Shown: piece after piece, positions 1-64,000 of the stretch
How the letters are laid out: each line of letters starts with the position of its first letter
Position numbering within the stretch: position 1 is the first letter of the stretch
Assembly (NCBI GenBank): GCA_026391945.1
Contig: JAPLDA010000011.1
Span: 1-64,000 of the forward strand
Direction: 5' to 3'
Source of the DNA: Bacteroidota bacterium
GTDB taxonomy: Bacteria > Bacteroidota > Bacteroidia > AKYH767-A > 2013-40CM-41-45
Length of the DNA stretch: 64,000 bases
Notes under the pieces: generated by a model
The model's input: only the letters and a program-made list of their open reading frames with translations
Told to the model about the DNA's origin: nothing
Database searches by the model: none
Program-made: the position numbers and the translations under genes

Positions 1-623
1 TCCTTGTTCCGGAATTTCTCTTCTGCCATTGAAATCATGGAAGAAGCGGAAGGAAAAACATCATCCACAAAAATGGCATTCGGATGATGAGCTAAAATGG
101 TTTTGCATTTCTCCGCTCCATCACCAAAGAAATAAATGACTTTTTCTTTGAGTGCATCTGAAAAAGAATTTTCATCGATGATCTTCGCTGATACCTTTTC
201 GACGTCATTCAAATGTTCATTGTACATGGCTCCATACACTTCCATCCTGCGTGCATCGATCATGGGGCAAAAAAGAGCGGCGTGCGGAACAGGAAGAACA
301 ATTTTTTTCAGGGCGTTTGCTGCCAGGGATTTCAACGAACTTACCGAAAGCAACGGCTTCTCCAGGGCGTAACAGATGCCTTTGGCAGTAGAAAACCCGA
401 TTCTCAAACCGGTGTATGATCCCGGCCCGCTGCTTACAGCCACTGCATCGAGATCAGAAATGAGTTTGCCGGATTCTTTCAACACATGCGAAATGAAAAG
501 TGTGATGTTCTCCGCATGGGTGAACCCTTTGTTCTCTTCTTTCAAAGACAAAAGTTTTCCATCCTGCGCCAACGCCACAGAGCAAACGGTTGTTGCGGTT
601 TCGATATGAAGGATGAGTGCCAC
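1..623 (-). CDS. tsaB: tRNA threonylcarbamoyladenosine biosynthesis protein TsaB (3' end truncated by window edge; GTG start)
   Basis: Reverse-strand translation reads (M)ALILHIETATTVCSVALAQDGKLLSLKEEN...DAVAVSSGPGSYTGLRIGFSTAKGICYALEKPL, the typical TsaB/YeaZ motif. Not in the ORF track. Confidence 0.9.
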   Translation of the reverse strand, partial: MALILHIETATTVCSVALAQDGKLLSLKEENKGFTHAENITLFISHVLKESGKLISDLDAVAVSSGPGSYTGLRIGFSTAKGICYALEKPLLSVSSLKSLAANALKKIVLPVPHAALFCPMIDARRMEVYGAMYNEHLNDVEKVSAKIIDENSFSDALKEKVIYFFGDGAEKCKTILAHHPNAIFVDDVFPSASSMISMAEEKFRNK

Positions 624-685
624 CGTGAAAAAAAAATGCTGAGAAAAGCGTCCCAGCATTTTTTTAATTAGTCAATGTTGAGATT

Positions 686-2074
686 TTATTTCTTTTCGTT
701 AGAAAATAGTTTTTCTTTTTTCACCACCTCCACAGCATCGCCGTTCTTCAGCATTTTTGCAATGGCGCTGTAAGGAGACGTCACCACTTCCTGTCCTTCT
801 TTGAGGCCTTCTTTTATTTCGATGTAACTATTGTCCTGGATGCCGGGCTTCACAGGCGTTAATTTCACTTTTCCGTTTTCCACGACAAATACACATTCCG
901 TTTTTTTGTCTTCCTCTTTTTTGGTGGTTTTGTTTTTATCGTTCGTCACTTTCAACGCATCGTCATTTTCAAGCTGGTCTCCGTTGTTCATTCCCATCGG
1001 TCCTTTCTGAGTTGTATCGCGTGTAGTCACCGACTGGATCGGAACGGAAATTACATCTGCCACTTTCTTTGTTTGAATATCGACTGTTGCCGACATGCCG
1101 GGGTTGAAAACACTTTTCGTGAGATGCAAAGAATCTGACATCGCCTGGTACGATTCACGCAGGATGCGAACCTTCACCGTGAAGTTGGTGACCTGGTCGG
1201 CGCTGATTCCTGTCGTGTTCGCTGAGTTAGCTACGGACGTCACCACGCCCTGGAATTTTTTTCCGAGGTAAGCATCCACGTCTATTGTTGCAGTGTCGCC
1301 GATGTTCACGCGCACAATGTCATTCTCATTCACTTCCACATCCACTTCCATTTCATTCAGGTTGGCCAGGCGCATCATTTCCGTTCCGGCCATCTGCGAA
1401 GTTCCGACCACGCGTTCACCTTTTTCAACATTCAGTTTCGAAATGGTGGCATCCACAGGAGCGAAGATGGTAGTTTTCTTCAGGTTGTCCTGCGCCTGTT
1501 TGAGAGATGCATCTGAACTTTTCAGGTTGTATTCTGAACCGTCTACCGATTTCACCGCGGCATCCACTTCCGCTTTGGCCACTTCGTAAGAAGATTTAAT
1601 GGTTTCCCAGTCGGATGCAGAAATCAGTTTCTCATCATATAATTTTTTATTCCGGTTGTAATTCAGTTCGGTTCTTTGAAATTGCGATTGTGTTTGTACC
1701 AGCCTTGCTTTCGCGCTTTCGAGGCTCGCCCTCGTGGAATTTACAGAAGCGAACATCTGGTCAACGATGGATTGATAAATGTCGGGAAGGATCTTGGCGA
1801 GCAGGTCACCTTTTTTCACGCGCTGTCCTTCTTTCACATACAGTTCCACGATTTCTCCTGAGACATCCGGGGAAATTTTCACTTCCACTTCCGGTTGAAT
1901 TTTTCCGCTGGCGGAGACCGTTTCAAAAATAGTTCGTTTGGTTACTTTTTCAACGGCCACCATTTTCTTCTCTTCACCGCCGATCCATCCGGCTTTTTTG
2001 CCGATGATGGCAAATACAATCAGCACAACAACGATGATGATGAGCCAACGGAGCAACTTATTTTTCTTTTTCAT
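686..2074 (-). CDS. HlyD/MacA-type efflux periplasmic adaptor subunit
   Basis: N-terminal TM, biotinyl-lipoyl-like segment (SPDVSGEIVELYVKEGQRVKKGDLLAKI), coiled coil, barrel domain. Confidence 0.9.
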   Translation of the reverse strand: MKKKNKLLRWLIIIVVVLIVFAIIGKKAGWIGGEEKKMVAVEKVTKRTIFETVSASGKIQPEVEVKISPDVSGEIVELYVKEGQRVKKGDLLAKILPDIYQSIVDQMFASVNSTRASLESAKARLVQTQSQFQRTELNYNRNKKLYDEKLISASDWETIKSSYEVAKAEVDAAVKSVDGSEYNLKSSDASLKQAQDNLKKTTIFAPVDATISKLNVEKGERVVGTSQMAGTEMMRLANLNEMEVDVEVNENDIVRVNIGDTATIDVDAYLGKKFQGVVTSVANSANTTGISADQVTNFTVKVRILRESYQAMSDSLHLTKSVFNPGMSATVDIQTKKVADVISVPIQSVTTRDTTQKGPMGMNNGDQLENDDALKVTNDKNKTTKKEEDKKTECVFVVENGKVKLTPVKPGIQDNSYIEIKEGLKEGQEVVTSPYSAIAKMLKNGDAVEVVKKEKLFSNEKK

Positions 2075-2168
2075 ATTTATTATTTTCGTATGGTATGTGA
2101 ATTACGAATGAATCCGCAATTTAAAATTCGCAATCCGAAATTAATGAATTCAATGTGCAAACGATGAA

Positions 2169-3590
2169 TCAAAACGCCAACGGTTTCCCCTGGTAAAAGT
2201 CAAGTATCTTTAACCGGAAGATGTAATCGTATTTGGCTTGCAGCAAATCCGCTTTAGCTTTCGCGAGGTTATTTTTTGAAAGCAGGTAATCGTATGTGCT
2301 GATCAGCCCGAGGTTGTATTTCTGTTCGTTGTAATGGAATGCTTCGTCAAGCGCCTGCAGGCTTTTTTCATTTGCCAGGTATTTTTTGTAGGATGCATTT
2401 GCATCGGCAACGGCCTGCTGCACGCTTTTGTAAAGTGATTTTTTTGTGGATTCAAGAGTCAGCCGCGACTGCTCCAGGTTTATTTTTGCATGAGCGATGC
2501 TGGTTTTCGTCGACCAACTGTTGAAAATTGGAACCGACAAATTAAATCCCAACGATTTGCTGAGGTTATCATTGAATTGATCCTTGAACGGCTTCTTCTC
2601 GAACGTTGCTGTTGCAGATGGGATGAATGAGAATACGGTATCGAGTGTATTGGTATACCCGATCGGGTCAGGAGCGCCGTATGTATAATTCACCAGCCGT
2701 TCCTGGGCAGAGGAATAATTGGTGCTTAACGACCCGCCTAAAGATAATTTCGGGTAACGCCCGCCGCGGGCAATCGACAGCCCTTTCTCAGCACTCTTCA
2801 CCCTGAACTCGGAACTTTTAATGTCGGGTTGTGAATTCACAGCCATACTATAAACATTGTTTACATCTGCCGTTTGTAAAACTCCGGAAGGAATATCCAC
2901 TTTAGGATCGATGATGTTAAAGTCTTTTACAGAATCGAGTTCGAGCAATTGAGTGAGTGAAAGCACCGACTGGTCAACCTGCGATTGTGCATTCACCAGC
3001 CGCACTTCATCCGAAGCATACTGCGCTTCCATGTCGAGGATATTTCCTTTTGAAACGGCTCCGAGTTCATACATGCGCTGGGTTTTATCGCGCTGCAGTT
3101 TGGTGGCATCCACCTGTTCGGTCGTGCTTGCCAATAATTCCCGGTTGTATAAAACCTGTAAATAAAAAGTAACGACGTTCAGCGAAATATCATTTTTTAT
3201 TTTGGCAAGGTCGAACTGGCTTGCTTTGTAATTGAGCTTACTTTGTTTCAGTGAATTCTGCAACTGGAATCCTTCGAAAACAGGAATGCTGCTGCTTACC
3301 GAGAAATTATTCGAGCGAACCTGGTTGGTGGTGTATTGGTTGGAAGTGGGATCAATGCTTCTTCCGTAATAATAATTCTGTGACACGTTGCCGTTCAGGC
3401 TTGGAAAAAATCCGGCGATGCTTTGCTCGTAGCTTTCTTTGGATGACTCGACATTCAGCGATGATTGCTTGACAGAAATATTGTGGCTCAACGCATAATC
3501 GAGACACTGTTGCAGCGACCACGGTTGCTGTGCGTTGCTTTGAAACGGCAAAAGAAAATACAAAGCGATGAGGCCTGAAAATAATTTCAT
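2169..3590 (-). CDS. TolC family outer membrane efflux protein
   Basis: Signal peptide, WSLQQCLDYALSHNISVKQ start, TolC-like repeats; directly downstream of the adaptor. Confidence 0.9.
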   Translation of the reverse strand: MKLFSGLIALYFLLPFQSNAQQPWSLQQCLDYALSHNISVKQSSLNVESSKESYEQSIAGFFPSLNGNVSQNYYYGRSIDPTSNQYTTNQVRSNNFSVSSSIPVFEGFQLQNSLKQSKLNYKASQFDLAKIKNDISLNVVTFYLQVLYNRELLASTTEQVDATKLQRDKTQRMYELGAVSKGNILDMEAQYASDEVRLVNAQSQVDQSVLSLTQLLELDSVKDFNIIDPKVDIPSGVLQTADVNNVYSMAVNSQPDIKSSEFRVKSAEKGLSIARGGRYPKLSLGGSLSTNYSSAQERLVNYTYGAPDPIGYTNTLDTVFSFIPSATATFEKKPFKDQFNDNLSKSLGFNLSVPIFNSWSTKTSIAHAKINLEQSRLTLESTKKSLYKSVQQAVADANASYKKYLANEKSLQALDEAFHYNEQKYNLGLISTYDYLLSKNNLAKAKADLLQAKYDYIFRLKILDFYQGKPLAF

Positions 3591-3706
3591 AATTCTTCGT
3601 GTAAGAATTTCAAAGGTGCAAAGTAAAACAAAAGAAAAGATAAAAAAATACCTTAACGAAGATTAACAATGAATGTATTGTTAAAAATCACCGATTTAGG
3701 AATGCT

Positions 3707-4519
3707 TCAGTGATTCCCTTCCCTGACGCTTTTCTTCAGGTCGTCAATGTTTTTTTCAATGTTCAGGATGGCTGAACGAAGCCCGTCTTTGCTGAACGAT
3801 TCGCCGGGCAATTCGTTGCTCATGTAATTGCAAAACTTCCACACTTCCTTCACTTCGTTGACATTGATTTCATAAGGATCATAAACGGAATTCAGGGATT
3901 TGAGCAGCAGATTTTTTTTCTTTTTAATCTGGTTGTAAGCCAGTTTAAAAACAATCCCTTCATCCTGCGTAAGCAGCACATAGGCATGACCATCCTTGAT
4001 GTCGTACCAGTTTTCGAGGTATTCACCGATCACCCAGCTTTTATCAGGTATCGGCAGCATCGAATCGCCGCTGATCTGGAACATCCGGTATTTCCGGTCG
4101 CTGAGCAGGATGGGCAACTGGAAGGAAGGAAGTTTTTTCATGAACTCCGGATCAGCATAACCGTTTTTATATCCGGCTTTTGCTTTCAGGTGAACCACTT
4201 CAATGTTCTCTTTGTTGTGGCTGTCGACCGTTGTTGCCAGCACACGCAAACGGGAGCCGGTCACATACACGTCATTCCCCTTTTCCAGTTCCGAAAGCTG
4301 GAACTGTGAAAACTTGCTCATGTCCATCTTCACCAGCGTATCAATCGACACTTTGAAGTATTTTGAAAAGGCAAGCAAGGCATCGAGCGTCGGGTTTTTT
4401 ATGCTTCCGTTTTCATAGCTGTTCAATGTGCTGCGACTGAAACCAAGTTCATTGGCAACCACGTCCTGCGTCCGGTCTTTGCGGATACGCATCAGTTTGA
4501 TGTTGGAATTAAAATACAT
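3707..4519 (-). CDS. XRE-family HTH transcriptional regulator with S24/LexA-like C-terminal domain
   Basis: HTH MRIRKDRTQDVVANELGFSRSTLNSYENG; S24 motif FQISGDSMLPIPDKSWVIGEY. Confidence 0.85.
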   Translation of the reverse strand: MYFNSNIKLMRIRKDRTQDVVANELGFSRSTLNSYENGSIKNPTLDALLAFSKYFKVSIDTLVKMDMSKFSQFQLSELEKGNDVYVTGSRLRVLATTVDSHNKENIEVVHLKAKAGYKNGYADPEFMKKLPSFQLPILLSDRKYRMFQISGDSMLPIPDKSWVIGEYLENWYDIKDGHAYVLLTQDEGIVFKLAYNQIKKKKNLLLKSLNSVYDPYEINVNEVKEVWKFCNYMSNELPGESFSKDGLRSAILNIEKNIDDLKKSVREGNH

Positions 4520-4600
4520 GTTGATTTTTTTTAGGTTGAAAGTTGTTGTATCTGCAGATTGGAATCCATCAATCGTGATTCAATATTTCAAAATGGTTCT

Positions 4601-4652
4601 CGCAAAGATTCAAAGAACGCGAAGAAATCTTTGCGCCCTTTGCGTCTTTGCG
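4601..4652. repeat. Imperfect inverted repeat, 24-nt arms, 4-nt loop, 8-bp phased (cgcaaag)
   Basis: Left arm cgcaaagattcaaagaacgcgaag; right arm ctttgcgccctttgcgtctttgcg; 19/24 complementary. Confidence 0.85.
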
Positions 4653-4766
4653 CGAAAGAAATCAAACCGAGGCATTACCCTCTTTTGGAATGGGCGTAAA
4701 GATAATGAATTATGACTACATTAGGATCAATTCAAATGATTGTAATAATATCATAAATAAAACGCC

Positions 4767-5831
4767 ATGCCGGGACCAAATGAAATACGCGGAAGAGGAG
4801 CGCAGATACAGACGTACAACCGTTTTCTTCAGCACCAGGTGGTGGCCGAACACATTGAAGGACTTGACGAACCGTTGCTGACGGATGAACGGACAAAAGT
4901 ATTCATCGAAAATCCGCGGAAGGTGGTGAACAAAATGAAAAGCCCTGATATCGGGATGTACAGCACCCTCAATCCATACCAGGGCTGCGAACACGGATGC
5001 GTGTACTGCTATGCACGGAACACACACAACTATTACGGCTTCAGCGCGGGACTTGATTTTGAAAGAAAAATTATTGTGAAGCCGGGCGCGGCAAAACTGC
5101 TGAGAAAATATTTTGATAACCCGAACTATCAGCCCGAACCCATCACGTTCTCCGGAAATACAGATTGTTACCAGCCGCTCGAACGCCAGTTCAAAATCAC
5201 AAGATCGTTACTCGAAGTGATGCTGGAATATAAAAACCCGGTGGGCATCATCACCAAGAACAGTCTTATCCTGAGGGATCTTGATTTGCTGAAAGAACTG
5301 GCGGCAAACAACCTCGTTCATGTGATGATCTCCATTACGTCGCTGAAAGAAGAACTTCGTCTGGCAATGGAGCCGCGAACGGCCACAGCTAAAAAACGTT
5401 TACAGGTCGTTGAAGTGTTGTCAAAAAATAATATTCCCACCGGTGTGATGACGGCGCCCATCATTCCCGGGATGAACAGTGATGAAATTTCAGCCATCAT
5501 CAAAGCCGTTGCCGAAAGAGGTGCCATCACAGCCGGGTACACCATCGTGCGGCTGAATGGTGAAATCAAACATATTTTTCAGGAGTGGCTTTATAAAAAT
5601 TTTCCGGACGCTGCGGATAAAGTGTGGAACCAAATCAAAGAATGTCACAATGGACAGGTGAATGACAGTCGGTTCGGAAAGAGAATGAGCGGTGATGGAA
5701 AAATTGCTGAATCCATCGGGCAGTTGTTTTCTGTTTCAGTGAAAAAATACCTGAGCGGAAGAAAAATGCCTCCTTATAACCGTTCACTTTTTAACAGGCC
5801 ATCGAAAAAAATTCAATTGGAATTGTTCTGA
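4767..5831 (+). CDS. Radical SAM protein, PA0069/SplB-like family
   Basis: CEHGCVYCYAR (CX3CX2C) cluster motif; NPYQGCEHGCVYCYARNTHNYYGFSAGLDFE. Confidence 0.9.
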   Translation: MPGPNEIRGRGAQIQTYNRFLQHQVVAEHIEGLDEPLLTDERTKVFIENPRKVVNKMKSPDIGMYSTLNPYQGCEHGCVYCYARNTHNYYGFSAGLDFERKIIVKPGAAKLLRKYFDNPNYQPEPITFSGNTDCYQPLERQFKITRSLLEVMLEYKNPVGIITKNSLILRDLDLLKELAANNLVHVMISITSLKEELRLAMEPRTATAKKRLQVVEVLSKNNIPTGVMTAPIIPGMNSDEISAIIKAVAERGAITAGYTIVRLNGEIKHIFQEWLYKNFPDAADKVWNQIKECHNGQVNDSRFGKRMSGDGKIAESIGQLFSVSVKKYLSGRKMPPYNRSLFNRPSKKIQLELF

Positions 5832-5870
5832 TGAAAACGATGCAAAAAATATTTTTATTAATGAAACTAT

Positions 5871-5906
5871 GATTTCAGAAGTCGCCGAAGGCGGCGCACT
5901 GAAATC
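5871..5906. repeat. Hairpin gatttcag...gcc-gaa-ggc...ctgaaatc
   Basis: Perfect 8-bp outer inverted repeat with nested cgcc/ggcg stem. Confidence 0.7.
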
Positions 5907-5920
5907 ATTAAGTCGAATTT

Positions 5921-6036
5921 ATCCCGAGCAACGTCGAGGGCTTAGTACCGAGCAATGTCGAGGGCTTAGTACCGAGCAATGTCGAGGGCTTAGTACCGAG
6001 CAATGTCGAGGGCTTAGTACCGAGCAATGTCGAGGG
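5921..6036. repeat. Tandem repeat, 24-bp unit cttagtaccgagcaatgtcgaggg, four perfect copies plus one degenerate partial copy
   Basis: Exact copies at 5941-5964, 5965-5988, 5989-6012 and 6013-6036; degenerate atcccgagcaacgtcgaggg at 5921-5940. Confidence 0.95.
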
Positions 6037-6047
6037 ATCTGGTCAAT

Positions 6048-6069
6048 ACCTCGCAGCTTGCTGCGGGGT
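6048..6069. repeat. Hairpin acctcgcagc-tt-gctgcggggt
   Basis: About 10-bp stem with one G-T pair and a 2-nt loop, at the end of the tandem-repeat block. Confidence 0.75.
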
Positions 6070-6072
6070 CAT

Positions 6073-7041
6073 TCACTGAATCACGATCTTATGTGTTTCC
6101 GTTTTGTTTTCATTGAGGAATGAGATCGAATAAATTCCGGGCTGCAGGCGGCTTACATCAATGAGTTCTTTTTTCGGATTCGTCATTTCATTCGTATACA
6201 CGTTCCTTCCTGAAATATCAGAAATGGTGATCCTCACTTTACCGGTCACGTTGTTTCTGAAATCAACGGATAAATTATTTTGGTGCAGCGGAACAGGATA
6301 AACGGAAGTGAGATTCACAGTTTGTTCATCGTCAATGGTACTCGTGACGAGGTTGAAAAGAGCAGCAACTTCCGCAGCGTTGATGGCACGGTTGTAAACA
6401 AAAATATCATCAAAACTTCCGTTGGCATTTAATGCAGCAGGCTGCCAGGGCGCTCCACCAACGGTAAACGTCCAGGTGGCCGTAGTACCGACTCCGGTTG
6501 TACCGGCAACGATGCTGTCAACAGGAACGCCATTGATATAGACTCTCAGGTATTCATTCGCCTTGTACGACATGGCAAGGTGAGTCCATGTATTGTTCGG
6601 AACCGTATTTGCTTTTAACCGGTAATGAACGCTGCTTAAATCCCAGATCTCAGCATCGAGTTTGTTCGAATCTACTCCCAGCAGGTAGCCGCCGCCAACC
6701 ACTGCACGCCCGGCGATTTTCTGATCGGGTACGGCATTCGGAAGTTTTACCCAAGCAGCGAGTGTGACTTCTGTCGGAGCCAGCAAGGCATTGATGGCTG
6801 CCGTAAAATAATCGGGATGAGAGGAGGTTAACAGGTAGGCACCGGTTGCGTTGCCATAACGGTCGGGAGTGCCGGCGGGGCTGTTGTGAATTGTGAGGTC
6901 GAGATGATTTGACGTTGCATCGAGAGGAGAGTTGTTCATCGGGTAATTGGCAACCAAACCCAACGATAAGTTTACCTGAGCAACAGCAGTGATCGCAAAG
7001 AATGCAAATACGAAACTAAGAAGAGTGAATGTTTTCAACAT
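6073..7041 (-). CDS. LamG-like (concanavalin fold) domain protein with T9SS type A sorting domain
   Basis: Signal peptide; LAAWVKLPNAVPDQKIAGR...NTWTHLAMSYKANEYLRVYINGVPVDS (LamG); C-terminal VYPVPLHQNNLSVDF...QPGIYSISFLNENKTETHKIVIQ. Confidence 0.85.
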   Translation of the reverse strand: MLKTFTLLSFVFAFFAITAVAQVNLSLGLVANYPMNNSPLDATSNHLDLTIHNSPAGTPDRYGNATGAYLLTSSHPDYFTAAINALLAPTEVTLAAWVKLPNAVPDQKIAGRAVVGGGYLLGVDSNKLDAEIWDLSSVHYRLKANTVPNNTWTHLAMSYKANEYLRVYINGVPVDSIVAGTTGVGTTATWTFTVGGAPWQPAALNANGSFDDIFVYNRAINAAEVAALFNLVTSTIDDEQTVNLTSVYPVPLHQNNLSVDFRNNVTGKVRITISDISGRNVYTNEMTNPKKELIDVSRLQPGIYSISFLNENKTETHKIVIQ

Positions 7042-7095
7042 GGCTATTGAATTTTTGGAACGTGTTGAACAAAAGTATAAAACAATTCGAAAGAA

Positions 7096-7136
7096 CCCAC
7101 CACCGGGCAGGTGTTATATACCTGACCGGTGGTGGG
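7096..7136 (-). terminator. Strong stem-loop downstream of 7183-9870
   Basis: cccaccaccgg-g-caggt / acctg-a-ccggtggtggg, 16 pairs with one mismatch. The U-tract is weak on the minus strand. Confidence 0.55.
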
Positions 7137-7182
7137 CTTTGCTTACTCTTCAGAAAACCTCATTGAAAAGGTTCCACTGATA

Positions 7183-9870
7183 TTACTTCGCTATTTGTAT
7201 TTTCTTATGCATCACTTTTTTTCCGGTCACAACTGTTACGGAATAAATTCCGGAAGCGAAATGATCAACAGGAATCTCCGTTTTCATCGCCTTCGGAATG
7301 GATGAATACAGTTTTCTTCCATCGGCGTCATACAATTCAACCAGGTTGATTTCTTCATTCGTTGACTGTACAAAGAACCTGTTGCGTGCCGGGTTCGGAA
7401 ACAATGAGATTCCGCCAGCATCAGGAATGGATTGCATCCCCAGGATAACAACAGAATCAACAATTGAATGAAGAGTGACCTGGGTTCCACCTACATCAAT
7501 CCCTTTGACATTGGCTGGTGTCATAATTAAATGGGAAGATCCTGAAAAATTAACTGAAGTAACAACCGTTAAGGTACCAAGAATTCCCCCGACATTTAAT
7601 GCATCGGTGTGGTCGATACGCGACAAGGCGGCATCAATTCTTCCAATAGAGAACAGGTCTTTTTCAAAAGACTTCATGTCGGAATTGATGGTTCCAAGAA
7701 CGGAAGATGAGTAATTGAAATGAACCTGGGTTGTGTCAACGAGTGTCTGGTCAAATGATATGGAAAATGCAATCCCGTAGAGGCTGCTGATCGGTGTGGA
7801 AGTATTTGCAATATGAATTTCATAATTGATGGTATCACCTGCCGAAACTGTCGTATGGTCAGGCACGAGATAAAAATCGCCAACGGCATTCACCTGGTCC
7901 TGGTTTGCCGGGCGGAATGGATGAGTCTGGCCATAGTTCAAATATATAGCGGTAGTGTCATTCCCGTTTGCTATACCGTCACCGTTTGTATCAGCGTGTT
8001 TATGATTGAGGCCTGATGGGAATGAATTTACCCAGTCTGTTGCTGCTTGTGCAACCCAGTTCGTTGTTGCACCAATGCGTACAGAACCGGTGTCCTGGTT
8101 AGCAAGGTACAGGAAGAGGAAATCATAATTATCTACAGTGAGATCATAATTGCAATCGCCGGGCCACACAGAAGGAATTGGAACAGAAGGTAAGTTGAAA
8201 AAATTAATAGGCACAGTATGATAAGTACCGGGTAAAGTTGCCTGTGACATGTGCATATTGGCATCCTTTACATACCAAAAAGTGGTTGGGAGGCCGGTAG
8301 AAAGCGGATCCTGCAGTTGCTGAAAAACAACAGGAATTGAAAATACAGTTCCAAGGCTGGCGCTGTCAATAACATAATAGGATCCATTTCCATAAGTACA
8401 TAAACCGTCAGCATCTCCTCCGCGGGTCAGGTTAGCAGTATCGGTCCAGAGACCTGTTGTTACATTATATCCGACGGAATGTAAATCAGGCCATTTATTA
8501 TTGTGGCCATCTGAGCTGGTTCCATAAACCAAAGTATCTGAATCAAACCAACTGAAGAACAGTTTATCTCCGGCGGAATTCCTTGATGCAAACGGGCGAC
8601 CATCCTGGTTGTTGATTGGATTAGTAGTCACAAGAGGGTCACCGAATGTTCCTCTTGATGTTACGGGTTTATTTAGTAAATGTGCATTCCATGTCAAACC
8701 ATGGTCATTGGTATAAATGTCAAACATTCCCAGCATACCGTTACCGGTATAGATTGAAAATCCAGTAGAAACAGCAATGCCGGTTAGAACATGTAAATTA
8801 CCATTTGCATCTACAACAACATCCAGGTCGAAAGTGGCTCCATATTTTACTGCCGAGTCGTTGAGCAAGAACGTGTCCAACGCAGTTTGTATATCGAGGT
8901 GTACTGGTCCTAACCAGGTAGCCCCGCCATCAGCCGTTCCATAAATATCAATGTACAAGGTGGAGTCCGGCAGAACAGTATAAGTAGGGTCGTTGTTAGT
9001 GATAAGTGCGATGTAACCGGTTGTGCCGAAATCATCGAAAGCAATATCCATATCCACAGGTTGACCAATATCCGGATTGACCGGGACGTACAGATGATTC
9101 TCTGTAAAATCGTAATCAGAAATCGAAGAATTCCAGGTTCCATGAGTGATGATAATGGAATCGAGGTAGGTGGTGTTTCCATCATTCGAATACATGTGAC
9201 CAACCTTCCAGATATCACCGGTGTACTTCACAGTAAACATGTTTTCGGGCCAGCAGATGTAGGAAAGACTATCGTAATGATAAGCATGAGTTGCGCCGCC
9301 AAGATTGGATACACCATAATACCTGCCAAACCAGTTGGTGGTATTGATACTTGGGCCTTCAGTAACTACATAGCCATCGGTTGCTATTGAGCCTAATCCC
9401 GGGTTGGCAAGAAGGCCGCTTGGGTAACGCCCGCGATGCAGGTTGGATGAATCTCCGTAAACAGGGCCCTGGTTGGTAGACCATGAATTACCGCCATCGG
9501 TAGAAAAATCATACAAAATAAATGCAGTGTTATTCCCATAAGTAGCCGGGTTGTTCCGGTGAATAAATGCCAATGAGTTCAGATCCGGATCATACCACAA
9601 ATTGCTGTGTGCAATACCAAAACAACCATGAGCACTGGCTGCATCTCCTAACTGGATGGTGGTGGATTGCGTGTGGTTTGTTCCATGCACCGCCCTTCTT
9701 TGATTCAACAAAGCTTTCGGCATGGCAGAAGCATGCGACTGAACAGGTTCCTTAAACAAAGACATTTTCGTTGGTGCAGTTAACCTTTGTGAAGGATTGA
9801 TCGTCCTTCTTTGTGCGGTTGCAGAAACAGCAAGTGTTAAAGCAAGCGCAAGGAGTAAATTTTTTTTCAT
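7183..9870 (-). CDS. Large secreted protein: Asp-box repeats, dockerin-like segment, cohesin-like domain, T9SS type A sorting domain
   Basis: Start trimmed to MKKNLLLALALTLAVSATAQ. STDGGNSW, TADGGATW and TNDHGLTW repeats; GDCNYDLTVDNYDF...ADTNGDGIANGNDTTAI; GDTINYEIHIANTS...LTVVTSVNF; C-terminal LFPNPARNRFFVQS...KKVMHKKIQIAK. Confidence 0.85.
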   Translation of the reverse strand: MKKNLLLALALTLAVSATAQRRTINPSQRLTAPTKMSLFKEPVQSHASAMPKALLNQRRAVHGTNHTQSTTIQLGDAASAHGCFGIAHSNLWYDPDLNSLAFIHRNNPATYGNNTAFILYDFSTDGGNSWSTNQGPVYGDSSNLHRGRYPSGLLANPGLGSIATDGYVVTEGPSINTTNWFGRYYGVSNLGGATHAYHYDSLSYICWPENMFTVKYTGDIWKVGHMYSNDGNTTYLDSIIITHGTWNSSISDYDFTENHLYVPVNPDIGQPVDMDIAFDDFGTTGYIALITNNDPTYTVLPDSTLYIDIYGTADGGATWLGPVHLDIQTALDTFLLNDSAVKYGATFDLDVVVDANGNLHVLTGIAVSTGFSIYTGNGMLGMFDIYTNDHGLTWNAHLLNKPVTSRGTFGDPLVTTNPINNQDGRPFASRNSAGDKLFFSWFDSDTLVYGTSSDGHNNKWPDLHSVGYNVTTGLWTDTANLTRGGDADGLCTYGNGSYYVIDSASLGTVFSIPVVFQQLQDPLSTGLPTTFWYVKDANMHMSQATLPGTYHTVPINFFNLPSVPIPSVWPGDCNYDLTVDNYDFLFLYLANQDTGSVRIGATTNWVAQAATDWVNSFPSGLNHKHADTNGDGIANGNDTTAIYLNYGQTHPFRPANQDQVNAVGDFYLVPDHTTVSAGDTINYEIHIANTSTPISSLYGIAFSISFDQTLVDTTQVHFNYSSSVLGTINSDMKSFEKDLFSIGRIDAALSRIDHTDALNVGGILGTLTVVTSVNFSGSSHLIMTPANVKGIDVGGTQVTLHSIVDSVVILGMQSIPDAGGISLFPNPARNRFFVQSTNEEINLVELYDADGRKLYSSIPKAMKTEIPVDHFASGIYSVTVVTGKKVMHKKIQIAK

Positions 9871-9900
9871 GAGAGTTGGGTTTGACCGGTTAAAGGATAT

Positions 9901-9908
9901 CAAAACTA
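9901..9908 (-). promoter_or_regulatory. Bacteroidota -7 element TAGTTTTG upstream of 7183-9870
   Basis: Matches TAnnTTTG about 31 nt upstream of the ATG; no clear TTG at -33. Confidence 0.45.
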
Positions 9909-9947
9909 TCTGAATATAATTTAGCATCCTAACTATTTTTTCGTATT

Positions 9948-9972
9948 TATATACGTTTCTAACACGTATATA
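9948..9972. promoter_or_regulatory. Perfect 9-bp inverted repeat tatatacgt-N7-acgtatata, candidate operator
   Basis: Exact arms 9948-9956 and 9964-9972, upstream of the 7183-9870 promoter region. Confidence 0.5.
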
Positions 9973-10127
9973 TCAATCCAAAGACATGAAGTCGTTGATT
10001 TTTTTCATCATCGGATGAGTAATACCGTATCGGCATAATACCTCCGCCAAGGCGGATTGGATTATCTTATATTGAGCAATGGTATAACCAGTTTTCTGTT
10101 ACTCAGGAAAAATCGAATGGAGAATAA

Positions 10128-10158
10128 AACAAAAACGAAGGAGTAAAAATCCTTCGTA
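10128..10158 (-). terminator. Rho-independent-like terminator downstream of the TonB remnant
   Basis: acgaagga-loop-tccttcgt stem; minus-strand read-out continues into ...cgtttttgtttt. Confidence 0.65.
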
Positions 10159-10203
10159 ACAACATGGTTAAATAAAGTAGAATTGATCAGGCGGTTGACG
10201 ACT

Positions 10204-10470
10204 TTACTGAACAAGAAAAACAAAAGTCATCGTTCCTTTTTGGATATCGGCGCCATCAGGATTCTGGCTGAACTTTGCTTTCATCGCCGCTTCTTTTGCT
10301 TTGCCGAAAAGGTAAGCGCTGGTCGTGGTGGAACCTCTTGCACGGTAATACTAACCACCACTTTTCCGGTTTCCTGTGATTGATCATTCACGGTAGATTT
10401 TCTCACCAACCTTCTTCCTGCAATATCGAAGCTGATTCCTCCATTACCCGAATCTTTGTGGGGACATGTT
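10204..10470 (-). pseudogene. TonB C-terminal-domain protein remnant with internal deletion/frameshift
   Basis: Minus strand: ...KDSGNGGISFDIAGRRLVRKSTVNDQSQETGKVVVSITV in one frame, then ARGSTTTSAYLFGKAKEAAMKAKFSQNPDGADIQKGTMTFVFLVQ* in another; the intervening ~12 residues typical of the family are missing. Confidence 0.75.
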
Positions 10471-10660
10471 CCATCTCTTTCCCTTAGGGCGCGTTCCTGC
10501 TCTGTTTTTTTTCCATAGTTTTTTCCAAACGGATCACCATTTTTCTTCCCGGGTCGCCGGCTCCTGCATCAGGATCTTTTTGGGAAATTCACATAGTAAT
10601 TCCAATAACATTTGCATAACCGCTTATCTTTGCTTCCCATTTTTTAAAAACGCCAGAGGT

Positions 10661-12274
10661 TTGAATACACATGATTTCTTAGAATCGCCGGAGTATAAAA
10701 ACGGAAAGCAGCTCTACGCTTACCAGCATGGTGCTATTGATGAAATCCTCAAACGGCTTGAAGGACATCCTGCACGCTATAATCTCCTGTACCAGTTGCC
10801 GACCGGCGGCGGCAAGACCGTTATCTTTTCTGAAATAGCACGACGATACATTCTCGAAACGGGTAAGAAAGTTTTAATCCTGACGCATCGTGTTGAGTTG
10901 TGCGGACAAACTTCCCAGATGCTGAATGAATTCGGCGTAAAGAACAAAGTGATCAACAGCGCCGTCAAAGAGTTGCCTGTTCCCAATGAATACATGTGTT
11001 TTGTGGCCATGGTGGAAACACTGAACAACCGTATCCGCGATAAAATTCTGAACCTCGATAACATCGGGCTGATGATTGTCGACGAAGCTCATTATAATTC
11101 ATTCGGGAAACTGTTCAGGTTTTATGAAAAGGGTGTGCTCCTTGGTGTTACAGCAACACCGTTGAGTTCAAACATCAACATCAGGATGAGGGATCACTAT
11201 GATGAATTGATTGTCGGTGAGTCCATCGCTTCGCTGATTGAAACCGGTTTCCTGGCACGCGCAATCACCTATCATTACCAGGTCGGGCTTACGTCATTAA
11301 AAGTCGGGACGGCCGGCGATTATACAGTCAGTTCTTCAGAGCGGCTCTATAACAACCACGCCATGCTGGATAAATTGTTAGGTGCGTATAAAGAAAAATG
11401 CACGGAAAAAAAAACGCTGATCTTTAACAATGGCATTGCTACTTCACTTTATGTATATGCTACCTTCCGGGAAGCAGGTTACGATATCAGGCATCTCGAT
11501 CATACTCATTCTGCTGCCGAGAGAAAAGAAATCCTTCAATGGTTCCGTGAGAAACCCGATGCCATTCTTTCTTCGGTAAGCATCCTCACCACGGGTTTTG
11601 ATGAGCCTTCGGTGGAGTGTATCATCTTGAACCGCGCAACGAAATCGCTCACGCTGTATTTTCAAATGATCGGTAGAGGTTCCCGCGTGCTGCCTGGCAA
11701 AAAAGAATTTTCGGTGATTGACCTCGGCAACAACCTGAATCGGTTCGGGCTTTGGGATGCACCGGTCGACTGGGCCGATATTTTCAAATCACCGGAAAGT
11801 TATCTCGAAAGAATCCAGAGTGACGAAGAAATTGAAAGCAGCTTTAAATATGTGATGCCGGATGAATTGCGTGAACGGTTCCGTAATTCTTCCTGTATTG
11901 ATTTTGATGTCAGGGAAGAACACAAACTGGCCATGAGTAAAGGACAGCGTCCGAAGACGGTGATCGAACATTCCATTGAACAACACATCAGGATATGCAA
12001 AGAAAACAGTTCAGGAATCGAGGAAGCGTTGATACTTGCTGACCTGTTGAAAGAAGAAATCGAATTCAGGATAAGGATGTACTCGCGCTGTTTGAGCAAA
12101 ACTTCCGAGAGTTATTTAAAATGGCTGCAGGATGATTACAAACTCAGGCTGAAAGTGGCGCTCATCAGGAATCATCACCAGGTTCCAGGCCATGATGTGG
12201 TTCCTGCTGAAAATTCAGAAACGAAATTGCCGGCGGCAGAAGAAGACATGAATGAAGGGCAGGAAGATCGTTAG
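10661..12274 (+). CDS. DEAD/DEAH-box helicase (SSL2-like SF2); likely TTG start at 10661 instead of the track's 10466
   Basis: LPTGGGKTVIFSEIA (Walker A), MIVDEAHYNSF (Walker B, DEAH), QMIGRGSR (motif VI); agagg precedes the TTG. Confidence 0.85.
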   Translation: MNTHDFLESPEYKNGKQLYAYQHGAIDEILKRLEGHPARYNLLYQLPTGGGKTVIFSEIARRYILETGKKVLILTHRVELCGQTSQMLNEFGVKNKVINSAVKELPVPNEYMCFVAMVETLNNRIRDKILNLDNIGLMIVDEAHYNSFGKLFRFYEKGVLLGVTATPLSSNINIRMRDHYDELIVGESIASLIETGFLARAITYHYQVGLTSLKVGTAGDYTVSSSERLYNNHAMLDKLLGAYKEKCTEKKTLIFNNGIATSLYVYATFREAGYDIRHLDHTHSAAERKEILQWFREKPDAILSSVSILTTGFDEPSVECIILNRATKSLTLYFQMIGRGSRVLPGKKEFSVIDLGNNLNRFGLWDAPVDWADIFKSPESYLERIQSDEEIESSFKYVMPDELRERFRNSSCIDFDVREEHKLAMSKGQRPKTVIEHSIEQHIRICKENSSGIEEALILADLLKEEIEFRIRMYSRCLSKTSESYLKWLQDDYKLRLKVALIRNHHQVPGHDVVPAENSETKLPAAEEDMNEGQEDR

Positions 12275-12783
12275 CTTACTTTTTTCATCTGGCAGTAAAA
12301 AAAATCATCGTCTTTTCCGTCACCATCAAAGTCGAGCTTTGATCTGAGTTCAGCAGATCCGGCAGTCAGGTCAACCCGGTAATTCATCTGCTGGTCATTG
12401 GGAAAAAGCTGGTGAATCTTTAACTGGTTTTTCGCGGCCGACCATTTTCCGGCGGTGACTTTGATCACTTTGCCTTCAGCGTTTGTATAAGCAGAAATAT
12501 AGGTTTTATTCGGATTGAAGATCGTCTGGATCGGTTGCATTTTCATTCTCTCAACCCATTCATCGCTTCTTACTTCGAGGATCACCGACATATCACTGTT
12601 GTGAATGGTGTCGATGCCGACGACCAGGGCATCGGTTCTCCACATGCCTACCAGGGAACTTTGTAAATCGTTATCGGCCTGGATGGCATCCTGGCTGGCA
12701 GGAGGAACGGGTGCTTTGCTGCAACTCAAAAGGAAGAGCAACATGATCGTCAAAGGGAAGATGTATTTTCTGAGAGGTGTCAT
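12271..12783 (-). CDS. Hypothetical lipoprotein
   Basis: Lipobox LFLLSCSKA; soluble remainder. Confidence 0.65.
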   Translation of the reverse strand: MTPLRKYIFPLTIMLLFLLSCSKAPVPPASQDAIQADNDLQSSLVGMWRTDALVVGIDTIHNSDMSVILEVRSDEWVERMKMQPIQTIFNPNKTYISAYTNAEGKVIKVTAGKWSAAKNQLKIHQLFPNDQQMNYRVDLTAGSAELRSKLDFDGDGKDDDFFYCQMKKVS

Positions 12784-12854
12784 TGTAGATCAAACATACC
12801 TAACGGAACAACACAAAAAAAATTTTATCGGTTAAATGCAGGAAGATATGAGTA

Positions 12855-13286
12855 TCAGTTGTTACGCGCTCCTTCCAGCATCCAGGTAACAATGGTGTCG
12901 ATCCGGCCGGGCTTAAAAGCCGGTGCGTTCAGCGGCATCAACGGATAACCGTTTCCTTTGAGATGCCTGATGAGGTTGCTGTTGTTGGGATTGATCGTGT
13001 CGACATACGGAGCATGAATGCCATGAGGATTCGCATGCCATAAATTATTCCAGGAAACTTCGGCGCGCAAATCGAGGTATGGATGATACAGATTGTGGCA
13101 AATGATGCAGTTCTCATCGAAGAGCGGTTGTATGTCCTGCTGGTAATGGATTTTGAATGGATCATCCGGAGCCGGTTGAGAAGCCGGCTTCACAATCATG
13201 GGGCCTTTGTCTTTTTCACACGAAGAGATAATCAGCATAAAAAACAAAGCCACCATACCCGGGCGAATCAAAAGGTTCTTCAACAT
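12855..13286 (-). CDS. Monoheme c-type cytochrome-like lipoprotein
   Basis: Lipobox MLIISSCEK; heme motif CIICH. Confidence 0.75.
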   Translation of the reverse strand: MLKNLLIRPGMVALFFMLIISSCEKDKGPMIVKPASQPAPDDPFKIHYQQDIQPLFDENCIICHNLYHPYLDLRAEVSWNNLWHANPHGIHAPYVDTINPNNSNLIRHLKGNGYPLMPLNAPAFKPGRIDTIVTWMLEGARNN

Positions 13287-13289
13287 TTC

Positions 13290-14210
13290 TTATGATTTTG
13301 TTTTCGGTTTTTTCCAGTAGGTCCGTTTGATGTTGAAGCCGAGCAGGAATTTCTTCTTCGTGTAATCGGAAACCACGTTTGTATACAGTTGTTGTTCGAG
13401 GATTTCCTGCGATGAGCTTACGACGATCTGGAACACATGGCTCACCGTACCGAATTCCATGGCGATGGAGAGTGGATACAGTTTGTCTTCAGGTTGGTTG
13501 TTAAAACGGTATGCATATTCAAAGAGGAAAGAAGAATTCATCCCTGTTTTGATCGCTCCTCCGACCGGAAGAACAATCGTATGATTTTTAGTTCCGGCAC
13601 TTGCCAGGTTTTTATAAATCAATGCCGGTGAAACCTCGAATGAAAACCAGTCGCAGAATTTCCTCGAGATGATGACCTGCGAATTGTAGCTGAGCCGGTG
13701 ATTGAATTTGTAACGGAACGGAGTTACACCGTTATCAAAATAAGCATTCCTTGGTACAGGAAGGAAATCATCCGTATTCACGGCGGCGTCCAGGTACACG
13801 GAAACGGATACCGGGACGTTTGGATCAGTTGACTGGGTGAGTAATAACTGTTTCAGTTCTGCATCATACATTTTTCCGTTCTTCGTTCTTCCGGCTCCCA
13901 CCTGAAGGTTTTTCATCACCGAAAAATCAAACCCAAAACGGATGTTTGCAAAAAGATCCAGTCCGAGAAAATTCTTGATCGCATCTTTATTCAATTCCAT
14001 TTCACCAAAACGATGACGAATGCTGAATTCAAAACTGTGGGCGGGCTGGACAACTGTTGTCTGTGCGTTGATCAGCGTGGAACTCCGGAATGCATTGGTG
14101 ATGTTTTCATTATCATCCAGGCCTAAATCCTGTGCAGTTGATTTTTGAATACCCGGAAAAACAAGCAGGTAAACAGTGCACATGATCAGGTACCGGAAAA
14201 ATGATTTCAT
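13290..14210 (-). CDS. DUF5777-like beta-barrel protein
   Basis: Signal peptide MKSFFRYLIMCTVYLLVFPGIQKSTAQ; FEFSIRHRFGEM...alternating beta pattern. Confidence 0.7.
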   Translation of the reverse strand: MKSFFRYLIMCTVYLLVFPGIQKSTAQDLGLDDNENITNAFRSSTLINAQTTVVQPAHSFEFSIRHRFGEMELNKDAIKNFLGLDLFANIRFGFDFSVMKNLQVGAGRTKNGKMYDAELKQLLLTQSTDPNVPVSVSVYLDAAVNTDDFLPVPRNAYFDNGVTPFRYKFNHRLSYNSQVIISRKFCDWFSFEVSPALIYKNLASAGTKNHTIVLPVGGAIKTGMNSSFLFEYAYRFNNQPEDKLYPLSIAMEFGTVSHVFQIVVSSSQEILEQQLYTNVVSDYTKKKFLLGFNIKRTYWKKPKTKS

Positions 14211-14223
14211 GGTTACTTCTGAA

Positions 14224-14664
14224 TTAATAGGTGGAATTTTTCGGTAAGTTTTTTTTTCCAAGCTCACGGATGTAATTCACCAGCATCCATCGCTGCCTGG
14301 ATGAAAGCGCTTTTGCATACGGTTGCATATTTCCTTTCCCGATGCTGATTTTCCAGAAGATGGAACCATCACTTTGCTTTTGAATCTGCACGCTCGTATG
14401 GTCCGCTGGTTTGGGATTCAATGTCGCTGCTGCAGGTCCGTCTCCTTTGCCGCTTAATCCATGGCAGGGCCAGCAGGCATTTTCGTATATTTTTTTTGCC
14501 TCCTTTAACGTGAGTTCAGTTGCCGGCACACGATTCCTGAGCGTATCGGCATACGATGGAGCAATCCATATTTCATTCTGATGAACAGGTTGTGCGCTTA
14601 TGATCGTCCACCCTGCCTCGGATAGCAGAAGACAAAAAAAATATCTGAAGAATGATTTTGTCAT
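14224..14664 (-). CDS. c-type cytochrome (monoheme)
   Basis: YENACWPCHGLSGKGDGPAAATLNPKPADHT; CxxCH. Confidence 0.9.
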   Translation of the reverse strand: MTKSFFRYFFCLLLSEAGWTIISAQPVHQNEIWIAPSYADTLRNRVPATELTLKEAKKIYENACWPCHGLSGKGDGPAAATLNPKPADHTSVQIQKQSDGSIFWKISIGKGNMQPYAKALSSRQRWMLVNYIRELGKKNLPKNSTY

Positions 14665-14960
14665 CTTCCTCGTTGATGAAGGAACAAAGATGTCATCAAT
14701 AATAATATGACACCATTAAATATGTCAGTTAACCATACCTTATTGAATGACTGAAATCATACGCATGGTTGCGATTTCGTAGGAAGCAATGTAACGGATG
14801 CCTATGGAAGCCCTTTGATACCGTGCAATACGTGGTGTCCGGTTCCTTGATCACTCACCTGTGGGAACTCACTTTTTTTTGTTGAAAAAAATTGTGTGTG
14901 ATGATCCGTGCTTTTTCAAAACTGAACATTACCTTCGCCTGCGTATTTAACCAGGAAAAA

Positions 14961-15644
14961 ATGATTACATCTCTGAAAATGTTTTACACTTCGGTTGGCC
15001 GTAAACTGATCATGGCGCTTACCGGTTTATTTTTATGTGTGTTTCTCCTTGAACATCTCTATGGGAATTTACAATTGTATAAAATAGACGGTGGGAAAGC
15101 GTTTAATGAATACACCGAATTCATGACAGGCAATATGTTCATCCGTGCCGTTGAGTTTATTCTTTTCGCGGGCATCCTCGTTCATGCCCTGGATGGTCTC
15201 ATGCTGACCCTTGCAAACAGGAAAGCGCGCCCGGTACGTTATGCCGTAAGCCGCCAGTCGCAAAACAGCACCTGGTTTTCACGCAACATGGGACTCACCG
15301 GGAGCATTCTCTTTGTTTTCTTCGTGATCCACCTGCGCGAATTTTTCTTTGCTCACCGTTTCGGCGGAGCAACAGAATCGATGGCAGCCAGTGTGGCGAA
15401 TGCATTTACCACTGCCTGGTATGCTTCGCTTTACATTGTTGCCATGATCATACTCGGCTTTCACCTGAACCATGGTTTCCAGAGTGCTTTCCAGACACTG
15501 GGGTTGAGCAATCACAAATACATTAAAACATGGAAGTGTGCCGGGACAGTTTTCGCGCTGATCATGATGATTGGTTTCGCCTCAGTTCCGGTGATGTTAT
15601 ATTTCGACTTTATGGGAATGTCTTCTAACATACTTGGAAAATAA
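14961..15644 (+). CDS. sdhC: Succinate dehydrogenase/fumarate reductase cytochrome b subunit
   Basis: MFYTSVGRKLIMALTGLFLCVFLLEHLYGNL; precedes sdhA and sdhB. Confidence 0.92.
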   Translation: MITSLKMFYTSVGRKLIMALTGLFLCVFLLEHLYGNLQLYKIDGGKAFNEYTEFMTGNMFIRAVEFILFAGILVHALDGLMLTLANRKARPVRYAVSRQSQNSTWFSRNMGLTGSILFVFFVIHLREFFFAHRFGGATESMAASVANAFTTAWYASLYIVAMIILGFHLNHGFQSAFQTLGLSNHKYIKTWKCAGTVFALIMMIGFASVPVMLYFDFMGMSSNILGK

Positions 15645-15707
15645 ATTTCATGGATGGAGTGTACGTCGCAATTTCTGCGGCAGCACCCTTACAAGAATAA
15701 AAAAAAT

Positions 15708-17627
15708 ATGAGCAAACTAAATTCACGAATTCCGGATGGTCCTCTTGAAGCCAAGTGGACGAAATACAAATCAACAGTCAGGCTGGTAAACCCCGCCAAC
15801 AAAAGAAGAATCGAAGTGATCGTTGTCGGCTCCGGATTGGCAGGCGCTTCCGCGGCAGCATCACTGGCTGAACTTGGATATTCCGTCAAATGTTTTTGTT
15901 TCCAGGATTCACCGCGACGAGCCCATTCCATCGCTGCACAGGGAGGAATCAATGCCGCAAAAAATTATTCGAACGATGGCGACAGCGTGTTTCGCCTCTT
16001 TTATGATACAGTCAAAGGCGGTGATTACCGCGCACGTGAAGCCAATGTGTACCGCCTTGCTGAAGTGAGCAACGCCATCATCGACCAGTGCGTGGCGCAG
16101 GGAGTTCCGTTCGCCCGCGAGTACGGTGGCTTGCTGGATAACCGGTCATTCGGCGGTGTGCAGGTGTCCAGAACGTTTTATGCGCGCGGTCAAACAGGCC
16201 AGCAGTTGCTGCTCGGTGCGTATTCATCTTTGTCACGTCAGATTGCAAAAGGAAATTGCCAGATGTACAACCGCCATGAAATGCTGGAACTGGTAACCAT
16301 CGATGGCAAAGCGCGTGGAATCATCTCACGCGACCTGGTGAGCGGTGAAATACAACGACATTCGGCGCATGCTGTGATTCTCGCAACCGGCGGTTACGGC
16401 AACGTGTTTTTTCTTTCCACAAATGCCATGGGAAGCAATGCCACAGCAATTTGGAAAGCCTATAAGAAAGGAGCTTTTTTTGGTAACCCATGCTTCACGC
16501 AAATTCATCCGACCTGCATTCCGGTTTCCGGAGACTATCAATCGAAACTCACGTTGATGAGTGAGAGCCTGAGAAACGACGGTCGTGTGTGGGTTCCGAA
16601 AGCAGTAGGTGATAAACGCAAACCCGAAGATATTCCTGAAGAGGAAAGAGATTATTACCTCGAACGCAGGTATCCTTCTTTCGGCAACCTGGTTCCCCGG
16701 GATGTCGCATCCAGGGCGGCTAAACAGGTTTGTGATGAAGGAAAAGGTGTCGGCCCGTCAGGGCTTGCAGTTTTTCTTGAGTTCAAAGATTCCATCAAAC
16801 GCCTGGGATTGGATGTGATCAAAGAACGATACGGAAATCTTTTTGAGATGTATGAAAAAATCACCGGTGAAGATCCGTATCACACGCCAATGCGCATTTA
16901 CCCGGCCGTGCATTATACGATGGGTGGCTTGTGGGTTGATTACAACCTGATGACCACTGTTCCCGGTTTGTATGCTCTCGGTGAATGTAACTTCAGTGAC
17001 CACGGTGCCAACAGGCTTGGTGCTTCCGCACTGATGCAGGGACTTGCCGATGGTTACTTCGTGATTCCTTATACCATTGGCGACTTCCTCGCTGATGAAA
17101 TCCGGAATCCTGTTCCGCCAACGACGCATGCAGAATTTGATAAGGCGGAAAAGGAAGTGAAGGATAAAATCGACAGGCTCATGAACATCAAAGGAAAACA
17201 AACCGTTGATGACCTGCATAAAAAACTCGGCAAAGTGATGTGGGAATATTGCGGCATGGGCAGAAACGAACCGGGATTGCTGAAAGCACGTACACTGATA
17301 AAAGAAATTAAAGAGGAGTTCTGGAAAGACATCCGCATCCCGGGAAGTAAAGATGAATTCAATACCGAGCTGGAAAAAGCAGGTCGTGTGGCTGACTTCA
17401 TCGAACTCGGTGCCTTGATGGTGGAAGATGCTTTGCTTCGGAAAGAATCCTGCGGCGGACATTTCCGTGAAGAATCACAAACGGAAGAAGGCGAGGCCAA
17501 GCGCGACGATGTCAATTTCAGTTTCGTGGCGGCCTGGGAATATGCGGGCGACAACAGTGCTCCTGTTCTGAATAAGGAAGAACTGAAATTCGATGTCGTT
17601 CACCCGACACAAAGAAGTTATAAATAA
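15708..17627 (+). CDS. sdhA: Succinate dehydrogenase/fumarate reductase flavoprotein subunit
   Basis: [56 protein letters not shown]. Confidence 0.96.
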
Positions 17628-17707
17628 TGAATGTGAAGATGGGTTCATTGGCAATACGCTGATGAAATCTATGTCGATCGTCAAACTATAATCATCAAAT
17701 TAAAATC

Positions 17708-18469
17708 ATGAGCGAAACAATCAATGTGAAATTAAAAATCTGGCGGCAAAAAAATACCAGCGACAAAGGACGTTTTGAACTATATGACATGCCCGGTGTA
17801 AGCACACACATGTCGTTTTTGGAAATGATGGATGTGCTGAACGACCGCCTCGTAAGGGAAGGAAAAGATCCGGTTGCCTTTGATCATGATTGCCGCGAAG
17901 GAATTTGCGGGATGTGCAGCATGTACATCAACGGCCGCGCTCACGGCCTGCTGAAAGGCACCACCACCTGCCAGCTTCACATGCGTCATTTTGAAAATGG
18001 GGAAACGATTACCATTGAACCATGGAGGGCCGAAGCTTTCCCGGTGATTAAAGACCTCGCCGTCGACCGTACCGCTTTTGAAAAAATCATGCAGGCCGGT
18101 GGTTATGTTTCCATGAATACGGGAAACGCCGTCGACGGAAATGCTTTGCCGATTGAAAAAGTAAAAGCCGATGAAGCCATGGATGCCGCTTCCTGCATCG
18201 GTTGCGGAGCATGTGTGGCTTCCTGCAAAAATGCTTCCGCCATGTTGTTCATGTCGGCGAAAGTTTCCCAGCTCGCCTTGCTGCCGCAGGGAGAACCTGA
18301 ACGGTATGTGCGTGTGTTGAAAATGATGGAGGCTCATGACGAAGCAGGATTCGGAAGCTGCACCAACACCGGTGCCTGTGAATCGGAATGTCCGAAAGAA
18401 ATTTCAATCGCCCACATTGCACGTTTCAACCGCGATTACCTGACGGCAAGTGTGGTGAGTGAAAAATAA
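17708..18469 (+). CDS. sdhB: Succinate dehydrogenase/fumarate reductase iron-sulfur subunit
   Basis: [43 protein letters not shown]. Confidence 0.96.
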
Positions 18470-18633
18470 CAGCACTTCATCGGGAATTTTATCGTTTGAT
18501 TTTTCAGGTAACAGGAATTCTGTTTCCACATGATCTGTTTCCATTGCTTCCTGTGTTGTATCTCCATCAGAAGTTTTTTGGGGAACTCAAAGAAAAAATC
18601 CCAAACAGTGCCCCTGCCACTTCCTTACTCTTT

Positions 18634-18664
18634 TTGTGTATCAATTCAGAATCATGTAAGTTTG
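18634..18664 (+). promoter_or_regulatory. Bacteroidota sigma-A-type promoter for rnc: TTG-N20-TAAGTTTG
   Basis: ttg 18634-18636 and taagtttg 18657-18664, 34 nt upstream of the rnc ATG. Confidence 0.55.
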
Positions 18665-18697
18665 TGACTGTCGAAGAAAAACCAGGCAACACTACTT

Positions 18698-19414
18698 TTG
18701 TTTTCCATATTCAGAACATACTTTTCAAAGGATAAAAAACTTTTTCACGCGCTGAAAAATCTTCTCGGTTTTTATCCGAACAACCTTGCCGTTTATAAAC
18801 TGGCATTCAGTCACCGGAGCAGTGCAGAAGAACATCCGAGCGGACTCAAGATGAGCAACGAACGCCTTGAATACCTCGGCGATGCTATTCTCGGAGCCGT
18901 GGTAGCAGAAATGTTGTTCAGGAAATTTCCATTCAAAGAAGAAGGGTTTCTTACGGAGATGCGCTCGAAAATTGTAAACCGTGAAAACCTCAACAAGCTT
19001 GCATTGAAACTGGGAATCGATCATTACATGAACGGATCCATTGACCCGGCGGCGAAAAGCCGTTCGGTGTATGGCGATGCATTTGAAGCGCTGATTGGCG
19101 CCGTTTACATCGACAAAGGTTACAGCGTCACCCGTTCGCTGATCCTTCACCGGTTCATCAAACACCACATTGATGTGGAAGAACTCGAATTGCTGGAACA
19201 TAACTTCAAAAGCAAGCTCATCAACTGGGGACAACGCGAACGTAAGAATGTAGAATTCGAATTGCTGGAAGAGGTGGAAAACGGTGGAAAGCGTTTGCTG
19301 CGTGTCAGGGTTTTGGTGAACGGTGAAGAACTGGCAAGAGGTGAAGACTATTCGAAAAAAAGAGCCGAGCAAATTGCCGCTCAGAAAGTCTGCGAGTCAA
19401 TAGGTATCAGTTAA
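18698..19414 (+). CDS. rnc: Ribonuclease III
   Basis: NERLEYLGDAILGAVVAEMLF signature; C-terminal dsRBD. Confidence 0.95.
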   Translation: MFSIFRTYFSKDKKLFHALKNLLGFYPNNLAVYKLAFSHRSSAEEHPSGLKMSNERLEYLGDAILGAVVAEMLFRKFPFKEEGFLTEMRSKIVNRENLNKLALKLGIDHYMNGSIDPAAKSRSVYGDAFEALIGAVYIDKGYSVTRSLILHRFIKHHIDVEELELLEHNFKSKLINWGQRERKNVEFELLEEVENGGKRLLRVRVLVNGEELARGEDYSKKRAEQIAAQKVCESIGIS

Positions 19415-19477
19415 GCATCGGTTTCTGATCGAGAAGCAAGTAACAAAAAAGGGAACTTACTTTTTTATTATTTTTTT

Positions 19478-19553
19478 CACCACGGAGATTCTGAGTACAC
19501 AGAGGTTCACGGAGACATCTCTGTGGCTTTTTCGTGTCCTCCGTGCCGTGGTG
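19478..19553. repeat. Imperfect palindromic intergenic element (caccacgg...ccgtggtg)
   Basis: caccacgg/ccgtggtg outer arms, nested cacagag/ctctgtg; acggag-type repeats within the arms. Confidence 0.75.
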
Positions 19554-19652
19554 AACTAATTTGTGAGCAAATGGAATAAGAGGAAAGAAGCCTGGTATTT
19601 TTTGTTATGAAAAATCACGTTTCTCATCTTCATTCCTTAATACTTTTTTCTC

Positions 19653-19660
19653 TACTTTTG
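19653..19660 (+). promoter_or_regulatory. -7 element TACTTTTG upstream of acyl-CoA dehydrogenase
   Basis: TAnnTTTG match; no convincing TTG at -33. Confidence 0.35.
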
Positions 19661-19751
19661 TCCGCCTGAAGAGCAGTTATCAGAACGGATTTAGCATTTA
19701 AAATTTGATTTCTGAAATCATCAGAATATCTAAAAAATAAAATTATTCCTT

Positions 19752-20930
19752 ATGGCTCAAGACAGATTTCAATCGCACGATTATTATTTGATGGATGAAT
19801 TGCTCACGGAAGAACATAAACTCATTCGTTCCAGTGTGCGCGACTGGGTGAAAAAAGAAGTGTCGCCGGTTGTGGAAGAAGCCTGTCAGAAAGCGACATT
19901 CCCGAAACAATGGATCAAAGGATTGGCGGAGATCGGCGGCTTCGGTCCGTACATACCGGAAGAATACGGCGGCGGCGGGCTCGACCAGGTTTCTTATGGC
20001 CTCATCATGCAGGAGCTGGAGCGCGGCGATTCCGGTTTGCGTTCCACCGCTTCGGTTCAGAGTTCACTCGTGATGTATCCTATTTACACGTATGGAAGTG
20101 AAGAGCAGCGAAAAAAATATCTTCCCAAACTGGCCAGCGGCGAATGGATGGGATGTTTCGGGCTCACCGAACCGGATCATGGAAGCAATCCCGGCGGCAT
20201 GCTCAGCAACATCAAAGACAAAGGCGATCATTTTTTACTGAACGGTTCGAAGATGTGGATCAGCAATGCACCGTTTGCTGATGTAGCCGTGGTATGGGCG
20301 AAGGATGAACAGGGAATCATCCGCGGGATGGTTCTGGAACGCGGCATGAAAGGGTTCACCACTCCGGAAACCCACGGCAAATGGTCGCTGCGCGCCAGCG
20401 CTACCGGCGAACTGGTTTTTGATAACGTGAAAGTCCCGAAAGAAAATATTTTCCCGAATGTAAAAGGACTGAAAGGTCCTTTGGGCTGCCTGAATTCGGC
20501 GCGGTACGGAATTGCCTGGGGCGCCATCGGCGCTGCACTGGATTGCTATGATTCGGCTCTGCGCTATGCGAAGGAGCGCGTTCAGTTCGGGAAACCGATA
20601 GCGTCGTTCCAGCTTACTCAGAAAAAACTCGCCGAGATGATTACGGAAATCACCAAGGCACAACTGCTCACCTGGCGTTTGGGAGTTTTGAAAAATGAAA
20701 ACCGTGCAACACCGGCACAGATCAGCATGGCCAAGCGAAACAATGTGAACATGGCGTTGCAGGTTGCCCGCGAAGCGCGACAGATACACGGCGGCATGGG
20801 CATCACGGGCGAGTACCCGATCATGCGCCACATGATGAACCTCGAAAGCGTAATCACCTACGAAGGCACGCACGACATTCATTTGCTCATAACAGGAATG
20901 GATGTAACGGGGATCAATGCGTTTGAATAA
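19752..20930 (+). CDS. Acyl-CoA dehydrogenase (glutaryl-CoA dehydrogenase-like)
   Basis: GCFGLTEPDHGSNPGGM; QIHGGMGITGEYPIMRHMMNLESVITYEGTHDIH. Confidence 0.92.
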   Translation: MAQDRFQSHDYYLMDELLTEEHKLIRSSVRDWVKKEVSPVVEEACQKATFPKQWIKGLAEIGGFGPYIPEEYGGGGLDQVSYGLIMQELERGDSGLRSTASVQSSLVMYPIYTYGSEEQRKKYLPKLASGEWMGCFGLTEPDHGSNPGGMLSNIKDKGDHFLLNGSKMWISNAPFADVAVVWAKDEQGIIRGMVLERGMKGFTTPETHGKWSLRASATGELVFDNVKVPKENIFPNVKGLKGPLGCLNSARYGIAWGAIGAALDCYDSALRYAKERVQFGKPIASFQLTQKKLAEMITEITKAQLLTWRLGVLKNENRATPAQISMAKRNNVNMALQVAREARQIHGGMGITGEYPIMRHMMNLESVITYEGTHDIHLLITGMDVTGINAFE

Positions 20931-21062
20931 ACCGAAGGCGGAGGCTGGAAATTGGAAGACGGAAGTTGGGCGGTTGACATAATCACTAAGCATTGGTTCA
21001 TGATTCTTACATCCTGTTATTTTTTTTTGTATTTTTCTGCTCCTAATCTAAAACCTATCACC

Positions 21063-21869
21063 ATGAAATTAAAATCTACCATTCTTACCCGGAGCATGTT
21101 CCTGTTATTCAGCATTAGCCTGGTAACGGTTTCGAATGCCCGCCCGCTTGTGTATTGCGTTCCTACGTTTTTGAACGGATGTACGCAATGGAATAATCAC
21201 ACCATCACCCTGAACACCATCAACTGGACAATCGGTGCAACAGCCTGCACCGTTTCAGATTATACCAGTCAGTCCACCACGCTCACGGCCGGAACATCTT
21301 ACCCGATGACCGTGATCAACGGCGCCTGGTGCGGTTGTTCTGTCTGGATCGATTTTAACCAGAACCAGGTGTTTGATACGATAGAAAATCTTTATCATTC
21401 GTACCAGGGCAACTCGCCAACCTTCACGTATAATTTCAACATTGCCATTCCTGCTACTGCACCCAACGGAACTTACCGGATGCGTGTAATCGGGCCATGG
21501 GGATCTGACGGATATACAGTCGGTAGTGGTAATGGATGGGGCGGCTGTGGTTCTTACCAGTATGGAAACTTTGAGGACTTTACCGTTACCATTGTTGGTT
21601 CCGTTGGTATTCCAAACATTGCCGGCAACAACTTACCTGTGATGTCTGCTAGTCCGAATCCTGCAACTACGGAAATCACCGTCACGATGAATGACATAAA
21701 AGGAAAGGAAGCGAAACTGCAGCTCATGGATATTACCGGGAAACTCATACGCACCATAGATGTTCGAAGTGAAAAGGAAGTGCTCGATATCGCCGATCTT
21801 TCAAAAGGAATTTACATTCTCCATTATGCCGACGGTGATCGCGGCCAGGACATCAGGCTGGTGAAATAA
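21063..21869 (+). CDS. GEVED-like domain secreted protein with T9SS type A sorting domain
   Basis: WIDFNQNQVFDTIENLY...GTYRMRVIG...YGNFEDFTVTIV; C-terminal SASPNPATTEITVTM...GIYILHYADGDRGQDIRLVK. Confidence 0.85.
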   Translation: MKLKSTILTRSMFLLFSISLVTVSNARPLVYCVPTFLNGCTQWNNHTITLNTINWTIGATACTVSDYTSQSTTLTAGTSYPMTVINGAWCGCSVWIDFNQNQVFDTIENLYHSYQGNSPTFTYNFNIAIPATAPNGTYRMRVIGPWGSDGYTVGSGNGWGGCGSYQYGNFEDFTVTIVGSVGIPNIAGNNLPVMSASPNPATTEITVTMNDIKGKEAKLQLMDITGKLIRTIDVRSEKEVLDIADLSKGIYILHYADGDRGQDIRLVK

Positions 21870-21925
21870 AATACCAACGCCAGCAAAACGCTTTCCTGTT
21901 TTCGAAAGCAAATTTCTACTCATAA

Positions 21926-21957
21926 AAAGGACTCCTCTGAAACGGAGTCTTTTTTTG
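21926..21957 (+). terminator. Rho-independent terminator
   Basis: gactcc-tctgaaac-ggagtc followed by ttttttt. Confidence 0.85.
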
Positions 21958-22176
21958 TGGGTTCATTCCAGCCTTTTTTATTTCTCTATGTTCCATGGTA
22001 AAATTTTTTAAACATAGCATCGAGGACATGGAGGTTTGCCAGGAAACAGTGTGTTTACTCTGTCAATAGATTTGAGTCACCCAGGTTTAGGATAACACGT
22101 GAGCATGGAAGGTTGCAGAGGACTTTTTATACCAGGATTTCGGAAGCGAAGAAAAAAATACCGGGAAGAATTCCTG

Positions 22177-22386
22177 TCATGCCTTTTTCAAAAAACAGGT
22201 TTTGAGTACCAGCGTTACCTTATCTACGCGGCCTTCTATTTCGTCAGGGTTGGATGTGAGGCGGATGTTTTTTACCACCTGTCCTCTTTTCAGATCCGTA
22301 GGACTGCCTTTTACTTTTAAACTTTTAATGAGGGTTACGTTATCGCCTTCTGCAAGCAGGTTGCCATTGCTGTCTCTTACGTCCAT
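22177..22386 (-). CDS. PhnA-domain (YjdM-like) protein, short form
   Basis: MDVRDSNGNLLAEGDNVTLIKSLKVKGSPTDLKRGQVVKNIRLTSNPDEIEG. Confidence 0.85.
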   Translation of the reverse strand: MDVRDSNGNLLAEGDNVTLIKSLKVKGSPTDLKRGQVVKNIRLTSNPDEIEGRVDKVTLVLKTCFLKKA

Positions 22387-22461
22387 GATTTTTATTGAAT
22401 AAATAAATTAGAGCACGCAATATCCGACTTTATTTAAAAGTATAAACAAATTATTCCAACA

Positions 22462-23049
22462 CTATTTCTCAAAGTGAAGATTGGAGGGTTCCTTGTTCGG
22501 CATCAGGTTTTCTTTTCCTCTGCCCGTTGTTGGAACAGTGGTCTCCACCACATCGAAGTTCAGGTCGCTGAACCAGATCTGACCTGTGCCGACGAGCAAT
22601 GCTCCGTATGCCATGTTGGAAGCGTTGAGCGGAACATCGAGGACAATTTCATATTTTTTCCAGTCGGTGGTTCCTTTCACAGGCCTGTCGAGCATGTTGT
22701 CGAACGACAATGGTATTTTTGAATGGGCTTCATCAATTCTCAGCCAGAGCCCGGCTTTGTCGTCCACATTTTTTGATTTTACGTAACCGCTCATGCGGAT
22801 TCTTCTCCCGATGTATTTGTCGGGCAGGCATTCCTGCATGAGCGTGCCGAAGCCATGAATTTTTTTGGTGTTGGATTGAATGGTGGCGGCGTTGCTGCCG
22901 TTTTGCCCGGCGCCTTTATCAATACCCATGTCGTAACTTTTCGGATCGCTTCCGGCTTTGAACCAACCTTTCGGTAAATCGAAAGAAAAAAATGTTGCGG
23001 CGATGGCGATGAACAATAAGCTTGTCAGGATTCTTTTTGTGGAGGTCAT
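22462..23049 (-). CDS. Hypothetical secreted protein
   Basis: Signal peptide; IRMSGYVKSKNVDDKAGLWLRIDE. Confidence 0.65.
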   Translation of the reverse strand: MTSTKRILTSLLFIAIAATFFSFDLPKGWFKAGSDPKSYDMGIDKGAGQNGSNAATIQSNTKKIHGFGTLMQECLPDKYIGRRIRMSGYVKSKNVDDKAGLWLRIDEAHSKIPLSFDNMLDRPVKGTTDWKKYEIVLDVPLNASNMAYGALLVGTGQIWFSDLNFDVVETTVPTTGRGKENLMPNKEPSNLHFEK

Positions 23050-23225
23050 GGGCGGGGAGGTGTTTGTTTTTCATGTCTCGAAACATGAAAGATTTCTTAA
23101 TGCACCAAGTTACAAGATTTAAAATTATCCTTTTTTAAACAACGAAACTCTCAGAGCTAACCTACAAAATTTTTTTCTCATCCCCCATGAAGCGATGAAA
23201 ACAAAATAACAGCTATCGTTTGGTT

Positions 23226-25043
23226 TTATTTTACAGGTACAACTTCAGGCAAGGCGAGATTCTGCAGCCAGCTTTCGGCATTGCTGAGATCCTCTTTCAT
23301 CACAGCAAGGTATCGTTCGCTTTCCTGGTGAATGGAAGTGAGGAGTCGTTTATAATAGTCAACGCCTTCAAGCAAATTGGTTTTGAATGTCTGCAGGTAC
23401 TTCGCCTGGCGCGCATTGATTTCACCGATGCTTTTTGAAATTTCATTTTTCAGGTAGTCCGTGTAAAGATTCAGTTCGTTGACGAACATGTTCGGGCGAC
23501 GTAACGAATTGAGCAGGTTGCAGCGGCCGTAGATGTGATCTGCCATCTGTTGCAACGTGAAGATTCCTGAAAAGTACGCCAGGTTGGGCCCCGGGCAAAT
23601 GGTAACGGCTTTGAGATGATGATGAAGAGGCATGTGGTTTTTCAGCAATATCGATGCATCCAGCCCTTCACACAAACAATCTTTTTCGACAATGGTTTTT
23701 AATTCCGCTTCAAAGATTTGTTCCGGAAGATTCTTCTCTTCGAGCTGTTTGATTTTCAGTTGTTGGTATTCACGCGAAGCGGTGCAGATCGGCAGCGCAG
23801 TAAATTCGGTATTGGTGGAGAGAAACTTTTTATAGCACGGACTGCCCGGCCTTCCTTTGTCGATGCGCAATTGCATTTGTTTCTGAGCAGAACTTTTCCT
23901 GAAATTATGAAACGGTATTCCCAACGGTGAGTTGTTGCTCAGGTAATAATCTTCTTTTTCTGCCGTTGCCAGTTGGTGCAATGTTTCATCATCCACGTTG
24001 GTCACTTCAGGCACCAGTAAAAAAGGACTTCCCCAGCCGGTGCCGTCCACATCGTAATAGCCGAGCAGGAAATTATTTTCATTGGAAGTGCCGATTCCGC
24101 CCTGGACGGTAATTTTCATTCCGGGCTGCTGAGGAAAAGCATCGTATTTTTTTTCAGTCAAGGCACGGCTGCACATTTCAAAAAGTTCAGCGGCAATCTC
24201 CTGTTTCTTTACTTTGAATTCTTCGAGGATGGGGCCGAGCAGGATTCCATCGGTCGCAAAAGCATGTCCGCCGCAGTTCAACCCGGATTCGATCCTGAAC
24301 TCTGAAACCCACAACCCTTTTTTTGCCATGAGTTTTCCCTGCGTGAGTGCAGAACGGTAGTCACTTACTTTCAGTATGATTTTCTTTTTCAGGTTTCCGT
24401 TTGCATCCGGGAAAAAGTCGCGGAAGTTTTCGATGTAAGCATACAAACGCGGGTTATAGCCGGCAGAAAATACGACGGAAGAATCCAGTTCGCTGTTGGC
24501 AAAACCCCTGAACGCCGACAGTGCGTCGGAATATTCCAAAGGCAACGGCTCGCCGCTCTTCGTATAAGCCGGCTTGTCGATTTTCGACATGATGTTCACG
24601 TCGATGGAACCTGCAATGATTTTAGAGCGGAGTTCCTGTTGCAATGATTCCTTCTTTTTCCCTTCTTCTGAATGTTGCATCTCCCGGTAAGTTTTCTTTA
24701 CAGGAGAATTGTCGGGAAGAAGTTCAAAATATTTCGTAAGATCGTTTCCTTCTTCAAAAGGAAGTGTGCGGAGTAGGTTCACCTGTTGCTTCACCAAACG
24801 GTTTAGGAGATCGAGGTAAGCGGTGATGCGTTTGGCGCGGAAATCAAAAACATCCGTGGTGATGGCATCATACTGCTCTCCTGATTGCAGGCAATGATAT
24901 TTCCGCATCTCCTCAACCAATTCATCTTCGATGATGGAAACGACGGATGAAATTCCGAACCTGGCAATTTTTAAAGGAGTATCAATCGTATAGCACAATC
25001 CCATCACGGGAATGTGAAACGTATGTTGTTCGGCTCGGCTCAT
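23226..25043 (-). CDS. Conserved hypothetical protein, 605 aa
   Basis: Long ORF; glycine-rich motifs VQGGIGTSNENNFLLGYYDVDGTGWGSPF. Confidence 0.75.
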   Translation of the reverse strand: MSRAEQHTFHIPVMGLCYTIDTPLKIARFGISSVVSIIEDELVEEMRKYHCLQSGEQYDAITTDVFDFRAKRITAYLDLLNRLVKQQVNLLRTLPFEEGNDLTKYFELLPDNSPVKKTYREMQHSEEGKKKESLQQELRSKIIAGSIDVNIMSKIDKPAYTKSGEPLPLEYSDALSAFRGFANSELDSSVVFSAGYNPRLYAYIENFRDFFPDANGNLKKKIILKVSDYRSALTQGKLMAKKGLWVSEFRIESGLNCGGHAFATDGILLGPILEEFKVKKQEIAAELFEMCSRALTEKKYDAFPQQPGMKITVQGGIGTSNENNFLLGYYDVDGTGWGSPFLLVPEVTNVDDETLHQLATAEKEDYYLSNNSPLGIPFHNFRKSSAQKQMQLRIDKGRPGSPCYKKFLSTNTEFTALPICTASREYQQLKIKQLEEKNLPEQIFEAELKTIVEKDCLCEGLDASILLKNHMPLHHHLKAVTICPGPNLAYFSGIFTLQQMADHIYGRCNLLNSLRRPNMFVNELNLYTDYLKNEISKSIGEINARQAKYLQTFKTNLLEGVDYYKRLLTSIHQESERYLAVMKEDLSNAESWLQNLALPEVVPVK

Positions 25044-25549
25044 GTACGAATATTCATTGACAACATGAGAGTGTTCCGTTCGGCTGAATCAATCCCACGC
25101 ATCTGACTTTAAAGAAGGCATTTTTTCTTTGGATGGGTCATGACTTTGATCATGTTTTAGCATAGGCGCTGTTTCAATTGCCTTTCCATATTTGGCCGTG
25201 TACAAAACGTGTTTGTAAAATTGGAAATGATTGATCATGTACCATCCGGAACTTCAATGAACAATGGAATAAAATTTCCGGTGTTTCCGATTCCATCAAT
25301 AGACAATCGATATTTTTAAAATCGTTTTTATAAACTGGCTATTCCTCTTTTCCTTTGTGAATAGTATTGGTTGGATAATAAACGAAACATGAGTGTGTAA
25401 GTGCTCCCTTGTTATTCGAAAGGGACTCGCAGTAAAATGCCCGATGCCGAATCATACTGCTAAAGATACCGGTGTATAAGTAATAAGGCAAGGGTTACAC
25501 TTTCAAGTCTGATGATGAGCCTCCATTTTTTAAGCTCTCTTTTTAAATG

Positions 25550-25566
25550 AATATTCAATGAATATT
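25550..25566. promoter_or_regulatory. Perfect inverted repeat aatattca-a-tgaatatt upstream of the cytochrome module
   Basis: 8-bp arms, 1-nt spacer, about 125 nt upstream of 25692. Confidence 0.35.
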
Positions 25567-25691
25567 TAATTGAATAGACAAAAAATACGTTTTAATACTT
25601 TAATTTAGACAAAAGTTATTTTCGTTTCCGGATGAATTCGTTTTTGCAGTGAGTTGTTTCGTTAATTACAAACCAGTAATTTCTTTAAGCC

Positions 25692-26135
25692 ATGAGTAGA
25701 ATAAATCAATCCATATTGATTATTTTTTTGATGAGTTATTCTTTGCTTACTTTTTCCCAGAACAAACAATTGGAAGAACACCGGCGCAAATGGGATACCC
25801 CGGCATGGACAGATACGATCAGGAATCCATATGTTAACATAACTGCAGCTACTGACAGTGGGAAAATATTGTATGGACAAATCTGCAGCGTATGTCATGG
25901 TATGTCCGGTAAAGGCGATGGCGTGGCTGCGGCAGGATTAAGTGTCAGGCCGGCCAACCATACTTCAGCGAATGTACAATTGCAAACTGACGGTTCGTTG
26001 TTTCATGAATTATCAAACGGTCATGCGCCGATGCCAGCTTATAAAGATGCACTTACTCCAAAGCAACGTTGGTCACTGATCAATTACATACGGGTACTTG
26101 GAAAGAAAAACGCTCCAGTCAAATCTTCTCATTAA
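25692..26135 (+). CDS. c-type cytochrome (monoheme), paralog of 14224-14664
   Basis: YGQICSVCHGMSGKGDGVAAAGLSVRPANHT; CxxCH. Confidence 0.9.
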   Translation: MSRINQSILIIFLMSYSLLTFSQNKQLEEHRRKWDTPAWTDTIRNPYVNITAATDSGKILYGQICSVCHGMSGKGDGVAAAGLSVRPANHTSANVQLQTDGSLFHELSNGHAPMPAYKDALTPKQRWSLINYIRVLGKKNAPVKSSH

Positions 26136-26165
26136 TCATTAACATTTATGCAAAAACCAAACGCT

Positions 26166-27290
26166 ATGAAAAAATTAATCCTATTGCTATTTGTCGGTGC
26201 ATGGTGCGTTTCGCCCACGTATGCACAATCTGACGCAAAAGAAAGTCCGAGAGATTTCGGGTCTAATAAACTTCTTATCACAGGTCATGCAACCGTAACG
26301 GCTGTGATGGATTCGGGACAAAACAATATCAGTGAAGCCAATTTCTCAGCCATCTTCCTGTATCATTTGTCTGAAAAATTATTTTTAGAATCTGAACTTG
26401 AAATCGCAACAGGCGAAGGCAGCGCTGAACTCGGATTAGAGCATGCGAACCTGGTTTGGATGTTCAATAAAAACATTGCATTCCATGCCGGGCGTTTTGT
26501 ACCTCATTTCGGTTTATACAGGGGCCGGCTTGGCGAAGGTTTTATCAATCGCTTCCCTACCGACCCGGCAGGATTTGGTGATGGCGGCATTGGAACCATG
26601 GAAGCTGTTGGTTTTGGTTTCCAGGGTGGTTTTGCTTTAGGTGTTTCAAAAATGAATTACGATCTGTGGGTGTCTGATGGACCGCATCTTCTTACGGATA
26701 TAGCAAATGCCGGCCAATTTGACTACGAGGCATACAAGGATAATAACAAGAACAAAGCGGTTGGCGGGCGCATCGGTTTTCTCCCATTTACCAACTCCTG
26801 TCTTGAATTGGGTTTGTCTTTTGAAAATACAAAAAAGACGGGAGACCTGTATTCACCATTTGAGAATGTAGGCGTGAGAATGATGGCAGTGGATTTTAAT
26901 TTTTATCACCAGGTGAGTCCATTGATGAGCACGATTCGTCTGACAGGTGAATATAAAAAACAAGACGTTGATAAATTTGATTATCCTGTTCCTTATGATT
27001 CAACAGGAGCTATTTTCACATTTGATAATTCGTCTAACGCATATTATGTATCGGCTTCAATTCGCCCAAGTAGCTCTGAGAATGAGATCTTACGCAACTT
27101 CGAAATCGCGTATCGCTACTCAAAATTTACTACGCCCAAAGAGGCTCCATGGGGAACAGCCGAACCGGTTGTTCGCAATGTTGTAGCACTTAATTACTGG
27201 CTGAAATGGAATTGTGTGTTAAAGGTTGCATTTCAGAAGGAGACAAACGTTGCCGACGCAGTGTATGTTCAAATGTTCTACGGTTTCTAA
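26166..27290 (+). CDS. Outer-membrane beta-barrel (porin-like) protein
   Basis: Signal peptide; FFLESELEIATGEGSAELGLEHANLVWMF-type strands; terminal aromatic VYVQMFYGF. Confidence 0.75.
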   Translation: MKKLILLLFVGAWCVSPTYAQSDAKESPRDFGSNKLLITGHATVTAVMDSGQNNISEANFSAIFLYHLSEKLFLESELEIATGEGSAELGLEHANLVWMFNKNIAFHAGRFVPHFGLYRGRLGEGFINRFPTDPAGFGDGGIGTMEAVGFGFQGGFALGVSKMNYDLWVSDGPHLLTDIANAGQFDYEAYKDNNKNKAVGGRIGFLPFTNSCLELGLSFENTKKTGDLYSPFENVGVRMMAVDFNFYHQVSPLMSTIRLTGEYKKQDVDKFDYPVPYDSTGAIFTFDNSSNAYYVSASIRPSSSENEILRNFEIAYRYSKFTTPKEAPWGTAEPVVRNVVALNYWLKWNCVLKVAFQKETNVADAVYVQMFYGF

Positions 27291-27313
27291 TCATTTTAAA
27301 AAAGAGAAAAACA

Positions 27314-27574
27314 ATGAAAAAAATAATCATACTTTTTATATTCGTCATGTCAGGAAGTGCTATGTTATTCAGCAGCTGCGCTCCTACTAAAGAGATTGCT
27401 GACAAGAGCGGTGCCCAGTTATGGGGTGAGAATTGTAACCGTTGCCACAATGCTCCGTCTATGGATCAATATTCAAAAGAACAGTGGCCCATCATTGGCT
27501 CGCACATGAAACTGAAAGCAGGCCTCACCGATGATGAGGTAAACAAAATTGTTTCGTTTCTGAAAGGAAGTTAA
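27314..27574 (+). CDS. c-type cytochrome-like lipoprotein
   Basis: MKKIIILFIFVMSGSAMLFSSCAP lipobox; CNRCHN heme motif. Start trimmed from 27206. Confidence 0.8.
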   Translation: MKKIIILFIFVMSGSAMLFSSCAPTKEIADKSGAQLWGENCNRCHNAPSMDQYSKEQWPIIGSHMKLKAGLTDDEVNKIVSFLKGS

Positions 27575-27594
27575 TTCGGGCTTTGGTTTGTGTC

Positions 27595-27622
27595 AGAGGC
27601 GATCGGGTTGATCGCCTCTTTT
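27595..27622 (+). terminator. Rho-independent terminator
   Basis: agaggcgatc-gggtt-gatcgcctct followed by tttt. Confidence 0.85.
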
Positions 27623-27698
27623 GTTTGGCAGGAAATTCCTGGTGCGGATCTTTGCCCAGTGGTGAAAAATTTCATTTTCATTTGGATACATTTAGCGG

Positions 27699-28928
27699 AT
27701 GGTAAGAAAAAAAACCTGGATTGACCTGTCCATTTTTAATTTATGTGTAGTTGCTTTTTTAGGAATGGTACTGAGAAGCAAGATGCTTTTCTCATTGCCT
27801 TTTATTGATTTCAATGATCTATCAAACGCCCACTCACACTTTGCTTTTGGCGGATGGGTGACATTGACGCTGATGTTTCTAATGGTGTACCGGTTGCTGC
27901 CGCATCCCCTGAACAACAAATCAATATATCAATGGATCCTCGGTGGAATCGTGCTGTGTTCCTGGTGTATGCTGTTATCATTTTATTTTCTGGGGAATGG
28001 GTATGTGTCAGCTTTTTTTTCTTTCTTTTTTATTTTCATCACGTATGTTTTCGGATGGATGATCATTAAAGACAGCCGAAAAGCCGGATTGAGTAAGACA
28101 GTCTATCTCCTCAGTGTTTCATCTGTCGTTTGCCTTCTGTTGTCTTCTGTTGGGCAGTTAACGATCACGTATCTTTTTGCTGTTAAATCGATCAATGCAA
28201 TTTTTTATCGCGATGCACTGTTTACGTATCTTCATTTCCAATACAATGGTTTTTTTACGCTTGCTGTTTTTGCATTGCTGTTTCAGCAATTGGAAAATAA
28301 AATGACTGCAAAGTCAGCGCAACTCAGTTACAATTTTTCTGTTTTGATTTGTGTATCCATTCTTCCCTCCCTGTTTCTTTCTTACCTCTGGCAAAGTCCC
28401 GATACGTTTTTACGGATTGTTGCCATGTCAGGAAGCATCACTGTTTTACTGAGTCTTGTCTGCTTTATTATTTTCGGATTATCCATGGTAAAAATATACA
28501 GATCAGCCAGTCCGGTCTTACGTTTTTTAGGATTACTGTCCATGGGAGCCTTCATGCTGAAGATGCTTTTGCAAAGCCTGACCATTTTTACTTCTATTGG
28601 CAATGCCGTATTCGGTGCCAGGCCGATGATTATTGGCTTCCTTCACCTGGTGTTTTTAGGATTTGTTTCTCTTTTCCTGTTGGCCTGCTTTACCCGGGAG
28701 GGTTTTCTGAATGGGAAAAACAAATTTACAAGAGTATCACTGGCCGTATTTGCTGTTGGGGTATTGTTAAACGAAACTATTTTAATGTCTGAAGGTTTGG
28801 GTTCCATGCTGGTAAAAAGCAGCTACCTGTTTCCATGGATGCTTTGGATCGTAAGCCTTTGGATGTTTATTGGCGCTTTACTCACAGGTATAGCACGCAT
28901 AAAGGAAAACAATAGAACGGCCGGGTAA
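27699..28928 (+). CDS. Polytopic membrane protein, possibly distantly related to heme-copper oxidase subunit I / NnrS
   Basis: Multiple TM helices; conserved-looking His in SNAHSHFAFGGWVTLTLMF, YLHFQYNGFF and GFLHLVFLGF. Confidence 0.6.
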   Translation: MVRKKTWIDLSIFNLCVVAFLGMVLRSKMLFSLPFIDFNDLSNAHSHFAFGGWVTLTLMFLMVYRLLPHPLNNKSIYQWILGGIVLCSWCMLLSFYFLGNGYVSAFFSFFFIFITYVFGWMIIKDSRKAGLSKTVYLLSVSSVVCLLLSSVGQLTITYLFAVKSINAIFYRDALFTYLHFQYNGFFTLAVFALLFQQLENKMTAKSAQLSYNFSVLICVSILPSLFLSYLWQSPDTFLRIVAMSGSITVLLSLVCFIIFGLSMVKIYRSASPVLRFLGLLSMGAFMLKMLLQSLTIFTSIGNAVFGARPMIIGFLHLVFLGFVSLFLLACFTREGFLNGKNKFTRVSLAVFAVGVLLNETILMSEGLGSMLVKSSYLFPWMLWIVSLWMFIGALLTGIARIKENNRTAG

Positions 28929-29002
28929 AATTTTCTGACCCGGAAGAAAAATAAAAATTGATTTGAGTTACCGGGATTCTGTGAACAGAATTTCAAAGCA
29001 GC

Positions 29003-29488
29003 CTAATTTTTTCCGTCATTCTGGCGCATGAACTCCAGGAGATTGCGGGCGTCTTCATCACTGACACCCTGGCTTGGCATTCGTACCAAACAGGTGATAA
29101 ACATTTTTTGCGCGATGAGATCGCTGTCGAGCATGACGTTTGTGTTCGTGATAAAGTTCATGATCCATTCTGGTGTTCGCCTGTCAGTAACTCCTTTCCA
29201 TCCTGGTCCAACTAATTTTTCGGCTGTAAGTTTGTGACAGGCAAAACATTTTCCATCGTAAATCGGTTTGCCTTTTGTGATCAGTGCGGCATCTAAAGGA
29301 TGAGTGAGTTGAACATTTTTGAATTTACCAATTCCATTGTCTGCTTCTTTTCCCGACTCAGCCTGCTTCATCAGGTTCGTGGTATCATTCGACTTGCCTG
29401 CATTTCCGGGTTGTTTGTTGTCACTACAACGAATGGCTGTTATTGCAATCATGGAAAATAGAATCATGTACAGTGAATGGCGTTTCAT
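29003..29488 (-). CDS. c-type cytochrome lipoprotein
   Basis: Lipobox ITAIRCSDN; KCFACHKLTAEKLVGPGWKGVTDRRTPEWIMNFI; candidate Met ligand in VRMPSQGVS. Confidence 0.85.
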   Translation of the reverse strand: MKRHSLYMILFSMIAITAIRCSDNKQPGNAGKSNDTTNLMKQAESGKEADNGIGKFKNVQLTHPLDAALITKGKPIYDGKCFACHKLTAEKLVGPGWKGVTDRRTPEWIMNFITNTNVMLDSDLIAQKMFITCLVRMPSQGVSDEDARNLLEFMRQNDGKN

Positions 29489-29614
29489 GTGTCAGATTAT
29501 TAATGGTTATTCGCAAAACTAACGATTGTTTATCTATTAAGATGATTAAATAATGAGGAAAATCCAACGCTGTCAATCCGGAATCTTCTTTACCTTCGGT
29601 AAAAATTAAAAACC

Positions 29615-30517
29615 ATGACACTCTTCATCATCGGACTTTTACTGTTCCTGTTTGCCAAAAACTTAACGGAATTATTTCCGCAGATCCCAACCGTTCATCG
29701 TATGGTGCGGTTGGCGGGACTGGCATTGGCTGTGGTTGGAATCGCCAATGCATCCGTCAAACAAATTGATGCCGGTCATGTGGGAGTGCAATCGTTGTTC
29801 GGAAAAGTCCAGGAACATGTGCTCACCAGTGGGCTGAATGTGATCAATCCTTTTGTGGATGTTCACACGTTTGACATCAAGACACAGAATTATACCATGT
29901 CGGCCATTGCAACCGAAGGCGATAAAACCGGCGACGATGCCATTCGCGTTCTTTCTGCCGACGGACTGGAAGTGATCATTGACCTCACGATTCTGTACAG
30001 TGTGATTCCTTCGGAAGCGCCCAATATTTACCGTGAAATCGGTGTGGACTATAAGAATGTAATCGTGCGGCCGATTACCCGTACGAAAATCCGTGACAAT
30101 GCTGTGTACTATGATGCCGTGGCGCTTTATTCAAAGCAGCGCGATGAGTTCCAGGCGAAAATATTCAAGAGCATTGAAAATGATTTCAAAGCCCGCGGAC
30201 TGGTACTGGAGCAATTGCTTGTGAGGAACATCACGTTGCCGCCTTCGGTGAAAGCCGCCATCGAATCGAAAATCAATGCGGAGCAGGATGCACAGAAAAT
30301 GCAGTTCGTTCTGCAAAAAGAAAAACAGGAAGCTGAACGCAAACGAGTGGAGGCGCAGGGAATAGCCGATTACCAACGCATCATCAACAGTGAGATCACC
30401 GACAAACTTCTGCAATACGAAAGCATCAAAGCGCAAAAGGAAATTGCACTCTCGCCGAATTCAAAAGTGATCATCATGGGAAAAGGAGCGGGTTCTGTGC
30501 TGATCAGCGACAAATAA
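29615..30517 (+). CDS. SPFH/prohibitin family protein
   Basis: QIDAGHVGVQSLFGKVQEHVLTSGLNVINPFVDVHTFDIKTQ. Confidence 0.92.
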   Translation: MTLFIIGLLLFLFAKNLTELFPQIPTVHRMVRLAGLALAVVGIANASVKQIDAGHVGVQSLFGKVQEHVLTSGLNVINPFVDVHTFDIKTQNYTMSAIATEGDKTGDDAIRVLSADGLEVIIDLTILYSVIPSEAPNIYREIGVDYKNVIVRPITRTKIRDNAVYYDAVALYSKQRDEFQAKIFKSIENDFKARGLVLEQLLVRNITLPPSVKAAIESKINAEQDAQKMQFVLQKEKQEAERKRVEAQGIADYQRIINSEITDKLLQYESIKAQKEIALSPNSKVIIMGKGAGSVLISDK

Positions 30518-30614
30518 ATCTTCCTTGTTTTTTTATCAGTATGCAACGCAGCCAAATTGTGTGCAATGTCGGCGCGAAAGGCCGAACAGGAACGCGTTCT
30601 GTTTAACTACAAAC

Positions 30615-30920
30615 CTAATCAAGTGAAAGACGAAGCCTGCCACCAAGTCCGTCAGCAATAATTCTCATTAACGTTGAAAGACGAATATCAGTGGCGTTGT
30701 TTTCAATTCTGGAAATGTAAGATTTCGTTGTTCCGCATTTTTCTGCAAGTTGCTCTTGTGTTAAATTCTTTTTCTCTCTCATTTCAGCAATCAAAACACC
30801 GAGTTTGAATGCTTCGAATTCACGCTCCCATTTTTCCCGTTTCTTAACTCCACGTTTTCCAAATTGCCGGTCAAGGTGATCTTCAAAAGAAGCAAGATTT
30901 TTATTCACTTTCTTTTTCAT
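30615..30920 (-). CDS. XRE-family antitoxin (HigA-like)
   Basis: KKNLTQEQLAEKCGTTKSYISRIENNATDIRLSTLMRI; overlaps toxin gene. Confidence 0.85.
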   Translation of the reverse strand: MKKKVNKNLASFEDHLDRQFGKRGVKKREKWEREFEAFKLGVLIAEMREKKNLTQEQLAEKCGTTKSYISRIENNATDIRLSTLMRIIADGLGGRLRLSLD

Positions 30921-31260
30921 CGAAATATTGTTTTTTAAGTTTCATCGCTAATTCAATTTCATCCATGGGAGTCTTATCTGATTTTTTTTGAAAGCCATTG
31001 ATTAAAATGATCAATTGACCTTCATCGAAGAAACAGAAAACCCGGAAGATATTTTTCCCAACCTCAACGCGAATTTCATAAAGTCCGTCGGCGCCTTCAA
31101 TGTGTTTGAAATATTTTACCGGGATCCTGTCAAGCGATGCAACCAGGGCCAGTGTCCAGTTGAACTTGGCTTTTACTTCCCGGGATTGCTTATGAAAGAA
31201 ATCCAGGTAGTAATGTTTGTAATAATATATCTTGCGGATGAACTTACTACTTACTGACAA
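30901..31260 (-). CDS. RelE/HigB-like toxin (Gp49-like)
   Basis: VKYFKHIEGADGLYEIRVEVGKNIFRVFCFFDEGQLIILINGFQKKSDKTPMDEIELA. Confidence 0.88.
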   Translation of the reverse strand: MSVSSKFIRKIYYYKHYYLDFFHKQSREVKAKFNWTLALVASLDRIPVKYFKHIEGADGLYEIRVEVGKNIFRVFCFFDEGQLIILINGFQKKSDKTPMDEIELAMKLKKQYFDEKESE

Positions 31261-31432
31261 AGTTAGCTGATTAGGTAACCGGTTCCAAATTATTTATTGT
31301 GTTTTCCTGTATAATCTGAAATATAGGGTGCTTCCGGAAGCATAACATCCAATGGCCAGCTTGTTTGGATGCTGTTGAACCCGGGTATTCCGGGCAAACG
31401 GTCCCCGGCCTTCAGATGATAACCCGGCACAT

Positions 31433-32329
31433 TTATTTTCGTTTTTCATAAAATAACCCGATTAAAAATTCCTGCTGCAACTGAACCTGGTAGGAAACAG
31501 AAGGATCGTAAATGACATGCGTATCGAACCTGAACTGGAGATGCCTGAAAAAACGGAAGGTAAAACTGTTCCGGAAATCTGCACTCACCTGGTCGCGGCT
31601 GATGCCATTCACAAAGAAGAATGAGAAATTATCCCAGGTGATGTTCTCCGAAATTTTTTTTGAAAAAATATTGGCCTGTCCGCTCATGCCGTAATGTGCG
31701 AGGATGAAGGCACGGTCTGTTTTGGCAACCGGTGTTTCTTTGGGTTCTGTGGCACCAACGTAACGCGGCCTCGTGGACAGGCGAACGGCGGATAATCCTA
31801 ACAGGACGTTTGAGTAATCCCATAACATCCATGTTACGTTGTATGAAAATGAAAGGGTGACAGGATTTAGAAAACCGCTTCTCCATTCCATCGAATTTGT
31901 TTCGGCGGGCTTCCTGCTGTAACGATACGTGTTGAAGAACTGGCTGCTCACTGATAGTGAATAAGCATGCGTAGTGGTGTTGGATGCCTTCTCTGTGTAC
32001 ACGATGTTGATCCGCCAGTTGTCGGCATATTTCGTCCAAGTTGAATCGAGGAATTTCAGGTAACCGAGATCGGTTTTCAGATGATAACTCCGGATGAATT
32101 TTTCTTTGGTTATTTTATAATAGCAATCTGATCCGGCAAGAAAAAGAAAGTCCCTGACGTCGTTCCTGTTAAAATTATTCTGAATGATATAGGAAGTGGA
32201 GAGGGATGAACACACAGAAAAGGTTTTCTTCGGCAACGGTGAATGTTCCGTCAACGAGTCAGGAGAAGAAGAAAAAATTTTAAATGCCTGGATAAAAAAC
32301 ATCCCGGTAACGATTAAATATTTTTTCAA
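31433..32329 (-). CDS. Predicted outer-membrane beta-barrel protein, unknown function
   Basis: Signal peptide; alternating beta pattern; C-terminal QVQLQQEFLIGLFYEKRK. Confidence 0.65.
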   Translation of the reverse strand: MKKYLIVTGMFFIQAFKIFSSSPDSLTEHSPLPKKTFSVCSSLSTSYIIQNNFNRNDVRDFLFLAGSDCYYKITKEKFIRSYHLKTDLGYLKFLDSTWTKYADNWRINIVYTEKASNTTTHAYSLSVSSQFFNTYRYSRKPAETNSMEWRSGFLNPVTLSFSYNVTWMLWDYSNVLLGLSAVRLSTRPRYVGATEPKETPVAKTDRAFILAHYGMSGQANIFSKKISENITWDNFSFFFVNGISRDQVSADFRNSFTFRFFRHLQFRFDTHVIYDPSVSYQVQLQQEFLIGLFYEKRK

Positions 32330-32461
32330 TGGAATAGAAAAATATAAAAACTAAAATAGTGTTAGGTCAACTGTGAATTGACGTAATTAATATATCGTCA
32401 TTGCCTTGTTGTAAACAGTGTCCGGTTTTGATTTTTGATTTTTTAGATTTAACTTTTGTTG

Positions 32462-33095
32462 TCAATGAATGATTTTAAGAAGTGTGTCAGGGTTGGTTAA
32501 TTCTCCCCGCCGAAAAAATACCAACTTGCCTTTGTCATCCAGAACGATGTGTTGCGGGGATATGTTGCCAACCGGGCATTTCGGGCAAATTTCCTTTTTC
32601 AGTTTTTCCACTTTTTCGAATTCTGATGTGCCGTATTTGGCTGCGCTAAGGATGTAAGCCGGCTTGTTGTAATGAATTTCAGACAGCGTTTTATTCATCG
32701 CCTTCACATCATAATTTTGAACCACCAGGACCTGGTTGATGTTTTTATCTTTCATGCGATCATTAAAAAAACCGGTAAGAACGCGGCAAATCGAAATAGG
32801 AATGCGGATACCATGTTGCCCAGATAACGATCCAGGTATATTTTTTTCGCCCCATCAACGCCGTTATGTTGCCGCCATCGATTTCCTCGGAAACAGGCAA
32901 TCCTGATTTCAGGAGACGCGGTTCGTCATCAAAATTTTCGATGTTGAATCCGGCGATTTGTATGCTGTCATTTTTTGAAATGGATGTGCTGCCATCATCA
33001 TCCTTCCTTGAAAAGGAAACGACGATACAGGAGCTTAGCATGAATAAAGCTATAATGGATAGAAATGACTTTCGTAGCTTTCGTGAGCTGGTCAT
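32462..33095 (-). pseudogene. Redoxin/thioredoxin-fold-like lipoprotein split by a 1-nt shift in a 7-nt homopolymer
   Basis: ORFs 32763-33095 and 32462-32755 fuse to ...YRFF-NDR-MKDKNINQVLVV... if one T is removed from CGGTTTTTTTAATGATCGCATG. Confidence 0.7.
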
Positions 33096-33168
33096 TGTAG
33101 CAGATTAAAATGAAATGCAAAACAGGGTGATGTGCCGGGCTATAAATAATATATCATCTTGTTTCCTG

Positions 33169-33750
33169 TCATGGTTCACCGCCCCATCTTTTTTGCCAGT
33201 CCAGATCGACTTTGTAAATGCAGATGTTGCAGCCTGTATTTTTTTTGAGATTTTCTTCCCATGCTTTTACTTCGATTTTGTTCAACCTTCCTACCATACG
33301 GGCCCAGTATATAAATACATAATAGTCGTAATTTTTTTCCTTGTCAATCACCACCGGTTGGTTGTCGAGTGTAAGCAACCCTTTGATTTCTGAATCAAGT
33401 GATTGTTTGGATACGCGCCTGTTCGCCGGAAAATTACAAATGGTTTGGGAGAACTCATAAGCCGGGGAATTGCAAGCGGCACCAGTGTCTTTGTAATAAA
33501 CGAGTACCCCATTTTTGTCGAAAGCCCGTAATGATGGAAAATCTCTTATTGTTTGGAAACGTTTGTAATAGCTAACCGTATCAGAAAGAACCAAAATATT
33601 ATGTGAGTCGATTTTTTTCTTTTCCAGGTAACGCAGCAACGATTCTTTGTCTTCTGCTTTTGGCGTACGATAGCCATAGAACAGTTTTGCTATGGTGGTG
33701 CAACCCGAAAAGAAAATGCACAGGGATACAATGAGTAGTTTTATTTTCAT
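33169..33750 (-). CDS. Hypothetical lipoprotein
   Basis: Lipobox CIFFSGCTT. Confidence 0.7.
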   Translation of the reverse strand: MKIKLLIVSLCIFFSGCTTIAKLFYGYRTPKAEDKESLLRYLEKKKIDSHNILVLSDTVSYYKRFQTIRDFPSLRAFDKNGVLVYYKDTGAACNSPAYEFSQTICNFPANRRVSKQSLDSEIKGLLTLDNQPVVIDKEKNYDYYVFIYWARMVGRLNKIEVKAWEENLKKNTGCNICIYKVDLDWQKRWGGEP

Positions 33751-33822
33751 GAGATCAAAGTTGCATAACAGGAAGGCAACATCAAAATTTATTTATATTG
33801 CCTTCCTGTCGCGTCATAAAAT

Positions 33823-34242
33823 TCAGAAAGTAATGGTGATGGTTTCTCCTTTAATGCTGATCGGATATTTACCGGCTTTTATAGTATAATCATCTTCATA
33901 GCCGATTTCTTTCAGAATTTCGGCTGGTAGCGGAAAATCATCTTCGCACAAAAAAAATCCATTTGAAAAATATGTTTTGAAGGCTTCCGGGGTAATGTCC
34001 TTGTCGGCATTCATGGTGAGAACAATATGCCTTTCGTCATCCATGTCGATCTCGGCACGTCCTATATTTTCAAACGGGAATTGCAGGGGAGGGACTTCGA
34101 TGGTCCATCGGCACCATCCGAAACCTTCGCAATCCCTGTGACGTGCTAAGACAATGGTGACGATGACTTTTGCAGAAACTTCAGCCGCGGAAGTCCCGAT
34201 GAGAATAAAAGCGATGATCAATCGTTTAATAATTTTTTTCAT
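33823..34242 (-). CDS. Hypothetical secreted protein
   Basis: Start trimmed to MKKIIKRLIIAFILIGTSAAEVSA. Confidence 0.65.
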   Translation of the reverse strand: MKKIIKRLIIAFILIGTSAAEVSAKVIVTIVLARHRDCEGFGWCRWTIEVPPLQFPFENIGRAEIDMDDERHIVLTMNADKDITPEAFKTYFSNGFFLCEDDFPLPAEILKEIGYEDDYTIKAGKYPISIKGETITITF

Positions 34243-34355
34243 GAGGTTAGTTTTAAAATTGGTTTCAATGATTAAATGTTTTGGGTTCGCCTGTTTGGCC
34301 GGCGGAGCCTGCTGCGGTTTTGCTTCCAGCAAAAACCAAAGCCTGGTTGTGAGAT

Positions 34356-34373
34356 CCGGTGCACCTGCACCGG
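34356..34373. repeat. Perfect inverted repeat ccggtgca-cc-tgcaccgg
   Basis: 8-bp arms, 2-nt spacer, intergenic. Confidence 0.5.
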
Positions 34374-34719
34374 TAACGTGCTTTACACAGGAATGTATAT
34401 AATTTATTTTTCAAACAGCAGCGTGCAAGTTTGTATACAGTGATGGCGATGTCTTTGCCGGGGATCATCCGGGCATAGAATATTTTTCGCCGCTAAAGTA
34501 CTGCGGCTTATTTCTGGTATCAAGGGTATTTGTACTGAATGTGTCCCGGTAATTATATGGATACTGATTTGTTTAAAAAACTGTTGAAAAGAAGATCAGC
34601 GTGTTTTTATTATATGGCATCCGATCATTTTTATTTGCAGGGTACGATCAAGGTGGATGGTACAGGAAATTTTATTTTTTTTTCAGCTTTCCGGATCTTT
34701 TAAATTTTGATACACCACT

Positions 34720-35388
34720 ATGACACCCATTACCGTTGGCTTCTATGACGAGAAGCAATTGCTGAGAGCATTGATGCAACATGTTTATTCAACAGCCGGC
34801 GAACTGAACATCCGTTTCAGTGCATGGAATGAAGAATCGCTGCTGGAATCGCTTCAGCATTCGGTGCCCGACATCGTATTGATGAACCTGTCGGGCAAAC
34901 CTCATTTCTGCCAGGCTTTGATGTTGAAATTGAAAAATGAATTTCCTTTCCTGAAAATCATCGGCTATGTTTATGGAGCGGAGTTATCCCAGGAGGAAGT
35001 CTTCAGGATCATCAATGCCGGCGCTTCCTCCATCCTCACCGATGAGCATACGCCGGAGGAAGTCCTCCGGGCATTTCAACAGGTCATGGAAAATGGTTTT
35101 CATATGAATGAAGTCGTGAATGAGGCCATGTTCATGTATTGCAAACGAAACCGGGTTCTGAGGAAATCATTCGGGCCCGGTGAAAAATTCAGTGAGCGTG
35201 AAATAAAAATTATTGAACAGAAAAAATCGGGAAAAACATCTGTGGAAATTGCCGGTGAACTTTTTATCAGCAGGAAAACAGTGGATGGCATACTCCATGA
35301 ACTTTACAGCCGCCATGAATGCCGCAACTTTAATGAACTGCTGAGAAAGTATGAAAGCATGAACGAAATGTTCATAGTGAAATCATAA
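34720..35388 (+). CDS. LuxR/NarL-family response-regulator-like protein with degenerate receiver domain
   Basis: FSEREIKIIEQKKSGKTSVEIAGELFISRKTVDGILHELYSRH (LuxR HTH); receiver PDIVLMNLSGK. Confidence 0.85.
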   Translation: MTPITVGFYDEKQLLRALMQHVYSTAGELNIRFSAWNEESLLESLQHSVPDIVLMNLSGKPHFCQALMLKLKNEFPFLKIIGYVYGAELSQEEVFRIINAGASSILTDEHTPEEVLRAFQQVMENGFHMNEVVNEAMFMYCKRNRVLRKSFGPGEKFSEREIKIIEQKKSGKTSVEIAGELFISRKTVDGILHELYSRHECRNFNELLRKYESMNEMFIVKS

Positions 35389-35500
35389 GTTCCTGTTTAT
35401 ATTGCGCCCGGATTGTTAATAGAAGTTGTTTACATTTTTTTTTCCGGTTCACCATGACCGGTTTCTAATTCATTAACTTGCGTTACTTTTAATAATTTGT

Positions 35501-37222
35501 ATGATCGTGGATGTTAAGGAAAAAAGGTGGTCTTTGAAGGAGTCCGGAAACCCTGAAGTAGTTGCAACTCTTGCATCGCAACTGAACATCAGCACCCTTC
35601 TGAGCAATTTACTGGTACAGCGTGGAATTACGACATTTGAAGAAGCGAAGAATTTTTTCAGGCCGACCATCAGCGATTTGCATGATCCCTTCCTGATGAA
35701 AGACATGGATAAAGCCGTCATCCGGCTTGAACAGGCAATTCAGAAAAAGGAAAACATTCTGGTGTATGGTGATTATGATGTGGATGGCACCACGGCCGTT
35801 GCACTCGTTTATTCATTCATCAGAACATTATACAGCGAAGTCGATTACTATCTTCCCGACCGGTACAAAGAAGGCTATGGTGTTTCCATGGCCGGAATTG
35901 ATTTTGCCCACGATAATAATTTCACGCTGATCATCGCCCTTGATTGCGGGATCAAAGCGAACGACAAAGTGGATTATGCAAAGAAGCTGGGCATCGATTT
36001 CATCATCTGCGATCACCATCGTCCGGGCGACCAGTTGCCGGATGCCGTGGCCGTACTGGATCCGAAACGCCCCGATTGCACGTATCCGTTCAATGAACTT
36101 TCAGGCTGCGGTATTGGTTTTAAACTGGCGCAAGCTTACGCACAGAAGCACAACATTCCTTTTTCGGAACTCGAGCGTTACCTCGACCTGGTAGCCATCA
36201 GCACGGCCGCCGATATTGTTCCCATCATCGGTGAAAACAGGATACTCGTTTATTTCGGTCTCCAGTGGCTCAATAAAAATCCGCGGCCAGGCATCAAGGC
36301 CATTCTCGACCTGGCACAGGTGAAGAGGGAACTCAATGTGAGTGATGTGGTATTCATCATCGGTCCGCGCATCAACGCTGCCGGAAGAATCCAGGATGCG
36401 CGACAGGCTGTCGACCTCCTCATCACAGCCAACAGCACCGATGCTTTGTTTGAAGGAGAAAAAATTAATGAAAGCAATGTGGAACGCAGAACCCTTGACC
36501 TCAGCATTACGGAACATGCCCTGCTGATGGTACAGGAGGATCCTCACTTCGGTAAAAAAAAATCAACCGTGTTGTTTCATCCCGAATGGCATAAAGGAGT
36601 GATCGGAATTGTGGCTTCGAGACTCACCGAAAAATATTACCGCCCGACCATCATCCTTACCGAATCCAATGGCATGGCAACAGGATCGGCGCGCTCCATC
36701 AAGGATTTTGATATTTACAATGCCATTGAATCGTGCAGCGACCTGCTCGACCAGTTTGGCGGACACATGTATGCCGCAGGCCTCACCATGAAACTGGAGA
36801 ATATAGAAAAGTTCATGGAGCGGTTTGAAGAAGTGGTTTCAGCAACGCTGGATGAAAGCATCATGACCCAGGAAATTGAAATTGATGGAGTCATTGCATT
36901 CAGGGATATCACACCTTCTTTTTTCAAGGTACTCAAACAGTTCGCCCCGTTTGGTCCCGCCAACATGAGCCCTGTTTTCAAAACCGAAAACGTTCGCGAT
37001 ACAGGCCTTTCGAGAATCGTCGGAAACAATCACCTCAAACTGAACCTGGCGGAAGATGAAACAACACGGTTCGGAATTGATGCCATTGCTTTTCAGTTAG
37101 GTCAGTTCTACCCGATGGTATCGCGTAAAATTCCTTTTGATATTTGTTATACCCTTGAAGAAAATGTGTGGAATGGAAAAACCACCATCCAGTTGAATGT
37201 GAAAGACATCCAGTTGAAATAA
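35501..37222 (+). CDS. recJ: Single-stranded-DNA-specific exonuclease RecJ
   Basis: ILVYGDYDVDGTTAVAL; DCGIKANDKVDYAKKLGIDFIICDHHRPGDQLPDAVAVLDPKR. Confidence 0.96.
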   Translation: MIVDVKEKRWSLKESGNPEVVATLASQLNISTLLSNLLVQRGITTFEEAKNFFRPTISDLHDPFLMKDMDKAVIRLEQAIQKKENILVYGDYDVDGTTAVALVYSFIRTLYSEVDYYLPDRYKEGYGVSMAGIDFAHDNNFTLIIALDCGIKANDKVDYAKKLGIDFIICDHHRPGDQLPDAVAVLDPKRPDCTYPFNELSGCGIGFKLAQAYAQKHNIPFSELERYLDLVAISTAADIVPIIGENRILVYFGLQWLNKNPRPGIKAILDLAQVKRELNVSDVVFIIGPRINAAGRIQDARQAVDLLITANSTDALFEGEKINESNVERRTLDLSITEHALLMVQEDPHFGKKKSTVLFHPEWHKGVIGIVASRLTEKYYRPTIILTESNGMATGSARSIKDFDIYNAIESCSDLLDQFGGHMYAAGLTMKLENIEKFMERFEEVVSATLDESIMTQEIEIDGVIAFRDITPSFFKVLKQFAPFGPANMSPVFKTENVRDTGLSRIVGNNHLKLNLAEDETTRFGIDAIAFQLGQFYPMVSRKIPFDICYTLEENVWNGKTTIQLNVKDIQLK

Positions 37223-37235
37223 AATATCCCCGATG

Positions 37236-37592
37236 TCATAATTCGTATTCCCGCGGAGAGTTCAGTGAATTGAAAATGGAATTTGCCAGGGAAAGAACGA
37301 GGCTGAAGAAAAAAGCGGTCCAGAATCCGTCGACACGGAATCCGTCAACGAGTTTACTTGCAAACAAAATCATAATGGCATTGATGACCAGCAGGAAAAA
37401 TCCAAGTGTAAAAAGTGTGATGGGAATCGTGAGGACAACGAGGACGGGCTTGACAATGGCATTTAAACCGGAAAGTACGAGTGCAACCAGCAATGCCGTG
37501 AATGCTCCGTCAATATGAACACCGGGAAGGATGTAGGATGTCACAAGAACAGCAAGGGTGCTGATAACCAGGCGGCCTAAAAATTCTTTCAT
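37236..37592 (-). CDS. Phage holin family 4 / membrane protein of conserved bacterial family
   Basis: GRLVISTLAVLVTSYILPGVHIDGAFTALLVALVLSGLNAIVKPVLVVLTIPITLFTLGFFLLVINAIMI. Confidence 0.8.
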   Translation of the reverse strand: MKEFLGRLVISTLAVLVTSYILPGVHIDGAFTALLVALVLSGLNAIVKPVLVVLTIPITLFTLGFFLLVINAIMILFASKLVDGFRVDGFWTAFFFSLVLSLANSIFNSLNSPREYEL

Positions 37593-37648
37593 AAATTTTC
37601 GTAAAGGTAGAACTTCTGTGATCAATCCACAAAGAAGCAATTGCTCAC

Positions 37649-37678
37649 TTGCAGAACAGAAAAGAATAAATAATTTTG
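37649..37678 (+). promoter_or_regulatory. Bacteroidota promoter TTG-N19-TAATTTTG upstream of gdhA
   Basis: ttg 37649-37651, taattttg 37671-37678; ATG at 37698, so a short leader. Confidence 0.6.
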
Positions 37679-37697
37679 CGCCCCTAAATCTATAACG

Positions 37698-39122
37698 ATG
37701 AGCAACAGCATGGACAACGGCAGTAAGTTTTACTCTGACGTATTATCTTATTTTGACAAAGCGGCGGCATTCACCGATTTTGAACCGGGATTGTTACAGC
37801 AGATAAAGGTGTGCAACAGCACCTACCGGTTTAATTTTCCGATCGAAGTAGACGGAAAGCTACAGGTTATTGAAGGGATCCGCGTACAGCATAGTCATCA
37901 TAAGACTCCCACCAAAGGCGGGATTCGCTATAGTGAATTTGTGAATCCGGATGAAGTGCGGGCGCTTGCAACCCTCATGACTTTCAAATGTGCTGTGGTG
38001 GATGTACCATTCGGCGGAGCCAAAGGCGGTATCCGGATTAACCCAAGATTATATACTGAAAAACAACTGGAGCGGATTACCCGCCGGTACACGACTGAAC
38101 TGATCAAAAAAAGTATGATCGGTGCTGCCATTGATGTTCCGGCTCCTGATTACGGAAGCGGTGCCAGGGAAATGGCATGGATTGCCGATACATATGCCAC
38201 TTTTAAATACGATGACCTGAATGCCATGGCTTGTGTAACCGGTAAGCCGCTTGGGCAAGGAGGTATACAGGGAAGAACGGAAGCAACCGGGCAGGGTTTG
38301 TATTTTGGGGTGCGTGAAGCCCTCAGCCAGGCTGATGATATGAGAGCCATTGGATTAACCACCGGTATTGAAGGAAAAAAAATTATTGTACAGGGTTTGG
38401 GAAATGTAGGATTCTATTCTTCCAAGTTCTGCATGGAAGGCGGCGGTATCATCGTCGGTATTGCAGAACGGGAAGGCGGCATCTACAATGAAAAAGGACT
38501 GGATATTGAAAAAGTTTTTGCTCATCGCAAGGAAACAGGTTCCATCCTGAATTATCCCGGTGCAAAGAATTACAACAATTCCATGGAGTTGCTGGAAGCT
38601 GATTGTGATATCCTGATTCCCGCTGCTTTGGAAAACCAGATCACCGGTGAAAACGCGCCGAGGATCAAGGCGAAGATGATTGCTGAAGGCGCCAACGGAC
38701 CCGTCACCAAAGAAGCGGAAGAAATTCTCGTGAAGAAAAATGTACTCATCATTCCCGATCTGTACCTGAACGCCGGCGGAGTAACGGTTTCTTATTTTGA
38801 ATGGCTGAAAAATCTTTCACACGTTCGTTTTGGCCGTATGGAAAAACGTTTCCAGGAAATGTCGAGCGCGCAGTTGCTTGGCGCTGTCGAGAAAATAGCC
38901 GGTAAATCTTTAGATCCGATTGCCCGCAAGGTGCTCACTCATGGCGCCGATGAAATTGACCTGGTGCGTTCGGGTTTGGAAGAAACTATGATTTATTCGT
39001 ACAATGAAATCCGGGAAACGAAGAAACAAAACAAGAAGATTGAAGATTTGCGTACGGCAGCTTTCGTAAGTGGAATCAATAAACTTGGCGTGAGCTACCA
39101 GGCGATGGGAATTTTCCCTTGA
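37698..39122 (+). CDS. gdhA: Glu/Leu/Phe/Val (glutamate) dehydrogenase
   Basis: HHKTPTKGGIRYSEFVNPDEVRALATLMTFKCAVVDVPFGGAKGGIRI; VQGLGNVGFYSSKF. Confidence 0.94.
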   Translation: MSNSMDNGSKFYSDVLSYFDKAAAFTDFEPGLLQQIKVCNSTYRFNFPIEVDGKLQVIEGIRVQHSHHKTPTKGGIRYSEFVNPDEVRALATLMTFKCAVVDVPFGGAKGGIRINPRLYTEKQLERITRRYTTELIKKSMIGAAIDVPAPDYGSGAREMAWIADTYATFKYDDLNAMACVTGKPLGQGGIQGRTEATGQGLYFGVREALSQADDMRAIGLTTGIEGKKIIVQGLGNVGFYSSKFCMEGGGIIVGIAEREGGIYNEKGLDIEKVFAHRKETGSILNYPGAKNYNNSMELLEADCDILIPAALENQITGENAPRIKAKMIAEGANGPVTKEAEEILVKKNVLIIPDLYLNAGGVTVSYFEWLKNLSHVRFGRMEKRFQEMSSAQLLGAVEKIAGKSLDPIARKVLTHGADEIDLVRSGLEETMIYSYNEIRETKKQNKKIEDLRTAAFVSGINKLGVSYQAMGIFP

Positions 39123-39126
39123 TCAC

Positions 39127-39528
39127 TCAGAAGTGAAAGCTTCCTGAAGCGAGGTAAATCAAACCAGCATAGAGAACGCCACCAGCCAGCGTTTGCATTA
39201 GCATCACCAAAACCTTTTTACGATCCCGGGCAATTTGTCCGGGATCATTTATTTTCTGAAGGTTCCCCAATTTCCCGAAATTGATTTTTTTTATCCAGCC
39301 GAACAGCACGCAGAAACGGCTGCGTACCTGCAGGTACATCAATAGCGTAAATGCTGATGAAAAAAATAGCAGCAACAACACAAATAGAGAATGGTAAAAA
39401 TGGAAACTCAAAACAGTCAGCACCAGGGTGATGATCACTGCAACGTTGAGTTCTTTTTTTCTTTTCGCAACCTCGTCTTTACCGATGTTACAAAATCCGG
39501 GGATGTATCCGTCGGGTTCGTTCTTCAT
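39127..39528 (-). CDS. Hypothetical small membrane protein
   Basis: Three or more hydrophobic segments. Confidence 0.65.
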   Translation of the reverse strand: MKNEPDGYIPGFCNIGKDEVAKRKKELNVAVIITLVLTVLSFHFYHSLFVLLLLFFSSAFTLLMYLQVRSRFCVLFGWIKKINFGKLGNLQKINDPGQIARDRKKVLVMLMQTLAGGVLYAGLIYLASGSFHF

Positions 39529-39573
39529 TGGGGTTGATAAATTCTCCCGGGAGCATTATAAAAAGAAGGGAAA

Positions 39574-40827
39574 CTAAGAATCGTATTTTCCGAAAATAAC
39601 GGAAGCATTGTGCCCGCCGAAACCGAAGGTATTGCTCATGGCATTACGAACGGTGCGCTTCTGAGCTTTGTTAAAAGTAAAATTCAGTTTAGGATCAAAC
39701 TGCGGGTCATCTGTAAAATGGTTGATGGTAGGAGGAACGAGATCATGAATAACGGCCATGATGGAGGCAATGGCTTCAACAGCACCGGCCGCTCCCAGCA
39801 AATGGCCCGTCATCGATTTGGTTGAACTGATGTTCAGCTTATAGGCATTTTCACCAAAGACTCCGAGGATGGCTTTTGTTTCACTTACATCTCCCAATGG
39901 AGTGGATGTACCGTGAACGTTGATGTAATCAATATCTGCCGTACTCATTCCGGCATCATCCAGAACGGCGCGCATTACATTCAATGCACCGAGACCTTCA
40001 GGATGCGGAGCCGTGATGTGATGAGCATCCGCCGACATGCCGCCGCCTAACATCTCTGCATAAATTTTTGCACCGCGCGCCTTTGCATGTTCCAGTTCTT
40101 CGAGGATGATGCAACCGGCACCTTCTCCTAAAACAAATCCGTCGCGATTGAGATCGAAAGGACGGGAAGCTGTTTTCGGATCATCGTTCCGAAGGCTCAA
40201 TGCCTGGAGTGCATTGAATCCACCTACACCGGCTTCCGTCACGGAAGCTTCTGATCCGCCGCTGACGATGATATCGGCTTTTCCAAGACGGATGTAATTG
40301 AATGAATCAATCAAAGCATTGGTGGAAGAAGCGCAGGCGGATACAGTGGTGAAGTTGGGTCCCCGGAAACCATATTTAATGGAAATGTGCCCGGAAGCGA
40401 TGTCAGAAATAATCTTCGGAATAAAGAACGGGTTGAAGCGTGGTGTTCCATCGCCTTTGCTGAATTCCATCACCTCTTCCTGGAAAGTCCGCAGCCCGCC
40501 AATACCGGAACCCCAGATCACACCGATACGGTCGTGGTTTTCTTTATCCGGCTGGATCCCGGAATCTTTAATGGCTTCTTCGGCCACTGCCAGTGCGAAG
40601 TGTGTAAACCGGTCGAGTTTCCGAGCTTCTTTCCGGTCAAAAAATTTAGTGACATCAAAACCCTTCACTTCGCAGGCAAAACGGGTTTTGAATTTGGTTG
40701 CATCAAAGAGGGTCGTATGATCAGCGCCGCTCACGCCATTCATCAACCCGTTCCAGTATTCCTGTAACGTGTTGCCTAACGGAGTAAGCGCACCGATCCC
40801 GGTTACAACAACCCTTTTTAATTGCAT
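39574..40827 (-). CDS. fabF: Beta-ketoacyl-ACP synthase II
   Basis: VVVTGIGALTPLGN; TVSACASSTNALIDS; NVHGTSTPLGD; SMTGHLLGAAGAVEAI. Confidence 0.96.
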   Translation of the reverse strand: MQLKRVVVTGIGALTPLGNTLQEYWNGLMNGVSGADHTTLFDATKFKTRFACEVKGFDVTKFFDRKEARKLDRFTHFALAVAEEAIKDSGIQPDKENHDRIGVIWGSGIGGLRTFQEEVMEFSKGDGTPRFNPFFIPKIISDIASGHISIKYGFRGPNFTTVSACASSTNALIDSFNYIRLGKADIIVSGGSEASVTEAGVGGFNALQALSLRNDDPKTASRPFDLNRDGFVLGEGAGCIILEELEHAKARGAKIYAEMLGGGMSADAHHITAPHPEGLGALNVMRAVLDDAGMSTADIDYINVHGTSTPLGDVSETKAILGVFGENAYKLNISSTKSMTGHLLGAAGAVEAIASIMAVIHDLVPPTINHFTDDPQFDPKLNFTFNKAQKRTVRNAMSNTFGFGGHNASVIFGKYDS

Positions 40828-40838
40828 CGTCTTGAAAT

Positions 40839-41075
40839 TTACTTGGCGTTCTTCTCAATATAATCGATCGCCTGTCCAACCGTTGCAATTTTTTCTGCCT
40901 GGTCATCAGGAATGGCAATGTTGAATTCTTTTTCAAACTCCATGATCAATTCAACGGTGTCCAGTGAGTCAGCACCAAGATCATTGGTGAAGCTGGCTTC
41001 GTTGGTTACTTCTTTCTCATCAACCCCTAATTTGTCGATGATAATGGCTTTTACTTTTGTAGCAATGTCTGACAT
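40839..41075 (-). CDS. acpP: Acyl carrier protein
   Basis: [26 protein letters not shown]. Confidence 0.97.
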
Positions 41076-41285
41076 GTTTGTAATCGTTTAATAGTTAATT
41101 TAAAATTTGAGGGTGCAAAGTAAAAATTAAAGTGGTTAACTTCAAAATGCAGATCAAATTCATTTCATATTTAAATAGACAGGAAACAGAGACTGAAAAT
41201 TCTATTTTTTTCTTTGAATGAATATTAAAATCGTCATAAAACTAATCAATTCTTTTAATCATCTTATCTTTACCGGCAAATTTCA

Positions 41286-41765
41286 ATGATGCACCGACCA
41301 AGTTTTGACGAAATTTACATGGAGCTGGCTCAGAACCTGGCGCCTAAATCGCACTGCGTGAAGATTAAAGTGGGAGCTGTGCTCACCAAGGATACCCGGA
41401 TTGTATCGCTGGGGTACAACGGCCCTCCAGCCGGCACCCATAACTGCGATGAAGAATGGCCTGAAGCCGGCTGCCCGCGCGACAGCAAAGGAAGTTGTTC
41501 GCTTGCCCTGCATGCTGAACAAAATGCAATTCTGTATGCTTCCAAAAACAACGTAGCCATTGAAGGCTGCACCTTGTATGTCACCCTTTCCCCTTGCCTT
41601 GCCTGTGCGCGGATCATTTACACGATGGGAATTAAAAAAGTTTATTACCTGCAGTCGTATGCTCACTACAAAGGCATCGGTTCGGATGAAGGCGTTGATT
41701 TCCTTAGGAGATTCGGTGTGGAGGTCAGGCAATTCCAGGTAACGGAGGAAACGGCTTTAAAATAA
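41286..41765 (+). CDS. comEB: dCMP deaminase family protein
   Basis: ALHAEQNAILYA; SPCLACARIIYTMGIKKVYYL. Confidence 0.9.
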   Translation: MMHRPSFDEIYMELAQNLAPKSHCVKIKVGAVLTKDTRIVSLGYNGPPAGTHNCDEEWPEAGCPRDSKGSCSLALHAEQNAILYASKNNVAIEGCTLYVTLSPCLACARIIYTMGIKKVYYLQSYAHYKGIGSDEGVDFLRRFGVEVRQFQVTEETALK

Positions 41766-41917
41766 ACAAGCTGTTCATATCAAACGTACATCTTCCATGA
41801 TTTTCCATACCTGGTGATCAGCCGGGAAATAAAAAATCATGTTGGAACGTTCTCAATGCATCAAGTAGAAATACGTATTCAGTACAGTCATCACTCTCAT
41901 TCATCAACCTTCATCAA

Positions 41918-43537
41918 GTGAATAAATTTAAAATCTGGTCACCGCTGCTGTTTTCATGTGTTCTCGTTATCGGCATCTACGTTGGAATGCGGATGAATGA
42001 GCCTTTTAAGAATTCAAATGCTCTTTTTTCTTTCCGAAGCAACCAGTTCAACAAAATCAACGATGTGGTCAACTACATCAACCAGGAATACGTGGACACC
42101 ATCAACCAGAAGAAACTGGTTGAAAATACCATTGAAGGCATGCTGCATACGCTGGATCCTCATTCAGCCTACATTCCTGCCAGCGAATTGCAGGCGATGA
42201 ATGAACCGCTCGAAGGAAATTTTGAGGGCATCGGCGTGGAATTTCACATTCAGAATGATACCATCATGGTGGTATCGGCCGTATCCGGTGGCCCTTCCGA
42301 GCAATTAGGCATCCGCTCAGGTGACCGGATTGTAAAAGTAAACGGGAAAAATGTGGCCGGCACCGGTATTTCCAATACGCAGGTTACCCAGTTGCTGAGA
42401 GGAACAAGCGGCAGCAAAGTGAATGTAAGTATTGCGAGAAGAGGCATCGACAAGTTGATTGATTATACCATCACACGAGGTAAAATTCCGATTTACAGCG
42501 TGGATGTTTCTTACATGCTCGACAAAAATACCGGTTACATTAAGATCAGTCATTTCGCAGAACGTACCTACGATGAATACATCGAAGGATTCATGAAACT
42601 GAAAAACGAGGGAATGAAAAACCTGGTTCTCGATCTTCGTGGAAACCCGGGTGGCTACCTCAAAACGGCTATCCAGATTGCCGATGAATTTCTTCCGGAG
42701 AAAAAGTTAATCGTTTACACACAGGGACGTTCGCGTCCACGTGAAACGTATTACGCAACCTCACGCGGATTTTTTGAGCAAGGTGCTTTGGCGGTGCTCA
42801 TGGACGAAGGAAGTGCTTCGGCAAGTGAAATCGTCGCCGGCGCTTTGCAGGACCAGGATCGTGCGACCATCATTGGCAGGAGATCATTCGGTAAAGGATT
42901 GGTACAGGAGCAGAGCCAGTTTCCGGATGGTTCGGCCATCAGGCTTACCATTGCGCGGTATTACACACCAACCGGCAGGTGCATTCAGAAACCTTATGTG
43001 GATGGTTATGAAGAATACCAGAATGAATTGTTCGAGCGGATGAAAAAAGGAGAACTTGAAAAAACGGACAGCATTCATTTTTCCGATTCACTGAAATACA
43101 AAACTCCGGCAGGAAAAATTGTGTATGGCGGAGGCGGCATCATGCCGGATACTTTTGTTCCGCTGGATACGACGGGCATGTCCTCTTTCTTTACTGATGC
43201 CAACAGCAAAGGGCTGATTACCCAGTTCGCCTACGATTACCTCGATCAGAACAGGAAGTCGTTTGAAAAATATAAATCGTTCCCGGATTTCAACAAAACA
43301 TTTTCAGTGAATGATGAAATCTATCATGAGTTCTCCAGGTATGCCATGAAAAATGAAGTGACGAAAGATGAGAAAGGGGAAAAAATTTCTTCCCGCCTCA
43401 TTCGTGTTCAGCTTAAGGCTCTCATCGCTCGTCAGCTCTGGAAAAATGATGGTTTTTATCCTGTGATCCAGGAATCCGACCAGGCGCTGAAGAAAGCATT
43501 GCAACTCATCAGCCTGCATGAAGTGGCGGAGAAGTGA
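41918..43537 (+). CDS. S41 family C-terminal processing peptidase (GTG start)
   Basis: PDZ GIGVEFHIQNDTIMVVSAVSGGPSEQLGIRSGDRIVKVNG; DEGSASASEIVAGALQDQDRATIIGRRSFGKGLVQ. Confidence 0.94.
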   Translation: MNKFKIWSPLLFSCVLVIGIYVGMRMNEPFKNSNALFSFRSNQFNKINDVVNYINQEYVDTINQKKLVENTIEGMLHTLDPHSAYIPASELQAMNEPLEGNFEGIGVEFHIQNDTIMVVSAVSGGPSEQLGIRSGDRIVKVNGKNVAGTGISNTQVTQLLRGTSGSKVNVSIARRGIDKLIDYTITRGKIPIYSVDVSYMLDKNTGYIKISHFAERTYDEYIEGFMKLKNEGMKNLVLDLRGNPGGYLKTAIQIADEFLPEKKLIVYTQGRSRPRETYYATSRGFFEQGALAVLMDEGSASASEIVAGALQDQDRATIIGRRSFGKGLVQEQSQFPDGSAIRLTIARYYTPTGRCIQKPYVDGYEEYQNELFERMKKGELEKTDSIHFSDSLKYKTPAGKIVYGGGGIMPDTFVPLDTTGMSSFFTDANSKGLITQFAYDYLDQNRKSFEKYKSFPDFNKTFSVNDEIYHEFSRYAMKNEVTKDEKGEKISSRLIRVQLKALIARQLWKNDGFYPVIQESDQALKKALQLISLHEVAEK

Positions 43538-43650
43538 ATGTGTGAGTGTGTGAGTGTTTAAGTGCTTGAGTACATGAGTAGCTGCTTTAACACTTGCATA
43601 CACCATCCACACATACTGAAACACTGACGCACTTAAACACTAAAAAACAT
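43537..43650. repeat. 8-bp phased imperfect palindrome containing a perfect 13-bp inverted repeat (agtgtttaagtgc / gcacttaaacact)
   Basis: Arms 43553-43565 and 43629-43641; flanking octamers tgtgtgag tgtgtgag tgtttaag tgcttgag tacatgag. Confidence 0.85.
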
Positions 43651-43718
43651 CAACACTTTTTTGTATTTTTGCTCCTCATTCATTCTGAGAAATTCTAACC
43701 ATTTAACTCCCTTCACTC

Positions 43719-44327
43719 ATGTCATTTCAATTGCCTTCTCTTCCTTATGCATTCAATGCACTGGAACCTCATGTAGATGCACGCACGATGGAAATCCATC
43801 ATGGCAAGCACCACGCTGCTTATGTGAACAACCTGAATGCTGCCATCACAGGTACCGACGCCGACAAACTCAGCATCGAAGAAATTTGTAAAAATATTTC
43901 CAACTATGCTCCCGCTGTTCGCAACAACGGCGGCGGACATTATAATCATTCATTATTCTGGACCCTGATGACTCCGGGAGGCAGCAAAACTCCCGAAGGA
44001 GAACTTGCCCATGCAATCAATTCAGCATTCGGAACGTTTGATGAATTCAAAACCAAATTCGCCAGTGCCGGCGCCACACGGTTTGGCAGCGGATGGGCCT
44101 GGCTGATTGTAAACGATGGTAAACTGGTGGTCGGTTCCACTCCGAACCAGGATAATCCTTTGATGGATATTTCGGATCTGAAAGGAAAGCCTGTTCTCGC
44201 TCTCGATGTATGGGAACATGCCTATTATTTGAATTACCAGAACCGCAGGCCTGATTACATCACGGCCTGGTGGAACGTGGTGAACTGGGACCTGGTGGCA
44301 AAGAATTTCACGGAAGCAATGAAATAG
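43719..44327 (+). CDS. Superoxide dismutase (Fe/Mn)
   Basis: [50 protein letters not shown]. Confidence 0.95.
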
Positions 44328-44355
44328 AATGATCCATGATGATGTAATCCTAATA

Positions 44356-44387
44356 GCCCCGGCTGAATGTCCGGGGTTTCTTTTTGG
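44356..44387 (+). terminator. Rho-independent terminator after sod
   Basis: ccccgg-ctgaatgt-ccgggg followed by tttcttttt. Confidence 0.8.
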
Positions 44388-44402
44388 TGCATGGTCATGG
44401 AA

Positions 44403-44528
44403 TCAGGTGAGAAAGATGAACCCAAGAATGAACATGAGTATCATGATCAGCAAGGCCCACAGGTCGGCTGGAAAAAAATCTTTGTATTTGTAATAGGCTG
44501 TCTGTATTTTTTCTTTTAGCTTTTTCAT
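44403..44528 (-). CDS. Small single-pass membrane protein (41 aa), not in ORF track
   Basis: MKKLKEKIQTAYYKYKDFFPADLWALLIMILMFILGFIFLT*; charged N-terminus, one TM helix. Confidence 0.55.
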   Translation of the reverse strand: MKKLKEKIQTAYYKYKDFFPADLWALLIMILMFILGFIFLT

Positions 44529-44711
44529 CTGCAGCAATAGTAGGAATTGTTTTTCATTGCTGTGAACCTGTCTTGGAATTCATGGAAAAAAGTTTGCAGC
44601 GGCTAACCAATGCACCTTTTTATCGTATCAGTTTCTTTAAGATCCCGATACAGATTAAAATTTCTCCATCATGGTTTCGTTCATGACCCAAAGGATTCAA
44701 ACAGCAACACG

Positions 44712-47225
44712 ATGATCAAACGTTTTCTGAAAATCACCGGTATCGTGATGCTGTCTTTCATCCTGCTGTGTGTTGTCATCGGGATTTTTTACGGAGAGGA
44801 AGTAAAGAAACTGATGATCGGCGAACTGAACAAAAGCCTCACGACGGAAGTGAATGTAAAGGAATTTGATTTTTCAATTCTCCGGCATTTTCCTTTTGCC
44901 TCTGTGGACATGAAACAGGTGGTCATCAAAGAGGCCACCGATAAAAAAATTAAGGACACCTTATTGTATGCGGATCACCTGTCGCTGCTCTTCAACATCA
45001 CAGGCTTGTTCAGCAAAGATTTTACTGTCAAAAAAATTGTCTTAAAAGACGCAAAGGTAAAGGTGGTGATGGATGAAAACGGGAAAGGCAATTATCATTT
45101 CTGGAAATCATCATCCGGTTCTGCTTCTTCGTCGGGGATTGATTTGAAAAAAATTGTCCTCGCAAATGTCAGCATCCGTTACATCGATCATTACAACAAA
45201 CAGGATTATCTCGCGGAGGCAAAAGAGGCGGAGCTCTCCGGAAAATTTTCGAGTGATGAATTTCTCCTGAAAACAAAAGCCGATTTGATGATCAGTCATT
45301 TGCTGGTTGACAAAATTGATTATGTTCATGGAAAAGAGGCAACGATCCGTGCGGAGTTGAAAGTAAACAACCGGACCAATGAATATGTGTTCGTCAACAG
45401 TTCCGTTCGCATCGCCAGCCTCGCATTTGATATGAATGGGAAGGTAACTTCGCTGGATCATTCAACCAAACTGAACCTGTCCGTCAATTCCAGCGAAGCC
45501 GATTTAGGTTCTTTCATCAGCCTGTTGCCCGAGACTTATGTAAACTATTTCAAAAATTTCAGGAGCAAAGGGAAGTTTTATTTTGCCTGCCACCTCACCG
45601 GGCAAAACGATTCGTCGCATACTCCGGATGTGGGTGTCACATTTTCCGTGACCAACGGGAGCATCACGCCAAAGGAAAGCGAGGTGTCGTTCGAGGACAT
45701 CCGGGTTTCCGGTTCATTCATCAACCATAACCGGGAAAATAAAAGTGTGCTGGAGATTCCTTCTTTCTCCGCAACTCTCGGTGGAAGAAACCTGAAAGCA
45801 GACCTTGTCCTTGAAGACTTTCAGAATCCGTTCCTCACGCTGCATGCCGCCACCAACCTCGATCTCAGCCGGCTTCGTCATTTCATTCAGATGGATACTC
45901 TGGAAACGCTATCCGGTGATCTCGCCATGAACATTTCCTTTGCCGGGAAAATCAAAGACCTTCCGCGTTACCATGCCGATGCTTTGTACAAAGTAAAAGC
46001 ATCCGGGAACATGGAACTGAAAAACACTTCCTTCAAACTGAAAAAAAATCCGCTGGAGTTTAGTGCCATCAACGGAAATTTTTCGCTGAGCGACAACAGC
46101 GTCATCGTGAATGAACTGAAAGGGAAAATATCATCAAGCGATTTCGAAATGAACGGCGTGTTCAGGAACTTCCTCACGTTCCTCTTAATTCCCGGGCAGG
46201 ATGCGGAGGTGAATGCAAAACTTGTTTCCAATGAAATCAACCTCGATGAATTGCTGACGAACAAATCCGTTGCCTCGGAAAATGATACGACGTATAAACT
46301 GAAGTTCAATCCTCGCCTGGTTTGCCGGCTGAATGTGGAGGTGGGCAACCTGCACTTCCGGAAATTTTCCGCCACGCACATCAAAGGAGAAATCAACCTC
46401 GCCGACCAGGTGATCAGCGGGAAGGGGCTGAGTTTTTCTTCGATGAACGGAACCACGGTGATGGATGCCGCCATCAATGCTTCACGCAACGACAGCATCA
46501 TCATTTCCTGCGATGCAAAATGTTCCAGACTTGATATCACACAACTGTTCATACAGATGGAGAATTTCGGGCAAACCACCATGACGGATAAAAATGTAAA
46601 AGGAAAAATCAGCGCTGATGTTCAATTCAAATCATCATGGACAACCGGTTTGCATATCAACTCAAAGAGTGTGTTGTGTACCAGCGACCTCACCATCGAC
46701 AACGGCGAGTTGAATGAGTTCCGGCCGATCCTCGCTCTTTCCAAATACCTGAAACTGTCGGATCTGAAACACATCCGTTTCTCGACTTTGAAAAACCAGG
46801 TGCGCATCAGCAACAGGAAAATATTTATTCCCGCCATGGAAATCAACTCAAGCGCATTGAACCTCACCGGTTCCGGCGTGCATGATTTCGACAACATGGT
46901 GGATTATAAAATTCAATTGTTGCTGAGTGATATTTTAGGAAAAAGAGTGAAGGATCAGAATACAGAGTTCGGGCAGATCGAAGATGACGGTCTTGGAAGA
47001 ACGAAACTGTTCCTGACGATGAAAGGCCCGGTGGATGATCCGAAAATCGGGTACGACAAAAAAGGTGTTGTCGAAAAAATCAAAAATGAGATTAAAACGG
47101 AGCGACAGAACCTGAAAAATCTTTTGAAGCAGGAATTTGGTTCTCATAAAAACGATTCAACATCGGTGCAGAAAAAAAAGAAAGAAGAGATGCAGATCGA
47201 CTGGGATACAAAGGATGATAAATAG
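44712..47225 (+). CDS. AsmA family protein
   Basis: N-terminal TM; SILRHFPFASVDMKQVVIKE; C-terminal AsmA-like pattern LNLTGSGVHDFDNMVDYKIQLLLSD. Confidence 0.85.
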   Translation: MIKRFLKITGIVMLSFILLCVVIGIFYGEEVKKLMIGELNKSLTTEVNVKEFDFSILRHFPFASVDMKQVVIKEATDKKIKDTLLYADHLSLLFNITGLFSKDFTVKKIVLKDAKVKVVMDENGKGNYHFWKSSSGSASSSGIDLKKIVLANVSIRYIDHYNKQDYLAEAKEAELSGKFSSDEFLLKTKADLMISHLLVDKIDYVHGKEATIRAELKVNNRTNEYVFVNSSVRIASLAFDMNGKVTSLDHSTKLNLSVNSSEADLGSFISLLPETYVNYFKNFRSKGKFYFACHLTGQNDSSHTPDVGVTFSVTNGSITPKESEVSFEDIRVSGSFINHNRENKSVLEIPSFSATLGGRNLKADLVLEDFQNPFLTLHAATNLDLSRLRHFIQMDTLETLSGDLAMNISFAGKIKDLPRYHADALYKVKASGNMELKNTSFKLKKNPLEFSAINGNFSLSDNSVIVNELKGKISSSDFEMNGVFRNFLTFLLIPGQDAEVNAKLVSNEINLDELLTNKSVASENDTTYKLKFNPRLVCRLNVEVGNLHFRKFSATHIKGEINLADQVISGKGLSFSSMNGTTVMDAAINASRNDSIIISCDAKCSRLDITQLFIQMENFGQTTMTDKNVKGKISADVQFKSSWTTGLHINSKSVLCTSDLTIDNGELNEFRPILALSKYLKLSDLKHIRFSTLKNQVRISNRKIFIPAMEINSSALNLTGSGVHDFDNMVDYKIQLLLSDILGKRVKDQNTEFGQIEDDGLGRTKLFLTMKGPVDDPKIGYDKKGVVEKIKNEIKTERQNLKNLLKQEFGSHKNDSTSVQKKKKEEMQIDWDTKDDK

Positions 47226-47300
47226 CATGTCATTCGCCGGATTCCCTGCTTTCAATTTTTTTTAACATCTTAGCGTTTCATTTCGGAAGGAGAGCTTTAC

Positions 47301-48455
47301 TTGAACATTTACACTCAAAAACAACGTTGGAAGATTTTATTGCTGATTGCTGCACTGTTAATCGGGGCGGCTTCGCTTTGGTATACCAATAAACTCGTTA
47401 AAAATCTTGCCGAGGAAGAACGAAAAAAAATCGAACTCTGGGCGGAGGCCACCAAAAAACTCGCTGACATTACCGATGTAAATGCCGATCTTAATTTTTT
47501 ATCAAATGTGATCGGCAATAACACCACCATCCCGGTGATCATGACCGATGGCAAGGATGAACTTGTTTCGTACAGGAACCTGGATTCGGCAAAAGCACGG
47601 GATAAGGAATACATCAGGGAGCAGGTGGTGATCATGCGGCAACAACATGAGCCGATTGAAATTTTACTACCAGGAGGAAACAAAAATTACATCCTATACA
47701 GGGATTCCACGCTGCTCGTGAAGCTTCGCTATTATCCATATTTTCAGTTAGCGGTAATCGCGCTCTTTTTAATCGTATCGTATCTTGCTTTCAGCAGTTC
47801 GAGGAAAGCGGAACAAAACCAGGTGTGGGTTGGCATGGCCAAAGAAACTGCTCACCAGTTGGGAACTCCTTTGTCGTCACTGATTGCCTGGCTGGAATTT
47901 TTAAAACTGAAAGGAACGGATACAGCGTACACGAGTGAAATTGAAAAAGATGTTCAGCGGCTGCAAACCATCACCGACCGTTTTTCAAAAATTGGTTCAG
48001 CTCCTGCGTTGCAAAAAGAAAATGTAAAAGATGTACTGCAGCATTCCATTGATTACATCAAGTCAAGAACATCAGCAAGGGTTGATTTCTCCATCAGCAA
48101 TTCAGCGAACATTCCCGTACTGGCGCCGATGAACATTCCTCTTTTTGAATGGGTGATCGAAAACCTGCTGAAGAATTCCATCGATGCGATGAGCGGTTCG
48201 GGAAGTATCAAAATGACCATTACCGACCAGCACCAGTTCGTGTACATTGATATTTCTGACACGGGAAAAGGAATTCCGAAGAGTTCGTACAAAACTATTT
48301 TCAAGCCGGGATATACCACCAAGAGCAGGGGATGGGGACTTGGCCTTTCACTCAGCAAACGCATCATCGAAGACTATCACGACGGGCAGATATTTGTAAA
48401 AAGTTCTGAGTCGAACAAGGGCAGTACGATCCGGATTGTCCTGAAGAAGATATAA
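47301..48455 (+). CDS. Sensor histidine kinase (TTG start)
   Basis: H-box KETAHQLGTPLSSLIAWLEFLK; N-box VIENLLKNSIDAM; DTGKGIP; GWGLGLSLSKRIIEDYHDG. Confidence 0.92.
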   Translation: MNIYTQKQRWKILLLIAALLIGAASLWYTNKLVKNLAEEERKKIELWAEATKKLADITDVNADLNFLSNVIGNNTTIPVIMTDGKDELVSYRNLDSAKARDKEYIREQVVIMRQQHEPIEILLPGGNKNYILYRDSTLLVKLRYYPYFQLAVIALFLIVSYLAFSSSRKAEQNQVWVGMAKETAHQLGTPLSSLIAWLEFLKLKGTDTAYTSEIEKDVQRLQTITDRFSKIGSAPALQKENVKDVLQHSIDYIKSRTSARVDFSISNSANIPVLAPMNIPLFEWVIENLLKNSIDAMSGSGSIKMTITDQHQFVYIDISDTGKGIPKSSYKTIFKPGYTTKSRGWGLGLSLSKRIIEDYHDGQIFVKSSESNKGSTIRIVLKKI

Positions 48456-48526
48456 TCTCCCGGTTATTTCATTGTCAAAGAATCAAGTAACATGTTTCGT
48501 ACATTCGTACGGATTCCGTTTTTCTC

Positions 48527-49660
48527 ATGAGTGGTATTTATATTCATATTCCTTTCTGCAGGCAGGCCTGTTACTACTGTGATTTTCATTTTTCAGTATC
48601 ATGGAAAAGGAAGGATGATTTTGTGCAGGCCTTGCTCAAGGAAATTGAGCTGCAGAAAAATTTTCTTGCCAATGAAAAAATCTCATCCGTATATTTTGGC
48701 GGAGGAACGCCGTCCATACTTTCAGCGGATGAACTGAAAAAAATACTCTTCACGCTTTCGAAGTATCATTCAATTGCGGATGACGCTGAAATGACGCTGG
48801 AAGCAAATCCTGATGATCTGACGAAAGAAAAAATAAAAGACATTGGAGAAACCGGCATCAACCGTTTAAGCATCGGCATCCAGAGTTTTTCGGATGAGGA
48901 TTTGAAATTCATGAACCGCGTTCATGATTCGAAGCAAGCCATCGAATCGGTGAAGTCGGCTCAGGACGCCGGTTTCCGGAACATCACCATCGACCTGATT
49001 TACGGCACACCAACTTTGGCAGATGAACAATGGGTTAAAAATCTTGAACAGGCTTTTGCACTGGATGTTCCGCATCTTTCCTGTTATGCACTTACGGTGG
49101 AAACGCAAACGGCGCTGGCACAGTTTATCAAAAAGGGAAAAGTAGCTCCTGTGGATGAAGCCAAAGCAGCCGCGCAGTTTGAAATTCTCATGAAACGTTC
49201 CTCACAAAAAGGATTTGAGCAGTATGAGGTTTCGAATTTCGCGAAGGCTCAAATGTATTCCAGGCATAACAGCAGTTACTGGAGAAATGAAAAATACCTG
49301 GGGCTTGGTCCTTCGGCTCATTCTTATAACGGCGTTTCGCGCCAATGGAATGTGGCGAATAATCATTTGTACATCGAAGCCATCAACAAAGGATCGGTCC
49401 CTTTTGAAGAAGAAATATTAACCGCTGTACAGAAATACAACGAGTATGTGCTCACTTCTTTGCGCACCAGGTGGGGCTGTGATGTGATGAAAATAAAAAA
49501 TGAATTCGGTGAAAAATTTGGAGAGTACTTCAGCAAAACAGCCGATGATTTTATCAGGCAACAATGGATGGAAAATCGCGACAGAGTTTATGTGCTGACT
49601 CACAAAGGAAAATTCTTTGCCGACAGAATTTCTTCTGATTTATTTTACAGTGAAGACTGA
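48527..49660 (+). CDS. hemW: HemW-type coproporphyrinogen III oxidase-like radical SAM protein
   Basis: GIYIHIPFCRQACYYCDFHFS; VYFGGGTPS; SIGIQSF. Confidence 0.93.
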   Translation: MSGIYIHIPFCRQACYYCDFHFSVSWKRKDDFVQALLKEIELQKNFLANEKISSVYFGGGTPSILSADELKKILFTLSKYHSIADDAEMTLEANPDDLTKEKIKDIGETGINRLSIGIQSFSDEDLKFMNRVHDSKQAIESVKSAQDAGFRNITIDLIYGTPTLADEQWVKNLEQAFALDVPHLSCYALTVETQTALAQFIKKGKVAPVDEAKAAAQFEILMKRSSQKGFEQYEVSNFAKAQMYSRHNSSYWRNEKYLGLGPSAHSYNGVSRQWNVANNHLYIEAINKGSVPFEEEILTAVQKYNEYVLTSLRTRWGCDVMKIKNEFGEKFGEYFSKTADDFIRQQWMENRDRVYVLTHKGKFFADRISSDLFYSED

Positions 49661-49762
49661 CGGGTGATTTAAACTTCCTGTCCTGTTCATCAAAATATTT
49701 GTACCCTGATCGTTCTCATTGATCACCCGCACCAGTTGCCCTATCTTTAAAAAAAAATTACA

Positions 49763-50386
49763 ATGAAAAAGCTATTCCTCTTGTTCTCGTTGTTTGTCGC
49801 TTTTGAAAGCACGCATGCGCAAAGCCTGGCTGGCACCGAATGGCTGGGAACCAATCCGCCGAGTCCCAACATCTGGTTCCAGTTCGGAACGGATACGGTG
49901 TATTATACATTCACCGGTTCAGGGTTTACGCCTCTCAGTTTGTATACATCATCCGGCGGGATATTCACCATCGCCGACCTCACCGGAACTGCTGCCTGCA
50001 CCAGCACCGGAACCTACAATTATTCGTATGTCGGCAACAGCCTCACGTTTACCCTCATCAGCGATAATTGTGTTAACCGGAGAAATACGCTTCTCAATTA
50101 TACCTGGACGCTGATCGGAACAACAGGGATGGATGATCAAAAACAAAATTCCCGATTGGTTGTTTATCCGAATCCATGTGTTGACGGCCTGTTGACGGTA
50201 TCCGTTCCCGGTAATGATTTTACAAAAAGGGAAATCATACTTTGTGACATCAGCGGCAGGGTTGTGTACAATGAAAACATGGAAGCAGCGGAAACGCGAA
50301 TCGACATTGGCTTTCTTCAGCACGGAATCTATACAGGCTATTGCCTGTTTGGTTCAGAAAAAATTCCGTTTATCGTAATCCGGTAA
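49763..50386 (+). CDS. Secreted protein with T9SS type A sorting domain
   Basis: Signal peptide; VVYPNPCVDGLLTVSVPG...GIYTGYCLFGSEKIPFIVIR. Confidence 0.8.
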   Translation: MKKLFLLFSLFVAFESTHAQSLAGTEWLGTNPPSPNIWFQFGTDTVYYTFTGSGFTPLSLYTSSGGIFTIADLTGTAACTSTGTYNYSYVGNSLTFTLISDNCVNRRNTLLNYTWTLIGTTGMDDQKQNSRLVVYPNPCVDGLLTVSVPGNDFTKREIILCDISGRVVYNENMEAAETRIDIGFLQHGIYTGYCLFGSEKIPFIVIR

Positions 50387-50424
50387 AAGAAACTGTTTCA
50401 GGATGAAGGATGACGGTTGAAAAA

Positions 50425-50913
50425 TTAAAGGATCTTTTCGATTGTATAGGAGACTCCGTTCATTTCTGCATCATCACCGGTGTGTAAGCCCATCAGTTTT
50501 TCACCCAATGGAGATTGCGGGGAAAGTGCGATGACTGAAATCCCGTCGACCATTATTTTCCCCAAAGCGATGCTCACAAATAAAAAAATCGTATCGGTTT
50601 TTACCAGGCTTCCCAGGGTAACAACCGGAACCTGCTTGGGAAAGTCCATTCTTTCCAGCACAGATTTTTGCAATAACATTTCATCGAGTTGCCGGCTTAT
50701 TTTTTCATGCTCCATCTGCATCATGGCGCGGGCCGTTTCATGTTTATCTCCCGCCGAACTTTTGGAATCGTTTTCTGCTCCTACCGTCAGGTCATTCAAG
50801 ACCGTTTGCATCAGTGTGATTTTATCATTCACCGACTCAACACATTTTTTATAAACTTTTTCTTTGAAGGTCATGAGATGAGTTCGGTTTCCGGGAACAA
50901 GGCTGGTGGCCAT
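50425..50913 (-). CDS. GreA/GreB-C-terminal-domain-like protein
   Basis: GSLVKTDTIFLFVSIALGKIMVDGISVIALSPQSPLGEKLMGLHTGD. Confidence 0.75.
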   Translation of the reverse strand: MATSLVPGNRTHLMTFKEKVYKKCVESVNDKITLMQTVLNDLTVGAENDSKSSAGDKHETARAMMQMEHEKISRQLDEMLLQKSVLERMDFPKQVPVVTLGSLVKTDTIFLFVSIALGKIMVDGISVIALSPQSPLGEKLMGLHTGDDAEMNGVSYTIEKIL

Positions 50914-50925
50914 GAAGCGTTACAA

Positions 50926-51603
50926 TTATTCATCCTGTTTCCCGCCGACCACGATCACCACCTCACCCTTCACCGTTTTCGATTTGAAGTAGGTGCAGAT
51001 TTCCAGAAGAGTTCCGCGTTTGGTTTCTTCGAACATCTTGGTGAGTTCGCGTGAAACGCTTGCCTGCCGCTCGCTGCCGAAGGTTTCCATAAACTGCTCC
51101 AGCGTTTTCACAAGTCGAAAAGGCGATTCATAAAAAACCATCGTGCGTTCTTCATCTTTGAGTTCCGAAAGTTTAGTCGCTCTTCCTTTTTTATGCGGAA
51201 GAAATCCTTCAAAACAAAAACGTTCACAGGGCAAGCCTGAATCGACGAGGGCAGGAACAAAAGCCGTCGGGCCGGGAAGGCATTCCACATCGATGCCGGT
51301 CTGGATGCACGCTCTCACAATCAAAAATCCGGGATCTGAAATTCCAGGAGTGCCGGCATCGGTCACCAATGCAACCGAATTGCTCTGTTCGATCTTCGCC
51401 ATGATTCCTTCCAGCACTTTGTGTTCGTTGTTCTGGTGGTAAGCATGAATGTGTTTTTCAATTCCGAAATGATTCAACAGAACACGGCTGGTACGCGTAT
51501 CTTCAGCGAGGATAAAGTCCGCCTCTTTGAGAATGCGGATGGCGCGCAGCGTGATGTCTTCGAGGTTTCCGATGGGTGTCGGGACAAGAACAAGTTTCGG
51601 CAT
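50926..51603 (-). CDS. rsmI: 16S rRNA (cytidine(1402)-2'-O)-methyltransferase
   Basis: LVLVPTPIGNLEDITLRAIRIL; LVTDAGTPGISDPGF. Confidence 0.96.
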   Translation of the reverse strand: MPKLVLVPTPIGNLEDITLRAIRILKEADFILAEDTRTSRVLLNHFGIEKHIHAYHQNNEHKVLEGIMAKIEQSNSVALVTDAGTPGISDPGFLIVRACIQTGIDVECLPGPTAFVPALVDSGLPCERFCFEGFLPHKKGRATKLSELKDEERTMVFYESPFRLVKTLEQFMETFGSERQASVSRELTKMFEETKRGTLLEICTYFKSKTVKGEVVIVVGGKQDE

Positions 51604-51605
51604 GC

Positions 51606-52379
51606 TCAGGAGATGAACCGGCGTTCAACAAGTTCCTTAAAATGTTTTACATGCTCATCCTGGTCAGGCCAGTTGAAGCGGCTGGCGAGGTCGGCGGCAA
51701 TCAATTGTTTTGCTGCGTCAAGATTTCCGGCATTGTTGATTTTATCAATGGCTTCTGAATAGTCCTGCAGGTTCCCATCGAATAGTTGGTTGATGAATAA
51801 AAATTTTTCATTGATGCCGATGGCTGCTTTCAGATCCACGATCGGCTTGTGGTGTAATTTTTCTGCTACAGTTTTGGAAGACGCTTTCGCGGCAATGTGT
51901 TCGTGCACGGTTTCTTCGTCATGGAAATTATCGCCCAGCGAATGAGCATCACCAAAGAGGGTCACGTTGACGCCGCCGGAAATTTTTTTCGGTTTGATGG
52001 CCTTTTCTTTTTTTGTCTCAGCTTCCTCTGCAGCGGAAGTTTTTACCATCACCTCTTCCATGGTGACCGGCGGATGAATTTCCTTCTCCGGTTCCTTTTT
52101 TTCCTGTGTGGCTTTCAACGATTCTTCCGTTTTCTTTTCAAACATCCTTTTTTCAGCGAGTATCCTCTGCGTAACGGCGGCTTTTACCTCATCGAGCGAT
52201 GAAAGTGCATTGTGATGATTCAGTAACAGGATGGCTTCGTACAGCTGGCGCGTGTTCTGGAGAATGATGTCCAGTTCGAGGTGAGGAATGGTTCCGCTGC
52301 TGCTTTTTAGTTTTTCATGTTGTTCAGCAAGGGTTTTCAATAATAAATCAACCTGCTGGTGAATACTTTGACGATTCAT
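51606..52379 (-). CDS. Conserved hypothetical protein (start trimmed to MNRQSIHQQ)
   Basis: Downstream Met avoids overlap with the divergent tdk promoter region. Confidence 0.7.
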   Translation of the reverse strand: MNRQSIHQQVDLLLKTLAEQHEKLKSSSGTIPHLELDIILQNTRQLYEAILLLNHHNALSSLDEVKAAVTQRILAEKRMFEKKTEESLKATQEKKEPEKEIHPPVTMEEVMVKTSAAEEAETKKEKAIKPKKISGGVNVTLFGDAHSLGDNFHDEETVHEHIAAKASSKTVAEKLHHKPIVDLKAAIGINEKFLFINQLFDGNLQDYSEAIDKINNAGNLDAAKQLIAADLASRFNWPDQDEHVKHFKELVERRFIS

Positions 52380-52477
52380 AAGAAATGTTTTTACCAGTGA
52401 TAAAACGGTGAAGGTTTTAATATATTTTTGTCCTTCGCCATTCTTCAAAGGTAAAGAAAAATAAACCTGCATTTTAC

Positions 52478-53059
52478 ATGTTTCTTGAACACCTCAGATC
52501 CTACGATACTAAAAAAGGCTGCATCGAAGTCATTGTCGGATCCATGTTTTCCGGCAAAACGGAAGAACTGATCCGGAGGCTGAAACGCGCACGCATCGCT
52601 CAACAGAAAGTGGAAATCTTCAAACCCAAACTGGACACACGGTACGATGAAGTGAACGTGGTTTCGCACGATGCCAATTTCATTCCTTCCACGCCCGTGG
52701 AATCGTCTTCACGGATTCTTCTCCTGGCAAATGATGTGGAAGTGATCGGAATAGATGAAGCACAGTTCTTTGACGAAGAATTGCCTTCGGTCTGTGAAAG
52801 CCTTGCCAACCGAGGCATCCGGGTCATCGTCGCCGGGCTTGATATGGATTACCTCGGCAAACCGTTCGGCCCGCTGCCGCATCTTATGGCCACAGCGGAG
52901 TATGTGACAAAGGTACATGCCATCTGCATCAAATGCGGAAACCTTGCTAACCACTCTCATCGCACCATCGTTAACAGTTCGCGCATACTCCTGGGAGAAA
53001 AAGATTCCTATGTACCGCTATGCAGGAATTGTTTCAACGACGAAAAAAACAAAGCCTGA
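52478..53059 (+). CDS. tdk: Thymidine kinase
   Basis: [37 protein letters not shown]...CRNCF. Confidence 0.95.
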
Positions 53060-53071
53060 TTTTTTACCGCC

Positions 53072-55552
53072 ATGGAATACAGCATTCATAAAGTTTGTGA
53101 GATTACGGGTGGCAACATGGTGGTGAATGCACCGGAGAAAATTTTGGTCGAAGACCTCGTTACCGATAACCGGAAAATTATTCATGCAGATACATCCCTG
53201 TTCTTCGCCATCAAAGGCGAACGGCACGACGGGCATAAATTTATTGAGAGCTGCCTGGAACAGGGTGTTTGTAATTTCATGGTGAGTGAAATCAGGAGTG
53301 AATTTGAAACGATGCATGCCAATTTCATCGTGGTGGATGATACGCTGGAAGCTTTGCAGGTGTTGAGTTCGTTTCATCGTTTGCAGTTTTCACTGCCGGT
53401 CACGGGCATCACCGGGAGCAACGGGAAAACCATCGTCAAGGAGTGGCTGTACCAGCTGATGCGCCCCGATAAAAACATTGTACGAAGCCCGAAGAGTTAC
53501 AATTCTCAGGTGGGAGTTCCGCTTTCTGTTTGGCAGATCAGTCCTGAACACCAGCTTGCATTGATTGAAGCCGGCATTTCGAAACCCGGTGAGATGGAAA
53601 AACTCCGGAAGATCATTCTTCCTACCATCGGAATTTTTACAAACATCGGCACGGCGCACGATGAAAATTTTGCAACCCTCGATGAAAAGGTAAACGAAAA
53701 ACTGAAACTGTTTGCTTCTTCTGATACGCTGATCTATTGCCGGGATTACAACCTTATCCAGGAGGCCATTTCCGGGAGTAACGAACTTTCCGACACACTG
53801 AAATTTTTTACATGGTCGAGAAAAACGAAAGCGGATCTGCAGGTTGGACGTATCAGCAAAGGGCTTGATGAATGTGAAATCCAGGGGGTGTACAAAAATG
53901 ATTTCATTAAAATCAGGATTCCGTTTACCGATGATGCCTCTGTTGAAAATGCCATTCATTGCTGGTCATTCCTGTTGCTGCTCGGTTACGATCCGGATAC
54001 GATTGACGAACGGATGCAGAACCTCAGCCCGGTTGCCATGCGACTGGAGATGAAGGAAGGCATCAACAACTGTTCAATCATCAACGACAGTTACAATTCC
54101 GACATCGGTTCACTTACGATTGCACTGGATTTCCTGAACCAGCAGAAGCAACACAAAACGAAAACGATTGTGTTGTCGGATATTCTTCAGAGCGGGAAGA
54201 ATGAAGAAAATTTGTATGGCGATGTGGCTGAACTGCTGAAGGCAAAAGGCGTGGATAAAATGATCGGCATCGGTGATTCCATCACGAGGCAGCAGCACCT
54301 GTTTAATCTCCCCAAAAAATTCTACCAGAACACAGATGATTTTCTCCGCGATTTTTCCCCGGTTGCTTTCCGTGATGAAACGATACTGATCAAAGGTGCA
54401 CGGCCTTTTGGTTTTGAAAAAATCAGCAAAGCCCTGCAGCAGAAAGCGCATGAGACCGTCCTGGAAATTAACCTGAATGCATTGGTTCACAACCTGAATT
54501 ATTACCGTTCACGTTTAAAGCCAACCACGAAGATCATGGCCATGGTAAAAGCTTTTTCCTATGGAAGCGGAAGTTTTGAGATCGCCAACATCCTCCAGTT
54601 TCATCACGTCGATTACCTCGCCGTGGCGTATACCGATGAAGGCGTGGAACTCCGCAAAACAGGAATCACGCTTCCCATCATGGTGATGAACCCGGAAGTG
54701 CAGAGTTTCGAAGCGATGATCCAGTACAAACTGGAGCCGGAGATTTACAATTTTCGTTTACTCAACCAGCTTGGCGAGTTGCTGAAAAGAGATGACATCA
54801 AATCCCATCTTTTTCCGATTCACCTCAAGCTCGATACCGGCATGCACCGCCTCGGATTTGAAGAGAGCGACATTCCTGAACTGATGGTGCGGCTGCGGAA
54901 CAATAAAAACATCCGCGTGCAGTCTGTTTTTTCACATCTCGCCGCCAGTGATGAAGCTGAACACGATTCATTTACCAAACTGCAGATTGAAAAATTCAGC
55001 AGGATGAGTGACGAAATCAATTCCGCTTTTGATTACCATGTATGCCGCCACCTGCTCAACTCTTCCGGTGTGATCCGTTTCCAGGAAGCACAGTTTGATA
55101 TGGTGAGACTGGGAATTGGCTTGTACGGATTTGCCGCTACCACACATGAACAGGCGCATTTGCAGAATGTGGCGACTTTAAAAACAACCATCTCCCAGAT
55201 CAAAAATGTTCCGGCCACTGAAACCATCGGTTACAGCCGGAAGGGAATCCTGAAACGCGACACACAGGTTGCCACCGTTGCCATCGGTTATGCCGATGGA
55301 ATCAACCGGAGACTGAGCAATGGTGCGGGGAAAATGCTGGTGAAAGGAAAACGTGTGCCGGTTATCGGTCATGTTTGCATGGACATGTGCATGCTCGACA
55401 TCACCGATGTGCATGCGAAAGAAGGAGATGAGGTGATTGTGTTTGGCGCTGAACTTCCTGTTCAGGAAATGGCAAAAATTCTCGGAACGATTTCTTACGA
55501 GATTTTGGTTAATGTTTCACAACGGGTGAAGCGGGTTTATTTTCATGAATGA
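53072..55552 (+). CDS. Bifunctional UDP-N-acetylmuramoyl-tripeptide--D-Ala-D-Ala ligase / alanine racemase
   Basis: N-half GITGSNGKTIVKEWL...NDSYNSD (MurF); C-half MAMVKAFSYGSGSFEIA and LKLDTGMHRLGF (Alr). Confidence 0.95.
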   Translation: MEYSIHKVCEITGGNMVVNAPEKILVEDLVTDNRKIIHADTSLFFAIKGERHDGHKFIESCLEQGVCNFMVSEIRSEFETMHANFIVVDDTLEALQVLSSFHRLQFSLPVTGITGSNGKTIVKEWLYQLMRPDKNIVRSPKSYNSQVGVPLSVWQISPEHQLALIEAGISKPGEMEKLRKIILPTIGIFTNIGTAHDENFATLDEKVNEKLKLFASSDTLIYCRDYNLIQEAISGSNELSDTLKFFTWSRKTKADLQVGRISKGLDECEIQGVYKNDFIKIRIPFTDDASVENAIHCWSFLLLLGYDPDTIDERMQNLSPVAMRLEMKEGINNCSIINDSYNSDIGSLTIALDFLNQQKQHKTKTIVLSDILQSGKNEENLYGDVAELLKAKGVDKMIGIGDSITRQQHLFNLPKKFYQNTDDFLRDFSPVAFRDETILIKGARPFGFEKISKALQQKAHETVLEINLNALVHNLNYYRSRLKPTTKIMAMVKAFSYGSGSFEIANILQFHHVDYLAVAYTDEGVELRKTGITLPIMVMNPEVQSFEAMIQYKLEPEIYNFRLLNQLGELLKRDDIKSHLFPIHLKLDTGMHRLGFEESDIPELMVRLRNNKNIRVQSVFSHLAASDEAEHDSFTKLQIEKFSRMSDEINSAFDYHVCRHLLNSSGVIRFQEAQFDMVRLGIGLYGFAATTHEQAHLQNVATLKTTISQIKNVPATETIGYSRKGILKRDTQVATVAIGYADGINRRLSNGAGKMLVKGKRVPVIGHVCMDMCMLDITDVHAKEGDEVIVFGAELPVQEMAKILGTISYEILVNVSQRVKRVYFHE

Positions 55553-55569
55553 CGCCGGTTGAAGAGCAT

Positions 55570-55606
55570 AAAAAAACCCGGAAGAACTTCCGGGTTTTTT
55601 CTTTTC
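55570..55606. terminator. Bidirectional terminator between murF-alr and 55613-55996
   Basis: aaaaaacccggaag-aa-cttccgggtttttt. Confidence 0.88.
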
Positions 55607-55612
55607 GGTGTC

Positions 55613-55996
55613 TTACTTCGTCTTCTTATCATGGCCTTTGTGATGTCCGTGATGGCCATGGTTCGCGCCTTCCGGATGTTCAGCCTTAATCTTATGAAGT
55701 TCAGCTTTATCCTTTTCGATATCGGCTTTGTCTTTCTTGATTTCCATCTTATCTTTCTTCACTTCCATTTTATTTCCCTCGGCTCTGTCTTTCTGTAATT
55801 CCTGTTTGTCTTTTTTGATATCGGCGCGGTCTTTTTTAATATCCTGTTTAATTTCCCTTACTGGTTTTACGGGAGTTACCCCGGTAGGAGTGTTTCCGGC
55901 AGGTGCCGTTGGCTGGGGCTGTCCCGGTGCTGGAGTCTGTGCGGTTACAGCAAGCGTTACCATCCAGGCAACGGTCAGGATCAATAGTTTTTTCAT
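55613..55996 (-). CDS. Secreted low-complexity Lys/Asp/Glu-rich protein with His-rich C-terminus
   Basis: Signal peptide; IKKDRADIKKDKQELQKDRAE...HGHHGHHKGHDKKTK. Confidence 0.75.
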   Translation of the reverse strand: MKKLLILTVAWMVTLAVTAQTPAPGQPQPTAPAGNTPTGVTPVKPVREIKQDIKKDRADIKKDKQELQKDRAEGNKMEVKKDKMEIKKDKADIEKDKAELHKIKAEHPEGANHGHHGHHKGHDKKTK

Positions 55997-56114
55997 TTTA
56001 TTTTTTTTAAAAGTTTAGAGCGCAAAGATTGCAAAGCTGGTTAAAGGAAAGATGAATTTCTGAGTTTCTTTGGAAACCAGGAACGATGCACACGGATGAT
56101 GGGAAACCGTTCTC

Positions 56115-57179
56115 TTAGAAAAACTTCGGCATCTTGTTTAAATGCTTGCTCCGTTGTCCGCGTTTGATGCCTGCAACGTAGGACAACGTGATCTCAGGTC
56201 CACCCGATGAACTATGAAGAGAGGCAAGGTCTGACGTAGTGAGGTCGTAACTGAATCCAAATCCCCATTCATGGTAATCGAAACGTGTGGCGAGTACAAA
56301 AGCATCTCCGAAACGGTACCAGGCGCCATAGCTGAAGAAAATGTCGCGCTGGAAATTGGTGTACCTCGATTTAAACTGAAGTTTTTGTTTCACGAAAGCT
56401 CCAGCTAAAATTTCTTTCTGGTTTCCCTGTAACTGAACAAGAACCTTGGGCATAACCCAGACGGAACGAAACTGATCCATGCTGATTTCAGCGCTGGCAT
56501 GAGCAGCAATGCGGTTATTGAGAGGATCAGTATACTGGTTGTAAAATGATAAATCAGGTTTGGTAATGTGCGACATGGAACCACCGGCAGAAATGGTGTT
56601 ATAACCATCGGGAATATAGTACCACATCATGCCTGCTGTGAAATCAAAATAAGTTCGCTGCTGAAGTTGCGGGGATTCTCCCGGCAAGGTCGGATCATAA
56701 ACGTCACCATTCCACTGGCTATCCCATGTTGCTCTTGAGAAATCCACTTCACGGGAATCAAGTCCGCCCCGGAACCCAACGGCAAGAAAATTATCCCCGT
56801 CATCAACAGAAAGCGTGTAGGCAAGCGAGCCTTCGATGATGGTGTGCGAAAACTTAGCGGCACCGGCATTGTCCTGGTAAACCATCAGCCCGACACCAAA
56901 ATAATTACTCTTGTATCTTTTTTTTCCTACAGGCATGTCGAGCGAAACATGAATGGTTTTGTAAGCATCACCGAGGCCGCCCCATTGTGAACGGTAGTTG
57001 TTGGACACACGCATTTTTCCGTCAAAGATTCCTGTCATCGCCGGGTTTACCAGTAAAGGAGTGGAATAAAATTGAGAAAAATGAGTGTCCTGGGCATGAG
57101 TCGCCAAACCAGAAAGAATAACTGCTGACAGGATGAATGCCTTCATCCTGTGATTCAATTTATTTATTGTGCTTGACAT
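56115..57179 (-). CDS. PorP/SprF family type IX secretion system membrane protein (start 57179 or 57146; ORF track 57323 is too long)
   Basis: AQDTHFSQFYSTPLLVNPAMTGIFDGKMRVSNNYRSQWGG. Confidence 0.92.
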   Translation of the reverse strand: MSSTINKLNHRMKAFILSAVILSGLATHAQDTHFSQFYSTPLLVNPAMTGIFDGKMRVSNNYRSQWGGLGDAYKTIHVSLDMPVGKKRYKSNYFGVGLMVYQDNAGAAKFSHTIIEGSLAYTLSVDDGDNFLAVGFRGGLDSREVDFSRATWDSQWNGDVYDPTLPGESPQLQQRTYFDFTAGMMWYYIPDGYNTISAGGSMSHITKPDLSFYNQYTDPLNNRIAAHASAEISMDQFRSVWVMPKVLVQLQGNQKEILAGAFVKQKLQFKSRYTNFQRDIFFSYGAWYRFGDAFVLATRFDYHEWGFGFSYDLTTSDLASLHSSSGGPEITLSYVAGIKRGQRSKHLNKMPKFF

Positions 57180-57202
57180 AAATAAAAATTGGTTTGTTTT
57201 GT

Positions 57203-59236
57203 TCATCGTATCAGGGCAATTGATCCGGTTTTTTGCGAATACGTTCCGTCTTTGTAAACGATGGTAGCTACATAAGAATAAACCCCGCTGCTCATTTTTT
57301 CTCCGTTCCATGTTCCATCCCATCCGTCATCCATATTTTCTGAATCATATAATTTTTCTCCCCAGCGGTCAAATACAGTCAGGCGTGCGCTGAATAAATT
57401 ATTTCCCCTGATTCTGAAGAGGTCATTTTTCTGGTCACCGTTCGGAGAAAAAGCATCCGGAATAAACACCTTGTTTTCATGGGTGATGGTAATGGTCAAC
57501 TGCCGTGTAGTAAAACAGGTTCCATCTGAGATCAGGCAATAATATGTCGTGGTTTCAAGAGGTGTAGCAATCGGGTCGGGAGTTTCGGTGGTATCGAGGC
57601 CGGCTGCAGGATACCAATGATAAGTCAAACCTCCTCCGGCAAGCATTTGGTAAGAAGATCCCCAAGGCATGGTCGTGTCACTATTGATAGTGGCAGTAGG
57701 AACACTCGACATGTTGATGTAAGAGAATTTGGTCATGGTATCGGTTCCTCCGCCGTTCACAACAACAAGAGTTACATCGAACAACCCGTCGGAAGTATAA
57801 CAGATGCCGGTGGGGTTTTGTGCGTTTGATGAATCAGGTGTGGCGCCGGGGAAGTACCAGTGCCAGGAAGTCGGAACATTGGTGGAGAGATCAAAAAAGT
57901 TAATGCAAACGGTATCGCATCCGCCGGTTGAGTTAGAGCCAAAAGCAGCTACCGGCGGCGGGCAGTTGTTTACTGTTATGTACACACTTTTGAGAGTGGT
58001 ATCACTTCCGTTTGTATTGGAAGCAATCAACTGAACATCATAGAAACCGGGAGTGGTGTAGCATATATTGATCGGATTTTGCTGGTTGCTGACAGGTGTA
58101 TTCGATCCCGGAAAACTCCACAACCAGCTTGTTGGAGAATTCTGGCTGAGGTCGGTGAAATTGATGCAGGTATTTTGGCAGAACGCAGTGTTGTTAGCTG
58201 TAAAATCTGCGATGGGCGCATTGCAGTTGGCGATGGTGATGTAGTTGCTGCGGACAATCGTATCCGTGTCGGCTACATTGTAAACAGCAAGTGTCACCGA
58301 ATAGGTTCCTGCAAGGTTGTAAGTAACAACTGGATTTTGAGCGATGGAAAAATTTGGAGTTCCTCCCGGGAAAACCCATAACCATCCGGATGGATTTCCG
58401 GAGCTCAGGTCAGTGAATTGACGAGGTCTTCCGGCACAGCCGCCCGTTATCGAGTCAACCGTAAAATTCGCGCTCACGTTGATGTTTGAAGTCAGGGTGA
58501 TTGAATCAACAGCGAATGAAGGGCCCGTTCCGACAGCATCGTTGTTGTTGATCCACCGGAAACCGATTCTGACATTCGGATTGTTGTTGGCTGAAGCCGG
58601 TAATGAAAAACTGAACGGTGTCCACACGCCCAATCCAGCGCAGGAGATAAGAGATGTTTTCGGCGGATCGGTGAGTTGATTCCAGGTTGTTCCGTCGAAG
58701 TATTCAAGGGTTGCATTGTCATTCAGGAGATCACCGTTTTCGAGGTAGTTGAAGGACAACACAATGTTGGCTTTTCCTGCACAGTTGATCACCGGCGATT
58801 CAATTCTTTTGTTCGTGGTCACATCGTTGTTCGGAGGAAAACTTCCGGCATCATAAAGGGCATTGCAGTCGCCGGCAGGGCATAAAACAGAAGGTGCACC
58901 AACAACACTTCCAACGTGCAGCGTCTGGTTGTTTAAGGAAGCTGAACCGAGGCATCCGTCACGGCACGATCCCGCAGGGAAACCTGCTTCTGTTCCGCTG
59001 ATGTACCATTCATTCGCATGCAGGTCGTTGGTGCCTGATAATGTTTCTGTCCAGGCGCCGTTGGAGCCCGCCGCACTCGTGGCCAGTTGTGCCTGGTTGC
59101 AACCGGTTCCGAAATTTTCCATCCAGAAAACCTGTGCATTCGAACGATGCGAAACGCATACACACAGGATCATCAGCAGAAGCATGATCCTGGATTGAAC
59201 CGTGGCAATACGGAGAGATTTATTTTCTGTATTCAT
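57203..59236 (-). CDS. PKD-domain protein with gliding-motility-associated (T9SS type B) C-terminal domain
   Basis: Four or so PKD-like repeats (SGWLWVFPGGTPNFS, TSWLWSFPGS, TSWHWYFPGATPDS); C-terminal FIPDAFSPNGDQKNDLFRIRG...LTVFDRWGEKLYDS. Confidence 0.93.
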   Translation of the reverse strand: MNTENKSLRIATVQSRIMLLLMILCVCVSHRSNAQVFWMENFGTGCNQAQLATSAAGSNGAWTETLSGTNDLHANEWYISGTEAGFPAGSCRDGCLGSASLNNQTLHVGSVVGAPSVLCPAGDCNALYDAGSFPPNNDVTTNKRIESPVINCAGKANIVLSFNYLENGDLLNDNATLEYFDGTTWNQLTDPPKTSLISCAGLGVWTPFSFSLPASANNNPNVRIGFRWINNNDAVGTGPSFAVDSITLTSNINVSANFTVDSITGGCAGRPRQFTDLSSGNPSGWLWVFPGGTPNFSIAQNPVVTYNLAGTYSVTLAVYNVADTDTIVRSNYITIANCNAPIADFTANNTAFCQNTCINFTDLSQNSPTSWLWSFPGSNTPVSNQQNPINICYTTPGFYDVQLIASNTNGSDTTLKSVYITVNNCPPPVAAFGSNSTGGCDTVCINFFDLSTNVPTSWHWYFPGATPDSSNAQNPTGICYTSDGLFDVTLVVVNGGGTDTMTKFSYINMSSVPTATINSDTTMPWGSSYQMLAGGGLTYHWYPAAGLDTTETPDPIATPLETTTYYCLISDGTCFTTRQLTITITHENKVFIPDAFSPNGDQKNDLFRIRGNNLFSARLTVFDRWGEKLYDSENMDDGWDGTWNGEKMSSGVYSYVATIVYKDGTYSQKTGSIALIR

Positions 59237-59296
59237 TATATCCTTTAAAAAGCGAAGTAATTTACAACTATTTTAGAAATCGCAAACAAATTTTAA

Positions 59297-60208
59297 TCAG
59301 ACCGCGGAATATGAATCGGCAAATTTATAAATGTTAAATTCAGAAGCAATGAAAGCTTTCTTTATGGATTGAAGTAAATCAGCCTTGTTTATGTCATTCA
59401 TTCTTCTTTTTTGAATAAGAGTGTAAATTTTTTCCGTGAGGAGCTGCATTTTTCTTTCGTTCGTAAGCCCGCTCTGCCGGTGTCTTTCCAGTGCTTCGGC
59501 CAGTTCTTCTATTCCTGTTCCGGTTGTAGCAGAAACCTTGATCACCGGCGTAATCCACTCTTTCCTGCTTCCGGAGCGGATCGTTTTTTCAAGGTTGTTG
59601 GCGAGGACATCAGCACCCGGCCTGTCGGATTTATTCACGGCAAAGATATCAGCTATTTCCATGATCCCCGATTTCATCGCCTGGATTTCATCGCCCGATT
59701 CCGGAACCAGCACCACCACGGTGGTATCAGCCAAACCTGCAATTTCAACTTCCGACTGCCCGACTCCTACCGTCTCAATGAGGATGACGTCAAAGGGAAA
59801 CGACTTCATCACATCGGTAATCTCAATCGTTTTTTGCGACAGCCCTCCCAACGAACCTCTCGTGGCCAGTGAGCGGATAAAAATATCCTGGTTGTTGAAA
59901 TGCTCACTCATGCGCAAACGGTCGCCAAGCAGGGAACCGTAATTGAAAGGAGAAGTCGGATCAATGGCGATGATGCCGATTTTTTTTCCTGCTTTGGAAT
60001 ACAGGTGTATTAAAGCGTTGATCAATGTGCTTTTACCGGCACCCGGCGGACCGGTGAAACCGATGACAGGAATGTTCCTGCCGGGTTTAAGGGCGTACAG
60101 GATTTCCCGGTAACCTTCCAGTTCATTTTCCACCACCGTGATGGCACGGGCCAGTGACCTGGTATCACCGGCTGCAATATGTGAAAGTAGCTGAGAGGAA
60201 GTATTCAA
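59297..60208 (-). CDS. meaB: Methylmalonyl-CoA mutase-associated GTPase MeaB
   Basis: GFTGPPGAGKSTLINAL; ETVGVGQSEVEIAGLADTTVVVLVPESGDEIQAMKSGIMEIADIFAVNKSDRPGAD. Confidence 0.95.
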   Translation of the reverse strand: MNTSSQLLSHIAAGDTRSLARAITVVENELEGYREILYALKPGRNIPVIGFTGPPGAGKSTLINALIHLYSKAGKKIGIIAIDPTSPFNYGSLLGDRLRMSEHFNNQDIFIRSLATRGSLGGLSQKTIEITDVMKSFPFDVILIETVGVGQSEVEIAGLADTTVVVLVPESGDEIQAMKSGIMEIADIFAVNKSDRPGADVLANNLEKTIRSGSRKEWITPVIKVSATTGTGIEELAEALERHRQSGLTNERKMQLLTEKIYTLIQKRRMNDINKADLLQSIKKAFIASEFNIYKFADSYSAV

Positions 60209-60305
60209 GAGTGAACAGAGGATCTTTCACAAAGTAACAAGAAAGAAAAGGCACTGCAAAAAAGAAAAATAAATATCTCTAACTTGCGATCGTTAATAAC
60301 TCGCA

Positions 60306-61064
60306 ATGATCCGTTTGTCTGTTGTCATCATTACTTTCAACGAAGAAAAAAACATCGAACGCTGCATCCGGTCGGTGGAAGGCATCGCTGATGAAATCGT
60401 AGTGGTGGATTCTTTTTCAACCGATTCAACCGAAGCGATCTGCAATCGATTGGGTGCAACATTCATTCAGCATCCTTTTGAAGGATACATTGAACAGAAG
60501 AATTTCGCGTTGCAGCAGGCCGGCTGTGAGTATATTTTTTCACTGGATGCCGATGAAGAGTTGTCGGAAGAACTGAAAGCATCGGTGCTCGAAGCTAAAT
60601 CAAACGGGAAGCATGAATGTTATTCCATGAACCGGCTCGCTAATTACTGCGGGCACTGGATTCGTCACGGTAGTTGGTACCCCGACAAAAAAACAAGGCT
60701 CTTTAAAAAAGGAAGAGGAAACTGGGGCGGAAAAAATCCCCATGATAAATACCTGCCGGAAAATCCGGGTGATGCGGGCTTTCTGAAGGGCGACATTCTT
60801 CATTACTCCTATGATACGATCGAAGAACACATCGCACAGGTCAATAGATTTTCTACGATCGGTGCAAAGAGTGCTTGTGATGCCGGCCGGCATTCAGGCA
60901 TTCTGAAGATTTTGTTTAAGCCGCTATTCAAATTCATCCGCGATTATTTTTTCCGCTTCGGATTTCTCGATGGGTATTACGGCCTCGTGGTCTGTTGCAT
61001 TTCCACGCATGAAACATTTTTGAAATATGTGAAGCTACGGGAATTGAACCGGTCGGGTGAATGA
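60306..61064 (+). CDS. Glycosyltransferase family 2 (WaaE/KdtX-like)
   Basis: LSVVIITFNEEKNIERCIRSVEGIADEIVVVDSFSTDST; FSLDADEELSEEL. Confidence 0.92.
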   Translation: MIRLSVVIITFNEEKNIERCIRSVEGIADEIVVVDSFSTDSTEAICNRLGATFIQHPFEGYIEQKNFALQQAGCEYIFSLDADEELSEELKASVLEAKSNGKHECYSMNRLANYCGHWIRHGSWYPDKKTRLFKKGRGNWGGKNPHDKYLPENPGDAGFLKGDILHYSYDTIEEHIAQVNRFSTIGAKSACDAGRHSGILKILFKPLFKFIRDYFFRFGFLDGYYGLVVCCISTHETFLKYVKLRELNRSGE

Positions 61065-61118
61065 ATTGAGGAGGAGAGGGAATTGCATATTGAAAAGTGA
61101 AGATTGAAAAATGGGGTA

Positions 61119-62702
61119 CTAAACCTTGTGCCCGATATCCGGCTTATCACGGAACAAAAACAGGCAACTGAAAAAAGCAAAAAAGGTAGCGCCGGTTTGT
61201 GTTTCTAAAGTATCTTCCGTAACCATCGACAGGATGGCGATAGTCCAGAATACCATGTAGAAATAATCTTTGTATCGTTGTGTGATGATCATCGGCGCCA
61301 CCAGTGCAAACAGAAAATATGCAAGGGAAAAAAAACCGAGAGCGACTGCAACAGACAGGTACTGGTTGTGTGCACGAAGCCGGAATTTTTCGCTGAGCCT
61401 CGAGTTCATTTTTACATACTGTTCACGGTAAGCGGCAGGCATGTCACCTGTTCCTACGCCAGTAAACGGATGTGCTGCGATAATTCCACAAGCCGCTTTC
61501 CAGAATTCGAAACGCTGCATCACCGAATGTCCGTTGAGTTCACCACCGTCTTTGAACTGTTCGTATTCCCATATGGTTTTCAGGACGCGCGATCTGAAAT
61601 CAGAAAGATGCTGGTACGATTCATTGGCGACTCCTTTTTCAATAGAACGAACTTCCCCGGGAGAGAGGTTCTTCACAGCTTCGCCGTCTTTCTTCCATCC
61701 TTTGGAAGCGAGAAATCGGACCAACGTGTACTTGACAGGCTGGTGGCGTTCATCCAGTGAATCGTATTTGAATCGGCTTCTTGAATCCCATTCTTCCCGC
61801 AGTTCTTTTTCACACACATAAATCCATACGAGGTACCCGTTCTCCCGCAGGTTGCCCGAGGTGTCGAAGGTGTATGCATTTCCCGCCGGCGTTTTTGCGT
61901 TTCCATCAACAGGCATGTCACGTGTTATGTAATACTGTTTCGCAATGGAACGGATGAACACGAAGCCGGATACCGGGATGGCCAGCACCATCACGATCAG
62001 GATGATTTTTCTGAATTTGTTTTTTACAGTAGATGCAAGGTAAACGAGGAGGCAAAACCCGGTCACGGATGTGATGATGATACCTGTCATTGATTCCATG
62101 ATGACTAAAAATACCAGCAGCCAAACGGCCACCAGTATGAAAAAAAATTTCAGAAATAAATTTTGTGTGCCGTTGTTGGAAAAAATAAAATAAAGCAGCG
62201 AGAAAAACGAGATGCAGATGAACAATGCAAAACGGATATGCGATACATGGAAAATAAAAATTTCACGGATGTCGGTGATTTCCCTGTGGATCACGCCTGT
62301 TAAAACCGCCGTGCTGATGAGCGTGCCGGTAACAACCGCTGCAATAAAAAAACCAATGACGAGCTGGAAATTTTTTTTGGAGACCGGCTCACTTCCGCCG
62401 ATGATGACGGGAAGGATGAGGAGCGGAAGTTTGATGCGGATGTCTTTCAACCCTTCTGTCAGGTCAGTTGTCCACGCCAGCCCGATCACATGCAGCAATA
62501 AAATTCCGGTGATGATGAGCGCCGGCTTGTTCCGGAAATAGCGGCGGAATTTTTCAACGAAATTTCCTTCCAGGAAAAATGATGCGGCGAGAAAAAACTG
62601 GGAAAGGCTCGTCAGGAAAAACGAAACCGGCAAACCGCACACCAGCAGCACCAGGCCGAAAAGATAGAGGTGGTTCGAACGAAAAGGGTAAATCCGGGGC
62701 AT
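61119..62702 (-). CDS. O-antigen ligase (Wzy/WaaL-like) family membrane protein
   Basis: Polytopic; HPFTGVGTGDMPAAYREQY...RAHNQYLSVAVALGF. Confidence 0.88.
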   Translation of the reverse strand: MPRIYPFRSNHLYLFGLVLLVCGLPVSFFLTSLSQFFLAASFFLEGNFVEKFRRYFRNKPALIITGILLLHVIGLAWTTDLTEGLKDIRIKLPLLILPVIIGGSEPVSKKNFQLVIGFFIAAVVTGTLISTAVLTGVIHREITDIREIFIFHVSHIRFALFICISFFSLLYFIFSNNGTQNLFLKFFFILVAVWLLVFLVIMESMTGIIITSVTGFCLLVYLASTVKNKFRKIILIVMVLAIPVSGFVFIRSIAKQYYITRDMPVDGNAKTPAGNAYTFDTSGNLRENGYLVWIYVCEKELREEWDSRSRFKYDSLDERHQPVKYTLVRFLASKGWKKDGEAVKNLSPGEVRSIEKGVANESYQHLSDFRSRVLKTIWEYEQFKDGGELNGHSVMQRFEFWKAACGIIAAHPFTGVGTGDMPAAYREQYVKMNSRLSEKFRLRAHNQYLSVAVALGFFSLAYFLFALVAPMIITQRYKDYFYMVFWTIAILSMVTEDTLETQTGATFFAFFSCLFLFRDKPDIGHKV

Positions 62703-62831
62703 GCTAACGATTCATATGGAGTGATGTGATGAGAAACGAAAATGTAAAAATATTATTGAAACGTCCATTCACTTTTTTTTACGGGCAGCACGGATCAGTA
62801 TAACACGCGTGCCGGGCGAACTTGTACCGTT

Positions 62832-64000
62832 TTATTTTTTCGGCAGTTCTTCGCTGGCTTTTACTGTTCCATCCAAAATGGACGCGTACACAGAATGGTT
62901 TCCAAGAATCTCAACCGCTTTCATGATTTCCCTGTCATGTTCAAACGTGGCTTCGATTCTGCCGTTCTGGTAATAATAGCGGGAAACAATTTCCTCCTCG
63001 AGTAACTGCATGATCTCTTCTTTGTTTTTCTTCACGTCTTCTTTCTTGTTGTGAATCAGTTTAACCCGCAGTGCATCAAATTCAGTTTTGATGTCGCTGA
63101 AATATTTTTCGTCTTCCGTGTTCTTTTTAAGATCATCCAGTGTTTTTTCACTTCGTGTGGTGTAATCATATTCCTTGTCAGCGATGAATTCCAGGAAATC
63201 ACTGAAGTCGGTATCGGTGAGCCTGAAAATTTTTCCATCTGGAATGGAAGCATGCTGCAAGCGGTAGTGTGTGGCAAAATCGAATACCAGGTTTTTGTTC
63301 AGCAGGCTGGTGGCGATGTTGCTGTATTTTTTCGGTTCCGTGGAAACATCGGGAAGAATGCCGCCGCCATCGTACACTTTCCTTCCGGCTTTGGTTCTGA
63401 ATTCCGTGCGCAGCGAATCGGGAATTTTTCCCACGCTTCCGTCTTCGTTTCGGTGCGTATAGTCAAGCGCCTGGATGCATCGCCCGCTTGGAATGTAATA
63501 TTTGGCCGTGGTGATTTTCACCTGCGTGTTGTAACTGAGTTGCCTCGTAGTCTGCACCAGCCCTTTCCCGAATGTCCGCTGGCCGATGATGACACCCCTG
63601 TCGAGATCCTGCAGGGAACCGGAAACAATTTCCGATGCCGATGCCGAGCTGCTGTTCACCAGCACAGCCAAAGGAAGTTCGGTATCCACGGCACTGTTGA
63701 TGGCTTTGTAAATTTTTTCATCGCCTTTCAGTTTGCCACGGGTGCTGACGATGTCCTGCCCACGGTCAACAAAAACATTGGAGATGTTAACGGCTTCATT
63801 CAATAAGCCTCCCGGGTTTGAACGGATGTCGAGGATGATTCCTTTCAGCTTGTTTTTTTCCTTCAGTGACTTCAATGCTTCACTCATTTCTTTTCCCGCA
63901 CTCTCTGTAAAGTTGGTGAGTTTGATGTAGCCGATGCCATTGGAGATCATTCCGTAATACGGAACGCTTTTCACTTTTATTTCTTCACGTGTAATCATTT
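62832..64000 (-). CDS. S41 family C-terminal processing peptidase (5' end beyond window)
   Basis: VNSSSASASEIVSGSLQDLDRGVIIGQRTFGKGLVQTTRQLSYNTQVKITTAKYYIPSGRCIQ. Confidence 0.93.
   Translation of the reverse strand, partial: MITREEIKVKSVPYYGMISNGIGYIKLTNFTESAGKEMSEALKSLKEKNKLKGIILDIRSNPGGLLNEAVNISNVFVDRGQDIVSTRGKLKGDEKIYKAINSAVDTELPLAVLVNSSSASASEIVSGSLQDLDRGVIIGQRTFGKGLVQTTRQLSYNTQVKITTAKYYIPSGRCIQALDYTHRNEDGSVGKIPDSLRTEFRTKAGRKVYDGGGILPDVSTEPKKYSNIATSLLNKNLVFDFATHYRLQHASIPDGKIFRLTDTDFSDFLEFIADKEYDYTTRSEKTLDDLKKNTEDEKYFSDIKTEFDALRVKLIHNKKEDVKKNKEEIMQLLEEEIVSRYYYQNGRIEATFEHDREIMKAVEILGNHSVYASILDGTVKASEELPKK

Follow-up and report, generated by a model that had tools for sequence, protein, structure and literature searches.

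Gene content of the two modules

The window, the whole 64,000-nucleotide stretch of DNA analysed here, encodes two groups of three genes, each comprising a monoheme cytochrome, a beta-barrel and a CxxCH lipoprotein: module 1 on the reverse strand (12855-14664) and module 2 on the forward strand (25692-27574). All six open reading frames listed in an earlier sequence-only reading of this DNA are present and tightly spaced, with intergenic gaps of 13 nt (cytochrome to barrel) and 3 nt (barrel to lipoprotein) in module 1 and of 30 nt and 23 nt, respectively, in module 2.

The first gene of module 2, cytE (25692-26135, + strand), encodes a secreted monoheme c-type cytochrome (PF13442, E 2.6e-10), whose CxxCH (residues 65-69) and Met114 are kept in 28/28 aligned trio cytochromes and whose best PDB profile matches are 6h5l_B and 7o9u_A, followed by the alternative complex III monoheme subunit 6f0k_E. 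The middle gene (26166-27290, + strand) encodes a predicted outer-membrane porin with 16 strands in the AF2 model (pLDDT 84.9, pTM 0.81), for which Foldseek returned general porins of the OmpF type (TM about 0.6, E 6.5e-12). Pfam gave no match for this porin itself, which does not reach the cut-off of Porin_O_P (PF07396), a family weakly matched by 7 of 31 porin-family members (best E 2.4e-6); a PDB sequence search with it gave no matches, and NCBIfam gave none for this barrel or for three unfused relatives.

The last gene of the trio (27314-27574, + strand) encodes a small monoheme lipoprotein cytochrome of ~90 aa, with a lipobox Cys22, the heme motif C41xxC44H45 and an invariant H64-M65. The lipid Cys, CxxCH and His-Met pair are kept in all 29 aligned sequences (29/29), and weak similarity in the PDB was found to the diheme cytochrome c 3u99 (E 0.0063) and the lipoprotein cytochrome c 8qjg (E 0.012). 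The two heme proteins of the trio carry one CxxCH each, both in the open reading frames of the window and in the alignments. Surface lipoproteins of Bacteroidota have known export motifs following the lipid Cys, and inspection of the alignment by eye revealed no recognised surface-export motif after the lipid Cys of the trio lipoproteins. Directly 3' of the trio lies an intrinsic-terminator-like hairpin (27595-27619, + strand), formed by an 11-pair stem and a T-rich tail, which was also recovered by a stricter terminator scan (4 of 28 loci compared with 3 of 560 shuffles); an Rfam scan of window positions 12000-30000 found no RNA family.

Module 1 begins with a paralog of cytE (14224-14664, - strand). 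The paralogy of the two window cytochromes, proposed in the sequence-only reading, is borne out by 54/114 identical residues (47%, E 5e-38), but both belong to a cytE family with nine members in this genome, and the module 1 copy sits outside the NrfCD-linked cytochromes in a poorly resolved tree. The module 1 barrel (13290-14210, - strand), with about 12 predicted strands, belongs to DUF5777 (PF19089, E 6.5e-65; 219.2 bits, cut-off 23.1), and its AF2 model (pLDDT 87.5) gave weak Foldseek matches to small porins. The lipoprotein that follows (12855-13286, - strand) is of the DUF5777-associated type, with CxxCH or CxxxxCH relatives beside most DUF5777 genes. The earlier impression that neither the barrels nor the lipoproteins of the two modules are related agrees with these assignments: only one barrel, the DUF5777 protein, matches Pfam in its own right, the best BLASTP E between the two barrels is 0.61, and the two lipoproteins have the CxxCH region alone in common. 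As both families differ, module 1 was ruled out as a diverged copy of module 2. The proposal of a repeated cytochrome-barrel-lipoprotein unit therefore stands in part, as the unit recurs in contigs C111 and C75 and in other genomes, but the two window modules do not belong to the same unit.

DUF5777 was found in 46 of 118 sampled genomes, this one included. Among 20 DUF5777 loci surveyed, most have a CxxCH or CxxxxCH lipoprotein, and a YceI-type gene occurs at several (assigned by Pfam in one case and by eye in the others). Module 1 resembles these loci in its barrel and heme lipoprotein and differs from them in its cytochrome: they usually lie beside YceI and heme lipoprotein genes, whereas cytE adjoins DUF5777 in only two of the 20, both with FeS-NrfD genes. 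Because cytE is so rare at DUF5777 loci, module 1 is, judged from gene families and neighbourhoods, a separate unit of DUF5777 barrel and heme lipoprotein, to which a cytE paralog is an uncommon addition. This genome has three copies of DUF5777, each beside a heme-type lipoprotein, with cytE adjoining the window copy only. Another of these barrels, again with a heme-type lipoprotein (L017:7143-8537), lies on the same contig, C1, ~3 kb past the window end.

Conservation, copies and fusions of the module 2 trio

The module 2 porin is present in 11 of the 296 genomes of a phylum sample and in 10 of the 61 genomes of a sample of relatives, this genome being included in both counts, and nine further porin loci, one of them weak (L033), came from a scan of named genomes. 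One carrier of the trio in this last set is the cultured Ginsengibacter hankyongi BR5-29 (L029). With L033 (Acidobacteria) and the weak matches L079 and L080 left out, and L027 and L074 counted once as the same locus, there are 28 non-redundant porin loci outside this genome, with cytE immediately upstream in 25 and a small lipoprotein immediately downstream in 27. The full trio, in the same order and on one strand, is found at 24 of the 28 loci, in many Bacteroidota families. The trio is incomplete at four loci: L027, where a tandem second copy lacks the lipoprotein, L028, which has no adjacent cytE, L073, which is truncated by a contig end, and L054, which has a fusion. A neighbourhood check across Bacteroidota, as suggested by the sequence-only reading, thus finds the trio conserved outside its own genome, and, because the same trio recurs across this phylum, the gene order of module 2 is far beyond chance. 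A full-text literature search, which covered few subscription journals, turned up no paper describing either this trio or DUF5777.

Two further arrangements were observed in this survey. The L027/L074 genome has two porin-cytE copies ~7 kb apart, with a lipoprotein beside only one, and at L080:6096-8943 a distant porin relative is encoded 3' of genes for a di-heme oxidoreductase and a Rieske protein.

Three copies of the module 2 porin are encoded in this genome, with complete trios in the window, C111 and C75. The window and C111 copies are 65% identical in the porin and 70% in the lipoprotein, compared with 34% in cytE. A stretch of 141 bp is exactly the same at the ends of C35 and C111, and joining the contigs there keeps one open frame, giving the order FeS protein, NrfD, membrane protein, cytE, small ORF, FeS, NrfD, membrane protein, cytE, porin and lipoprotein, in which the trio closes a run containing FeS and NrfD quinone-oxidoreductase genes. 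The C111 cytE groups with NrfD-linked cytochromes in the tree, and the most distant cytE relative is the monoheme subunit of an alternative-complex-III-type operon on C46. Pairwise distances are correlated more closely between porin and lipoprotein (r 0.69) than between porin and cytE (0.32). From these correlations, the window and C111 identities and the tree position of the C111 cytE, it looks as if porin and lipoprotein form the constant part of the system, with cytE as an exchangeable adaptor to different electron-transfer partners. The likeness to alternative complex III lies in the ActE-type family of cytE and in the FeS-NrfD genes that precede it in C111, whereas no quinone-oxidoreductase subunits adjoin the window trio, where ActA-F are absent. 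A row of genes at L021:5673-11948 (C62) encodes a pair of Crp/Fnr-type regulators, a pair of cytE cytochromes, one tetraheme cytochrome, one FeS protein and one NrfD protein.

Natural fusions join parts of the trio in other genomes. In a search of plasmid proteins, a 758-codon gene of a Legionella anisa plasmid (NZ_CP082853.1) was found to encode three cytE-type heme domains followed by a porin domain (cytochrome profile E 1.1e-29, porin profile E 7.7e-50), a stoichiometry unlike that of the separate-gene trio, and the gene that follows it encodes a lipoprotein-type domain (E 1.6e-27) with a further heme domain. At L054, too, the gene next to the porin combines the lipoprotein-type domain with a second heme domain, and in two Alteromonadaceae plasmids the porin is followed by a diheme protein containing this domain. 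The Legionella fusion supports a physical pairing of cytochrome and porin and is the strongest evidence here, at the level of gene structure, that the separate proteins may work together. The possibility raised in the sequence-only reading that the barrel lies in the outer membrane and pairs with the cytochrome agrees with both this fusion and the 16-strand porin model.

Gene neighbourhoods and alternative roles

At four loci, one of them that of the window, the trio is accompanied by two accessory genes. The first (27699-28928, + strand) encodes a polytopic membrane protein in which four His residues (45, 47, 179, 316) are invariant and which has no Pfam or PDB match. The second (29003-29488, - strand) encodes a lipoprotein monoheme cytochrome, a paralog of the cytochrome of the C60 nos operon of this genome (phmmer E 5.7e-36), in which nosZ is also encoded. 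This paralogy involves L134:10987-11517 as well as the window gene. Beyond the trio the neighbours are variable, and most loci are without a nearby metal or quinone-oxidoreductase gene. At 30615-31260 (- strand) of the window, a small helix-turn-helix gene overlaps an upstream 119-codon ORF in an arrangement that appears toxin-antitoxin-like by eye.

The barrel could be an ordinary diffusion porin, with the cytochromes serving a periplasmic redox enzyme that acts on a small substrate and never touching the porin. The closeness of its fold to general diffusion porins would be expected in that case, and the nos-type cytochrome and polytopic membrane protein found beside the trio in four loci, in a genome with nosZ, are consistent with such an enzyme. 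However, Legionella has cytochrome and porin domains in one protein and no enzyme gene recurs beside the trio at most loci, which makes this explanation unlikely. Other neighbours suggest a dedicated role in copper or silver detoxification, for example Cu(I) oxidation at the outer membrane: a multicopper oxidase and CopB adjoin the trio at L051, a multicopper oxidase homolog adjoins the Legionella fusion, CusB-type proteins with a heavy-metal domain are encoded near the trio at L071, and RND efflux genes lie near it at L078 and at L054, the latter also encoding a cupredoxin. The copper or metal gene neighbourhood of these several trio copies is a lead, as far as gene content can indicate function, but copper genes are absent around most loci, the window included, and the plasmid collection is skewed, as plasmid records over-represent metal-resistance regions. 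With one RND match among 20 DUF5777 loci, the control sample is too small to decide the matter. Detoxification as the dedicated function is accordingly regarded as improbable.

Conduits such as OmbB-OmaB-OmcB have a periplasmic cytochrome, a barrel and a lipoprotein cytochrome encoded together (PMC6148476), an arrangement that the trio shares with these systems and with MtrCAB. This gene order, and the link of the C111 trio to NrfD-type quinone oxidoreductase genes, would fit a genuine wire that spans the membrane and serves extracellular electron transfer, in which the lipoprotein would be exposed on the cell surface and cytE would be periplasmic. The cytochromes of the known conduits are multiheme proteins. 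The barrel of MtrCAB has 26 strands (PMC8406198), whereas the modelled trio porin has 16, with one heme per protein, a chain that by analogy with Cyc2 would be too short to cross the membrane (PMC8406198), and no recognised surface-export motif follows the lipid Cys. An Mtr-style wire, which the sequence-only reading had itself considered unlikely, is therefore disfavoured for module 2 by heme number and strand count, and there is little probability that the trio forms any wire of this kind.

Proposed mechanism of the trio

Cyc2 has a predicted 16-strand porin and one heme that is thought to lie at the periplasmic mouth (PMC8406198). The combination of a one-heme cytochrome with a 16-strand porin is shared with the trio, as judged from its AF2 model, whereas the trio consists of separate ORFs with two distinct one-heme proteins, fused only in the Legionella relative. 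Cyc2 thus offers the closest working analogy for the mechanism of the trio, a likeness of architecture, and the trio may be regarded as a further form of porin-cytochrome, built from separate genes.

The main reading, held at a probability of roughly one half, is that the products of module 2 form a compact porin-cytochrome device of the outer membrane, in which a porin and one-heme cytochromes on its periplasmic side connect a small redox substrate with the respiratory chain. The 16-stranded porin would be located in the outer membrane, with the lipidated one-heme cytochrome and the soluble cytE docked at its periplasmic mouth. Both hemes are placed in the periplasm, with the substrate arriving through the pore, because no surface-export motif was seen. 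A small redox substrate, for which a metal ion (copper or iron, for example) is the most plausible candidate, would enter or bind the pore and exchange electrons, in either direction, with the heme of the lipoprotein. CytE would then join this heme to the respiratory chain, possibly through NrfD-type quinone oxidoreductases at some loci and through other cytochromes or oxidases elsewhere.

Outer-membrane electron transfer has been studied mainly in Cyc2 and in proteobacterial systems with multiheme cytochromes. More tentatively, the trio could represent an undescribed and widespread minimal redox system of Bacteroidota and some Gammaproteobacteria, composed of a 16-strand porin, two one-heme cytochromes and, as one of these, an exchangeable adaptor that would connect it to different respiratory complexes, and passing electrons to or from metal ions or other extracellular partners. 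If this is true, the mechanism of a single-heme porin would become testable with separable parts, and the porin cassette with two monoheme cytochromes would serve as a marker of metal or extracellular redox chemistry in Bacteroidota.
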